DNA from: Lyophyllum atratum
Taxonomy: Eukaryota; Basidiomycota; Agaricomycetes; Agaricales; Lyophyllaceae
Reading direction: 5' to 3'
Length of the DNA stretch: 64,000 nucleotides
Assembly (NCBI GenBank): GCA_014905825.1
Contig: JACGCN010000014.1
Coordinates: 496,001-560,000 of the forward strand
The translations under genes and the position numbers were made by a program. The notes under the pieces are model-generated. The model was not told the DNA's origin and made no database searches. It saw only the letters and a list, made by a program, of their open reading frames with translations. Positions 1-64,000 of the stretch are shown here, piece by piece; within the stretch, counting starts at the first letter, position 1; the number at the start of each line of letters is the position of its first letter.

Positions 1-1
1 C

Positions 2-394
2 TCACTTCCCGCCGTACCTCACAACGGGATGAAGCATGGATTCAAAGCGCTAGGATACACTTTATTATTCAACCTGGTAAGAATTCATGCCCAAGAACCT
101 TCATAGTCAATGTCTCAATCCGGCCCGCATTCACAGCTCGATTATACTGCAGGTGTGCTACCTATTACACACGTCGATGTTATCCAGGACAAGCTCCCAA
201 CGACGTTTACGGCGAGGAATAGCATCGAGAAGGCGGTGTACAAGATGTACGATTCAGGAGCAATGCATGGCCTTCCCGTCGGCGTACAGGTTGTTGGAAG
301 ACGGTTGGAAGAAGAGAAAGTCCTGCATGGCATGAAGACCATCGAACATCTCTTGAGACGTGATGGAATTGCGTACAAGCTCCTGAACGCATGA
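2..394 (+). CDS. Amidase (amidase-signature family), 3' end only
   Basis: This is the C-terminal end of an amidase-signature hydrolase, the group that includes fungal acetamidases and fatty-acid amide hydrolases, which cleave C-N amide bonds. Two exons are visible, 2-76 and 137-394, joined by a 60-nt phase-0 GT-AG intron (77-136). The recognisable family features are the segment PHNGMKHGFKALGY, the LDYTAG stretch just after the intron, and the C-terminal GLPVGVQVVGRR block that closes the amidase fold. The catalytic Ser-cisSer-Lys triad lies upstream of the window and cannot be checked. The stop is TGA at 392-394. The family assignment is strong; the substrate cannot be told from this piece. 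Confidence 0.85.
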
Positions 395-907
395 GAATTT
401 GGAATAAATACCTGGTGAGCGGTAGGAATATGGATATTTTGACTGTAAGTTATGTGTACTATACACCAGTTTCCTCGTGGCAACGAAGTTCGTACTTCGC
501 GATTAGGAGCATATAATGAGGCGCTACAAATCGCATGAGAGGTAAGACGCCTTGGACGATGACAGCTAGGTCGAGCTTACAAGAAAAAGTTAGACACATC
601 TCCTGTTCATCCCATGTCCGCTGCCCTTCGGGAAACGTACAGCTAACGCTGACCCGTCAGGGACTCGTTGGATTCGTATTACAACCATGGAATCCCGGTC
701 GTAGTCTTCCTCGTCGCGCTCTTGAATCTCGATCGATCAACGGAGGCTTGCGGCAAACAGGACCAAGCCATCCCCGAAACTTGAATGCCGAAGGAAGATG
801 AACTTTTCCCTTTCACTACAACCACCACCATCAAGTATAACGCCTCCCACTACGTACATATACCCATCATTGACCTTAGTTCTACATATCCCTCACATCA
901 CCTCGTT
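395..907. other. Intergenic, no gene recognised
   Basis: No convincing coding exon was seen. The last part (about 790-907) is rich in C, T and A with CA/TC runs, as expected of a fungal promoter and 5' UTR for the next gene. An in-frame ATG at 785 would extend that gene by 41 codons, but the extension looks like low-complexity leader sequence. Confidence 0.4.
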
Positions 908-2151
908 ATGCGTCCAGTTGATTCTATCCTTCGGCCTGTCATCCACGATGACATCCAAGCCATACTCAGCCTCCACTCGGAAATCTCTTCCCTCCACAAG
1001 CTGATCTCGACTCTTTCTATCGACGAGGACCTCGTAAAGACCTGGGAGCGGCGAGAAATTTCTCCGGTTACCGAACTTTCGACTGAAGAATTTCGCCATA
1101 CGCCCCAAGATTTCTTCAACAAGGTGCGTCTCCCCTTTTTTCGAAGATCTACTCAAGAGTTCAATTGTTTCGCCAACTGTAGTCGCCCTTGAAGACCACT
1201 TTTTCCGACTTTTCACTCGTGCTCACCGCAAACAAAGAAGATTCTGGCTCATCGGGTTGTGGGGCGACGACGTTGGCAGCCTCCTGCTATCATTCGGCCT
1301 CTGAGCTCTTCTGTCACTCGCCATTGGAGAGAACTCACTACCCATCGTCTGCTAGGTCTTATCACTACCCGCCTGAGAGAGATTGTCCATCAGTGCGGTC
1401 GCACGACTCGGCGGAGAGTCCTTTCGCTTCCTTCTTGGAGCGATCCTATCCACCGACATTGGAGTGGCCGACCTTGTCATCGGAACGATCCTATCTCTGT
1501 TCACCTGTTACGCCTTATTTTTCCTCGTCAGCCTCTCGTCAGCCAACAATCTACGCTCTCCCCTATCAGCGAATCGATGCCAAAGAAGCTTCTCTTGAAC
1601 CTACCCTATCTGGTGACGAAGAATCGCCGTTCAATCGACTAGATGAATTCTGGCACCTCGAGGCCATGAAAATGCCAAGCCCCCCAATGTCTCAAGCGGT
1701 TCACGTGTATAAAACTTCTCAAACGTCTCCTTCTACGTCTCCTTCCACGTCTTCTGGTGTTCCTCTAGTATTTATCTCAGACGACGTCTTCGACGGTTCG
1801 CAAGTCTTGTCCTTGGCTCTTGCCCCCGTGGCCTCGGTCGGCCTCGGACTTCCTCAAGACATGGCTTCTGATACTTCTCTTCGATCATCCTACGACGTCC
1901 GTCCCCCGCAAGTTCTCTCGACTGCAAGGCTCTCCGTCTCCTCACGATCAAATCCATCCATCACTTGCGTCTCGCCCAAGATTCCTTTGGCGCCATCGCG
2001 CTCTGCCAACGCTGCCATGGTCTCTCTCCCATTCGGAGGGTCTCCTCGTTCTCTTGACCTGAAGTGGAAAGCAAGCCCTTGGGCCGCGACGTCGAAGAAA
2101 CGCTCGAACAAGGAGAACAAGGAGAATATCAAGCCCAAGACGTGCCAGTGA
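908..2151 (+). CDS. Unrecognised Ser/Pro-rich protein, two exons
   Basis: Exons 908-1123 and 1183-2151 are joined by a 59-nt phase-0 intron (GTGCGT...TGTAG), giving about 394 residues. The first exon encodes a short, possibly helical segment (MRPVDSILRPVIHDDIQAIL followed by heptad-like leucines). The second is rich in Ser, Pro and Thr with little predicted order, and ends in a basic KRSNKENKENIKPK tail that could act as a nuclear targeting signal. No catalytic motif or membrane segment is visible. I chose the ATG at 908 because the upstream in-frame extension from 785 is compositionally a leader. Other frames between 1180 and 1640 are also open over stretches, so the middle of the model is less certain. 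Function unknown. Confidence 0.5.
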
Positions 2152-2541
2152 CCCCTACAAGAGCGACTTTTTACCAATTATTGCAGTTCCTACCTTATTT
2201 CTTGCTTGGATACCGTCCCCCATACACAGTCTATCTAGGTACACGACTCGATCTCTACTATCCTTTTCTTGTACGACCAACCGTCCGGTGCAGTAATATC
2301 TTTTTGGTTCTAGAGTAACTTCTGTATGGCAAGGCTCTGCGATAATCAAATACATCACTATCATCTAGTTCATGTCTTCTCCGAAACGAGGACGAAGGGG
2401 TTATAAATAATGTATTCGATAGTACTATATCGGCCACGGCCTGTCCAGCAGGTATTGATATGTCACCTGTACTTGCCGCGCCCGGCAGGTATAAATTTCA
2501 GCTGTAATTGATGTTTACTTATCAGCCTGATATCCTATTCA
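2152..2541. other. Intergenic, no gene recognised
   Basis: AT-rich stretch with no coding signal that I can support. It holds the 3' flank of the Ser/Pro-rich gene and the promoter of the following gene; no clear TATA box was identified. Confidence 0.4.
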
Positions 2542-3536
2542 ATGCCTCGAAGTGCTCGTCAGATTTACCTGGACAGCATCGCTCCACCCTTACGAATTCC
2601 ACGTTGTCCCAATGGCAATCTCCATGTTGCCAAACTCAGCATGGGCAGTAAAGTCCCCCACAACATCGGTAGACGCTCTTATATGGTAAGTCGTTAATGA
2701 AGTGTTTCCTAGACTTCCGTAACTCATGCTTTTTTAGTGTAAGGCTCAGAATGGCCGCCCTCAATGCAGAAGGCCGGATGAGACTTGGCAGCCTGAACAT
2801 CCACAAGAGGTACAGGACAAGCTCCGGAGGTCCCTCGATGCCTGGGATCGTGAGCAAAAGGCTGGCCAGGCTTTGGAGAAGCTACAGAAGGCACAGCAGG
2901 TAGTCCAATCCTTTACTGCTATTGTGCCTCAAGCACGGGAGGATGCAGACCACCATTTAACTCCAACTACTCCTCGCTCTGATGCGGGTGAGCAACATCA
3001 TGTGCTTGTATGCGTATACATGTGGGTCAGTATCTGATACATTTTATTGTTGTCTAGCTCTAGCTAATGCAAAATAGGAAAACGAAGCCTGTTTTGAACA
3101 CCAAGCACAGTTGAGCAGCGGATCGTATGCCTTGTTCAATGACAAGCAACTCTGTCATGTTACCGGCTTCCCCTACACCGCTTACAGCATTTACGACGCA
3201 TTCAGAGATCGATTTCTTCCACTACCGACCTTCAGCAGCATGGAGGTACAGGATCACGAATTTCTCATCCTTCGCTCATCAACCTTGGACGACGAGGACT
3301 GCCCTGATTTACGCCGCCTGATCACTAACCTTCGTGGTGCAGTCAGGCAAAGTGATCGGTACCTTTCATTATTGTCTAACCAACCCGCAGCGGCCGACGT
3401 TCAAGTTCCCCTTCCAACTCCCTCTACCACTACTTCAGACTCGCCCACTAAACTCGGCAAACGCAAGCCCATTGAAGCGGACGAGGCAGCCGTAGACGTG
3501 GCTTTCATGCATAATACGACTGTAATGACCGTTTAA
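2542..3536 (+). CDS. Unrecognised protein with GRF-like zinc motif and coiled coil
   Basis: Proposed exons are 2542-2685, 2738-3007 (or to 3025) and 3078-3536, all phase 0, for about 290 residues. Intron 1 is a clear GTAAGT...TTTTTAG of 52 nt. The donor of intron 2 is ambiguous (GTATGC at 3008 or GTCAGT at 3026); both keep the frame. The N-terminus has a Cys/His pattern, RCPNG...HNIGRRSYMC...QCRRPDETW, which resembles a GRF zinc finger (C, N-x-GR-x-x-Y-x-C, C, W), a nucleic-acid-binding module; this is my inference and one ligand is uncertain. Residues of about 75-115 are Glu/Lys/Gln-rich and look like a coiled coil. The C-terminal domain is unknown. The last codons and the stop lie inside the left inverted repeat of the neighbouring candidate element. 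Confidence 0.6.
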
Positions 3537-3580
3537 TGGTGGTGCATTATAGCCTATAGTTAACATAGACTGGTAATGCA
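3521..3580. repeat. Left inverted repeat of the candidate KDZ element
   Basis: Read left to right, this stretch aligns with the reverse complement of 17654-17710. The core TGGTGCATTATA (12 of 12) is followed by 22 matches in the next 29 positions, ending in GACTGGTA and TGCA. Outward from the core the match continues more weakly (TAAT-ACC-TTT). The similarity extends beyond the palindrome itself, so it is not simply two copies of the array motif. It overlaps the stop codon of the gene that ends at 3536. Confidence 0.6.
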
Positions 3581-5016
3581 TGAAACTACAAGTGATACTC
3601 CCAATGCAGCCGCTACAGGCCCTGTCCTCACAGCACCTTCGTTCTGTATCACCTGACCGTACCCTATTCCTAGGTGCGACCACTGGCGCCTGCAGCAAGA
3701 CGATGATGCATCACTGCAAGCCAGCGATTTCCCGACGCCTGATGCATTTCTGGGTCCACTCCTCATCTATTATGCATCCAGCACCACGAGCATTCCCACC
3801 CGATGCATTGACCTCAGCCAGCGCCTCCTCGCCTGATGCATCAACCACCCTTTTGCACTTCCTCGATGCATCAGCCACCCTCCAGCACTTCATCGATGCG
3901 GGATGCATCAGCCATTCCAAACCTGAGGCCTGATGCATCAACTCCCCGCCACAACTTTGGCTTCCTCGACGCGATGCATCAACCACCCCTACAGCAATTC
4001 CTCGACCTGAGGGCTGATGCATCACCTGCCCGCCACAACTTCCGTTTCCTCGACGCGATGCATCAGTCGCCCTCCCCCACTTCCTCGACATGTGATGCAT
4101 CAGCCACCCTGATGCATTAGCCGCTCGAAGCCTAATGCATCAACTCCCCGCCCACAACTTCGGCTTCCTCGACGCGATGCATCAACCACCCCTCCAGCAA
4201 TTCCTCAACCTGAGGCCTGATGCATCACCTGCCCGCCACAACTTCTGTTTCCTCGACGCGATGCATCAGTCGCCCTCCCCCACTTCCTCGACATGTGATG
4301 CATCAGCCACCCTGATGCATTAGCCGCTCGAAGCCTAATGCATCAACTCCCCGCCCACAACTTCGGCTTCCTCGACGCGATGCATCAACCACCCCTCCAG
4401 CAATTCGTCAACCTGAGGCCTGATGCATCACCTGCCCGCCACAACTTCTGCCATTTCCTCGACGCGATGCATCAGTCACCCTCCCCCACTTCCTCGACAT
4501 GTGATGCATCAGCCACCCTGATGCATTAGCCGCTCGAAGCCTAATGCATCAACTCCCCGCCACAACTTCGGCTTCCTCAACGCGATGCATCAACCACCCC
4601 TCCAGCAATTCCTCGACCTGAGGGCTGATGCATCACCTGCCCGCCACAACTTCCGTTTCCTCGACGCGATGCATCAGTCGCCCTCCCCCACTTCCTCGAC
4701 ATGTGATGCATCAGCCACCCTGATGCATTAGCCGCTCGAAGCCTAGTGCATCAACTCCCCGCCACAACTTCTGCTTCCTCGACACGATGCATCAGCTGCC
4801 CTCCAGCACTGCCTCGGAACCTGATGCATCGAGCACTGCCAGCACTTCCTCGACGCCTGATGCACCAACCACCCGCCAGAGCTTCTTCACATCCACCTTA
4901 TGCATCACCCGCCCTCCAGCACCTCCTCAACGTCTAATGCATCAGCCTCCCGCCAGCGCTGCCTCGAAGCCTGATGCATCACTAGGTGCGCCGGCGCTTC
5001 GTCATTGCATGATGCA
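3575..5016. repeat. Palindromic minisatellite array A with ~203-bp higher-order unit
   Basis: About 38 copies of an ATGCAT core (by eye), mostly inside the 10-bp palindromes TGATGCATCA or TAATGCATTA, spaced about 15-45 bp apart. From 3933 the array is organised as a higher-order tandem repeat. Units begin at about 3933, 4135, 4338, 4544 and 4746 (spacing 202-206 bp), each carrying six palindromes and the same intervening C-rich spacers. Copies differ by a few substitutions and small indels. The flanks (3575-3930 and 4790-5016) hold the same palindrome with diverged spacers. Short open frames across it are by-products of the repeat, not genes. Confidence 0.9.
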
Positions 5017-5040
5017 TTAATAGCCCTCGGTACCCGAGAT

Positions 5041-5325
5041 CGAGTAATTTTGGCATCCAATTACTATTACTACACAATTATACTTGTAAATCAGTGCCTT
5101 GTGGGTCGTGAATGTCATCGACACTTTAAACTCAAGTGGCCGATGAACACTGTCTTACACATTAAGACATATATATTGTATGTGTAGCAAGAAAACAAGA
5201 TGTACAAGATAATCAACAAGAATACGAGGAATCAAGACGCGGGATGATATCAGCAAGAATAGATCAACGAGATGCGAGCAACGAGATGGGCAGCAAGAGG
5301 TTAACAGAATGTCAGCAAGAATAGA
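5041..5325. other. Spacer with purine-rich short repeats
   Basis: No gene. The right half is purine-rich and contains a near-duplicate of TCAGCAAGAATAGATCAA at about 5250 and 5310, plus several diverged AGCAAGA/AACGAGATG variants. It forms the 3' flank of the minus-strand gene that follows. Confidence 0.5.
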
Positions 5326-8300
5326 TCAATAAGATGAAAGTAACAGGTCGAGCAACAATAGAGTAGCAAGATAGGGTATGGGTCCAAAGACATCGACAGA
5401 AGCCCAGATCAAGAAGAACCTAGAAAAGAGAACATCAGTTCGATTTCTTGGCCCTGTCGTAGCCATGTCATGATCAGTTGAGGAGCTCGACAGAAGTATG
5501 GAAAAGTACTTACCGTTTCGATGCACCTGATGCATTTTCCTTGGCCGCGCGCTTACGAGTCGGCGGCATCAGTTTCTCGAAGCATTGATACACGTCGTTG
5601 ACGCATGCGCGCCAATGCGGCTCCGATGTGTCTTGCCACTGCGACCCAGAGTTCATGCATTGCCCCCACCACACCAGCATCGTCATCACCGAGACCATCC
5701 CGTTTGGTCCGCCTTTCCGCAATGCCGCCCAATCCTCGATGCTCGACACGTCCAGCTCAGGGGAGTCGTATATCGGTTTCGGCAGCACCTCAGTGGTCTG
5801 GCGAAAGGCGGGTTGCATGCTCTTCCACCAAGCCATGACCGCGTACCCGAACTCGAGCGGATCTTGTATAGCTGGCGTGGATGCGTATGCCCGAACACCA
5901 CCGCGACCCTTCGCAACCCACTTGGCCCACTCCTCGGGCCGGGTCTTTGTTGACGGCAGGGCTCCCTTCGCATGTGACCCCATTGCATCCTCAAACCTGA
6001 CCCACGCTCCCACGCATTTTGCCCACTCATTGCCAAGATCGCGCGTCAACAAATGAGCCTCCGCGGCGACTGCCCAGGTTGGTCGCTCTGTCGGTACCTG
6101 CTCCGATTCCATGCCAGGAGGAACATTCTCCTTATTGGAGGAGTCGAGCGACAGCTTTGTCACGGACCCGATCTCGTTCATCTTATCAGCTCGGGTTGAA
6201 GGAATGATGTGTCGCCCAGAGCGGGAACGTGACTGCGCAGAAGATGATGCATCAGTGTTTGCATTTGCCGCGATCCCAAGGACACCAAGGGAAGGTGCGG
6301 GGACGGGACCAGCAGGGAGAGATGGCGCAATAATGGGAAGGGGGAGGGGAACCCGATCTTCGAGGCCGGTATTTGGCATTGGGATAGGAGTGGTGCTGGT
6401 AGGTAAATGAGCCTCGAGGCCGACGGCGGCGGAGGAGATCGGATGGGCGGTTGGAGGAGGCGTGGTGTGAGCGAATAGATTTGGTTGTGTAGAGAACATG
6501 TCGAGATGAGACGAAGGCAGGGTTGGCAATGCGGCATTGGGCGGCATGACCCCTGGAAAGGGCATGGGAACCAAATTAGGGCCCGAGGGGGGGAGAGTGA
6601 ATGCATCAAACCAGGCGAGATCGGCGGAGAAGTCCTGAGGCCATTGATAATTGTCTGGCCCCCCCCATGCGTTCTCTTTCGAAGGCGGCACTCCCTCGTT
6701 GAGGCTCTCAAGGAACGCTGAGAGTTCGGGATTGCTGTCGAAGGGTGGCATATCGCTCCCATGAGACAGCGGAATGATGGGATCGGATGGAGTGCTGAAT
6801 TCGGGAGCGGGAGCGGGAATGGGAACAGGAATGGGAGAAGGGGCAACGAATTCCATGCGGTGTTCCAGGCCCGGCGATGCCGCTAATCCTGGGTGGGTGG
6901 TTGCCGGGGCAGTCGGATGGGAAGGCATCGCCGTCACCGGTTCAACCACGACGGTGGGAGCGGTTAATGCATCAGTAGTACCACGACCTGGAGATTACCC
7001 ATTCAAAACAATGCGAAGAGATTTTAGCAAAAGGCTCACCAACTAGGCTGGTCACTTGTTCACCAGCGATCACAGGACCAACTTGGATAGTTGATGCATC
7101 ACTCGTTGAAGGGCCTGGAGATTAATGTGTTAGTTTAATGCCCATACTCTTGCATTACTACTCGCCTAACGTGCTTGACGATGCATCAGCCAATTGAAGC
7201 GCGGCCTTATCTACCTCTGTAACGAGCACCATACCCTCATCATCTTCCTTCACCCCGCCACTATCGACATCCATACTCGCATTATCATCCTTGGATCGGC
7301 TGTCCAGAGCGCGCGAACGACGGACTTCCGGTGCTGAGGAATCGGTCAGTTACATAGCCCTCAAACATGGTTGTCACTTACAATACACGTGGCACAAGAA
7401 GTCGGTATACGGCTCCATGTATGCCTTCTCGAAGTCCGGATGGGCGTGTTGGAATTGTTTCCCGCTGTCGGTCTCGCCGACATGATAACTAGAAGGCGCG
7501 TATTTGAGAGCTAAATATAAAGATATAGATCATTTGCACTTACCTTAAAACAGAGACCTCCCCGCCATCGGATGGGTCAGGTCCGCCCATAAGAATGGAG
7601 AAAGACCAGCCAGTCTTCGCAGCCAGCGTGTGGAGAAAACGTCCAAGGTGTCTGGGGCAGTCTTCAATTGCTCTGTGGAAAGATTTAGAATCAGCGGTCA
7701 GCTTATTTCCCACCACCGGCCTCGGAGAAAATCACTTACTCCATGAACTGTTCATTAGTACGTTCCTCGGGTTCCAACAAAGTCTCTTTTTTGGCGATCA
7801 ACTCCGCCAGCCGCTCTTCCACCTTGGCCTTGACATCCTCATCTTCTTCCGCCTCCCACAACCGTTTAGTGAGTGCATTTCTCAGAACGAGCTTGTCACC
7901 TCGCCCCAGATTCAACCTAGACGCCTCTTCCTCCACCAACGGCTTAATTTTGTCGTCATAATATAGCTTGGAATATATTTCGGTTTTCTGGAGTAAGCGG
8001 GTACGGCCGCCGTGATCGCCAAGCGCCTTGGGCTGCTTTTCAACAGCTGTACGGGCCCTTGGTGTTGTTCTCCATCGAAACCAGGTTTTTAATTGCTAAT
8101 CAATCGGGACTTTAGTCAATTATAGTCTAGCCAGCTATTAATATGTGATGAACAAACCTGTCTTCGTGACTGAACCGCTCCTTTAAGGTTTTCGGTGTCT
8201 TCAGGAGAATAGTCGGATTTAGCCTTGTCGGGGAACACAACCTTACACTCCGGATATTCTCCTGCCCAATCCTCATAGAGGTTTGCCCAGAACCGAGTGT

Positions 8301-8400
8301 AAGCTGGTGACTTTTTATCCTTTCGAGCAGTGCGGTAGTCCTCCAAACGTTCTTCGAGGAATGCATATTGCTCGGCCGTAGTCCAGGACGTTCCGGGCAT
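5326..8400 (-). CDS. Eight-exon protein of unknown function inside the candidate element
   Basis: Exons, 5' to 3' on the minus strand: 8400-8158, 8095-7740, 7672-7544, 7488-7382, 7333-7166, 7114-7040, 6987-5510 (851 residues, stop TAA at 5512-5510). All junction phases agree. The intron after 7166 needs a GC donor (GCGAGT). The stop overlaps a good donor (CG|GTAAGT); splicing 5513-5420 would add exon 5419-5326 and a hydrophobic 30-residue tail. N-terminal exons encode a compact domain (starts MPGTSWTTAEQYAF; later KTWFRWRT and SFSILMGGPDPSDGGEVSVL). The middle is Pro/Ser/Ala-rich linker. The C-terminal domain is Trp-rich (AVMAWWKSMQPAF, RKGGPNGMVSVMTMLVWWG). I recall similar proteins in mushroom genomes but know no function. 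Several exons carry the palindrome in frame as Asp-Ala-Ser. Confidence 0.75.
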
Positions 8401-8719
8401 CTAAGGACGGATCGATGATTAAGCGTTTCGGGAGCAAATGATAAAAATAACACACGATCTACAATGTTTCAGGGACTCAGGGTGCAAAAAAAAGACCGAG
8501 ATTGTCCCCGGGTTGACCGGTCCTGAAGCGGCATGAGATGCCGGCTTGAACCTTACTATTTCAACTGACCAGTTGGCGTGATCTAGCCAATCAAAATCAT
8601 CACATCAGTGTTTGCATCAAGCCACCCCGCAGGAGTATAAAGTTCGGGTAAACCAATCTACAAGGTCCCATCCCCACTTGAACTAGTACCCCGATCTTTG
8701 ATCAAGTTACCTCGCTCCC
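8401..8719. promoter_or_regulatory. Divergent promoter between two element genes
   Basis: This 319-bp gap separates the start codons of two divergently transcribed genes. On the plus-strand side there is a CCAAT box at 8587-8591 and a TATA box (TATAAAG) at 8636-8642, about 78 bp upstream of the ATG at 8720. No comparably clear TATA box was seen toward the minus-strand gene. Confidence 0.5.
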
Positions 8720-9535
8720 ATGACCAACACTAACACCGCCAAGGATGATGGAGCTGCGCTGGCTCCCTCCTCCATGACACTTGCCGAGGTCCTGACCCTC
8801 CTGACCCTCGGTGGCGGTAAGTCATCAGGCCCTTTTAGAAATAGTCTTAATCACACATTTTTTAGGGTTAACGCTCCATGTTGGTGAACCCGCATCAACC
8901 ACCACCCTGGCCGCCACCCCTGGTCCCTTCGCCCCCGCCGCTAATCCGCCTCCCTCGTCTGGAGGAGGTGGTGGTGGTAGTGGTGTTGCAACCGCAACCG
9001 CGACTTGTAAGTATCGCCGTTCTCACAGCGCCGTGGAATCTGCTACTTACAAGTTACATACTGTAGCCGTCCCAATTTCTGCAGTTGCAGCGGGTGAGCA
9101 GTACCCTTGCTCCTCCTGTGCAGCCGCTGGCTGTCTCCCCCCGCCTCCGACTGTGGGCAGAGATGAGGCTGGAAACGGCGGATGCGAGGCGTCTGGATCA
9201 GCCAATCCGGCTCAGGGCGGCAATGTGGCCGAGGAGAACGGTATGCACCCCAATTTTACCTTTCGATCCAAGTCTTACAAAACCTGTCAGACGAAGTCAA
9301 CACGGGACGGTGGTATGCTGTCACGAGGGGCCGGCAGGTCGGTGTCTTCTCCGACTGGTGAGTCATCAACACAATTTGCTTGAAACTGCTTGACCTTGTC
9401 CACCCAGGTCGGAAGTTGCCCCACTCGTTGTCGGTGTTGGGAGCGCGGTGTTTTAACCGCTATGCCACACATTCCCTCGCTGTCCGTGCCTATGCCCGCG
9501 CGATGAGTCTCGGCAACGTCATGCCCATCCCCTAA
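8720..9535 (+). CDS. Viroplasmin / RNase H1 N-terminal-like protein, frameshifted at the end
   Basis: Proposed exons are 8720-8816, 8866-9006, 9067-9240, 9291-9357 and from 9408. The N-terminus has MTLAEVLTLLTLGG, then a Gly/Pro/Ala-rich linker. The C-terminal domain matches the viroplasmin/RNase H1-N fold: GRWYAVTRGRQVGVFSDW followed by APLVVGVGSAVF, a small domain that binds RNA-DNA or double-stranded nucleic acid in characterised members. In the given frame translation stops at 9454-9456. The TTTT run at 9451-9454 appears one base too long: in the next frame the domain continues (NRYATHSLAVRAYARAM) to a stop at 9533-9535. This is either a recent frameshift or a homopolymer error. A 30-nt GTGAGC...CAG segment at 9094-9123 could be a micro-intron but is in frame, so I left it exonic. 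Confidence 0.65.
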
Positions 9536-10760
9536 TTTCTTGGACGCTATCTTTTTTGGACTTTGTAGCAGCCTCGTGTACATTTATATCCCACCTTCTT
9601 CGCTGCCCTATCCCCTGCTTCCTGATGCCCTGCTGATATTGTTGTTTGTGCCTGCTTTGCTATGATGTACCTGTCTTTCCTATGATGTGTCTGTCTTTGT
9701 GTGTCGTCGTCGTCTCCCCTCCCCCATCATTGTTTTTAGGCATATCACTACGTATTCCTACACTCCACATGGATCCGTACCCCGCCTATCTCTTCTACCA
9801 TCCCCACACTTCCTTCCCCACCCCACCCCCCACATAAAACTAATATATTGAATTTCTTGAAAATTATCTGTGTGATAAAAGTGTTCAACTCTGTATTGAT
9901 CTGGCGCCGCAGCCATGTTCCTCAAAAGAGAAATGTGGCTGTGCTACACGTGTAAAATGAGGGGCATTTTGGTCAACCTCCATTCCAGAGTTAACCCTCA
10001 AAAGTCACATGTCTACCGATACCCGGTGCTCGGGTCTGGGTCACAGCAGGGTATAGAATTGTATGACCCGGACCCCAACCTATCCGGGTAGGCATACTGC
10101 ACCTGGCCGGGTAGCTGTACCCGTGCTAATCACTATCGACACTGAGCGCAAATTGGGCCTGATCATGAGCGTTCCGACCGAATCGAAGAAGGGGTAATCA
10201 CGATCGAATGTGTTCATTTTTAGAAAAACCACGTCATGGCTAAAAGTAGCCCTCGGACCGTGTTTGCTTGACATCGCCAGCCAATCAGAGAACGAATAAA
10301 TGGCTGCTGAAACCGGCCGCGAAATCATAATGTGAACATAGCGAAGTATTGAGACGGCTTGAGGCTCACTAGTGTATCTCAGGAACCTTCTTACAACTGT
10401 GCCTTTCCACAGAAACCCTTTTGTACACACCCATCACAATACGATCTTTCGCAAAGTGGGCATGAGTAGATCGGTGGTTAGAGCCAAAATCAACCCCACT
10501 GAAGACATTCGTTCATGCATGTCGTTAAACAATGTCTCATTTGAATCATGTTTGAAGTGTATTTAGGTATAATAAAACCACTGAATAGGCCTGAGCACCC
10601 ATGACATGCCTGATATGAACCATGGAAGACCTTTAGTCGTGTTTCTGTAGACTCTCGGCCCTGTACTTATCAAACATTTCGACGCGTGATGAATGAGCCC
10701 GTTATGTATAGCACACATGTACACTAGCAGACAGATACATTGAGGGTTAATGAAGAGTAA
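9536..10760. other. Intergenic stretch inside the candidate element, no gene
   Basis: I found no coding exon. It includes a pyrimidine-rich region (about 9640-9840), a cluster of CGGGT/ACCCG words around 10020-10115 that could form small hairpins, and the motif GAGGGGCATTTTGGTC at 9959-9974, which recurs with one extra base at 17911-17927. The region just before 10760 is the 3' flank of the minus-strand gene. Confidence 0.4.
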
Positions 10761-11498
10761 TTACGACCAACGATCCACGTAGAGACGAAGAAAGGTGTCG
10801 GACCCATCTCGAAGCGAGGCTAGATCCTTCTCTAAATGCCATACACACCGTGCCTCCCACCTCAGCAATTCCATGCCCAACTGACCCAGGATGCTATGAC
10901 CAGGTATACCAACCATTGCCGCCCGTATCTTCTTCCAAAATTCGTGACGGCGAACAAGCTCAGCGTGAAGTTTGATGGCAAAATTCGTGAGGGGTTCCGT
11001 CTTGTACTGACGCAAGCGTTGGGTTTCTGCTTCGTGTTGGCGGCGGCGACGATAGCCATGGAGGGCATCAGCAAGACGATCAGGATGCTTCGGAATGAAA
11101 TGATGCTCGTATGGTGGTAGGCAGTCCCACTTGGCGAGTTCAGAATCGGAATAGTCCGTGTCGTCGAGCGCATCACTGCTTTGAAAAGCCGAGCGAAATA
11201 TGCGTGATTGTGGAGTCGGAAAATCTGTGAGCGCTATAAGCTCTGCGGAAAGAGAAGGGTTGGAGAAGGCTGGGAGGGAGACTTTCGGTGGCTTCGGCGG
11301 TGCCAGTGCTTTGCGAAGTTCGTATGCCCGTTGGTTCTGCGCTTTCCGCAATGTTTGGCCGCTAGCCCACCAGCTTGAGATACAGCTATGCAGAGAAACC
11401 TGAATGACATACTGTGCTGTTGATGCAGCTTCCTTTCTACGACGGTTGGCCCCTGCAAACTTCTCATCCTGTGTGAGATATTTCGCACGCCGGCCCAT
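10761..11498 (-). CDS. Small basic, bZIP-basic-region-like protein paired with the transposase
   Basis: Two exons, 11498-11413 and 11361-10761, are joined by a 51-nt phase-2 intron (GTATGT...GCTAG), giving 228 residues. The N-terminus (MGRRAKYLTQDEKFAGANRR) is strongly basic. After the intron comes TLRKAQNQRAYELRKA, which resembles the basic DNA-contact region of fungal bZIP factors (R-x-x-QN-R-A-x-R), although no clear leucine zipper follows. The C-terminal half contains acidic and Trp-containing segments (DDTDYSDSELAKWDCLPPYE) and helical, Arg-rich stretches. The intron length is a multiple of three, so a longer unspliced frame exists upstream to 11633; I chose the ATG at 11498 because the sequence from there looks like a genuine basic N-terminus. 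It is head-to-head with the transposase, 249 bp between start codons, so co-expression is likely (inference). Confidence 0.65.
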   Translation of the reverse strand: MGRRAKYLTQDEKFAGANRRRKEAASTAQYVIQVSLHSCISSWWASGQTLRKAQNQRAYELRKALAPPKPPKVSLPAFSNPSLSAELIALTDFPTPQSRIFRSAFQSSDALDDTDYSDSELAKWDCLPPYEHHFIPKHPDRLADALHGYRRRRQHEAETQRLRQYKTEPLTNFAIKLHAELVRRHEFWKKIRAAMVGIPGHSILGQLGMELLRWEARCVWHLEKDLASLRDGSDTFLRLYVDRWS

Positions 11499-11747
11499 GA
11501 TTCCACAACAGCAAAAGGCGATGAGAGCATCCCAAGGGCGCCCAAGAAAATGACCAGAGAATGCCCAGGCGCTGACAGGCAAGTAATTCAGTTTCGCGAT
11601 GTCTTGATGGATCGAGTCCAGCATCGTTCTCAACTTGGATCCTTTGGGAGACGTTCTCTTTGGTCGTATTTGATTCAGATGTCAATCGGCAGGGTTTTCG
11701 CGTCCTCTGCCCTCCCTCAACTTGTTGCCTACCTGTTCATTGTCACT

Positions 11748-14700
11748 ATGTCAACAAAGCGACGAAAGTCATACAAATTTACTGTTCACAAAACTGCGTC
11801 TCAGCACTCTGCAAAGACCGAGGAACTGCGACATAAAAGCACTTGTTTTTCAACCGTCAAGGGTCAGGTCCGCGTGTCCACATCTTTCCTGTCAACAAGG
11901 TCCAAAATCACCCAGGACACAACATCCCTGGTCGATACAGATCAGCCTCAGGCTCCTTCAGACAGTCACAACTACAACGAAGATGAATTGTTAGATCCAG
12001 CTTATATCGAGCATCTTGACGAAATTTCGATAGCACCTGAGCGCGTTCCTCGAAAACGTACAGCTGCGGTATGTGACTTCTATCTTGCATACAAACCTGA
12101 CTAGTATTTAATGAGCTTTTTAGGACGAACCATTAAACCTGTGGCTACCCGAACGTGAGACATATCTGGAGGAGTTCATCACGCTCGAGGGTCGGGGACA
12201 TAATGCATCAGATATCTGTCCCACCTGTCCGGAGAAAAGGGAAGCGGTCTATGAATGTCTGGACTGTTTTTGTCGACAGCTGCAATGTAAGGACTGTACT
12301 GTGACTGAGCATCTAGCCAATCCCCTGCATCGGATACGGGTGAGTACTTATCTGGATTAAATACGGCATGAGCTGATACATGATTTAGAAATGGAATGGC
12401 GTGTTCTTTGTTAAGCAGACGCTGAAGGAATTGGGGTTAAGGGTGCAGTTAGGCCACGCCCGCGGAGCCAGATGTGCCAACCCACAACCCTGTGCGGGTG
12501 ACGATTTCACCGTGATCGATACACACTCGATCCACGCCATTGGTCTGGACTTTTGCGGCTGTGGTGAATCTAACCAACTTCACACAGTCCAGCTCCTTCG
12601 TCACAGGCTTTACCCTGCCACAACGCTATATCCGAAGACTGCGACGACGTTCAGAGCCCTTGAGGTCTTTGAACTGTTATCCTATGTGTCGAAAGTATCA
12701 GTATTCGAATATTACCAGGCGTTGGCTCGTCTCACAGACAACACAGGCACGGATCCACCCAATGTGAGTTCAGTTTAGTTCCACTATATTGGTACCATTT
12801 TATTCATGGATCGACGGGTAGGATCGCTATCCGAGTCTCCTGCTCAGTGTCCGTGAATGGCGCTATCTTAAGCTGATGAAACGTTCTGCTCGAGGACACG
12901 ACCCCAGTGGTCCCACGGCTGCGACAAAAGAAGGCGAATGTGCCGTTTTATGTCCCGCCTGCCCGCAACCCGGTAAGAACCTACCGGACGGCTGGGAGGA
13001 TGCACCACCTGGAATGCGGTATGTCCCCGTATTCCATCAATTACGCAGTGCTTGACGACAGCAACAGGTTCTTGTATGCTCTGTTTCTTGCCATTGACGC
13101 GAATTTCCGGTTGAAGCGCAAGCATGTCTCAAATGACAGAGTGGATCCCGATCTAGGGCAGGGCTCCGCATACTTCGTAGAGCAGAAGGGATACAAGGCT
13201 CATCTGGAGAAGCATAAGGACGAGACTGAACCCGTTTGTTTATTTTCCTGATTTTCTTACCTCAGCTAATTTGAATCTTCGCTCTATACAGAAATCCACC
13301 TGCTCGAGACACGACGCCGTCAATCTCTCAAATGCCAAACCCGGTCAATCCCACGCTGCGACAGGTGTTGGAACTGTGGAGTGTGCACGTCATAATATGA
13401 AACGACCGAATGCAGTTGGGGATCTCCAGTTTGGTGAAAGGTACGTCGTTGACTTTGATCCAGGTCCCTTAAGTCCTAATGTACTCGTCGTCAGGTACTG
13501 TAATATGGACTACCTATTCTGGCGGAGCCTCTTCACGTCAAAGCTCAAGATGATCTTCGTCTCGTACGACATCGCGTGTCAGTGGTCCATCAACCTCCAA
13601 CGGCGCATGTTCGATCTCGATCACGAATTCTTCATGTACAACGGCGAGACATACATCAAATTTCTGGTGCCGAAGTTCCACCTACCAGCACATGTTGCTC
13701 CGTGCCGCACGAGGTACTCATTCAACTGGACACCCGGGGTCGGCCGGACGGACGGGGAGGCCCCGGAGCGAGGATGGGCTGAGGCCAACCCATTGGCTGC
13801 GAGCACAAAGGAGATGGGTCCAGGGTCTCGGCGGGATACACTAGATGCCCATTTCGGCGACTACAACTGGCGAAAAGTTGTCGCGATGGGTGAGAACATC
13901 AAATCTTCTCCATCATCCTTTGAATATCACTAACTCTGTTAACTCTAGGTGCTACCCTCCTCCGCAAGTTACGATCTGCAGCAAACGACATGGCCGTTCA
14001 CACCATCGCTCACGAGGAGCTCACGGCTTCGCTCCCCCCTGAGACCGTGCTCGAATGGACGAAGGAAGTTGAAGCATGGGAAAATGACCCGCAAATTGAC
14101 CCGAAGAAGCCGACCCCATATGATCTCAAGGTAGCAGGTGAATAGAACACGTTTACCATCTCATACCCAGCTAATAGTCTGTATCAAGTTCCCACTCAAG
14201 CAGCAGTACGCCTTCAGATGGCAGAATCTGAGGCTGATGATCTGGCATCGGGGAAGGATGTCGCACTCGACGTCAACATCACGGCAAGTGTCCTCATCGC
14301 GACAGGTCTTGACCTTGAGGAAGAGCAGTGAGTATCGCCTTTCTTTTGCCGTCCACGCGACCACGCGGTCCACACGCACTGCGGCCTTTGCTGTGATGCA
14401 TCATTGATGCATCACCATACTTTCCATGGGCATCCAAATCCCGAATGTCTGACTGATGCATCAGAATTACACCTAAATTAACTTAATCCTTCTCAGACGT
14501 TCTATCAAGACCGACACTTCGAAAGTATGGCTACACGCGCAAGACCGCCAGAAGACCCGGCTGCAGCTTCGAAATAACGCCCTTTCACGTAAAATTGTCA
14601 ACTGGACCCAAGCACAGCAGCTTTACATCCCCGCCGTCGTCGCATTACGGAGAATTGATGCCCATGAGGCGCAAGCGAAGAAGTCGGCGCTCCCTATCCA

Positions 14701-15570
14701 CGAATACCGCTTATGGCTCCCGTCCCAGATCCAATCAAAGGTTCACTTTGACCTACATCTGGCGGAGATCGAGTGGAAGCTGCGCATAGCCCAGGCGGAC
14801 GAGGCTCTCGATGGGCTGCGCCGTAACCTGCAGATTCGGTCATACCTCTTCAAATTCAAAGACCAGAACGTCCGCGGCCAACATGCGAACACCCGAGCTC
14901 GTAACGCTATCGCTACTGTCCAAACTAGAATTGATGGGTGTGCAGAAGATTACAGAGCCGCCCACTCTGCATTATTAGCGTTGTCGCCACTTCTCAAGAA
15001 GGTGGGCTGGCGGGACCAGCTACTTTCTTTAGCTGCAGAGGATATTCGAGAACTCGCCGGCGAGGAAGGTGTGGGTCAGGGCAAGACTGTTATGTCATGG
15101 ATATGGACCACGAGGGGTGTGGCGGGTATTGGCGCGGACGATGAAGTATTCCGCGATGGTACGTTGTAATGCATCACCGAGCTATGTGTATATGCTGATC
15201 GGTTGGTGCATCAGCGCTTCGTATCGAATGGTGTAAATCTAGGGCGCGTGCCATGCGATTTACCGAGGAGGTCGAACTTCTATCGGAGGAAATGGAGCGG
15301 GTCCTGCGATTTTTCAAATGGCAGCAGGAGTCGTGGAGGGCCAAAGCGGAGTATTGGTTGAATGATATTGTTGGCAGCACTCCGCGTGGCGAAGGGTTAC
15401 GAGGGTATGCTGAGCGTCAAGCCGCTGTTCGGGAAGCTATGTCCGCATGCTTCGCCAAGCTGTGGCTTCAAGCACCAGGCTTTATCCAGCAGGCGCGCGA
15501 ACAGATAGCAGCTGCGGCCTCGGGTACTACACAGGTGTCCTTGGCAGCCCATGGTGGCTCGCCCTCTTGA
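11748..15570 (+). CDS. KDZ-family transposase with CxC2-like cysteine cluster, apparently intact
   Basis: Eleven exons fit with consistent phases: 11748-12068, 12124-12339, 12389-12763, 12822-13018, 13068-13233, 13292-13440, 13495-13889, 13949-14137, 14189-14327, 14497-15158 and 15215-15570. They give 1054 residues with no internal stop. After a basic N-terminus (MSTKRRKSYKF), residues of about 131-178 form a CxC2-like cysteine/histidine cluster (ICPTCPEKREAVYECLDC, then CKDC and H residues). The KDZ catalytic core follows: FVSYDIACQW (Asp about 500, Cys 503), then GRTDGEAPERGWAEANPLA with acidic residues, and EMGPGSRRDTLDAHFGDYNW. KDZ proteins are DNA-cutting transposases abundant in mushroom genomes. 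Most introns are 49-65 nt; the one at 14328-14496 is 169 nt and contains three palindromic 10-mers. Confidence 0.93.
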
Positions 15571-15756
15571 TATACATATTCCTACCTGTCTTTTCACTCA
15601 TTTGTAAATTTATCATTGATACTCCATATGTCTCAACGAAACCAGAAAGAAGCGACCAGTCAACAAGCAAGCGGGGTCAATAGATCCCATCTGAGTCTGT
15701 CTGCCCTCATAGACGTGATGTAAGAATGCGAAGATGCGAAGACGAGCACCACCTGG

Positions 15757-17600
15757 CAGATAATGCATGATGTGACACATTGTAATACATTACTACAGTG
15801 GGGGTGATGCATTACTAGTGTCCAAAGCGGCGAAGGAATTGAGCGTTTTCACGAGGATATCCCCTTGACGGGATCTGTCAATAAATGCATTACCGGCGTG
15901 CAAAAGGGCGAGAAAGGAACCTCAAGGATCAAGTAATGCATCACTGTTCGGATGAGGGGTGATGCATTATTACTGGCGCAAGGGGCAGGGAAGGAATTGA
16001 GGTTTGATTTCGATTTGTCAAGGATGCGCATCGTATGTATCTAAATTTAGTGAGATAGTCTAGCAATACATCACCCTTGGGATGAGCGGAGCACGATGCG
16101 GCTAGGGTAATGCATTACCGGCGTGCAAAAGGGCGAGGAAGGAACCTCAAGGATCAAGTAATGCATCACTGTCCGGATGAGGGGTGATGCATTATTACTG
16201 GCGCAAGGGGCAGGGAAGGAATTGAGGTTTGATTTCGATTTGTCAAGGATGCGCATCGTATGTATCTAAATTTAGTAAGGTAGTCTAGCAATGCATCACT
16301 CTTGGGATGATCGGAGCGTGATGCGGAGGGAAGGGGGGAGGGGGGTAATGCATCACCAGCATGCAAAAGGGCGTGGAAGGAGCCCTCAGGATCAAGTAAT
16401 GCATTACTCTTCGCATGAGCAGAGCATGATGTGGAGCCGTCGGGTAATGGGCGCCAAGGGCAGGGAAGGAAGTGAGGTTCGATCTTGTTTGACAGGTTCT
16501 GTCAAGACGCACATCGCATGTATCTAAATTTATCAGTATAGATGGAGGGAGGGATCGTAGTACGGAGGCATGATGCATTACTGGTCAGCAAGCGTCAATC
16601 ATGCATCTAATCAGGATAAAGGGAGCATGATGCATTACTGGCGTCTGATGCATTAGCCAAGGGGCAGGGGGCTGTGTGGTGATGATTTTGACATCGAAGT
16701 CAATGATTCAAGAATGCATTACTTATGCAAGGAGTTTGATGCATCACTAGGTTGATATGCATTAGGAGCGAGACGTGGGGTGGAGGTTGACAGATAATGC
16801 ATTACTACGAGATTGTTGATGCATCACTGGTTAAGTGAGAGCCCGGGCTATGCGGCAATGATTTCGACGTCGAAGTCAATAATCCAATAATGCATTACTT
16901 ATGCAAGGACCTTGATGCATCAGTAGGTTGGTACGCGTTAGGAGTGAGACTGAAGCGGGGTAGAGGTTGGCAGATAACAATGCATTACTACGAGATCGAG
17001 ATCGTTGATGCATCTCTGGCCAAGGGAGAGCGGGAAGTGGAGTAGAGGTGGGCAGATAATAATGCATTACTACGAGATCGAGATCGTTGATGCATCTCTG
17101 GCCAAGGGAGAGCGGGCTGTGCAGCAATGCTTTCGATGTTCCGAGGTCGAAATCCATAATGCATTAATGGCGCGCCATGATGCATCAACGATATATTGAA
17201 GGGCTAGTGGTGCAACATCGGATAATGCATCAGAGACTATCCGAGGAGGCATTGACGGTGATGCATTGGATGATCAGAAGGGGGGGTCTGATACTAATGC
17301 ATTAGCTTACAATCCGCTAGCGATGTGCCGAGGTCAGAATCCATGATGCATCAATGGCGTGCCATGATGCATCAACGATAGATTGAAGGGCTAGTGGTGC
17401 AAGGTCGGATAATGCATTAGAGACTGTCTGAGGAGACATCGGGGGTAAGTAAGTGATGCATCCTTGAGAGTCTGAGAGCCACAAGTCATGCATGACGCCT
17501 TTGATGCCATACAGGTAGGAGGATCAGAGGGGGGGGTCTGATACTAATGCATTAGCAATTCGCTAGGCTAGGACTACGCACATGATGCATCATGGGCTCG
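15757..17600. repeat. Palindromic minisatellite array B
   Basis: About 40 ATGCAT cores by eye, mostly TAATGCATTA, TGATGCATCA or hybrid TGATGCATTA/TAATGCATCA forms. A unit of about 225 bp is duplicated at about 15885-16065 and 16108-16290, with a more diverged third version to about 16520. From about 16700 to 17560 a different spacer set recurs, with GAGATCGAGATCGTTGATG and GGGGGGGTCTGATACTAATG each seen twice. The spacers are purine-rich on this strand, whereas those of array A are pyrimidine-rich, so the two arrays are in opposite sense, as expected of the two arms of one element. No gene is supported in it. Confidence 0.85.
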
Positions 17601-17653
17601 TGGCAGGAGGTGAAGGAGAATGGTATGGTGGGGCAGGTCGAACGGTAATATAA

Positions 17654-17717
17654 TGCAATACCAGTCAATGCTTACTACAGTTTATAATGCACCACACGAA
17701 AATGGTAATTAGCGTAG
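17654..17717. repeat. Right inverted repeat of the candidate KDZ element
   Basis: The reverse complement of this stretch contains TGGTGCATTATA, GACTGGTA and TTGCA in the same order and spacing as 3521-3580. Outside it the left and right flanks diverge, with only patchy similarity (TGCAT, TACG). Confidence 0.6.
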
Positions 17718-18717
17718 ATGATGCACTCTACCCACAGGGTCTGGTGGACGAGGAGAATGAGTTCGTTGAGGGAAGTAGTTCACAGCCCATGGAAGGAAGG
17801 TCGGATCGGATCAAGCGTAGAAGACAATATCGGTCACTTGGTTTCATAGATCTCACCAAATAATATTTAGAATTTCCATCTTTTGAAGATGTTGAGGAGT
17901 GTACATGAACGAGGGGTCATTTTGGTCTTGTCTAACCTGAAAAAACACCTCATTACTTATCGTAGTACTGTGAATCAAATAAATGAGGTCATGGTCACAG
18001 ATAACTTTGAAATATTGAACGAGCCAGACATGACCTTACAGAATTACAGACTGCCTGCCAAGGTCACCGTGTAAGTCAAATTTGGTTCGAATTCCCTGCA
18101 CGAGCAACTTGCAAATGGTGTTGAGCGCTTCCGGAGATCGAGTTGCTTGGTTGATACGCCCATCTCTGTCAAGTATGCACCATGAAGAAGGGGTATGAAT
18201 GATATTATACGGTAGTAACATACGACAGAGACAACACGAAACAAGGACCTCAAAAAAGATATAGGAGGGCGGCCACACGCGGATCCCGGGTGGCCGAGGA
18301 CTGGCTACGGAGACGGAATATTGGTGGTTTCGAGAGTTTTGACTGACGGCATAGGGCGCGTCGGAGGGAATCGAAGGAGCACGCAAACAATGGCTTTCTA
18401 CACAACTGCCAGATAAATATACTGGAGCAGGCGACGTAAATACTGCGTGATTAGTGGTCGATGTTGGTCGGTGATGCGAAACAGGAACCGGTGCTGGTCC
18501 CGAGAGCGAGAAAATAAAGAAGAGAGAAAGTAAAAGAACTGGAAAGCGGAAGGAGGATGCGATATGATACAGTGATTATGTGTGTGTGCAGTGTGCGGGT
18601 AGAATGGGGAATGAACGTCATCATCGGCGCGCTTCGAGTACGCCGATGACGAATGCCGTTCATGACGAGTATAGGTCAGTATGCGAGGTCGGCGTGAGTA
18701 AGCATGCAGTGGGTCGT
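17718..18717. other. Region outside the element, no gene recognised
   Basis: No coding region could be supported. The short open frames here lack recognisable composition. GAGGGGTCATTTTGGTC at 17911-17927 echoes a motif at 9959. The right end is the 3' flank of the PL14-like remnant. Confidence 0.4.
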
Positions 18718-19264
18718 TTAAAGGGATTCGGTGATGGCGACGGAGAAGTCGGAGAAGTACGCGTTCTGATCCTTCGGCGATGCAAAGTCTGGCGAAGAGC
18801 CTGCAGGCAGAGTTCTTGAGTATACGGAACAAACTGCAACCGCGAAGATAAATGTACCAACAAATTGCAACCGCGAAAATAAACGTACCACCGAAGGTCT
18901 GCATCTGGATACCACACATCCTGCCCAAAGCATTGTCCCTCAGGATGAAGCCGTTGACGTTGACGACGCTCTTGCCGTTGATGAAGAGTTTGAGCTCGCT
19001 GTTAGCCTGGCCGACGTCGTTGAGGCAAACCCGCTCGCTGACAGTGGTCCACTGGCCGGCGGCGAAGTGGAAAGAACCGCGGCCGACGGAGGCACCGTAA
19101 GTGGGGTTGCAGTCGGACATGGGAGCGACGTCGCACTTGCCCGTCCATTGGATTTGGATGTCACACATAGTACGCACAATGCCGTCGTCTCGTCCATATA
19201 CCAACAAGGCCCAAAGATGTTGCTGATCGAGAGGGATTCTGCTCAAAGCGTCAATGAACATCAA
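18718..19264 (-). pseudogene. Polysaccharide-lyase family 14-like protein, C-terminal remnant
   Basis: The minus strand encodes a typical fungal PL14-type C-terminus: SDCNPTYGASVGRGSFHF, AGQWTTVSERVCLND, FINGKSVVNVNGF and GIQMQTFGG. These are joined by a phase-1 intron (18888-18801) to SSPDFASPKDQNAYFSDF and the end VAITESL (stop 18720-18718). Family members cleave uronate-containing polysaccharides by beta-elimination, usually outside the cell. The part upstream of SDCNP does not read as the family's N-terminal half and no signal peptide exon was found; candidate splice sites at about 19260-19380 do not restore a clear product. I therefore call it a 5'-decayed remnant. The intron contains a 31-bp direct duplication. 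Confidence 0.7.
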
Positions 19265-19437
19265 CGTTAACCACAGGGGAAGCCACTCACCCCGCTTGGG
19301 ATCTTGGCCTCTGCACTATCAATAGTATCGGAGGACTCAAACTCGAGAGTGGTATTAAGCCTTACTTACCCACATTCTGATTCAGAGGCTTCGTTCGATT
19401 GATGTCAAAGAGGAGGGGGTAAGATGATAAGCAGCAT

Positions 19438-19492
19438 GGTGGCTCCCTACGAGGATTGGACTCGCAAGGCGCCGTTAGGCACGGCCACCATT
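19438..19492. repeat. Short inverted repeat with T-arm-like stem-loop
   Basis: Perfect 7-bp arms TGGTGGC and GCCACCA flank about 40 bp. On the minus strand the interior includes GCGAG-TCCAATC-CTCGT, a 5-bp stem with a 7-nt loop that resembles a tRNA T-arm. A full cloverleaf could not be folded, so this is not called a tRNA; a tRNA-derived SINE fragment is possible. Confidence 0.3.
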
Positions 19493-19655
19493 TGTCTATG
19501 TGCTGCACGTCACGGTAGACTAAGAAAGATGGAGAGCTCCAACTTCAACTTCAAGGCCAGCTGATCAACAAAGTCATGTGATTAAGTCATGCTTTCCTAC
19601 AACGTCGAGTGCGCGCCGCTCGTCATCGTCGTCGTCGTGCGCGAGAACGTTGTGA

Positions 19656-19924
19656 CCTGCCGGCGACGACGCGGAAACGGCCACATCAATTCACGCCCGG
19701 TGGGACAACATCGTCTCGAGCACGTTATTCGGTATGTCAAAATCAGACCATCTCGTATCAGCTCGTATGTATCAATGATCATAACTCGCTTATAGTATAA
19801 CTTATACTCTCGCGTAGGCCACCCATTCACCCGCCCAACCCTTGCCAACTACATCGGTGCAACGACCCCGCGCTCTTCCCCCTCGCACTACCTCGCCGCC
19901 ATCCAATCCCTCCTCGAATCCTAG
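19656..19924 (+). pseudogene. Orphan C-terminal tail of an unrecognised gene
   Basis: Two exon-like segments, 19656-19731 and 19818-19924, join in phase 1 across an 86-nt GTATGT...CGTAG intron. They read AETATSIHARWDNIVSSTLF then GHPFTRPTLANYIGATT and YLAAIQSLLES before a TAG stop. The composition looks like genuine protein, but the frame is closed immediately upstream (TGA at 19653-19655) and no acceptor or start was found there, so the 5' part seems lost. The family is unknown. Confidence 0.35.
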
Positions 19925-20419
19925 CGTGTCGATAATCCCCGCCATCTCATGGTCTATCCCCGACGACGACCCACGGATATTTGACACCATCCCCCTCGTG
20001 ATAGGACTTGGACGCCGGGACCAGGCAAATGACGTCTATTGTCCGCGCAAACTGTCAAATTGCGCGGCCTTCGTGCGTCATACTTCTCACGGTTGGGCCC
20101 ATTTTCCCGTGTTGCTTCCATTGCTGTTGCCAAATAAACCGTTATCCTCCGTTATCGCGTTATCTCTTGTTCGTCCCGGTTCGCGAAGTGCTCTGAGCAT
20201 GGTGTTACCTTCCACCCTCCCCCGCTTCCCTACTTGGCCCTCTGCTGCTTGCGTTCTCTCTCTCCGAGTTTGGCTGCTCTCGTCCGCTTTGGCTAAGCTT
20301 TGGGCCTATGCTGAACATCGTCCCGACAATGGACGTCAAAGCCTCCAGTGTCAAAGCTTCTTGACTGGCTAACCATAAGTACGTGGCACCCCCCTCTTCA
20401 CTCGGATACCTGACTTATC
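19925..20419. other. Promoter region of the next gene, no separate gene
   Basis: The open frame across this stretch lacks coding character. The last 200 bp are pyrimidine-rich, as expected of the 5' UTR of the gene starting at 20420. Confidence 0.4.
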
Positions 20420-22854
20420 ATGTCTGCTTCAGCCTCCTCTGTCGATGCCACTACCTCCACATCCACGAACTCCGCCACTCCTCAGCTCGGTGCCGCATTC
20501 ATTGAAGATCACGGTGCGAAAACACGCAAAAAGCACGAGAAGCCTTTCACGTGGACCAAAGAGCAGCGTGTCTGGGTCAGGAGCCAGGGCGAGACATACC
20601 TGACGGTTGCCAAAGACAAACGCGATGCCTGGTCGAAACAGAAGGCAGAAGAATTGGTACAGAAGTGGACCTTCGCGGTGGCAGGGGATGCTCGTCAGGT
20701 GCGTTGATTTTGTATACTGCTCGACTGCGGCTGATCGGCCGACGGCCGCAGTGTTTCCGTCGATCGCTCTGGAATCTTGCAGGTCGATCCCAAAAACGCA
20801 AGGAGCATCCCGAGGTCATGAAGTTTCCTAGAAAGCGTTGCCGGAACGGTGCAGACCTCTGGGCCAATGTCGACGATAATAAGCAGCTGATCGACAACGC
20901 TGTTGCTTCCGAACGCGGTGATAAACCCACCCAGGCCACACTTGGTATCCGAGCGTCTGTCAAGGCCCACATGTTCAAGGAGCTTCCGGCGGCCATACAG
21001 CAGGAGTGGAATAGCAAGGCGGCTTCTCAGAATGAGGTCGTTTCGGAAACTGTTGAAAGCACGATCTCAAGGTATGTCCGTCGACTACCCTTACTTTCGT
21101 TGATTTATATTTTTCTTGTCATAGAAATCAAGAACTTCTACCCGACACTCTCCTCGCCACGTTCGAAGGCTCAATCGGAACCGGCAAGAACCAAGTGGGC
21201 GACGCCACTTACCATTGCCAAGTCGCCGTCTTGCGTGAAGATGGCAGCATCCATTGCACAAGGTACGTATCGCCGAGCTTCGTGAGCCCGTGCTCCCATA
21301 CTCATTCAAACTTTTTAAGCATCACTTGTGGCTTCATGCCAAATGGCAAAACATTCAAGGAGTATGATCCACAGGCATATGCGCAGTCACACACGGCTTT
21401 CAGCAAGTACGCGCAGGAGGCCCTTATTCGTAAGTCCATCGGGCATTCCCTATTCTGAGCTAATTTTGACGGTACCTATCACAGAGAATGATATATTTGC
21501 TCGCCATGCTGACGACACGCACCCCCAGTCGAACATCGTGACTGATGAGTTCGGGTATCCGATACTTCCTATGTTGGATGGGAACTGGAGCCGTGTTATA
21601 TGTGCTGAAGTTCTGAAGGAGTACATTGTCGCCGTGTGGGGTGCGTCACATTATGTTCAAATCTTAACATCTTCTTACTCCTATTATAGCGAAGTTTTCG
21701 GCTGATCCCATCCCATGGTCCTTGCTCATGTCTCAGCCATCAAACTACATTGAGCCCAACGCGCTTCCTCCATCTCCCATGACTGATCCATCAATGATCA
21801 AGGACCATAGCGTATTTCGCATCTATGAGGAGATTTACGCGCTGCAAGTCGACAACAACCCCCTACGCTTTAAAAGCACCGGTCGCGCCCAGCCCCCACC
21901 CCAATCCCCATCCTTACCGCCTGCTCGTGTGCCTGTCACCCCGGGCGACGGTGTCTCGCAGACTTCGCCACCGAAACGCACCTCTCCGGTCCAACCTTCT
22001 CAAACCCCATCCTCACCGCCTGCTCGTGCGCCTGTCGCCTCGGGCGACGGTGTCTCGCAGACTTCACCACCGAAACGCACCTCTCCGGTCCAACCTTCTC
22101 CTCAAACCCCATCCTCACCACCTGCTCGTTCGCCTGTCGCCCCGGGCGACGGCGTCTCGCAGACTTTGCCACCAAAGCGTACCTCTCCGGTTCAGCCTGC
22201 TCATCCAGGCCCGTCGTCGCCATCCGCTCGTATTCCGGCTGCGTTGACAGCTCAGAATGGCGGTGCTTCCCACCAGACTCGAACCCCACCACCCCCTCGT
22301 ACGCCGACCCCTTCGACACGGTCTGGAGGTGGGGCGGCGCTGCAAATCAATTCACCTTCGTCACCGCCGCCGAAGTCCACAGACCATCCATCAGGTGGTA
22401 CTTCACCCGCGGCATTACCTTCTGGTGGCGAAGCCTCACCTCAGCGCCCAGACATCCCAGCGACCAAGAGAGGCCGCAGTCGAGGTGGTGGAAAGCGTGG
22501 CGGAAAGGGAGGAAGGGGTGCTCCTGCCTCCGCCCTTGCAAGGGGCGCGGTCCGTACTCGTCCGAATCAAGCAGCCACCTCCGGTATAACATCAAATACC
22601 AATGGCAGCTCTTCCGCCAGTCATCCCGGCCCTTCAAAGACAAACGGGAAGGGAAGGGTTGCTACTGAAAGCGATATCCAAGGCAAGAAGAAGCGGAAAG
22701 CCAAGGAGCCTGCCGCTGAGGAAGCTCCCCCACCGAAACGCAGTCGGCGACTTCTGAACGAGCCGTAAGTATTTGAAGTTGACTCTGCTTCACCTACCAG
22801 CGACTGACGCTTTATGCTAGGGCTGAGAAGATTGTGATGAGTGGCAGGTACTGA
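20420..22854 (+). CDS. Seven-exon protein of unknown function with coding minisatellite
   Basis: Exons 20420-20698, 20752-21071, 21125-21262, 21320-21429, 21485-21640, 21690-22764 and 22821-22854 join with consistent phases into 703 residues. The N-terminus is Ser/Thr-rich, followed by a compact basic domain (TKEQRVWVRSQGETYLTVAK). Exons 2-5 look folded (LWANVDDNKQLIDN, GWxx-poor, TFEGSIGTGKNQVGDATYHC, LPMLDGNWSRVICAEVLKEY), and exon 6 begins WSLLMSQPSNYIEPNALPPS. The rest of exon 6 is disordered, Pro/Ser-rich, with a repeat of about 34 residues and a basic, Gly/Arg-rich segment ending KRSRRLLNEP. A TAA at 22766-22768 overlaps the donor of the last intron; splicing replaces it with AEKIVMSGRY. 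I recall proteins of this layout as common, uncharacterised mushroom genes. The 3' part of exon 6 and exon 7 are copied at each segmental-duplication junction. Confidence 0.75.
21895..22245 (+). repeat. In-frame coding minisatellite (~102-bp unit)
   Basis: Three good copies and a diverged fourth of a unit encoding roughly SSPPARAPVASGDGVSQT plus PPKRTSPVQPS. All copies stay in frame. They differ by synonymous and a few conservative changes. Confidence 0.8.
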
Positions 22855-22884
22855 CATCGACGTACCAGCTTCCTCAAATCACGC

Positions 22885-23345
22885 CACTTCTCAAGAATCT
22901 TACCGCATATCGCCAATCCTAGGCTCTGGCGAATCTCAGCACTTTACGAATCTCACGACCTCTTATGAATCTCGCCATGTCTCGTGAATTTCACCGGCTA
23001 TCACTGATCTCACCACCTATGTCCAATCTCCCCGCCTCTTGTCAATCCCACCGCTCTCACCTATCTTCCCGCCTCTCAGAAATCTCACCACTTATCAGTA
23101 ATCTTGCCACCTCTCCCGAATCTCCATGTGTATGTCGTCATTTCGTGGCTCTGACTGACTTCATCAAACTGGCAAGTCTAGTCTTAATGACGTACGACAT
23201 TCTCCCGCTTATTCCTAATTGTCGCTTCTTACAATCTTCTGTTTATCTCGAATCAGGATAAGTCAATCTTCCGTTTATCCTGAATCCCGGCTACGTACAA
23301 TTTTCTGCCTATCTCGAATCTTTATGTCTTTCCGAATTCTTACTT
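22885..23345. repeat. Degenerate 19-bp minisatellite
   Basis: Successive AATCTC/AATCTT/AATCCC words recur at about 19-bp steps (range 16-20), for example AATCTCACCACTTATCAGT and AATCTTGCCACCTCTCCCG. Ten clear units lie at 22890-23130, with a second cluster at 23215-23345. It sits between the gene ending at 22854 and the copia-related ORF, and is copied at about 31871 and 50678. Confidence 0.7.
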
Positions 23346-23554
23346 AGTATGCGTACTTATAATCTAGTCTGAGTGTGTACGGTTCGTGTAGACAGTCGTT
23401 CGTGTAATTGAAATTCTGTCTTAATCAGAATCGGTGGCTTAAGCACAATTTTTATCCCTACCTAATAAGCGGCCTTCAGAAATAATCTGAACTGAATTGA
23501 CTGGTCCCATGGGGTTCACGGCCGAGGTATTGGGGCCCGACATGGAGACAGCGG

Positions 23555-24016
23555 TTGCCGAACCGCGACGCGATGGTGGATTGGGCCAGAGAGTTTGGTT
23601 GGGCAGGGATGCCGGAGGTCATCGGCGACGGTGAGCTGACGGAGCTCTCGGATGATGACGCTGGCAGTATGCCGTCCCTGCTGAGCGTCAGTGATTCCTC
23701 GGAGGAGAGTGACTCTGAGGACAGCGACTTCAATGAGTTGCAGGTCGACTGTGCTGCGTTCCGCACAGGTCTGTGCCGCCCGCTTGATTTGGAATCCACG
23801 TCGTCGGATGATGAACCCAATGGTTTTGGGTTGCTGGTGCCTGTAGATGGTGCTGCCGAGGAGGAACCGAAGGCGGATCGCGTTGCGCGTTGGGTTGAGG
23901 AGACCGCAGCTGTCTTGAGGGATGGAGATACGGGTGACGACCCATTCTCTCCATGGATGTGGCGGCCTTGGTGGCCGACCTTGCCGCTGCTGGGTCTGAC
24001 ATTCGTCGGGTGGTAG
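23555..24016 (+). CDS. Acidic ORF preceding copia pol (gag-end-like), copy 1
   Basis: A 153-residue open frame starting MPNRDAMVDWAREFGWAG is strongly acidic (EESDSEDSD, EEEPKADR) and ends in WPTLPLLGLTFVGW. It overlaps the start of the copia protease-integrase frame in a different phase. The end DDPFSP followed by an abrupt Trp-rich tail suggests that the natural reading shifts into the pol frame at about 23950. I infer it is the end of a copia gag or a gag-pol linker; no zinc knuckle is visible. The ATG choice is arbitrary. Confidence 0.4.
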   Translation: MPNRDAMVDWAREFGWAGMPEVIGDGELTELSDDDAGSMPSLLSVSDSSEESDSEDSDFNELQVDCAAFRTGLCRPLDLESTSSDDEPNGFGLLVPVDGAAEEEPKADRVARWVEETAAVLRDGDTGDDPFSPWMWRPWWPTLPLLGLTFVGW

Positions 24017-26073
24017 CTTTCACCGCCACCGACAAGACGCTCGCGTTGATGGCTGCTCCTGCGAAAGGAAATAGTCAGTGTTATGAGTTATATGATTCGG
24101 GGGCCTCGCACAATATGTCCCCGTATCGCGAGGAGTTTGTTTCCTTCCAAGACATCCAGACACGCCAGATGACAGCCGCAAATCAGCAGGATTTTTCGGC
24201 TACAGGTATAGGGGACATGATTGTGTCAGTCCCAAATGGTTCGACGACGACAAAGATACGTCTTACCGGCGTATTGTACACCCCCGCGATCGGCTTCACC
24301 CTCGTCTCGATTGGGCGAATTGACGACGCCGGATATTTTTGCACTTTCGGTGGAGGCCGCTGCGAGATCCGTACGGGGAACGGAGACTTGGTTGGCACTA
24401 TCCCGAAGGCCAAGGGCCTTTATCGCGTCTTTCATGACTGCGACAGACCATCAGCAAATGTCGCCATACAAAAGCTCTCGGTGATGGACTTACATCGCCG
24501 CATGGGGCACATCCAACCTCGAGCCGCGCGGGAGCTCGTTACCAAGGGTTTGGTCAAGGGGATTGAGCTCGTCGAGAGTGACGAGCCGGTGGAGTGCAAT
24601 GCCTGCGTGCAGGCAAAGGCGACGCGGAAGCCTGTTCCGAAGGTTCGCGAGGGCGAACGAGCCACGGAGTTTGGCCAGGAAGTATGGTCGGACATCTGTG
24701 GGCCTGCCAGTACTACGAGTCTGGGAGGACGGAGGTACTACATCAGTTTTACGGACGATTGCACGAGATGGACAATTGTTTACCTTCTCCGCTTCAAGAG
24801 CGAGGCCTTCGCTGCCTACAAAGTCTTCGAGGCTTGGGTCTTGGCTCACTTGAAGGCCCGTATCTTGTGCCTCCATGTCGACCGCGGAGGTGAATACCTC
24901 GACGGGGAATTCGTCGCGTATCTCGAGCTGCAGGGGACTCATCAAAAGCTGGCCGTGCATGACACGCATGAGGAGAACGGAGTCTCCGAACACGTCAACA
25001 GGATCTTGCTTGAGAAGGTCCGAGCCCTTCTCATCGCAAGTGGTCTACCGAAATTCCTGTGGGCTGAGGCTCTAATACACGCTGTCTGGCTCAAGAATCG
25101 CACGTCGACGAAAGCCCTAAACGGCCGTACTCCCTACGAAGCTGTCTACAACGAGGTTCCCGACCTACACGACCTTCCGGAGTGGGGTTGCCATGTGTGG
25201 GTGCACGATACGTCGAGCGGGAAGCTGGGTGTTCGCGCGAAGGCTGGGCGCTGGGTCGGCTTCGACCAGGCCAGCAAGGGGCACCGCGTGTATTGGCCGG
25301 ATAAGCGGAGCGTGACCGTCGAGCGGGAGGTCCGCTTCTCCGAGCAGAAAATGGCGGCAGTGGATGAGGAGGCAGTCGTGCTCGAGGGGGAGGAAGCGGC
25401 TGGTGGCGAGCCCGACTCTGAACCTGAAGCAATTAAGTCAGCTCCGACTACTCCCAAAACAGTTCCGAAAAACCTACCTGAGCCGCCGCCTGCACCGTGT
25501 GCTGTTCGTATTCGCAAACCGACCCAGTATGTCAAAGACATTCGAGACGGCACCGCCACGACCCACGCGCTACCCTCGAGGAAGGGTTTACCTCCCGGAT
25601 TACAAGCCCCGCCCCCTGACGAGGAGGCTGTACCCAAGGTTGCCGAGGATAAGGGGGAGTTGGAGGAGGAGATCGATGGGGCGGCGATGGCTGCGGAGAT
25701 GTCGGACGCGCACGGGCTGGAACCGAGGAGTTTGGCTGAGGCGAAGAAGAGCCCTGCGTGGCCGCAGTGGCTCGAGGCGATCGAGTACGAGAGACGTGCG
25801 CTCGAGGCGCATAAGACCTGGAGGTTGGAGAAGCCGCCGCCGGGCGCGAACATCGTTGGCTGCCGATGGGTCTTCGCTATCAAGCGCGACGCCGCCGGCG
25901 CCATCACGCGTTACCGCGCGCGACTCGTTGCCCAGGGGTTCTCGCAGGTTCCGGGGGTCGATTTCTTCGATACATTTGCGCCGGTTGCGAAGATGGCTTC
26001 GATCCGGACGATCCTCGCATTCGCCGCACGCATGGACTGCGAGATCCACCAGGTTGATGTCAAGAGTGCCTAG
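23953..26073 (+). CDS. Ty1/copia Pol fragment: protease-integrase-start of RT, copy 1
   Basis: A 706-residue frame. The aspartic protease motif YDSGASHNM has its Asp at about residue 48. The GAG-pre-integrase zinc motif is LHRRMGH...CNAC. The integrase core has Asp 246 (VWSDICGP), Asp 310 (HVDRGGEY) and Glu 346 (GVSEHVNR), an exact DD35E spacing. A Pro/Glu-rich linker follows. The reverse transcriptase then begins (NIVGCRWVFAIKRD, ARLVAQGFSQVPGVDFFDTF) but stops right after IHQVDVKSA, before the catalytic YxDD box. RT and RNase H are therefore missing, no LTRs were found, and the element is a truncated, non-autonomous relic. Its integrase frame is nevertheless fully open in this copy. Confidence 0.85.
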   Translation: MDVAALVADLAAAGSDIRRVVAFTATDKTLALMAAPAKGNSQCYELYDSGASHNMSPYREEFVSFQDIQTRQMTAANQQDFSATGIGDMIVSVPNGSTTTKIRLTGVLYTPAIGFTLVSIGRIDDAGYFCTFGGGRCEIRTGNGDLVGTIPKAKGLYRVFHDCDRPSANVAIQKLSVMDLHRRMGHIQPRAARELVTKGLVKGIELVESDEPVECNACVQAKATRKPVPKVREGERATEFGQEVWSDICGPASTTSLGGRRYYISFTDDCTRWTIVYLLRFKSEAFAAYKVFEAWVLAHLKARILCLHVDRGGEYLDGEFVAYLELQGTHQKLAVHDTHEENGVSEHVNRILLEKVRALLIASGLPKFLWAEALIHAVWLKNRTSTKALNGRTPYEAVYNEVPDLHDLPEWGCHVWVHDTSSGKLGVRAKAGRWVGFDQASKGHRVYWPDKRSVTVEREVRFSEQKMAAVDEEAVVLEGEEAAGGEPDSEPEAIKSAPTTPKTVPKNLPEPPPAPCAVRIRKPTQYVKDIRDGTATTHALPSRKGLPPGLQAPPPDEEAVPKVAEDKGELEEEIDGAAMAAEMSDAHGLEPRSLAEAKKSPAWPQWLEAIEYERRALEAHKTWRLEKPPPGANIVGCRWVFAIKRDAAGAITRYRARLVAQGFSQVPGVDFFDTFAPVAKMASIRTILAFAARMDCEIHQVDVKSA

Positions 26074-26497
26074 ATTGTTACATAACTGCGTCCATCATGA
26101 TGTTAATATTATTGGAGCCGGAAGTTTTCCCGATGCCGGGCTCTTCCTGAGGGTCTGCCAGTGATGGAGATGAATCATACACTCCATACTTCCATCGTAG
26201 ACATCGGAGCGACAAGAGCTCCGGTACTCTCATCTGGTGGCATGCCATCATGCACAGATTATCTCTCCATTTCAAATCCCTCAGTTCCATAAAAACCCCC
26301 CTACCAGAGGTGAACATTCCTTATCTCCCATCCCATCACGAAGTGAACACGATGGTCCGTACTCAGAAGCGGGGTACTAGGCTCCTCACTTACCTCTCCC
26401 CACTTAGTCCCACACGCCCAAGCCCATCGACATCGGCCAGTGGCAGAAGCGGGACCGAGACGCCAAGATCGAGAAGTTTGTTGCAACGGCAGTCAAG
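26074..26497. other. Flank of truncated copia element, no gene
   Basis: No exon is supported before 26498. A possible upstream coding stretch (MVRTQKR at 26352, then about 26408-26497) reads as a Lys/Arg-rich peptide, but its splice phases do not fit cleanly, so it is left out of the next gene. Confidence 0.35.
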
Positions 26498-27069
26498 ATG
26501 CCTGGAATGTTTGATCCAAAGGACCCCAAGAAACAACTCATTCACTGGTGCGTACCGTGAATTTACTCGTCACTCTATCTGTGCTGTGAGGCTGAACATG
26601 TATGTCGTAATACATAGGCGCGGCGGAGGTGCCTATGAGCAAGCCAATGAATGGCGCTCAACGTCGTTCGACACGCGCAAGTCGGGCAGTACCGATCCCG
26701 AAATTGAAGTCCAGTAAGTTGTCGAATCATGTTTTTAGTCGCAGTCGCCTTATAAGCTCGGTCAGATTGATTAGCAAGGCCTTCGCGGTCTCCTCTGCTG
26801 CTCCCTATCATTGGGAGTCAAAACTAGCAAAGGAGTACACCACGACCCAGGTCTACAATCTTCTGGTTGCTAAGAAGTTCAATCATTATTTGTACAACGG
26901 AACCGGAAGTGGCTGTCTGACCTGGACGACCGCGTTAGTGAAGCTTCTTGAGACTGAAGGGGTTTTACCCAAAGGTTCTGAGGCGAGCTTTTTGAAGGAG
27001 GTGGCGGAGGTTCGCGCTGATCCCAACTATTGGGTGGCTGATGAACCTGGTGCCAAGTTCTACAATTGA
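26498..27069 (+). CDS. Small protein of a fungal uncharacterised family, copy 1
   Basis: Exons 26498-26547, 26618-26713 and 26775-27069, both introns in phase 2, give 146 residues. It starts MPGMFDPKDPKKQLIHW, continues RGGGAYEQANEW and EYTTTQVYNLLVAKKFNHYL, then GSGCLTWTTALVKLLE, and ends DPNYWVADEPGAKFYN. The layout (HW...GGG near the start, a GSGCxxW motif, short length) resembles a common uncharacterised fungal family, possibly the DUF7770 type; this is recollection, unverified. No signal peptide or membrane segment. The start could lie upstream if the earlier basic stretch belongs to it. A second copy at 45301 has lost its frame. Confidence 0.55.
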
Positions 27070-27158
27070 GCACCACTCCACTGTAGCCGATCAGATTAAT
27101 TAGAAACCGTTGTACTATGGAATTCGTACAAGTGACCCTTATCCGCTCACGCATTCGT

Positions 27159-28197
27159 TCATCTAAAGTACAACCCCTGTGACATCCTCCACAGCCATCT
27201 TTCCTGCCTGAAATATGGTCCACAAATGAAAGGGACCAACGCCTTCCAAAACTCGTCGTTCGTTCCACTGATCGTCTCATCCTCATTCTGCCTCCGCATC
27301 GCCACATACTCAAACCACGGCGGATAATATCCTGCCCATCCCCAGTCAACGATCCAAAGGCGACCATCTTCACCTACGATGACGTTTCGAAGGTTGAGGT
27401 CCTGATGTGTCAGAACAAGCGGTTCGGAATTGTCGAATAAATCGTTCCTCGAGGGGTCATCTCGAGGCAACTTCTTGGCGTCCATCGCCATCTGGTGGCG
27501 CTTGTTGAAAAAGTCTGAGAGCTCAGAATACGAGGCGAATGGACCGCGGTGAGATTGAACTTGACCAAAGATGGGGGATTCACATATCCGTGCTCCTTGC
27601 GCGCTCAGTGGGCCAGGCGGCGTCGTGGCAGACGCCTTCAGGCGACGGAGCTGACGGACATAGCGGCGCAATGTAAAAGCCACACGGATTTTCCGCCACG
27701 TCGAAAGAGTTCCCCAAACGTGAGCTAGTGTTGGACCTGGGATGTAGTCCATGACGATCCAGAAGTCCCATTGGCGTTTCACAACGCGGCGGACGCGTGG
27801 GACGGGGATAGTCGTCTCTGCGAACAGGAGGTCGAGCGCGTTCGCTTCTGAGGCGTCTGCAGCGTCTTCGTCCAAGTCTTGGGAACCCTTTGCGACGGTG
27901 CCGGGCGTCAGTTTGACGACACCGGCGTCTGGGTGTAGTTTGGAAGAATTCTTTCTGAGCACGAGGATTTCCTCATTGCTAAGCTGGTCGACGTCTGACG
28001 GCTGGAGACATGTGCACACCGCTATGTGAGCACTGGCGGATGCTCCACAGGGCGAGCGAATAGAATTTACTCACGACGATGCTCCTCTGTGGTCTCTTGT
28101 CCGGTATCACGGATGTCAGGATGATGTCCAGTGTATCTGCTATCATTCCAAGGAAGGCGTAAAACAGCCATTTTCGTGTTCCTTCAGGTGTGTCCAT
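27159..28197 (-). CDS. APH-type (aminoglycoside-phosphotransferase-fold) kinase, copy 1
   Basis: Two exons, 28197-28075 and 28001-27159, are joined in phase 0 across a 73-nt GTGAGT...CTCCAG intron, giving 321 residues. The catalytic loop LTHQDLNLRNVIV (H-x-D-x4-N) and the metal-binding DWGWAGYYPPWFEY (D-x-G variant) identify the phosphotransferase-enzyme family. WDFWIVMDYIPGPTLAHVWG is the hinge region after the N-lobe, and the VVKL segment is a likely ATP-binding strand. Mushroom genomes hold large families of such proteins with unknown, probably small-molecule, substrates. The first exon (MDTPEGTRKWLFYAFLGMIA) contains a hydrophobic stretch and is the less certain part. An alternative first ATG lies at 28251. 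Confidence 0.8.
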
Positions 28198-29326
28198 TGA
28201 AGTGAATGCGTTGGATACTTGGGAGACTTGGAGTGTGGGCCCAGTCAGCACGTAAACCTTATTGCGAGCGGAGCCTGACCTCCCAGAACAAACAGGTACA
28301 AACCTGGGTTCTCAATTTCAAATAAACTCTGAGCCGTAAATCGCCTGCAAGTCGTGCGAGAACATCCAGTGACTCTCCACAACTTTGCATGGATGTTGCT
28401 TATCTTTCCCCAAATTCCATGCGATTCGAATTGCGGTGACGGTGATATTCTCCCTCGAACCGTGTGGTCGGCTTTCAAATCACGCGGCGGCCTCCTAAGT
28501 TGAGATAAATCCCCCCCTACTCGGACGATTCTTCGTCTTTCTCTCCATGACTTTGCATATACATTGCAAGTGCCGGAATACATGAACCCATCTGAAAATT
28601 TGTCGCATTCACTGTCGATTCACGGTGCTCTTATCGTTTCGCTTATCCCGCCACTCGCACAAACAGGTACAAATAAGGTCGTCGAAATCGAATTTATCGA
28701 AGGATTTGATAGCTCATGGCGGTCACGCAGTCCCAACTGTGTGGCCATATCGCGGGGAATTTTTTTTTTTTGAATCAAATTCTATAACACCTTTGTGGCA
28801 AAGCCATATAGTAATGTATGTACAGCTGGTAGCAATCCAAAGCATCCAAGAATCATGTGTCTAGTGAAGGTCCAGCTGTAACAGTTGCTGAGGACGCGCA
28901 GTGCACGTCCAAAGCGGAGAATTCCGCATATTATGAGGCGCCAGGTATGCTGGGCCCCGAACTGTAAAGTAGAGTTAGGTGGGTGTGCGAAGTTGAAGAT
29001 ACTATATGGCTGTGCATCGCGGGCGTTCTATTTGTCGTCGGACTACAACAGTCCGTAACGGTGCTTTCTTGTATTATATAATACTAGATTCACTCCCATG
29101 CGGAGCAACGCCCGCTGCTGTCGTGATGCAACCCGTAACCCATCTTCGGAAGGCGCAACGTGATTGCGGGATGGAACTATGCAGGTGAACCACCATATCA
29201 ATTCATCTGCTGTTCATTCATTTTGAATCATGTAGGAGAACCGAAAGTATTGCTCTAGTAAGCATCATTCTCATGAATGTCCAACTCGAGATGAATGGCC
29301 AAACCCGGCGCGGGATGGATTAGAAG
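28198..29326. other. Intergenic, no gene recognised
   Basis: No convincing exon. A T homopolymer of about 12 lies at 28759 and differs in length between copies. The region holds the upstream flank of the kinase and of the short peptide gene. Confidence 0.4.
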
Positions 29327-29334
29327 TATAAAGG
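29327..29334 (+). promoter_or_regulatory. TATA box upstream of the short secreted peptide
   Basis: TATAAAGG lies about 80 bp before the ATG at 29415, a normal fungal spacing. Confidence 0.45.
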
Positions 29335-29414
29335 TGAGCCTATGATACCCTACTGTTCCTCAAACTTTTTTAAGTCCCAGCAATCTTGATCACCATCTCA
29401 TCCTTAGCTCCGCC

Positions 29415-29549
29415 ATGCGTCTTTTCACCATTATCCTCGCCGCTGTTTTGAATTCAGCTCCGTGCCCAATCCCTACAAGTCGTTTTCTTGAAGGAGTGGT
29501 AGTGCCTGCCAGTCCATGTAAAACAGGAACTTGGCTGTACCATCTCTAA
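29415..29549 (+). CDS. Putative 44-residue secreted peptide, copy 1
   Basis: A short frame beginning MRLFTIILAAVLNSAPCPIP has the form of a signal peptide (Arg, then a hydrophobic core, then small residues). It is followed by about 25 residues that include two cysteines and end in WLYHL. A TATA box 80 bp upstream and a pyrimidine-rich leader support it as a real transcript. It could also be the first exon of a longer secreted protein, because GT/AG pairs follow. There is no CaaX end, so it is not a typical basidiomycete pheromone precursor. An identical copy is at 48222. Confidence 0.4.
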   Translation: MRLFTIILAAVLNSAPCPIPTSRFLEGVVVPASPCKTGTWLYHL

Positions 29550-29717
29550 GCAATAGATGGTTTTTAGACAAATACATGATTGATGCTACTTATAAAGAAC
29601 TGATCAGGTTTGATACACTATTCGAAGGAGAAACGATCTAACAAAATATGTTCAAGAAATCAGCGCGGTCATCAAGACAACCAGTGTCGACCTCCGCAGC
29701 CCATCACCCATCACCCC

Positions 29718-31667
29718 TCACTCCCCATCCACCTCCATCCCCTGCCCACCCGCACCCGCACCCCCACCAAAATCAATCGGCGCAACCCTACTCTTCCTCC
29801 TCGCATACTCGCTCTGCCTCGCCCTCTTCTTCGCGCTCATCACAACCCCATCACCCGCCGTCTTCCCACCCCCAGCCTTCCCGCCAAAGCTAGACCTTTG
29901 CGCCTTGACCCCCAAACTCGATCTGGTGCGGCCTCCACGCGCTGACGGTGTCCCACCAGGCGGTCCGCCCATGCCAACCCCCGCAGTAGCCCGTTGCGAC
30001 GCCAGCTTCGCGATGACCTTCGACCGCGAGATTCTGGGTTTCCTCCCTGTCATCGACCGCTGCCTTATAGGCGGCAGCACACTCGTCGATGGACCCGCGT
30101 CTTTGACCACGGACATATCCTCAATAGCACCGTGTTGATTCTGGTCCGGCATACCTGTCGACGCGAAGGACTCAACTGGTGGTCGTTTCTTGACCGGCGT
30201 TGGGATGCCAGAGGGCATAGCGAGCGGCTTGCTAAAAATCCCACCCGGTCTCGGCGACCATGGTCCCGGCCCCTGCGCGGCCATCCCAGGATCGTTCGTG
30301 ATCATCCCCAGTGCTTCGCCGCCCTGTGACTGCTGTATCCCTGAGCCTTCTGCGACAGTCCTCAAACTCGTACCAGAGCCAGAGGCAGACGGTCGGGCTT
30401 TGGCCAGGGAACTGGCAGTTGGGGCGAGGAGCCGCGATGACGACAACCTCGAGGATAAGCGAGAGGACGATGAGCCTGTCGCAGTTGCATTCGATGTCGA
30501 CGTGCGGCCCATAGGTCCTGTCGACAGCTTCTTCAATCCCATGCTGCCCACGCCGCCCAAGGACGGGACCTTATTCGAAGATGCGAAGGAAGAGCGCGTC
30601 CCGATGGATGATACAGCAGCCCCGCTCTTGGAAGAGGTTCCGGTCCCGGTGATTGAGCTACTCCGGCTGGGCCGCACGAGGCTGCTCCGTGTGGAGGATA
30701 CGGGGCCAAAGGAAGGAAGAGGGGATCTGGAGCGTGAGGAGGTCGTGGATGTCATTGTCGCGCTGGCCTTGTCTTGGTCGACGCGGAGGGATGAGACTCT
30801 GCTGGCGGGAGGGTTGATAGCTGTAGAAGGCCGAGCGTTGCCGATCAGTGGAGCCTTCTTCTGTGCCGGGGCAGGCGCTGGTGCGGGTGCAGGTGCAGGA
30901 GCTGCCTTTGATAGCTTCGTGGCGGGCTTGGGTATTCCACTTGTGCCAGTAGCCGCAGTTTGTGCAGATTTCCCTCCACCCCAGACCTTCTGGACGAGCG
31001 ACTTGGCCGAGGACAAGAAGCCGAATCTCGAAGGCTTCGGTGGTGGTTGCGGTTTTACTATACATTTTTGTGGGTCAGCTTTCACCTTGGATTTGTTGAG
31101 ATCGAGATGCAACTCACGCAAAACGCCACCCCTTCCGATACTAACGCGTCCTCTCGCACCACCTGCGACACCTACGCTGCTTCTTCTCCTCGCCTTGTTC
31201 AATTCGAGTTTCCTCCGAATCGCCTCTTTCTCCTTCCGCCTCTGCTCTTCCTCCTCCGCCTTCGCTTTCTCCTGCTCTTCCTGAGCTTTGGCTGCATCTT
31301 CTTGCTTCGCATCCTCGACCATTGCAGAAGAGTCAAGCTTGGCACGTTTGCCATCCTCAGCTTCGTCACCCTCCTCATCCTCCGACTCGTCATCACCAAA
31401 CGACCCAGGAAGAACTCTCGGCCTTCTCCCACTGCTAATAACACGCGTCGCACTGATCCTTCCCGACGCAGCATCCCCTCCAATCCTCCTCCCATACCTA
31501 TCCCTCCCAGCCCCATGCCCCAACACGCTCGACTTCCTCTTCTTCCCAGCCCCAGCCCCACCCCCCGCATCCTTCATCCCCCGCCTCTTCACAAGCGCAT
31601 CAATCCCCTCCATCTTGCTAAACTCCTCCGCATGTAGGGAAGGGTTGCTACTGAAAGCGATATCCAA
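29718..31667 (-). CDS. Large disordered basic protein, 5' end altered by the duplication junction, copy 1
   Basis: A single open frame of up to 649 residues; an internal ATG gives the more plausible start MEGIDALVKRRGMKDAG at about 31613. The protein is low-complexity and basic. After an acidic stretch (DDESEDEEGDEAED), residues of about 110-155 form a Glu/Lys/Arg coiled coil. Then come KPSRFGFLSSAKSLVQKVWG, Ser/Thr-rich linkers with an Ala-Pro repeat, and a conserved-looking C-terminus (GRKPRISRSKVIAKLASQR, MSAKKRARQSEYARRKSRV). I do not recognise the family; a nuclear or microtubule-linked role is only a guess. The first codons (MDIAFSSNPS) derive from the antisense of another gene's exon across the junction at 31636, so the original promoter has been replaced. 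Confidence 0.6.
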   Translation of the reverse strand: MDIAFSSNPSLHAEEFSKMEGIDALVKRRGMKDAGGGAGAGKKRKSSVLGHGAGRDRYGRRIGGDAASGRISATRVISSGRRPRVLPGSFGDDESEDEEGDEAEDGKRAKLDSSAMVEDAKQEDAAKAQEEQEKAKAEEEEQRRKEKEAIRRKLELNKARRRSSVGVAGGARGRVSIGRGGVLRELHLDLNKSKVKADPQKCIVKPQPPPKPSRFGFLSSAKSLVQKVWGGGKSAQTAATGTSGIPKPATKLSKAAPAPAPAPAPAPAQKKAPLIGNARPSTAINPPASRVSSLRVDQDKASATMTSTTSSRSRSPLPSFGPVSSTRSSLVRPSRSSSITGTGTSSKSGAAVSSIGTRSSFASSNKVPSLGGVGSMGLKKLSTGPMGRTSTSNATATGSSSSRLSSRLSSSRLLAPTASSLAKARPSASGSGTSLRTVAEGSGIQQSQGGEALGMITNDPGMAAQGPGPWSPRPGGIFSKPLAMPSGIPTPVKKRPPVESFASTGMPDQNQHGAIEDMSVVKDAGPSTSVLPPIRQRSMTGRKPRISRSKVIAKLASQRATAGVGMGGPPGGTPSARGGRTRSSLGVKAQRSSFGGKAGGGKTAGDGVVMSAKKRARQSEYARRKSRVAPIDFGGGAGAGGQGMEVDGE

Positions 31668-31840
31668 GGCAAGAAGAAGCGGAAAGCCAAGGAGCCTGCC
31701 GCTGAGGAAGCTCCCCCACCGAAACGCAGTCGGCGACTTCTGAACGAGCCGTAAGTATTTGAAGTTGACTCTGCTTCACCTACCAGCGACTGACGCTTTA
31801 TGCTAGGGCTGAGAAGATTGTGATGAGTGGCAGGTACTGA
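31636..31840 (+). pseudogene. Copied 3' exons of the 20420-22854 gene
   Basis: Matches 22650-22854, including the end of exon 6, the last intron and the terminal exon. It has no promoter or 5' exons and marks the duplication junction. Confidence 0.9.
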
Positions 31841-31870
31841 CATCGACGTACCAGCTTCCTCAAATCACGC

Positions 31871-32540
31871 CACTTCTCAAGAATCTTACCGCATATCGCC
31901 AATCCTAGGCTCTGGCGAATCTCAGCACTTTACGAATCTCACGACCTCTTATGAATCTCGCCATGTCTCGTGAATTTCACCGGCTATCACTGATCTCACC
32001 ACCTATGTCCAATCTCCCCGCCTCTTGTCAATCCCACCGCTCTCACCTATCTTCCCGCCTCTCAGAAATCTCACCACTTATCAGTAATCTTGCCACCTCT
32101 CCCGAATCTCCATGTGTATGTCGTCATTTCGTGGCTCTGACTGACTTCATCAAACTGGCAAGTCTAGTCTTAATGACGTACGACATTCTCCCGCTTATTC
32201 CTAATTGTCGCTTCTTACAATCTTCCTGTTTATCTCGAATCAGGATAAGTCAATCTTCCGTTTATCCTGAATCCCGGCTACATACAATTTTCTGCCTATC
32301 TCGAATCTTTATGTCTTTCCGAATTCTTACTTAGTATGCGTACTTATAATCTAGTCTGAGTGTGTACGGTTCGTGTAGACAGTCGTTCGTGTAATTGAAA
32401 TTCTGTCTTAATCAGAATCGGTGGCTTAAGCACAATTTTTATCCCTACCTAATAAGCGGCCTTCAGAAATAATCTGAACTGAATTGACTGGTCCCATGGG
32501 GTTCACGGCCGAGGTATTGGGGCCCGACATGGAGACAGCG
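31871..32540. repeat. Copy 2 of the 19-bp minisatellite and its flank
   Basis: Near-identical to 22885-23554, with one extra C in CTTCCTGTTT at about 32224 and a G-to-A change at about 32282. Both changes are shared with unit 3. No gene. Confidence 0.85.
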
Positions 32541-32541
32541 G

Positions 32542-33003
32542 TTGCCGAACCGCGACGCGATGGTGGATTGGGCCAGAGAGTTTGGTTGGGCAGGGATGCC
32601 GGAGGTCATCGGCGACGGTGAGCTGACGGAGCTCTCGGATGATGACGCTGGCAGTATGCCGTCCCTGCTGAGCGTCAGTGATTCCTCGGAGGAGAGTGAC
32701 TCTGAGGACAGCGACTTCAATGAGTTGCAGGTCGACTGTGCTGCGTTCCGCACAGGTCTGTGCCGCCCGCTTGATTTGGAATCCACGTCGTCGGATGATG
32801 AACCCAATGGTTTTGGGTTGCTGGTGCCTGTAGATGGTGCTGCCGAGGAGGAACCGAAGGCGGATCGCGTTGCGCGTTGGGTTGAGGAGACCGCAGCTGT
32901 CTTGAGGGATGGAGATACGGGTGACGACCCATTCTCTCCATGGATGTGGCGGCCTTGGTGGCCGACCTTGCCGCTGCTGGGTCTGACATTCGTCGGGTGG
33001 TAG
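32542..33003 (+). CDS. Acidic copia gag-end-like ORF, copy 2
   Basis: Same 153-residue frame as at 23555. Here the gypsy element begins 14 bp after the stop, separating this ORF from the copia pol frame. Confidence 0.4.
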   Translation: MPNRDAMVDWAREFGWAGMPEVIGDGELTELSDDDAGSMPSLLSVSDSSEESDSEDSDFNELQVDCAAFRTGLCRPLDLESTSSDDEPNGFGLLVPVDGAAEEEPKADRVARWVEETAAVLRDGDTGDDPFSPWMWRPWWPTLPLLGLTFVGW

Positions 33004-33011
33004 CTTTCACC

Positions 33012-33016
33012 ACCAC
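33012..33016. repeat. Gypsy target-site duplication, left copy
   Basis: ACCAC here and GCCAC at 42816-42820 flank the element; the empty site in unit 1 (24025-24029) reads GCCAC once. This is a 5-bp duplication, normal for Ty3/gypsy integrases, with one later substitution in the left copy. Confidence 0.8.
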
Positions 33017-33623
33017 TGTTATGGATACTATAGCATAGCTACCCTAAGTTACAGATAGTCTCGATGAATAGAATAAGAGATAAACGCGACGAGCAGAAGT
33101 CGACGCGACGCGATCATCGGACATTGCCGAACCGAAGGAGATTACCGTAACCGGCGGTTCGGCATCCTGACGTCAATGTTTGACTGTTTGGCAAAGGCTT
33201 TCCGGGAACTTGCCGAGCCGCGCACGAGTTCACCGGATCATTCAAGAATCCTAAAGAACTCGCGCGCACCTTCGAACACTTGCGCGCGCCTTCGACAAAG
33301 GTATGACTCATTGACTCAGCTGGCTAGTATATAAGGAACGACTCGTAGCATACTTGTATTCTTTACCTTACTCAATATTACAGATTTTGCCAATCAAACC
33401 AACTTCCTTCTAAGTTAACCTTGCAGTGCGCAAGATCTCTAACTCGTAAACGATTATCTTAGTGACTAACAGGTTATCTGTTACTCCGTCAACACCAGAA
33501 CGGTGGTTTGGGATAATACTTACTCGTTAGATCATTAGAATCAACTTGGGTTATTGACTCGTCAGTTATTGAATCGTATCGTTGAGATCTGATCTAATCT
33601 ACCGATTACTCCGGTCCTCAACA
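33017..33623 (+). repeat. Gypsy 5' LTR, copy 1
   Basis: Begins TGTTATGG and ends CCTCAACA. Contains a TATA box (TATATAAG) at 33328-33335 that probably drives the genomic transcript. Confidence 0.95.
33125..33335 (+). promoter_or_regulatory. LTR promoter with hairpin, CRE and tandem AP-1/Gcn4 sites
   Basis: In order: a 10-bp perfect inverted repeat (TGCCGAACCG at 33125 and CGGTTCGGCA at 33155, 20-nt loop); TGACGTCA, the CRE/ATF consensus, at 33168-33175; two TGACTCA sites, the Gcn4/AP-1 consensus, at 33304-33310 and 33312-33318; then TATATAAG at 33328. The sites suggest bZIP control. The same words occur in all four LTRs of the window. Confidence 0.55.
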
Positions 33624-33833
33624 TTGGTGGACACACCCGGAAACTGAAAAACTTGTCAGTAATTCAGTTTCTAAGCCCCTAACGCTATCGGATCTCTCAT
33701 ACTCTTGTATACATATTCGCTAATCTCTCAACACCCGGCTACTATTTCGAACAACCCTTCAAGATTCAGATCCGGTTTAACTAGTTTTGGTAGCTATTCC
33801 CTCAATCTCAATTAAACAGCTAACTATCTATTT
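33624..33833 (+). other. Gypsy leader with putative primer-binding site
   Basis: The leader starts TTGGTGGACACACCCGG. A TGG one base after the LTR is the usual first position of a tRNA-primed site; the tRNA was not identified. The rest is an untranslated leader ending at the gag start. Confidence 0.5.
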
Positions 33834-36800
33834 GTGAACTATATCATGACAGATACCATCGTCACGACCGGCACTGGACTTTCGGAAAGCTCGTTGTCAG
33901 CCCTGACACCACTCCCTGATTCCGACCATAGCACGAGCAACACGGAATTCGAACCTCCTTCCCTTATCGCTTTTCAGGAAAGTGTCGGGCCGGATGAGAT
34001 CACTTCCGTACCTATGCCCGTCAGGTTGGACCTTCCATCGCTTAAAGCATTCCAAACCTATCGAACGAATCAATCTCTTGTAGATCGGCGTACCACCGCT
34101 CTTCGGCTCGGATCCGAGGCTTTCAATAAGCTTTATCTGCGCAATACTACGCGCGCGTTCTCTCGCAGGCAGCTTCGGGACGTTTTCGATCAGGAATCCA
34201 TACTATTGGATGAAATCTTCTCGAAGGTTTTGACTGTCACGACCGAGGACGACGGCCACGCCTATGCTATCAAGCGTGAAACCTACACGACGCTTCTCGG
34301 TCTTTTACTTAAGATCAAGACAAAGTTCGGGGACATCCTGCTAGCAAATGGAATACCTATTCCGTTGTTACCCTCATGGGGAGCTAGTGGAAACGTTAGT
34401 GAGTTCTATTACGCCAACGATTTCGAGATCCTAGCCATCTGTTTTAGGACGGAGGTAGAAAGATTTCTACATATTTTTGACGAATATTATAACTTTCAAA
34501 CTGATGTTCCTCGTAACTCGGATTTAGTCGCGCGCTCGGTCGCAACAACTCCATCACCAGAGATCCCTCGAGTTATTCGTGACCCTCCTCCACATCTTAA
34601 TCGCCCTCAGGCATTACCGGTTGATGAAAGACGAATTCTTCATTCAAGGTTAGAGACCGGCGGGCCACGAACACGAAGAACCTCGAACATCTATAATCAA
34701 GGTGATCAGACGGCCAGAACGTTACAGAATCGGAGAAATCAACGGCTTACCGCTCGGCCACCCACGTCTAGGATGCGCGAAGTTCTCGACAACATTGGAG
34801 AGACTTTCGATCCCCAGATCAATCCTACTAGAAGCACCCCAATCTCTTCCGCATCGCGCGCTCGACACCGTCCCGGACCACCCGACGACGATCCCAGCGA
34901 CGATGAGGATGATCAAGGCGACTTTGGTAGTAATGGAGGAAGGCGGCCTAATCATCGATTCCCGCAAGGTAACTCTCGGCCCGATCCTAACGCTCAACGC
35001 AATGGCGGAGGTCCTCCGGACGATGATCCCAGCGACGACGATCAGAACGGCGGAGGTAACAGAAGAAATGGACCACCTAGAGCAGACCGTCCACTCGCGC
35101 AACGGCCTCAGCCTGAACCACATTTCGACTTCAAGCTGAAGTTCGAAAACGTACCTAAATGGGACGGGAATACAGACACCATCGTAAGATGGCTTTCGAA
35201 GGTTAATAACCTTGCCCGAATGTCAGGTACGGTTTTCACTCAGCTAGGCACCGTGGTTCCTCGAAGGTTCGAAGGTAGTGCGGAAACATGGTACTGGTCT
35301 CTACCGGGAAACTACCGCGAGGAAGTGGAACGTAACTGGGATACGCTCCGTATGTGCATCTCTTCATACTTTATGAACAGAAAATGGCTAGACAAACAGA
35401 AGGCCCGAGCGATACGCGCAAGTTACCGAGAAGCAGGAAACTCTCGCGAAACACCAAGCGAGTATTACATTCGGAAAGCCGAATTACTCAATACCGTGTA
35501 CACCATGGACGACTCAGAAATTATTCTTGAGGTCATGGAAGGTGCGCCTGCGAGCTGGAATACTATTCTTACCACTCAGTTATACGTCGACGTCATTGAA
35601 TTCCAAGCTGCTATCCGATTCCATGGGGATACACTCATGCGATTAGATTCTGCGACATCAAATTCTTATCGGTCGGATAGGTACGAACAGAATAATTTCA
35701 GGAACCAGGCTGCTGCCAACCGAGACACGCCCCGCGGAGGTTTCAACACGCGAGTAAACTTAGTAGGCGCTTCCCGAACGCTCGAGCCACCTAAGTATCC
35801 TAAAGATGATGCAAACATCTCCCGAAGATCTGCTACTCCTAAGGATAAAGGAGCAAGGCCTTGTCGACATTGCGGGTAGCGAACTTCACTGGGATAATGA
35901 GTGCAAGTACGCTTTTAAAGGAAGTCGAGAAGCTCGAGCTAATCTAGTGGTAACCTCGGAAGAAGAAACCCAGGCTCAGAGAAGCTACGATGACCTTTAC
36001 TACAGTCTCGACTCTGATAGTGAGGATTTTGATTTGCCCCTCCAGACTACCGCCGCCATTCGTGACGACTCAGCGGACCTGGAGGGATCTTCTTTCGAAT
36101 CCGAGGAACAAGGCTCGCAGCCACCCACTACTCGCTCCCTCAATACCACCTGCGCTCCTTATACTTACAAACAGCCCCTAAACCGGAGATCACGAAGACG
36201 TCTAGCAAGGGATATCTCTGCCCGAAACTATCTCGTTCAGACAGATGGTTCGTCAGAAACTCCTAAAGCCACTATTGAGCTAAAGCGATTGATGTCTAGA
36301 CCCCCAGGTTGCGCATTTTTAGGAGCACAAGCTACGCAGACAACGGCCACGGTCGGAGGCGTCGATCTCAACCCCATGGCTGTAATCATCGACTCTGGTT
36401 CTGACATAACGTTGATCTCACAAGACATGTTCGACGCGCTTACCGCGAAACCTAAACTACGATTCGGACAAAAGATCAATCTAATCCAGGTAACGGGTAC
36501 CAGCACGATTTCTGGCTTCATCAACTTGGATCTATTCTTCCACGCGGACGAGGGACCCATCAAGATCAATGTTGAAGCCTACGTTGTTAAAGGAATGACA
36601 ACTCCCTTCATCCTAGGTAACGATTTCGCCGACCAATACCAGATCTCCGTACAACGCACTGAGGGTAGGAGTTTCATCACCTTCGGGGATTGCAACCGAT
36701 CTATCCCAGTAGAGAACTCAACCTCTCCCACTCTCTCCGATGACACTCGCCATGCATTCAAGATCAGATCACAGCAGGAAATCTACGCACGCATCCCTCG

Positions 36801-39800
36801 GAACCGTGCACACCGAAAGAATCAGAAGACTAAGAAGCGTTTTCTCCGATCCTCTAGTAATGCAGAGGTGCGAGCATCTAGGAGAGTGGTTCTACCTCCC
36901 GGAACAAGTAAGGCTGTTCCCCTTCGGGTGCGTTTCCCTCCGAACATCACGACGCTATTTATAGAACGGAAGATCGAGTACGTCGGGAACATCGATAATA
37001 TTTACGGGAGTGCAGATTCACTCATCTCCATTGAGAACCCTATCCTACACATCGCCAACTTCTCGGCCTCTCCAGTTATCATCGCAGAGGGACAACTCCT
37101 AGGCACAGCCCGTAACCCTCGCACGTGGCTGGATAAGGAGAAACGGCTCTCTACCGATCAGAAGGCCAAGCTGGAGGTACAGGGCCGATTGATCCGCGCG
37201 ATCGCACAGGCTAATCTCGAAAACGTTGCGGCACACACCGTAACTAGCCAGACCGACATCTCTTCTAAAGCACAGCGCAACGCTACTGAGGAAGACGATC
37301 CACTCGCCGAAGAACCACTCGAAGGCGGTCCCAAGACCTCGGAAACGCCACCCGATCTGATTCCTCGCTCCCAGCTCCTCTCTGAGGTCGAGATTTCTAA
37401 GGACTTAACGCTTGACCAACGACAACAGCTGGAGGAACTCCTTTTACGACACGAGCGGGTCTTCGGATTAGACGGTAGACTAGGACACTATGATGAACGA
37501 ATAGAAATTCCACTTAAACCAAATGCTGCGCCCATATCTCTACCTCCCTTCCCGGCTTCACCGGCTAAGCGCGAAGTAATTGATAAGCAAATGGATTCGT
37601 GGATTAAACTAGGCATTATTGAGCCCTCAAAAAGCCCATGGGCTGCGCCAGTCTTCATTGTGTACCGCAACGCGAAACCGCGTATGGTTATTGATCTACG
37701 TAAATTAAACGAGATGGTTATACCCGACGAATTCCCTATCCCAAAACAGGAAGACATCCTTCAGGCACTCACGGGTTCGCAGTGGCTGACCACGCTGGAT
37801 GCTCTAGCAGGATTCACTCAGCTAACAATGTCTGATAGTGCTGCGGAGAAATTGGCTTTTCGCACTCATCGCGGACTCTGGCAATTTCGGAGGATGCCTT
37901 TCGGGTATCGCAACGGTCCTAGCATCTTTCAAAGGATCATGCAGAAGGTCCTCGCGCCCTTTCTATGGATTTTTGCCCTAGTTTATATCGATGACATAGT
38001 GGTTTTCTCGCTTACCTTCGATGACCATTTGAAACACCTAGATCAGGTTTTTACTGCAGTTACCGCTGCCAACATCACCCTGTCACCGGCGAAATGTCAT
38101 TTCGCTTATCAATCGCTCCTACTGCTTGGTCAGAAAGTATCGCGACTCGGACTCTCGACACATAAAGAGAAGGTAGATGCCATTATCCAACTCGACATTC
38201 CTAAAAATGTCAACGAGCTACAGATATTTTTAGGGATGATGGTGTATTTCTCCTCCTATGTTCCCTTCTACGCTTGGATCGCGCACCCTCTCTTTCAACT
38301 CTTGAAGAAGGAGAATGACTGGGAATGGACCGCATTGCATCAAGAAGCATTTGACTTGTGCAAAGAGGTACTGACTAACGCCCCGGTTCGAGGATACGCT
38401 ATGCCTGGACGTCCCTATCGTGTATACACCGACGCGTGTGATTACGGTCTCGCAGGTATTCTCCAACAGGTGCAGCCTATCCTGATACGTGATCTAAAAG
38501 GAACTCGAATGTATGAGCGACTACAGAAAGCATACACCAACAAGGAACCCATACCTAACCTCGTCCCTTCCCTCGCGAAAGATCTAAGCGACGTTCCTGC
38601 ACCAGGAGAATGGGGGGAGCACTTCGAGGATACTACGGTATATGTCGAAAGGGTCGTTAGTTATTGGTCCAGGGTCCTGAAATCGGCAGAACGGAACTAC
38701 TCACCTACGGAACGAGAGGCCCTCGCGCTAAAGGAGGCACTGATCAAGTTTCAACCCTTCCTGGAGGGTGAACAAGTCCTCGCTATTACCGATCATGCCG
38801 CATTGACCTGGAGCAAAACCTTTCAAAATGTTAATCGACGATTGCTCACCTGGGGAACCGTATTTTCGGCTTATCCCAACATGAAAATCATCCATCGCGC
38901 CGGAAGGGTTCACTCAAACGTAGATCCGATATCACGGCTTCGTCGACGCGTTCCACCGGAATCAGGCCCATTCACGGACGATACGCGTTCTTTGATTCTC
39001 AATGGACAAGACGACCCCCTCAGGGCAGTTTACGCGGAACTTGGTGAGCGATTTGAAGAGAAGGTCTTATCAGTCGCGACCAAATACGTCATAGCGGAGG
39101 AATCTAGGGACAACGGAGAGAATGCCCTGACCGTTAGCTCCGATCTCCTCGCTTCCGAGACAGGGTCGCCACCGATCGAGGTCCCTTACGTTACATCACG
39201 CTCATACACCATCCTAGTCGGAATCGCTGAAGATGAGATAGCTCGCTGGACAGCAGGATACTCTACTGACCCGCATTTCCGTGAGGTTATTAAGGGATGG
39301 CAAGGTGAGCGTAACTGGTCGAACCCTTTCTTCCCACAGTACCATTATGCAGACAACGGTCTCATATATTTTGAGGATTGGCACGGTAACAATCGCCTTT
39401 GCGTTCCAGCAAGTATTCGGAGTGAAATTATGAATGAAGTACACAACACTATTACTGAAGCAGCTCACGCCGGCTATCATAAGACGTACAACCGATTGGC
39501 TTCAACTTTCTATTGGCCTCGGATGTCACGAGAAATTAAGCTGTTTACCAACACCTGCGACATATGTCAGAAAGCCAAGCCTCGCCGGACAGCCCCGAAG
39601 GGTTTACTACAGCCAATTCCAATTCCTACTCAGCCATTCGAAGTAGTAACCATGGACTTCATCCCCGAGCTCCCTGTATCCGACGGGTTTGATAACATCC
39701 TCGTTATAGTAGACAAACTCACCAAATACGGCATATTTATTCCCTGCACGACGACCATCACCGAAGAAGAAACGGCCCAACTTTTCTTCAAACATGTTAT

Positions 39801-40995
39801 CTGTCAGTACGGTATTCCTAGGCAAGTCATCACCGATCGGGATACCCGCTGGAAGAATGATTTTTGGAAAGAGATCTGTAAGTCTATGGGCATGCAGCGA
39901 TCTCTCACCACGTCCTTTCATCCCCAGGCTGATGGCCAATCAGAAATTCTTAATCAAACCCTTGAAATTGCCTTGCGCGCATATATCGCACCTTCACGCG
40001 ACGATTGGAGTACACATTTGGACGCCCTCGCCCTTTCATATAATTCAACGCCTCACACCGCTACGACGTTCGCCCCAGCATACCTGCTACGAGGATATAC
40101 GCCGACTACGGGTTCGACTATCCTAGCTGACCAAGCTCACGTATCCCGCCCCTCTGGGTCTGACATCACCGACACCGCGCTACTTGGTGAAAAGGCGGGA
40201 TCAATGGTTAGTCATTTTGAGGCGGACCGATCTCGCGCGAAAGAGGCTCTCTTACTATCTCAGGTACACCAACGACGCGCATATAACCGCGGACGATTAA
40301 CTACTGAATTTGATATAGGGGATCTCGTCGTTCTGAACCCACATACCTTAGAACTTCTCAAGAAGGAATCTGGACGAGGAAAGAAACTACTAATGCGATA
40401 CGACGGCCCATTTGAAATTCTACGTAAACTAAGTCCGGTGACTTACCATCTTAGGATGCCTGCCTCTTATGGCATTCATCCGATCATCAATATTGCTCAC
40501 TTAGAATCTTATCAGTCCTCCCCTCCGGAATTCGGTGACCGACCGTCGCGAGCTCTCAATCGCGACGACTTTGACGTCAAACCGGAATATGATGTCGAGG
40601 AAATAGTCGCGGAAAGGAATCGTCGCGGACGAGGCGGACGGCGCGTTCGGGAATTCAAAACGCGCTTCACCGGCTACGGCCCGGAAAGCGACGAATGGCT
40701 CCCATACAGGAATTTGAGGAACGCACCCGAGGTTCTGAAGGCATGGGAGAACCGAAACAAGACCCCCGTTATTATCACCCGCACGACGCCACCCTCGCCA
40801 GGTATCACACACGCGATCACTAATTTAGACGACATCGGACATGAGGCTCACCATTTGCAAGAGCCGGAGCCATCGACCCTGGCGCCCATCATACACGAGG
40901 AGGAAGAGACGTCACCAGAGCACTTGGGAACCTTGCAGCCTGTTCAACAAACCCTGCGTAGGTCCCACCGACGTAGTACAAAGCAAACTCGCTAG
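33834..40995 (+). CDS. Gypsy Gag-Pol, one frameshift in the zinc knuckle, copy 1
   Basis: Gag starts at or just after 33834 (MNYIMTDTIV). A Pro/Asp/Gly-rich linker precedes the retrotransposon-gag domain (VPKWDGNTDTIVRWLSKV). The frame breaks at the GGG run 35874-35876, within the CCHC knuckle (CRHCG...H...C). Unit 3 has GG there and stays open, so this base is probably spurious. Pol then runs open to 40995. Numbered from the frame at 35806, it has protease Asp 196 (IIDSGSDITL), RT YIDD at 727-730, RNase H Asp 876 (YTDACDYG), an HHCC integrase zinc finger (GYHKTYNRL...CDIC), an integrase triad of Asp 1284, Asp 1344 and Glu 1380 (DD35E), and a C-terminal chromodomain at about 1594-1650 (YDVEEIVAERN, FTGYGPESDEWLPY). 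The chromodomain marks it as a chromovirus, a group thought to target chromatin. Confidence 0.92.
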
Positions 40996-41129
40996 GGAAC
41001 TTGCGCCGGACGCATATTTAAGGCCTGAAATTTTATTTATCTCTTCAGAACAATCGCTACCTCCAGCCTTCTTACAACACTCTCATCAAACTCTTCTCGC
41101 TTTCACCGCTCTCATCACTGTCTCACACG

Positions 41130-41939
41130 ATGCCGGCCATGTCCAAAGCCCTCACTTTCGTCGCGAACCCGACCACCCGCGACCTCGAGCGCGTTATCAA
41201 CTCCCCTTTCCTTAAGACTCTCTTCCAGGGCGCTATCGGTTCCTTCCTAATCGACTACGCCTTCTCCCCGCTCGACGTCGTCACCACCCTCGAGTACGGC
41301 GTTACGCGCTACTCCCTCGATCCTCAGATGGCCGCTACGTTATGGTCTACCATTCCTAAACTCGCGCAAGTTATACATTGCGCTGCCTGGGAGCATAACC
41401 CATTTGCCTCGGCCGAGCCTCTCCCTACCTCCCTTCCCTTCGACAAACTTCGATCCATCGACTTACCCGCGCCCATCATCTCCCTTGTTCTCGCTTCCCC
41501 GCAGCGCAATCCCCTCCTCGACTCCTTTGACAGCGCCTACGACCTTAAGCATCGTATCACCCTTGTACAGCACATCGCTATGTACTATATCCGCTGGCTC
41601 GCCATGGGGGTAGAGCGCTCGATTAAGCAGGGTTTGGAGTCGAAATGGAGCTGGGGGTCGTACTGGGGACTATCTTGGGAGGAGTTCATAGCTCACATTG
41701 AGGAACCGAAGCCCATCGTACGCGTTCCACTTCCCGCCTATGATCATAGCGCCGTCGATAATTCCCTTGCACTCATACTCCATCCCACGCTCTCATCAAC
41801 CGCCATTCGCGCTAATCAAGTCCTGAGAGGCATTATTCCCGTCAAACTCGCTCCCATCTCCCTTCCCACCCCCTTCCATCACTTCTACAACCATTTTACT
41901 GACCTTTCCTTTGATACTTCTACTCCCTTCACATCATGA
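41130..41939 (+). CDS. Third gypsy ORF, unknown function, copy 1
   Basis: A 269-residue frame beginning MPAMSKALTFVANPTTRDLE, 134 bp after the pol stop. It is not env-like: there is no signal peptide, and I see no capsid, protease or nuclease motif. It contains IDYAFSPLDVVTTLEYGV, HIAMYYIRWLAMGVERSIKQ and WSWGSYWGLSWEEFIAHIEE, consistent with a helical soluble domain. Both gypsy copies keep it open almost to the end. Here it ends TCATGA, so its stop overlaps the next ATG; in copy 2 one extra T in TTTT ends it 8 codons earlier. Confidence 0.65.
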   Translation: MPAMSKALTFVANPTTRDLERVINSPFLKTLFQGAIGSFLIDYAFSPLDVVTTLEYGVTRYSLDPQMAATLWSTIPKLAQVIHCAAWEHNPFASAEPLPTSLPFDKLRSIDLPAPIISLVLASPQRNPLLDSFDSAYDLKHRITLVQHIAMYYIRWLAMGVERSIKQGLESKWSWGSYWGLSWEEFIAHIEEPKPIVRVPLPAYDHSAVDNSLALILHPTLSSTAIRANQVLRGIIPVKLAPISLPTPFHHFYNHFTDLSFDTSTPFTS

Positions 41940-42226
41940 CGCTTACCTCCTTATTAATCCGTGCAACCGATCTATTTATACCTCTATGCCTACCACCTCT
42001 TGTATTCAGCCACACACACTCACGACGCCTTACGATCATATTTAGCATTTGTAACATCATCCTTTCTAGTCTCTCTCGTTTTCCCTCTCTTATGTATTTT
42101 CTTGAGTCCTTACTCGTCTTACTTACCTTCGAAGTCATTTACCTATGGTCATTACCCATCATCGTTGGCATGATATCACTTATTCCCTGCATCAAGACTG
42201 GGGGGGCTATGTTATGGATACTATAG
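41936..42226 (+). CDS. Fourth gypsy ORF, hydrophobic membrane-type protein, copy 1
   Basis: A 96-residue frame that starts inside the previous stop (ATGA). It is strongly hydrophobic, with probably three membrane segments (LFIPLCLPPLVF; LTIIFSICNIILSSL; LLVLLTFEVIYLWSLPIIVG). It continues 17 bp into the 3' LTR. It occupies the position of env in env-bearing elements, but no envelope features are visible. Identical in both gypsy copies. It may be non-coding. Confidence 0.4.
   Translation: MTLTSLLIRATDLFIPLCLPPLVFSHTHSRRLTIIFSICNIILSSLSRFPSLMYFLESLLVLLTFEVIYLWSLPIIVGMISLIPCIKTGGAMLWIL
42200..42209 (+). other. Gypsy polypurine-tract-like G run, copy 1
   Basis: GGGGGGGCTA lies immediately before the 3' LTR, the place of the plus-strand primer. 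Confidence 0.6.
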
Positions 42227-42815
42227 CATAGCTACCCTAAGTTACAGATAGTCTCGATGAATAGAATAAGAGATAAACGCGACGAGCAGAAGTCGACGCG
42301 ACGCGATCATCGGACATTGCCGAACCGAAGGAGATTACCGTAACCGGCGGTTCGGCATCCTGACGTCAATGTTTGACTGTTTGGCAAAGGCTTTCCGGGA
42401 ACTTGCCGAGCCGCGCACGAGTTCACCGGATCATTCAAGAATCCTAAAGAACTCGCGCGCACCTTCGAACACTTGCGCGCGCCTACGACAAAGGTATGAC
42501 TCATTGACTCAGCTGGCTAGTATATAAGGAACGACTCGTAGCATACTTGTATTCTTTACCTTACTCAATATTACAGATTTTGCCAATCAAACCAACTTCC
42601 TTCTAAGTTAACCTTGCAGTGCGCAAGATCTCTAACTCGTAAACGATTATCTTAGTGACTAACAGGTTATCTGTTACTCCGTCAACACCAGAACGGTGGT
42701 TGGGATAATACTTACTCGTTAGATCATTAGAATCAACTTGGGTTATTGACTCGTCAGTTATTGAATCGTATCGTTGAGATCTGATCTAATCTACCGATTA
42801 CTCCGGTCCTCAACA
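42210..42815 (+). repeat. Gypsy 3' LTR, copy 1
   Basis: Matches the 5' LTR except for the CGCCTACGAC versus CGCCTTCGAC substitution and one missing T near 42701. Followed by GCCAC, the right target copy. Confidence 0.95.
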
Positions 42816-44869
42816 GCCACCGACAAGACGCTCGCGTTGATGGCTGCTCCTGCGAAAGGAAATAGTCAGTGTTATGAGTTATATGATTCGGGGGCCTCGC
42901 ACAATATGTCCCCGTATCGCGAGGAGTTTGTTTCCTTCCAAGACATCCAGACACGCCAGATGACAGCCGCAAATCAGCAGGATTTTCGGCTACAGGTATA
43001 GGGGACATGATTGTGTCAGTCCCAAATGGTTCGACGACGACAAAGATACGTCTCTTACCGGCGTATTGTACACCCCCGCGATCGGCTTCACCCTCGTCTC
43101 GATTGGGCGAATTGACGACGCCGGATATTTTGCACTTTCGGTGGAGGCCGCTGCGAGATCCGTACGGGGAACGGAGACTTGGTTGGCACTATCCCGAAGG
43201 CCAAGGGCCTTTATCGCGTCTTTCATGACTGCGACAGACCATCAGCAAATGTCGCCATACAAAAGCTCTCGGTGATGGACTTACATCGCCGCATGGGGCA
43301 CATCCAACCTCGAGCCGCGCGGGAGCTCGTTACCAAGGGTTTGGTCAAGGGGATTGAGCTCGTCGAGAGTGACGAGCCGGTGGAGTGCAATGCCTGCGTG
43401 CAGGCAAAGGCGACGCGGAAGCCTGTTCCGAAGGTTCGCGAGGGCGAACGAGCCACGGAGTTTGGCCAGGAAGTATGGTCGGACATCTGTGGGCCTGCCA
43501 GTACTACGAGTCTGGGAGGACGGAGGTACTACATCAGTTTTACGGACGATTGCACGAGATGGACAATTGTTTACCTTCTCCGCTTCAAGAGCGAGGCCTT
43601 CGCTGCCTACAAAGTCTTCGAGGCTTGGGTCTTGGCTCACTTGAAGGCCCGTATCTTGTGCCTCCATGTCGACCCGCGGAGGTGAATACCTCGACGGGGA
43701 ATTCGTCGCGTATCTCGAGCTGCAGGGGGACTCATCAAAAGCTGGCCGTGCATGACACGCATGAGGAGAACGGAGTCTCCGAACACGTCAACAGGATCTT
43801 GCTTGAGAAGGTCCGAGCCCTTCTCATCGCAAGTGGTCTACCGAAATTCCTGTGGGCTGAGGCTCTAATACACGCTGTCTGGCTCAAGAATCGCACGTCG
43901 ACGAAAGCCCTAAACGGCCGTACTCCCTACGAAGCTGTCTACAACGAGGTTCCCGACCTACACGACCTTCCGGAGTGGGGTTGCCATGTGTGGGTGCACG
44001 ATACGTCGAGCGGGAAGCTGGGTGTTTCGCGCGAAGGCTGGGCGCTGGGTCGGCTTCGACCAGGCCAGCAAGGGGCACCGCGTGTATTGGCCGGATAAGC
44101 GGAGCGTGACCGTCGAGCGGGAGGTCCGCTTCTCCGAGCAGAAAATGGCAGCAGTGGATGAGGAGGCAGTCGTGCTCGAGGGGGAGGAAGCGGCTGGTGG
44201 CGAGCCCGACTCTGAACCTGAAGCAATTAAGTCAGCTCCGACTACTCCCAAAACAGTTCCGAAAAACCTACCTGAGCCGCCGCCTGCACCGTGTGCTGTT
44301 CGTATTCGCAAACCGACCCAGTATGTCAAAGACATTCGAGACGGCACCGCCACGACCCACGCGCTACCCTCGAGGAAGGGTTTACCTCCCGGATTACAAG
44401 CCCCGCCCCCTGACGAGGAGGCTGTAACCCAGGTTGCCGAGGATAAGGGGGAGTTGGAGGAGGAGATCGATGGGGCGGCGATGGCTGCGGAGATGTCGGA
44501 CGGCACGGGCTGGAAACCGAGGAGTTTGGCTGAGGCGAAGAAGAGCCCTGCGTGGCCGCAGTGGCTCGAGGCGATCGAGTACGAGAGACGTGCGCTCGAG
44601 GCGCATAAAGACCTGGAGGTTGGAGAAGCCGCCGCCGGGCGCGAACATCGTTGGCTGCCGATGGGTCTTCGCTATCAAGCGCGACGCCGCCGGCGCCATC
44701 ACGCGTTACCGCGCGCGACTCGTTGCCCAGGGGTTCTCGCAGGTTTCCGGGGGTCGATTTCTTCGATACATTTGCGCCGGTTGCGAAGATGGCTTCGATC
44801 CGGACGATACTCGCATTCGCCGCACGCATGGACTGCGAGATCCACCAGGTTGATGTCAAGAGTGCCTAG
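42816..44869 (+). pseudogene. Ty1/copia Pol fragment, copy 2, many frameshifts
   Basis: Same content as 24025-26073 (protease, integrase, start of RT) but the frame is broken by more than ten one- or two-base indels, mostly in homopolymers. Examples: a lost T at about 42983 and 43130, a gained C at 43674, G at 43728, T at 44025, A at 44608 and T at 44745. The A at 44147 is shared with copy 3. The dense indels contrast with the near-perfect match elsewhere and may be uncorrected sequencing errors. Confidence 0.85.
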
Positions 44870-45300
44870 ATTGTTACATAACTGCGTCCATCATGATGTT
44901 AATATTATTGGAGCCGGAAGTTTTCCCGATGCCGGGCTCTTCCTGAGGGTCTGCCAGTGATGGAGATGAATCATACACTCCATACTTCCATCGTAGACAT
45001 CGGAGCGACAAGAGCTCCGGTACTCTCATCTGGTGGCATGCCATCATGCACAGATTATCTCTCCATTTCAAATCCCTCAGTTCCATAAAAACCCCCCTAC
45101 CAGAGGTGAACATTCCTTATCTCCCATCCCATCACGAAGTGAACACGATGGTCCGTACTCAGAAGCGGGGTACTAGGCTCCTCACTTACCTCTCCCCACT
45201 TAGTCCCCACACGCCCAAGCCCATCGACATCGGCCAGTGGCAGAAGAAGCGGGACCGAGACGCCAAGATCGAGAAGAAGTTTGTTGCAACGGCAGTCAAG
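44870..45300. other. Flank of copia relic copy 2, no gene
   Basis: Corresponds to 26074-26497. It differs by one extra C at about 45208 and two extra AAG triplets at about 45248 and 45277. Confidence 0.5.
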
Positions 45301-45875
45301 ATGCCTGGAATGTTTGATCCAAAGGACCCCAAGAAACAACTCATTCACTGGTGCGTACCGTGAATTTACTCGTCACTCTATCTGTGCTGTGAGGCTGAAC
45401 ATGTATGTCGTAATACATAGGCGCGGCGGAGGTGCCTATGAGCAAGCCAATGAATGGCGCTCAACGTCGTTCGACACGCGCAAGTCGGGCAGTACCGATC
45501 CCGAAATTGAAGTCCAGTAAGTTGTCGAATCATGTTTTTTAGTCGCAGTCGCCTTATAAGCTCGGTCAGATTGATTAGCAAGGCCTTCGCGGTCTCCTCT
45601 GCTGCTCCCTATCATTGGGAGTCAAAAACTAGCAAAGGAGTACACCACGACCCAGGTCTACAATCTTCTGGTTGCTAAGAAGTTCAATCATTATTTGTAC
45701 AACGGAACCGGAAGTGGCTGTCTGACCTGGACGACCGCGTTAGTGAAGCTTCTTGAGACTGAAGGGGTTTTACCCAAAGGTTCTGAGGCGAGCTTTTTGA
45801 AGGAGGGTGGCGGAGGTTCGCGCTGATCCCAACTATTGGGTGGCTGATGAACCTGGTGCCAAGTTCTACAATTGA
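45301..45875 (+). pseudogene. Small uncharacterised protein, copy 2, frameshifted
   Basis: Matches the gene at 26498-27069, including splice sites. The third exon has an extra A (CAAAAACTAG, about 45626) and an extra G (GAGGGTGG, about 45807), and the intron has an extra T. The frame is lost unless these are sequencing errors. Confidence 0.7.
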
Positions 45876-45965
45876 GCACCACTCCACTGTAGCCGATCAG
45901 ATTAATTAGAAACCGTTGTACTATGGAATTCGTACAAGTGACCCTTATCCGCTCAACGCATTCGT

Positions 45966-47004
45966 TCATCTAAAGTACAACCCCTGTGACATCCTCCACA
46001 GCCATCTTTCCTGCCTGAAATATGGTCCACAAATGAAAGGGACCAACGCCTTCCAAAACTCGTCGTTCGTTCCACTGATCGTCTCATCCTCATTCTGCCT
46101 CCGCATCGCCACATACTCAAACCACGGCGGATAATATCCTGCCCATCCCCAGTCAACGATCCAAAGGCGACCATCTTCACCTACGATGACGTTTCGAAGG
46201 TTGAGGTCCTGATGTGTCAGAACAAGCGGTTCGGAATTGTCGAATAAATCGTTCCTCGAGGGGTCATCTCGAGGCAACTTCTTGGCGTCCATCGCCATCT
46301 GGTGGCGCTTGTTGAAAAAGTCTGAGAGCTCAGAATACGAGGCGAATGGACCGCGGTGAGATTGAACTTGACCAAAGATGGGGGATTCACATATCCGTGC
46401 TCCTTGCGCGCTCAGTGGGCCAGGCGGCGTCGTGGCAGACGCCTTCAGGCGACGGAGCTGACGGACATAGCGGCGCAATGTAAAAGCCACACGGATTTTC
46501 CGCCACGTCGAAAGAGTTCCCCAAACGTGAGCTAGTGTTGGACCTGGGATGTAGTCCATGACGATCCAGAAGTCCCATTGGCGTTTCACAACGCGGCGGA
46601 CGCGTGGGACGGGGATAGTCGTCTCTGCGAACAGGAGGTCGAGCGCGTTCGCTTCTGAGGCGTCTGCAGCGTCTTCGTCCAAGTCTTGGGAACCCTTTGC
46701 GACGGTGCCGGGCGTCAGTTTGACGACACCGGCGTCTGGGTGTAGTTTGGAAGAATTCTTTCTGAGCACGAGGATTTCCTCATTGCTAAGCTGGTCGACG
46801 TCTGACGGCTGGAGACATGTGCACACCGCTATGTGAGCACTGGCGGATGCTCCACAGGGCGAGCGAATAGAATTTACTCACGACGATGCTCCTCTGTGGT
46901 CTCTTGTCCGGTATCACGGATGTCAGGATGATGTCCAGTGTATCTGCTATCATTCCAAGGAAGGCGTAAAACAGCCATTTTCGTGTTCCTTCAGGTGTGT
47001 CCAT
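45966..47004 (-). CDS. APH-type kinase, copy 2
   Basis: Exons 47004-46882 and 46808-45966. The protein is the same as copy 1 at 27159-28197, including the H-x-D-x4-N loop and the DWGWAG motif. The second, intact copy means higher gene dosage if the duplication is real. Confidence 0.8.
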
Positions 47005-48221
47005 TGAAGTGAATGCGTTGGATACTTGGGAGACTTGGAGTGTGGGCCCAGTCAGCACGTAAACCTTATTGCGAGCGGAGCCTGACCTCCCAGAACAAAC
47101 AGGTACAAACCTGGGTTCTCAATTTCAAATAAACTCTGAGCCGTAAATCGCCTGCAAGTCGTGCGAGAACATCCAGTGACTCTCCACAACTTTGCATGGA
47201 TGTTGCTTATCTTTCCCCAAATTCCATGCGATTCGAATTGCGGTGACGGTGATATTCTCCCTCGACCGTGTGGTCGGCTTTCAAATCACGCGGCGGCCTC
47301 CTAAGTTGAGATAAATCCCCCCCTACTCGGACGATTCTTCGTCTTTCTCTCCATGACTTTGCATATACATTGCAAGTGCCGGAATACATGAACCCATCTG
47401 AAAATTTGTCGCATTCACTGTCGATTCACGGTGCTCTTATCGTTTTCGCTTATCCCGCCACTCGCACAAACAGGTACAAATAAGGTCGTCGAAATCGAAT
47501 TTATCGAAGGATTTGATAGCTCATGGCGGTCACGCAGTCCCAACTGTGTGGCCATATCGCGGGGAATTTTTTTTTTTTGAATCAAATTCTATAACACCTT
47601 TGTGGCAAAGCCATATAGTAATGTATGTACAGCTGGTAGCAATCCAAAGCATCCAAGAATCATGTGTCTAGTGAAGGTCCAGCTGTAACAGTTGCTGAGG
47701 ACGCGCAGTGCACGTCCAAAGCGGAGAATTCCGCATATTATGAGGCGCCAGGTATGCTGGGCCCCGAACTGTAAAGTAGAGTTAGGTGGGTGTGCGAAGT
47801 TGAAGATACTATATGGCTGTGCATCGCGGGCGTTCTATTTGTCGTCGGACTACAACAGTCCGTAACGGTGCTTTCTTGTATTATATAATACTAGATTCAC
47901 TCCCATGCGGAGCAACGCCCGCTGCTGTCGTGATGCAACCCGTAACCCATCTTCGGAAGGCGCAACGTGATTGCGGGATGGAACTATGCAGGTGAACCAC
48001 CATATCAATTCATCTGCTGTTCATTCATTTTGAATCATGTAGGAGAACCGAAAGTATTGCTCTAGTAAGCATCATTCTCATGAATGTCCAACTCGAGATG
48101 AATGGCCAAACCCGGCGCGGGATGGATTAGAAGTATAAAGGTGAGCCTATGATACCCTACTGTTCCTCAAACTTTTTTAAGTCCCAGCAATCTTGATCAC
48201 CATCTCATCCTTAGCTCCGCC
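47005..48221. other. Intergenic, copy of 28198-29414, no gene
   Basis: Differs from unit 1 by single-base indels (one A fewer at about 47264, one T more at about 47443). Includes the T homopolymer and the TATA box before the short peptide. Confidence 0.5.
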
Positions 48222-48356
48222 ATGCGTCTTTTCACCATTATCCTCGCCGCTGTTTTGAATTCAGCTCCGTGCCCAATCCCTACAAGTCGTTTTCTTGAAG
48301 GAGTGGTAGTGCCTGCCAGTCCATGTAAAACAGGAACTTGGCTGTACCATCTCTAA
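48222..48356 (+). CDS. Putative 44-residue secreted peptide, copy 2
   Basis: Identical to 29415-29549, with the same TATA box about 80 bp upstream. Confidence 0.4.
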   Translation: MRLFTIILAAVLNSAPCPIPTSRFLEGVVVPASPCKTGTWLYHL

Positions 48357-48524
48357 GCAATAGATGGTTTTTAGACAAATACATGATTGATGCTACTTAT
48401 AAAGAACTGATCAGGTTTGATACACTATTCGAAGGAGAAACGATCTAACAAAATATGTTCAAGAAATCAGCGCGGTCATCAAGACAACCAGTGTCGACCT
48501 CCGCAGCCCATCACCCATCACCCC

Positions 48525-50474
48525 TCACTCCCCATCCACCTCCATCCCCTGCCCACCCGCACCCGCACCCCCACCAAAATCAATCGGCGCAACCCTACTC
48601 TTCCTCCTCGCATACTCGCTCTGCCTCGCCCTCTTCTTCGCGCTCATCACAACCCCATCACCCGCCGTCTTCCCACCCCCAGCCTTCCCGCCAAAGCTAG
48701 ACCTTTGCGCCTTGACCCCCAAACTCGATCTGGTGCGGCCTCCACGCGCTGACGGTGTCCCACCAGGCGGTCCGCCCATGCCAACCCCCGCAGTAGCCCG
48801 TTGCGACGCCAGCTTCGCGATGACCTTCGACCGCGAGATTCTGGGTTTCCTCCCTGTCATCGACCGCTGCCTTATAGGCGGCAGCACACTCGTCGATGGA
48901 CCCGCGTCTTTGACCACGGACATATCCTCAATAGCACCGTGTTGATTCTGGTCCGGCATACCTGTCGACGCGAAGGACTCAACTGGTGGTCGTTTCTTGA
49001 CCGGCGTTGGGATGCCAGAGGGCATAGCGAGCGGCTTGCTAAAAATCCCACCCGGTCTCGGCGACCATGGTCCCGGCCCCTGCGCGGCCATCCCAGGATC
49101 GTTCGTGATCATCCCCAGTGCTTCGCCGCCCTGTGACTGCTGTATCCCTGAGCCTTCTGCGACAGTCCTCAAACTCGTACCAGAGCCAGAGGCAGACGGT
49201 CGGGCTTTGGCCAGGGAACTGGCAGTTGGGGCGAGGAGCCGCGATGACGACAACCTCGAGGATAAGCGAGAGGACGATGAGCCTGTCGCAGTTGCATTCG
49301 ATGTCGACGTGCGGCCCATAGGTCCTGTCGACAGCTTCTTCAATCCCATGCTGCCCACGCCGCCCAAGGACGGGACCTTATTCGAAGATGCGAAGGAAGA
49401 GCGCGTCCCGATGGATGATACAGCAGCCCCGCTCTTGGAAGAGGTTCCGGTCCCGGTGATTGAGCTACTCCGGCTGGGCCGCACGAGGCTGCTCCGTGTG
49501 GAGGATACGGGGCCAAAGGAAGGAAGAGGGGATCTGGAGCGTGAGGAGGTCGTGGATGTCATTGTCGCGCTGGCCTTGTCTTGGTCGACGCGGAGGGATG
49601 AGACTCTGCTGGCGGGAGGGTTGATAGCTGTAGAAGGCCGAGCGTTGCCGATCAGTGGAGCCTTCTTCTGTGCCGGGGCAGGCGCTGGTGCGGGTGCAGG
49701 TGCAGGAGCTGCCTTTGATAGCTTCGTGGCGGGCTTGGGTATTCCACTTGTGCCAGTAGCCGCAGTTTGTGCAGATTTCCCTCCACCCCAGACCTTCTGG
49801 ACGAGCGACTTGGCCGAGGACAAGAAGCCGAATCTCGAAGGCTTCGGTGGTGGTTGCGGTTTTACTATACATTTTTGTGGGTCAGCTTTCACCTTGGATT
49901 TGTTGAGATCGAGATGCAACTCACGCAAAACGCCACCCCTTCCGATACTAACGCGTCCTCTCGCACCACCTGCGACACCTACGCTGCTTCTTCTCCTCGC
50001 CTTGTTCAATTCGAGTTTCCTCCGAATCGCCTCTTTCTCCTTCCGCCTCTGCTCTTCCTCCTCCGCCTTCGCTTTCTCCTGCTCTTCCTGAGCTTTGGCT
50101 GCATCTTCTTGCTTCGCATCCTCGACCATTGCAGAAGAGTCAAGCTTGGCACGTTTGCCATCCTCAGCTTCGTCACCCTCCTCATCCTCCGACTCGTCAT
50201 CACCAAACGACCCAGGAAGAACTCTCGGCCTTCTCCCACTGCTAATAACACGCGTCGCACTGATCCTTCCCGACGCAGCATCCCCTCCAATCCTCCTCCC
50301 ATACCTATCCCTCCCAGCCCCATGCCCCAACACGCTCGACTTCCTCTTCTTCCCAGCCCCAGCCCCACCCCCCGCATCCTTCATCCCCCGCCTCTTCACA
50401 AGCGCATCAATCCCCTCCATCTTGCTAAACTCCTCCGCATGTAGGGAAGGGTTGCTACTGAAAGCGATATCCAA
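48525..50474 (-). CDS. Large disordered basic protein, copy 2
   Basis: Same 649-residue frame as at 29718-31667, again fused at its 5' end to antisense of the copied exon. No differences were noticed. An unfused version would be expected after the last duplication unit, outside this window. Confidence 0.6.
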   Translation of the reverse strand: MDIAFSSNPSLHAEEFSKMEGIDALVKRRGMKDAGGGAGAGKKRKSSVLGHGAGRDRYGRRIGGDAASGRISATRVISSGRRPRVLPGSFGDDESEDEEGDEAEDGKRAKLDSSAMVEDAKQEDAAKAQEEQEKAKAEEEEQRRKEKEAIRRKLELNKARRRSSVGVAGGARGRVSIGRGGVLRELHLDLNKSKVKADPQKCIVKPQPPPKPSRFGFLSSAKSLVQKVWGGGKSAQTAATGTSGIPKPATKLSKAAPAPAPAPAPAPAQKKAPLIGNARPSTAINPPASRVSSLRVDQDKASATMTSTTSSRSRSPLPSFGPVSSTRSSLVRPSRSSSITGTGTSSKSGAAVSSIGTRSSFASSNKVPSLGGVGSMGLKKLSTGPMGRTSTSNATATGSSSSRLSSRLSSSRLLAPTASSLAKARPSASGSGTSLRTVAEGSGIQQSQGGEALGMITNDPGMAAQGPGPWSPRPGGIFSKPLAMPSGIPTPVKKRPPVESFASTGMPDQNQHGAIEDMSVVKDAGPSTSVLPPIRQRSMTGRKPRISRSKVIAKLASQRATAGVGMGGPPGGTPSARGGRTRSSLGVKAQRSSFGGKAGGGKTAGDGVVMSAKKRARQSEYARRKSRVAPIDFGGGAGAGGQGMEVDGE

Positions 50475-50647
50475 GGCAAGAAGAAGCGGAAAGCCAAGGA
50501 GCCTGCCGCTGAGGAAGCTCCCCCACCGAAACGCAGTCGGCGACTTCTGAACGAGCCGTAAGTATTTGAAGTTGACTCTGCTTCACCTACCAGCGACTGA
50601 CGCTTTATGCTAGGGCTGAGAAGATTGTGATGAGTGGCAGGTACTGA
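50443..50647 (+). pseudogene. Copied 3' exons of the 20420-22854 gene, second junction
   Basis: Identical to 31636-31840 and at the same junction. Confidence 0.9.
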
Positions 50648-50677
50648 CATCGACGTACCAGCTTCCTCAAATCACGC

Positions 50678-51348
50678 CACTTCTCAAGAATCTTACCGCA
50701 TATCGCCAATCCTAGGCTCTGGCGAATCTCAGCACTTTACGAATCTCACGACCTCTTATGAATCTCGCCATGTCTCGTGAATTTCACCGGCTATCACTGA
50801 TCTCACCACCTATGTCCAATCTCCCCGCCTCTTGTCAATCCCACCGCTCTCACCTATCTTCCCGCCTCTCAGAAATCTCACCACTTATCAGTAATCTTGC
50901 CACCTCTCCCGAATCTCCATGTGTATGTCGTCATTTCGTGGCTCTGACTGACTTCATCAAACTGGCAAGTCTAGTCTTAATGACGTACGACATTCTCCCG
51001 CTTATTCCTAATTGTCGCTTCTTACAATCTTCCTGTTTATCTCGAATCAGGATAAGTCAATCTTCCGTTTATCCTGAATCCCGGCTACATACAATTTTCT
51101 GCCTATCTCGAATCTTTATGTCTTTCCGAATTCTTACTTAGTATGCGTACTTATAATCTAGTCTGAGTGTGTACGGTTCGTGTAGACAGTCGTTCGTGTA
51201 ATTGAAATTCTGTCTTAATCAGAATCGGTGGCTTAAGCACAATTTTTATCCCTACCTAATAAGCGGCCTTCAGAAATAATCTGAACTGAATTGACTGGTC
51301 CCATGGGGTTCACGGCCGAGGTATTGGGGCCCGACATGGAGACAGCGG
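50678..51348. repeat. Copy 3 of the 19-bp minisatellite and its flank
   Basis: Same as 31871-32540, including the unit-2 specific differences. No gene. Confidence 0.85.
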
Positions 51349-51810
51349 TTGCCGAACCGCGACGCGATGGTGGATTGGGCCAGAGAGTTTGGTTGGGCAG
51401 GGATGCCGGAGGTCATCGGCGACGGTGAGCTGACGGAGCTCTCGGATGATGACGCTGGCAGTATGCCGTCCCTGCTGAGCGTCAGTGATTCCTCGGAGGA
51501 GAGTGACTCTGAGGACAGCGACTTCAATGAGTTGCAGGTCGACTGTGCTGCGTTCCGCACAGGTCTGTGCCGCCCGCTTGATTTGGAATCCACGTCGTCG
51601 GATGATGAACCCAATGGTTTTGGGTTGCTGGTGCCTGTAGATGGTGCTGCCGAGGAGGAACCGAAGGCGGATCGCGTTGCGCGTTGGGTTGAGGAGACCG
51701 CAGCTGTCTTGAGGGATGGAGATACGGGTGACGACCCATTCTCTCCATGGATGTGGCGGCCTTGGTGGCCGACCTTGCCGCTGCTGGGTCTGACATTCGT
51801 CGGGTGGTAG
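51349..51810 (+). CDS. Acidic copia gag-end-like ORF, copy 3
   Basis: Identical to 32542-33003 and followed by the second gypsy element. Confidence 0.4.
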   Translation: MPNRDAMVDWAREFGWAGMPEVIGDGELTELSDDDAGSMPSLLSVSDSSEESDSEDSDFNELQVDCAAFRTGLCRPLDLESTSSDDEPNGFGLLVPVDGAAEEEPKADRVARWVEETAAVLRDGDTGDDPFSPWMWRPWWPTLPLLGLTFVGW

Positions 51811-51823
51811 CTTTCACCACCAC

Positions 51824-52430
51824 TGTTATGGATACTATAGCATAGCTACCCTAAGTTACAGATAGTCTCGATGAATAGAATAAGAGATAAACGCGACGAG
51901 CAGAAGTCGACGCGACGCGATCATCGGACATTGCCGAACCGAAGGAGATTACCGTAACCGGCGGTTCGGCATCCTGACGTCAATGTTTGACTGTTTGGCA
52001 AAGGCTTTCCGGGAACTTGCCGAGCCGCGCACGAGTTCACCGGATCATTCAAGAATCCTAAAGAACTCGCGCGCACCTTCGAACACTTGCGCGCGCCTTC
52101 GACAAAGGTATGACTCATTGACTCAGCTGGCTAGTATATAAGGAACGACTCGTAGCATACTTGTATTCTTTACCTTACTCAATATTACAGATTTTGCCAA
52201 TCAAACCAACTTCCTTCTAAGTTAACCTTGCAGTGCGCAAGATCTCTAACTCGTAAACGATTATCTTAGTGACTAACAGGTTATCTGTTACTCCGTCAAC
52301 ACCAGAACGGTGGTTTGGGATAATACTTACTCGTTAGATCATTAGAATCAACTTGGGTTATTGACTCGTCAGTTATTGAATCGTATCGTTGAGATCTGAT
52401 CTAATCTACCGATTACTCCGGTCCTCAACA
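51824..52430 (+). repeat. Gypsy 5' LTR, copy 2
   Basis: 607 bp, identical by eye to 33017-33623, with the same bZIP-type sites and TATA box. Confidence 0.95.
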
Positions 52431-52640
52431 TTGGTGGACACACCCGGAAACTGAAAAACTTGTCAGTAATTCAGTTTCTAAGCCCCTAACGCTATCGGAT
52501 CTCTCATACTCTTGTATACATATTCGCTAATCTCTCAACACCCGGCTACTATTTCGAACAACCCTTCAAGATTCAGATCCGGTTTAACTAGTTTTGGTAG
52601 CTATTCCCTCAATCTCAATTAAACAGCTAACTATCTATTT

Positions 52641-55600
52641 GTGAACTATATCATGACAGATACCATCGTCACGACCGGCACTGGACTTTCGGAAAGCTCG
52701 TTGTCAGCCCTGACACCACTCCCTGATTCCGACCATAGCACGAGCAACACGGAATTCGAACCTCCTTCCCTTATCGCTTTTCAGGAAAGTGTCGGGCCGG
52801 ATGAGATCACTTCCGTACCTATGCCCGTCAGGTTGGACCTTCCATCGCTTAAAGCATTCCAAACCTATCGAACGAATCAATCTCTTGTAGATCGGCGTAC
52901 CACCGCTCTTCGGCTCGGATCCGAGGCTTTCAATAAGCTTTATCTGCGCAATACTACGCGCGCGTTCTCTCGCAGGCAGCTTCGGGACGTTTTCGATCAG
53001 GAATCCATACTATTGGATGAAATCTTCTCGAAGGTTTTGACTGTCACGACCGAGGACGACGGCCACGCCTATGCTATCAAGCGTGAAACCTACACGACGC
53101 TTCTCGGTCTTTTACTTAAGATCAAGACAAAGTTCGGGGACATCCTGCTAGCAAATGGAATACCTATTCCGTTGTTACCCTCATGGGGAGCTAGTGGAAA
53201 CGTTAGTGAGTTCTATTACGCCAACGATTTCGAGATCCTAGCCATCTGTTTTAGGACGGAGGTAGAAAGATTTCTACATATTTTTGACGAATATTATAAC
53301 TTTCAAACTGATGTTCCTCGTAACTCGGATTTAGTCGCGCGCTCGGTCGCAACAACTCCATCACCAGAGATCCCTCGAGTTATTCGTGACCCTCCTCCAC
53401 ATCTTAATCGCCCTCAGGCATTACCCGGTTGATGAAAGACGAATTCTTCATTCAAGGTTAGAGACCGGCGGGCCACGAACACGAAGAACCTCGAACATCT
53501 ATAATCAAGGTGATCAGACGGCCAGAACGTTACAGAATCGGAGAAATCAACGGCTTACCGCTCGGCCACCCACGTCTAGGATGCGCGAAGTTCTCGACAA
53601 CATTGGAGAGACTTTCGATCCCCAGATCAATCCTACTAGAAGCACCCCAATCTCTTCCGCATCGCGCGCTCGACACCGTCCCGGACCACCCGACGACGAT
53701 CCCAGCGACGATGAGGATGATCAAGGCGACTTTGGTAGTAATGGAGGAAGGCGGCCTAATCATCGATTCCCGCAAGGTAACTCTCGGCCCGATCCTAACG
53801 CTCAACGCAATGGCGGAGGTCCTCCGGACGATGATCCCAGCGACGACGATCAGAACGGCGGAGGTAACAGAAGAAATGGACCACCTAGAGCAGACCGTCC
53901 ACTCGCGCAACGGCCTCAGCCTGAACCACATTTCGACTTCAAGCTGAAGTTCGAAAACGTACCTAAATGGGACGGGAATACAGACACCATCGTAAGATGG
54001 CTTTCGAAGGTTAATAACCTTGCCCGAATGTCAGGTACGGTTTTCACTCAGCTAGGCACCGTGGTTCCTCGAAGGTTCGAAGGTAGTGCGGAAACATGGT
54101 ACTGGTCTCTACCGGGAAACTACCGCGAGGAAGTGGAACGTAACTGGGATACGCTCCGTATGTGCATCTCTTCATACTTTATGAACAGAAAATGGCTAGA
54201 CAAACAGAAGGCCCGAGCGATACGCGCAAGTTACCGAGAAGCAGGAAACTCTCGCGAAACACCAAGCGAGTATTACATTCGGAAAGCCGAATTACTCAAT
54301 ACCGTGTACACCATGGACGACTCAGAAATTATTCTTGAGGTCATGGAAGGTGCGCCTGCGAGCTGGAATACTATTCTTACCACTCAGTTATACGTCGACG
54401 TCATTGAATTCCAAGCTGCTATCCGATTCCATGGGGATACACTCATGCGATTAGATTCTGCGACATCAAATTCTTATCGGTCGGATAGGTACGAACAGAA
54501 TAATTTCAGGAACCAGGCTGCTGCCAACCGAGACACGCCCCGCGGAGGTTTCAACACGCGAGTAAACTTAGTAGGCGCTTCCCGAACGCTCGAGCCACCT
54601 AAGTATCCTAAAGATGATGCAAACATCTCCCGAAGATCTGCTACTCCTAAGGATAAAGGAGCAAGGCCTTGTCGACATTGCGGTAGCGAACTTCACTGGG
54701 ATAATGAGTGCAAGTACGCTTTTAAAGGAAGTCGAGAAGCTCGAGCTAATCTAGTGGTAACCTCGGAAGAAGAAACCCAGGCTCAGAGAAGCTACGATGA
54801 CCTTTACTACAGTCTCGACTCTGATAGTGAGGATTTTGATTTGCCCCTCCAGACTACCGCCGCCATTCGTGACGACTCAGCGGACCTGGAGGGATCTTCT
54901 TTCGAATCCGAGGAACAAGGCTCGCAGCCACCCACTACTCGCTCCCTCAATACCACCTGCGCTCCTTATACTTACAAACAGCCCCTAAACCGGAGATCAC
55001 GAAGACGTCTAGCAAGGGATATCTCTGCCCGAAACTATCTCGTTCAGACAGATGGTTCGTCAGAAACTCCTAAAGCCACTATTGAGCTAAAGCGATTGAT
55101 GTCTAGACCCCCAGGTTGCGCATTTTTAGGAGCACAAGCTACGCAGACAACGGCCACGGTCGGAGGCGTCGATCTCAAACCCCATGGCTGTAATCATCGA
55201 CTCTGGTTCTGACATAACGTTGATCTCACAAGACATGTTCGACGCGCTTACCGCGAAACCTAAACTACGATTCGGACAAAAGATCAATCTAATCCAGGTA
55301 ACGGGTACCAGCACGATTTCTGGCTTCATCAACTTGGATCTATTCTTCCACGCGGACGAGGGACCCATCAAGATCAATGTTGAAGCCTACGTTGTTAAAG
55401 GAATGACAACTCCCTTCATCCTAGGTAACGATTTCGCCGACCAATACCAGATCTCCGTACAACGCACTGAGGGTAGGAGTTTCATCACCTTCGGGGATTG
55501 CAACCGATCTATCCCAGTAGAGAACTCAACCTCTCCCACTCTCTCCGATGACACTCGCCATGCATTCAAGATCAGATCACAGCAGGAAATCTACGCACGC

Positions 55601-58600
55601 ATCCCTCGGAACCGTGCACACCGAAAGAATCAGAAGACTAAGAAGCGTTTTCTCCGATCCTCTAGTAATGCAGAGGTGCGAGCATCTAGGAGAGTGGTTC
55701 TACCTCCCGGAACAAGTAAGGCTGTTCCCCTTCGGGTGCGTTTCCCTCCGAACATCACGACGCTATTTATAGAACGGAAGATCGAGTACGTCGGGAACAT
55801 CGATAATATTTACGGGAGTGCAGATTCACTCATCTCCATTGAGAACCCTATCCTACACATCGCCAACTTCTCGGCCTCTCCAGTTATCATCGCAGAGGGA
55901 CAACTCCTAGGCACAGCCCGTAACCCTCGCACGTGGCTGGATAAGGAGAAACGGCTCTCTACCGATCAGAAGGCCAAGCTGGAGGTACAGGGCCGATTGA
56001 TCCGCGCGATCGCACAGGCTAATCTCGAAAACGTTGCGGCACACACCGTAACTAGCCAGACCGACATCTCTTCTAAAGCACAGCGCAACGCTACTGAGGA
56101 AGACGATCCACTCGCCGAAGAACCACTCGAAGGCGGTCCCAAGACCTCGGAAACGCCACCCGATCTGATTCCTCGCTCCCAGCTCCTCTCTGAGGTCGAG
56201 ATTTCTAAGGACTTAACGCTTGACCAACGACAACAGCTGGAGGAACTCCTTTTACGACACGAGCGGGTCTTCGGATTAGACGGTAGACTAGGACACTATG
56301 ATGAACGAATAGAAATTCCACTTAAACCAAATGCTGCGCCCATATCTCTACCTCCCTTCCCGGCTTCACCGGCTAAGCGCGAAGTAATTGATAAGCAAAT
56401 GGATTCGTGGATTAAACTAGGCATTATTGAGCCCTCAAAAAGCCCATGGGCTGCGCCAGTCTTCATTGTGTACCGCAACGCGAAACCGCGTATGGTTATT
56501 GATCTACGTAAATTAAACGAGATGGTTATACCCGACGAATTCCCTATCCCAAAACAGGAAGACATCCTTCAGGCACTCACGGGTTCGCAGTGGCTGACCA
56601 CGCTGGATGCTCTAGCAGGATTCACTCAGCTAACAATGTCTGATAGTGCTGCGGAGAAATTGGCTTTTCGCACTCATCGCGGACTCTGGCAATTTCGGAG
56701 GATGCCTTTCGGGTATCGCAACGGTCCTAGCATCTTTCAAAGGATCATGCAGAAGGTCCTCGCGCCCTTTCTATGGATTTTTGCCCTAGTTTATATCGAT
56801 GACATAGTGGTTTTCTCGCTTACCTTCGATGACCATTTGAAACACCTAGATCAGGTTTTTTACTGCAGTTACCGCTGCCAACATCACCCTGTCACCGGCG
56901 AAATGTCATTTCGCTTATCAATCGCTCCTACTGCTTGGTCAGAAAGTATCGCGACTCGGACTCTCGACACATAAAGAGAAGGTAGATGCCATTATCCAAC
57001 TCGACATTCCTAAAAATGTCAACGAGCTACAGATATTTTTAGGGATGATGGTGTATTTCTCCTCCTATGTTCCCTTCTACGCTTGGATCGCGCACCCTCT
57101 CTTTCAACTCTTGAAGAAGGAGAATGACTGGGAATGGACCGCATTGCATCAAGAAGCATTTGACTTGTGCAAAGAGGTACTGACTAACGCCCCGGTTCGA
57201 GGATACGCTATGCCTGGACGTCCCTATCGTGTATACACCGACGCGTGTGATTACGGTCTCGCAGGTATTCTCCAACAGGTGCAGCCTATCCTGATACGTG
57301 ATCTAAAAGGAACTCGAATGTATGAGCGACTACAGAAAGCATACACCAACAAGGAACCCATACCTAACCTCGTCCCTTCCCTCGCGAAAGATCTAAGCGA
57401 CGTTCCTGCACCAGGAGAATGGGGGGAGCACTTCGAGGATACTACGGTATATGTCGAAAGGGTCGTTAGTTATTGGTCCAGGGTCCTGAAATCGGCAGAA
57501 CGGAACTACTCACCTACGGAACGAGAGGCCCTCGCGCTAAAGGAGGCACTGATCAAGTTTCAACCCTTCCTGGAGGGTGAACAAGTCCTCGCTATTACCG
57601 ATCATGCCGCATTGACCTGGAGCAAAACCTTTCAAAATGTTAATCGACGATTGCTCACCTGGGGAACCGTATTTTCGGCTTATCCCAACATGAAAATCAT
57701 CCATCGCGCCGGAAGGGTTCACTCAAACGTAGATCCGATATCACGGCTTCGTCGACGCGTTCCACCGGAATCAGGCCCATTCACGGACGATACGCGTTCT
57801 TTGATTCTCAATGGACAAGACGACCCCCTCAGGGCAGTTTACGCGGAACTTGGTGAGCGATTTGAAGAGAAGGTCTTATCAGTCGCGACCAAATACGTCA
57901 TAGCGGAGGAATCTAGGGACAACGGAGAGAATGCCCTGACCGTTAGCTCCGATCTCCTCGCTTCCGAGACAGGGTCGCCACCGATCGAGGTCCCTTACGT
58001 TACATCACGCTCATACACCATCCTAGTCGGAATCGCTGAAGATGAGATAGCTCGCTGGACAGCAGGATACTCTACTGACCCGCATTTCCGTGAGGTTATT
58101 AAGGGATGGCAAGGTGAGCGTAACTGGTCGAACCCTTTCTTCCCACAGTACCATTATGCAGACAACGGTCTCATATATTTTGAGGATTGGCACGGTAACA
58201 ATCGCCTTTGCGTTCCAGCAAGTATTCGGAGTGAAATTATGAATGAAGTACACAACACTATTACTGAAGCAGCTCACGCCGGCTATCATAAGACGTACAA
58301 CCGATTGGCTTCAACTTTCTATTGGCCTCGGATGTCACGAGAAATTAAGCTGTTTACCAACACCTGCGACATATGTCAGAAAGCCAAGCCTCGCCGGACA
58401 GCCCCGAAGGGTTTACTACAGCCAATTCCAATTCCTACTCAGCCATTCGAAGTAGTAACCATGGACTTCATCCCCGAGCTCCCTGTATCCGACGGGTTTG
58501 ATAACATCCTCGTTATAGTAGACAAACTCACCAAATACGGCATATTTATTCCCTGCACGACGACCATCACCGAAGAAGAAACGGCCCAACTTTTCTTCAA

Positions 58601-59804
58601 ACATGTTATCTGTCAGTACGGTATTCCTAGGCAAGTCATCACCGATCGGGATACCCGCTGGAAGAATGATTTTTGGAAAGAGATCTGTAAGTCTATGGGC
58701 ATGCAGCGATCTCTCACCACGTCCTTTCATCCCCAGGCTGATGGCCAATCAGAAATTCTTAATCAAACCCTTGAAATTGCCTTGCGCGCATATATCGCAC
58801 CTTCACGCGACGATTGGAGTACACATTTGGACGCCCTCGCCCTTTCATATAATTCAACGCCTCACACCGCTACGACGTTCGCCCCAGCATACCTGCTACG
58901 AGGATATACGCCGACTACGGGTTCGACTATCCTAGCTGACCAAGCTCACGTATCCCGCCCCTCTGGGTCTGACATCACCGACACCGCGCTACTTGGTGAA
59001 AAGGCGGGATCAATGGTTAGTCATTTTGAGGCGGACCGATCTCGCGCGAAAGAGGCTCTCTTACTATCTCAGGTACACCAACGACGCGCATATAACCGCG
59101 GACGATTAACTACTGAATTTGATATAGGGGATCTCGTCGTTCTGAACCCACATACCTTAGAACTTCTCAAGAAGGAATCTGGACGAGGAAAGAAACTACT
59201 AATGCGATACGACGGCCCATTTGAAATTCTACGTAAACTAAGTCCGGTGACTTACCATCTTAGGATGCCTGCCTCTTATGGCATTCATCCGATCATCAAT
59301 ATTGCTCACTTAGAATCTTATCAGTCCTCCCCTCCGGAATTCGGTGACCGACCGTCGCGAGCTCTCAATCGCGACGACTTTGACGTCAAACCGGAATATG
59401 ATGTCGAGGAAATAGTCGCGGAAAGGAATCGTCGCGGACGAGGCGGACGGCGCGTTCGGGAATTCAAAACGCGCTTCACCGGCTACGGCCCGGAAAGCGA
59501 CGAATGGCTCCCATACAGGAATTTGAGGAACGCACCCGAGGTTCTGAAGGCATGGGAGAACCGAAACAAGACCCCCGTTATTATCACCCGCACGACGCCA
59601 CCCTCGCCAGGTATCACACACGCGATCACTAATTTAGACGACATCGGACATGAGGCTCACCATTTGCAAGAGCCGGAGCCATCGACCCTGGCGCCCATCA
59701 TACACGAGGAGGAAGAGACGTCACCAGAGCACTTGGGAACCTTGCAGCCTGTTCAACAAACCCTGCGTAGGTCCCACCGACGTAGTACAAAGCAAACTCG
59801 CTAG
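52641..59804 (+). CDS. Gypsy Gag-Pol, three frameshifts, copy 2
   Basis: Same protein as at 33834-40995. Here the CCHC knuckle and gag-protease join are open (54661-54710), but single extra bases break the frame at CCC 53424-53426, AAA 55177-55179 and the six-T run 56856-56861. Copy 1 lacks all three. Pieces: 52641-53432, to 55212, 55184-56974 and 57045-59804. Since each copy is open where the other is broken, gag-pol is most likely one continuous reading frame in the real element. Confidence 0.9.
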
Positions 59805-59939
59805 GGAACTTGCGCCGGACGCATATTTAAGGCCTGAAATTTTATTTATCTCTTCAGAACAATCGCTACCCTCCAGCCTTCTTACAACACTCTCATCAAA
59901 CTCTTCTCGCTTTCACCGCTCTCATCACTGTCTCACACG

Positions 59940-60725
59940 ATGCCGGCCATGTCCAAAGCCCTCACTTTCGTCGCGAACCCGACCACCCGCGACCTCGAGC
60001 GCGTTATCAACTCCCCTTTCCTTAAGACTCTCTTCCAGGGCGCTATCGGTTCCTTCCTAATCGACTACGCCTTCTCCCCGCTCGACGTCGTCACCACCCT
60101 CGAGTACGGCGTTACGCGCTACTCCCTCGATCCTCAGATGGCCGCTACGTTATGGTCTACCATTCCTAAACTCGCGCAAGTTATACATTGCGCTGCCTGG
60201 GAGCATAACCCATTTGCCTCGGCCGAGCCTCTCCCTACCTCCCTTCCCTTCGACAAACTTCGATCCATCGACTTACCCGCGCCCATCATCTCCCTTGTTC
60301 TCGCTTCCCCGCAGCGCAATCCCCTCCTCGACTCCTTTGACAGCGCCTACGACCTTAAGCATCGTATCACCCTTGTACAGCACATCGCTATGTACTATAT
60401 CCGCTGGCTCGCCATGGGGGTAGAGCGCTCGATTAAGCAGGGTTTGGAGTCGAAATGGAGCTGGGGGTCGTACTGGGGACTATCTTGGGAGGAGTTCATA
60501 GCTCACATTGAGGAACCGAAGCCCATCGTACGCGTTCCACTTCCCGCCTATGATCATAGCGCCGTCGATAATTCCCTTGCACTCATACTCCATCCCACGC
60601 TCTCATCAACCGCCATTCGCGCTAATCAAGTCCTGAGAGGCATTATTCCCGTCAAACTCGCTCCCATCTCCCTTCCCACCCCCTTCCATCACTTCTACAA
60701 CCATTTTACTGACCTTTTCCTTTGA
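59940..60725 (+). CDS. Third gypsy ORF, copy 2
   Basis: Same as 41130-41939 until the last residues. One extra T (GACCTTTTCC) gives an earlier stop, 261 residues. The shorter end does not overlap the next ATG, so which end is right matters for the coupling idea. Confidence 0.6.
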   Translation: MPAMSKALTFVANPTTRDLERVINSPFLKTLFQGAIGSFLIDYAFSPLDVVTTLEYGVTRYSLDPQMAATLWSTIPKLAQVIHCAAWEHNPFASAEPLPTSLPFDKLRSIDLPAPIISLVLASPQRNPLLDSFDSAYDLKHRITLVQHIAMYYIRWLAMGVERSIKQGLESKWSWGSYWGLSWEEFIAHIEEPKPIVRVPLPAYDHSAVDNSLALILHPTLSSTAIRANQVLRGIIPVKLAPISLPTPFHHFYNHFTDLFL

Positions 60726-60746
60726 TACTTCTACTCCCTTCACATC

Positions 60747-61037
60747 ATGACGCTTACCTCCTTATTAATCCGTGCAACCGATCTATTTATACCTCTATGC
60801 CTACCACCTCTTGTATTCAGCCACACACACTCACGACGCCTTACGATCATATTTAGCATTTGTAACATCATCCTTTCTAGTCTCTCTCGTTTTCCCTCTC
60901 TTATGTATTTTCTTGAGTCCTTACTCGTCTTACTTACCTTCGAAGTCATTTACCTATGGTCATTACCCATCATCGTTGGCATGATATCACTTATTCCCTG
61001 CATCAAGACTGGGGGGGCTATGTTATGGATACTATAG
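60747..61037 (+). CDS. Fourth gypsy ORF, hydrophobic, copy 2
   Basis: Identical to 41936-42226, with three likely membrane segments; it runs into the 3' LTR. Confidence 0.4.
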   Translation: MTLTSLLIRATDLFIPLCLPPLVFSHTHSRRLTIIFSICNIILSSLSRFPSLMYFLESLLVLLTFEVIYLWSLPIIVGMISLIPCIKTGGAMLWIL

Positions 61038-61627
61038 CATAGCTACCCTAAGTTACAGATAGTCTCGATGAATAGAATAAGAGATAAACGCGACGAGCAG
61101 AAGTCGACGCGACGCGATCATCGGACATTGCCGAACCGAAGGAGATTACCGTAACCGGCGGTTCGGCATCCTGACGTCAATGTTTGACTGTTTGGCAAAG
61201 GCTTTCCGGGAACTTGCCGAGCCGCGCACGAGTTCACCGGATCATTCAAGAATCCTAAAGAACTCGCGCGCACCTTCGAACACTTGCGCGCGCCTACGAC
61301 AAAGGTATGACTCATTGACTCAGCTGGCTAGTATATAAGGAACGACTCGTAGCATACTTGTATTCTTTACCTTACTCAATATTACAGATTTTGCCAATCA
61401 AACCAACTTCCTTCTAAGTTAACCTTGCAGTGCGCAAGATCTCTAACTCGTAAACGATTATCTTAGTGACTAACAGGTTATCTGTTACTCCGTCAACACC
61501 AGAACGGTGGTTTGGGATAATACTTACTCGTTAGATCATTAGAATCAACTTGGGTTATTGACTCGTCAGTTATTGAATCGTATCGTTGAGATCTGATCTA
61601 ATCTACCGATTACTCCGGTCCTCAACA
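61021..61627 (+). repeat. Gypsy 3' LTR, copy 2
   Basis: 607 bp with the 3'-LTR-specific CGCCTACGAC. Followed by the GCCAC target copy and copia sequence. Confidence 0.95.
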
Positions 61628-63676
61628 GCCACCGACAAGACGCTCGCGTTGATGGCTGCTCCTGCGAAAGGAAATAGTCAGTGTTATGAGTTATATGATT
61701 CGGGGGCCTCGCACAATATGTCCCCGTATCGCGAGGAGTTTGTTTCCTTCCAAGACATCCAGACACGCCAGATGACAGCCGCAAATCAGCAGGATTTTTC
61801 GGCTACAGGTATAGGGGACATGATTGTGTCAGTCCCAAATGGTTCGACGACGACAAAGATACGTCTTACCGGCGTATTGTACACCCCCGCGATCGGCTTC
61901 ACCCTCGTCTCGATTGGGCGAATTGACGACGCCGGATATTTTTGCACTTTCGGTGGAGGCCGCTGCGAGATCCGTACGGGGAACGGAGACTTGGTTGGCA
62001 CTATCCCGAAGGCCAAGGGCCTTTATCGCGTCTTTCATGACTGCGACAGACCATCAGCAAATGTCGCCATACAAAAGCTCTCGGTGATGGACTTACATCG
62101 CCGCATGGGGCACATCCAACCTCGAGCCGCGCGGGAGCTCGTTACCAAGGGTTTGGTCAAGGGGATTGAGCTCGTCGAGAGTGACGAGCCGGTGGAGTGC
62201 AATGCCTGCGTGCAGGCAAAGGCGACGCGGAAGCCTGTTCCGAAGGTTCGCGAGGGCGAACGAGCCACGGAGTTTGGCCAGGAAGTATGGTCGGACATCT
62301 GTGGGCCTGCCAGTACTACGAGTCTGGGAGGACGGAGGTACTACATCAGTTTTACGGACGATTGCACGAGATGGACAATTGTTTACCTTCTCCGCTTCAA
62401 GAGCGAGGCCTTCGCTGCCTACAAAGTCTTCGAGGCTTGGGTCTTGGCTCACTTGAAGGCCCGTATCTTGTGCCTCCATGTCGACCGCGGAGGTGAATAC
62501 CTCGACGGGGAATTCGTCGCGTATCTCGAGCTGCAGGGGACTCATCAAAAGCTGGCCGTGCATGACACGCATGAGGAGAACGGAGTCTCCGAACACGTCA
62601 ACAGGATCTTGCTTGAGAAGGTCCGAGCCCTTCTCATCGCAAGTGGTCTACCGAAATTCCTGTGGGCTGAGGCTCTAATACACGCTGTCTGGCTCAAGAA
62701 TCGCACGTCGACGAAAGCCCTAAACGGCCGTACTCCCTACGAAGCTGTCTACAACGAGGTTCCCGACCTACACGACCTTCCGGAGTGGGGTTGCCATGTG
62801 TGGGTGCACGATACGTCGAGCGGGAAGCTGGGTGTTCGCGCGAAGGCTGGGCGCTGGGTCGGCTTCGACCAGGCCAGCAAGGGGCACCGCGTGTATTGGC
62901 CGGATAAGCGGAGCGTGACCGTCGAGCGGGAGGTCCGCTTCTCCGAGCAGAAAATGGCAGCAGTGGATGAGGAGGCAGTCGTGCTCGAGGGGGAGGAAGC
63001 GGCTGGTGGCGAGCCCGACTCTGAACCTGAAGCAATTAAGTCAGCTCCGACTACTCCCAAAACAGTTCCGAAAAACCTACCTGAGCCGCCGCCTGCACCG
63101 TGTGCTGTTCGTATTCGCAAACCGACCCAGTATGTCAAAGACATTCGAGACGGCACCGCCACGACCCACGCGCTACCCTCGAGGAAGGGTTTACCTCCCG
63201 GATTACAAGCCCCGCCCCCTGACGAGGAGGCTGTACCCAAGGTTGCCGAGGATAAGGGGGAGTTGGAGGAGGAGATCGATGGGGCGGCGATGGCTGCGGA
63301 GATGTCGGACGTGCACGGGCTGGAACCGAGGAGTTTGGCTGAGGCGAAGAAGAGCCCTGCGTGGCCGCAGTGGCTCGAGGCGATCGAGTACGAGAGACGT
63401 GCGCTCGAGGCGCATAAGACCTGGAGGTTGGAGAAGCCGCCGCCGGGCGCGAACATCGTTGGCTGCCGATGGGTCTTCGCTATCAAGCGCGACGCCGCCG
63501 GCGCCATCACGCGTTACCGCGCGCGACTCGTTGCCCAGGGGTTCTCGCAGGTTCCGGGGGTCGATTTCTTCGATACATTTGCGCCGGTTGCGAAGATGGC
63601 TTCGATCCGGACGATCCTCGCATTCGCCGCACGCATGGACTGCGAGATCCACCAGGTTGATGTCAAGAGTGCCTAG
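61586..63676 (+). CDS. Ty1/copia Pol fragment, copy 3, start codon supplied by the gypsy LTR
   Basis: The same protease-integrase-start of RT region as copy 1, fully open, ending at the same truncation after IHQVDVKSA. The frame continues upstream into the gypsy 3' LTR, where an ATG at 61586 gives the chimeric start MRSDLIYRLLRSSTATDKTL. If the LTR promoter is active this truncated polyprotein could be expressed. A SNP makes DVHGLE where copy 1 has DAHGLE. DD35E residues are intact; RT and RNase H are missing. Confidence 0.75.
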   Translation: MRSDLIYRLLRSSTATDKTLALMAAPAKGNSQCYELYDSGASHNMSPYREEFVSFQDIQTRQMTAANQQDFSATGIGDMIVSVPNGSTTTKIRLTGVLYTPAIGFTLVSIGRIDDAGYFCTFGGGRCEIRTGNGDLVGTIPKAKGLYRVFHDCDRPSANVAIQKLSVMDLHRRMGHIQPRAARELVTKGLVKGIELVESDEPVECNACVQAKATRKPVPKVREGERATEFGQEVWSDICGPASTTSLGGRRYYISFTDDCTRWTIVYLLRFKSEAFAAYKVFEAWVLAHLKARILCLHVDRGGEYLDGEFVAYLELQGTHQKLAVHDTHEENGVSEHVNRILLEKVRALLIASGLPKFLWAEALIHAVWLKNRTSTKALNGRTPYEAVYNEVPDLHDLPEWGCHVWVHDTSSGKLGVRAKAGRWVGFDQASKGHRVYWPDKRSVTVEREVRFSEQKMAAVDEEAVVLEGEEAAGGEPDSEPEAIKSAPTTPKTVPKNLPEPPPAPCAVRIRKPTQYVKDIRDGTATTHALPSRKGLPPGLQAPPPDEEAVPKVAEDKGELEEEIDGAAMAAEMSDVHGLEPRSLAEAKKSPAWPQWLEAIEYERRALEAHKTWRLEKPPPGANIVGCRWVFAIKRDAAGAITRYRARLVAQGFSQVPGVDFFDTFAPVAKMASIRTILAFAARMDCEIHQVDVKSA

Positions 63677-64000
63677 ATTGTTACATAACTGCGTCCATCA
63701 TGATGTTAATATTATTGGAGCCGGAAGTTTTCCCGATGCCGGGCTCTTCCTGAGGGTCTGCCAGTGATGGAGATGAATCATACACTCCATACTTCCATCG
63801 TAGACATCGGAGCGACAAGAGCTCCGGTACTCTCATCTGGTGGCATGCCATCATGCACAGATTATCTCTCCATTTCAAATCCCTCAGTTCCATAAAAACC
63901 CCCCTACCAGAGGTGAACATTCCTTATCTCCCATCCCATCACGAAGTGAACACGATGGTCCGTACTCAGAAGCGGGGTACTAGGCTCCTCACTTACCTCT
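63677..64000. other. Flank of copia relic copy 3, window end
   Basis: Matches 26074-26397. No gene is supported before the window ends. Confidence 0.5.

Follow-up and report, generated by a model that had tools for sequence, protein, structure and literature searches.

The DNA analysed is a stretch of 64,000 nucleotides of contig C46 of Lyophyllum atratum (the window; positions without a contig name follow its numbering). It contains a complete transposon of the KDZ superfamily (3487..17746; 14,260 bp; termini CAGCC...CTGGTG), which is delimited by a target site duplication (TSD), by a collinear copy on contig C119 (C119a) and by the restored reading frame of the interrupted host gene. Four genes are found along the element in the order A (minus strand), B (plus), C (minus) and KDZ (plus). 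A preliminary description of the locus had recognised the KDZ transposase gene correctly; its gene order is corrected here. The KDZ gene (11748..15570, plus strand) comprises 11 predicted exons and encodes a protein of 1054 aa with a CxC2 domain (PF18803; E 1e-40) and a KDZ transposase domain (PF18758; E 2.5e-66, profile positions 1-217 of 217). Among the 120 of 1521 matches listed for this protein are a L. atratum record with 98 %, a second record with 83 % and a Crassisporium funariophilum protein with 78 %.

Head-to-head with the transposase gene lies gene C (10761..11624, minus strand, 287 aa), which has no match in Pfam. All five rows matching it in this genome belong to the element and its two relatives described below, and outside this genome a match exists in Crassisporium funariophilum (4 proteins in all). 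Gene B (8720..9540, plus strand) carries an RNase H1 N-terminal/Cauli_VI domain that follows the first 32 of 44 profile positions and then meets a stop, the remainder of the domain being seen by eye in another frame. The gene appears to be broken, or else is spliced otherwise; since it looks frame-broken, the window copy of the element may be inactive.

The element interrupts a host gene on the plus strand, of which the 5' part (2542..3486) and the 3' end (17754..17863, stop codon 17861-17863) are preserved on its two sides. When the flanks are joined in silico, the end of the reading frame is restored (...EADEENEFVEGSSSQPM...RSLGFIDLTK*), and the joined frame aligns with an intact paralogue on contig C75 (51 % over 170 columns) through the last residues GFIDLT. 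Reading the host gene into the element instead, the alignment with the same paralogue ends at the insertion point. The element has therefore entered an exon. An allelic empty site for 3487-17746 was looked for and none was found. By its coordinates, the paralogue (C75:127.2-128.2 kb) is itself situated between the two palindrome clusters and the 13-bp inverted repeat of a KDZ locus (122.1-132.9 kb), so that the interrupted gene may belong to a KDZ-linked family. Seven motifs of the C75 locus were tried in the window flanks and none was found; one 7-mer is present inside the element.

Copies, ends and ATGCAT arrays

Two diverged relatives of the element are present on contig C119. C119a (C119:375323-393557; 18,235 bp) is flanked on both sides by a perfect TSD (TCCTCGT), and the duplication of C119b agrees at 6/7 positions (ACATTGT/ACGTTGT). 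The window element and C119a are collinear over genes A, B, C and KDZ, their alignment running to the very last base of each element on the KDZ side and beginning at base 16 of each on the gene A side. In C119b, genes A and C are present by protein match. The mobile unit bounded by inverted repeats and arrays that the preliminary description proposed is confirmed; the designation 'composite' is not, since C119a is collinear as one unit.

The TSD of the window element, GACGAGG, occupies 3480..3486 and 17747..17753 (both plus strand). Bases 3479 and 17746 match as well and give an 8-bp reading that fits the window and C119a and reaches only 6/8 in C119b; the 7-bp register leads to CA..TG termini in all three elements. 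The ends had earlier been placed at 3521 and 17717, positions beyond which the homology between the window and the C119 loci extends, and are corrected to 3487 and 17746. Other copies with the same ends, which had been suggested as a check, do exist in the genome: the terminal pattern, with up to two mismatches, matches six times, namely at the two ends of the three elements, and 0 times in the control.

Inward of the termini lies a diverged inverted repeat, whose left arm (3523..3589, plus strand) begins 36 nt and whose right arm (17645..17711, minus strand) 35 nt from the respective terminus. The arms measure 67 nt and are 76 % complementary. The best ungapped inverted-repeat score of the end 200-mers is 35, compared with at most 13 among 150 pairs drawn at random from elsewhere in the window and at most 14 in 150 shuffles, which confirms the earlier notion of an inverted repeat outside the arrays. 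When the terminal 26 nt of one end are compared with those of the other, 14 positions agree.

Two arrays of the palindrome ATGCAT follow, one at the gene A end (3704..5019, plus strand), which has C-rich spacers and consists partly of a 203-bp tandem repeat, and one at the KDZ end (15763..17592, minus strand) with G-rich spacers. All 55 sites of the extended form TRATGCATYA in the window are situated inside the element (3704-17592). ATGCAT itself occurs 91 times in the 14,260 bp of the element and three times in the 49,727 bp of the window outside it; an order-1 Markov model predicts a mean of 6.75 and reached a maximum of 15 in 200 sequences. The left end region holds 39 and the right one 38 of these sites; the remaining ones are distributed over gene A (8), the B region (1) and the KDZ gene (5, of which 4 are intronic), with none in gene C. 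The GC skew amounts to −0.38 in the left and +0.28 in the right array, and the inward strand asymmetry is the same at both ends, in the window element as well as in C119a. Palindrome arrays near both ends and their opposite strand bias, both noticed before, thus hold. Arrays standing apart from a transposase, which had been named as evidence against the proposed unit, were also sought. On the plus strand of the genome, all 50 listed of 53 matches of the paired-palindrome pattern belong to the three KDZ elements. At C108:1862965, 62 bp resemble the left array with 89 % identity; because this 3-kb locus contains a single TRATGCATYA and no cluster, it represents a relic at most.

Gene A and palindromes at other KDZ loci

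Gene A (5510..8400, minus strand) is a multi-exon gene for a protein of about 770 aa or more, its splicing being approximate. The N-terminal region is weakly homeodomain-like (WFRWR): in the gene A family SPE... is followed by RQ.QLRTWFRWR, a succession which resembles homeodomain helices 2-3. In a comparison with PDB sequences, homeodomains make up 8/14 rows, all over one stretch (61-100); individually these rows are non-significant (best E 0.043), and four of the eight represent one protein, Hox-B13. A homeodomain identity is accordingly treated as a lead and not as a result. Pfam gave nothing above cut-off for gene A and its relatives, the only rows being EF-1_beta_acid (0.13) and DUF1690 (0.055). 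AlphaFold gave a model of low overall quality (mean pLDDT 43), and fold searches yielded nothing trustworthy.

The genome contains 109 KDZ matches, and 25 rows match gene A, which were grouped by hand into 13 loci (the three elements and ten distant ones with 26-33 % identity); both match lists are lower bounds. At each of these loci (13/13), gene A is located upstream of the nearest KDZ gene on the opposite strand, at a distance of 5.9-11.4 kb. As a baseline, 2.4 % of the genome is within 12.5 kb of 66 hand-entered KDZ places, a chance figure that overstates independence, because the 13 loci represent about six families (grouped by similar open frames and scores). Most of the 66 places are without a gene A match.

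Five further KDZ loci were fetched and examined for clusters of palindromic 8-mers (three copies within 250 bp). Such clusters were found at three of them (C75, C65 and C141) and not at C117 and C71; the controls gave none in 2 long window stretches, 5 short other loci and 200 shuffles. The clearest case is C65, where TGTTTGCAAACA is repeated four times next to the 3' end of KDZ and three times on the far side of gene A, with a further three, mirrored, at the gene A side of a second copy that faces the first. At C75, GATTAATC is present three times near one end, twice near the other and once inside, and at C141 TTCGCGAA occurs four times with a spacing of about 33 bp. C65 and C141 each possess a second palindrome cluster (CAAATTTG and GATATATC, respectively), not assignable to the ends of the element. 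At C117, TTTGCAAA is found twice on either side of KDZ, which is no more than suggestive. Taken together, the clusters suggest that each KDZ family has its own recognition code.

Classification and proposed recognition of the element ends

The KDZ domain together with a CxC cysteine cluster places the element in the known KDZ superfamily. Kyakuja elements (KDZ) of Agaricomycetes are described with a 7-bp TSD and 5'-CA..TG-3' termini (PMC12730594, in the passages covered); the window element shares the KDZ transposase and both of these features, so that its termini and TSD fit a Kyakuja-like element. Unlike Kyakuja-1_LB and Kyakuja-2_LB of Laccaria, which the same passages describe with TET/JBP, it has palindrome arrays and gene A, and no TET/JBP match (neither PF12851 nor PF20515 has a row in the window or within C119a and C119b). 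The two Laccaria families are also described without TIRs; the diverged inverted repeat about 36 nt inside the ends of the window element may set it apart in this respect too. The available text of PMC12730594 contains neither 'subterminal' nor 'accessory', and 'palindrom' once, on the ends of TET/JBP gene segments. The designation as an undescribed system holds in part only: the element as a whole belongs to a known superfamily, and for the arrays and gene A no description was found in the literature searched.

PF12851 has 18 places in the genome and PF20515 one, elsewhere. Four of the PF12851 places (C46:630 kb, C130:257 kb, C63:138 kb and C76:372 kb) are about 10-14 kb from KDZ matches, three of which are weak, and TET-linked KDZ elements may therefore exist in this genome.

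The experimentally mobile KDZ1-KDZ3 of Cryptococcus (about 9-11 kb) have a KDZ transposase and a CxC cluster in common with the element (CxC1 in Cryptococcus) and differ from it in that their TIRs measure 139-241 bp and their TSDs 4-8 bp; the part of the text considered (PMC12810828) does not use the term 'subterminal'. The overall layout resembles that of En/Spm (CACTA) elements, in which the subterminal repeats are recognised by TNPA, the transposase is a second protein, TNPD, and the motif as well as its binder differ from family to family (PMC2613891, in part): arrays at both ends, family-specific motifs and a transposase with a separate, here putative, DNA-binding protein. Different from these are the KDZ transposase, the missing CACTA ends, the 7-bp instead of 3-bp TSD and the palindromic unit. 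Membership in CACTA/EnSpm (EnSpm-type transposase, TSD of 2-5 bp) was considered and rejected in view of the KDZ transposase and a TSD of 7 (or 8) bp.

With a probability of about 0.75, the locus represents a single Kyakuja-like KDZ cut-and-paste transposon whose arrays are candidate subterminal binding sites, the gene A protein being the most likely binder. Its anatomy and its past insertion into the host-gene exon, with duplication of 7 bp of target, are demonstrated. The TGATGCATCA palindromes, for which we infer a binding role, would gather protein at both ends, and the KDZ transposase would then pair and cut the ends so marked. The likeliest binder of the palindromes is the protein of gene A, which, as a putative homeodomain-like factor, could bind the dyad as a dimer; this proposal follows the precedent of TNPA on the subterminal repeats of En/Spm (PMC2613891, in part). 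The CxC2 zinc cluster of KDZ is the second candidate, and different KDZ families would use different palindromes.

It is less probable, and on balance doubtful, that the KDZ transposase binds the palindromes itself through this zinc cluster and that gene A serves regulation or the countering of silencing. In favour of this, CxC2 is by its description a cysteine cluster that accompanies KDZ transposases, the hAT transposase Kat1 requires subterminal repeats (PMC4763223, in part), and the C75 locus has palindrome clusters and no detected gene A. Against a binding by KDZ alone speak the divergent linkage of gene A at all 13 loci where it was detected and, though weak, its homeodomain-like stretch. 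It is improbable that the palindromes are operators at which a transcription factor of the element or of the host controls the element's genes, without a role in transposition. Scattered ATGCAT copies in KDZ introns, one KDZ exon and gene A would agree with operators, and TNPA of En/Spm has a regulatory function too (PMC2613891, in part); however, an operator alone needs no placement at both ends, whereas 77/91 sites are in the end regions with a like inward asymmetry (window and C119a). Neutral minisatellites grown through slippage are highly improbable, because in spite of true tandem repeats in parts of the arrays (a 203-bp unit 4.4 times, 225-bp and 82-bp units 2.0 times each) the palindromic core is found again at both ends and in the other copies while the spacers and their lengths differ, and clusters of other palindromes recur at other KDZ loci.

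KDZ elements in general could be two-component systems of a family palindrome code in subterminal arrays and a homeodomain-like reader, the gene A protein, that co-diverge and so isolate the families from one another where dozens of KDZ copies share a genome; we propose this extension tentatively and rate it at somewhat less than even odds. Palindromic subterminal arrays or a gene A partner of KDZ were not found described in the literature searched, which comprised literature listings and passages of PMC12730594 and PMC12810828. The passages covered likewise hold nothing on how a KDZ transposase locates the ends of its element. With defined ends, a candidate dyad site and a candidate reader, KDZ end recognition becomes directly testable. 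For locating the boundaries of KDZ elements elsewhere, a family-specific palindrome that forms clusters to either side of the KDZ and A genes is suggested as a guide.

Diverged copies and other loci in the genome

Contig C119 carries two diverged copies of the KDZ-superfamily transposon of the window. In both of them, read by eye, the terminal sequence of the KDZ end (GACCCT..., TTGCAT) recurs at the gene-A end, where it lies in direct orientation immediately internal to the inverted repeat (C119:393433-393505 and C119:1587987-1588062); no such recurrence was seen in the window element. Relative to the window copy, the first of the two, C119a, contains about 4 kb of extra sequence between the gene-A end array of palindromes and gene A (C119, about 387.6-392.4 kb), which is possibly a nested insertion.

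Contig C65 carries, at 131-158 kb, a pair of KDZ elements from a single family that are inverted with respect to one another and face inwards, with about 0.7 kb between their gene-A end arrays. Furthermore, a 62-bp fragment that is 89% like the left array of the window element is located at C108:1862965-1863026. Its locus has one TRATGCATYA in 3 kb and lies apart from the KDZ places on this contig among the matches listed.

Tandem duplication within the window

Comparison within the window shows that 24022-45193 and 42813-64000 share 99.8% identity over 21 kb, the region 24022-64000 being a near-perfect tandem duplication. It contains a frame of Copia type, with RVT_2, at 23938-26070 and, at 35767-40992, one of Gypsy/chromodomain type, as well as 607-bp repeats at 33017, 42210, 51824 and 61021 which look like the LTRs of a nested element.

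Gene B and relatives in other fungi

Gene B possesses an RNase H1 N-terminal (Cauli_VI) domain (window 8720-9540), to our knowledge an unusual cargo for a DNA transposon, and a relative of gene B is present at the corresponding position in C119a. In Crassisporium funariophilum the relatives of KDZ (78%) and gene C (60%) are almost as similar as the Lyophyllum copies are to one another; for Tricholoma, the best KDZ relatives among the matches listed reach about 60%. This patchy distribution could reflect either old lineages or horizontal transfer.
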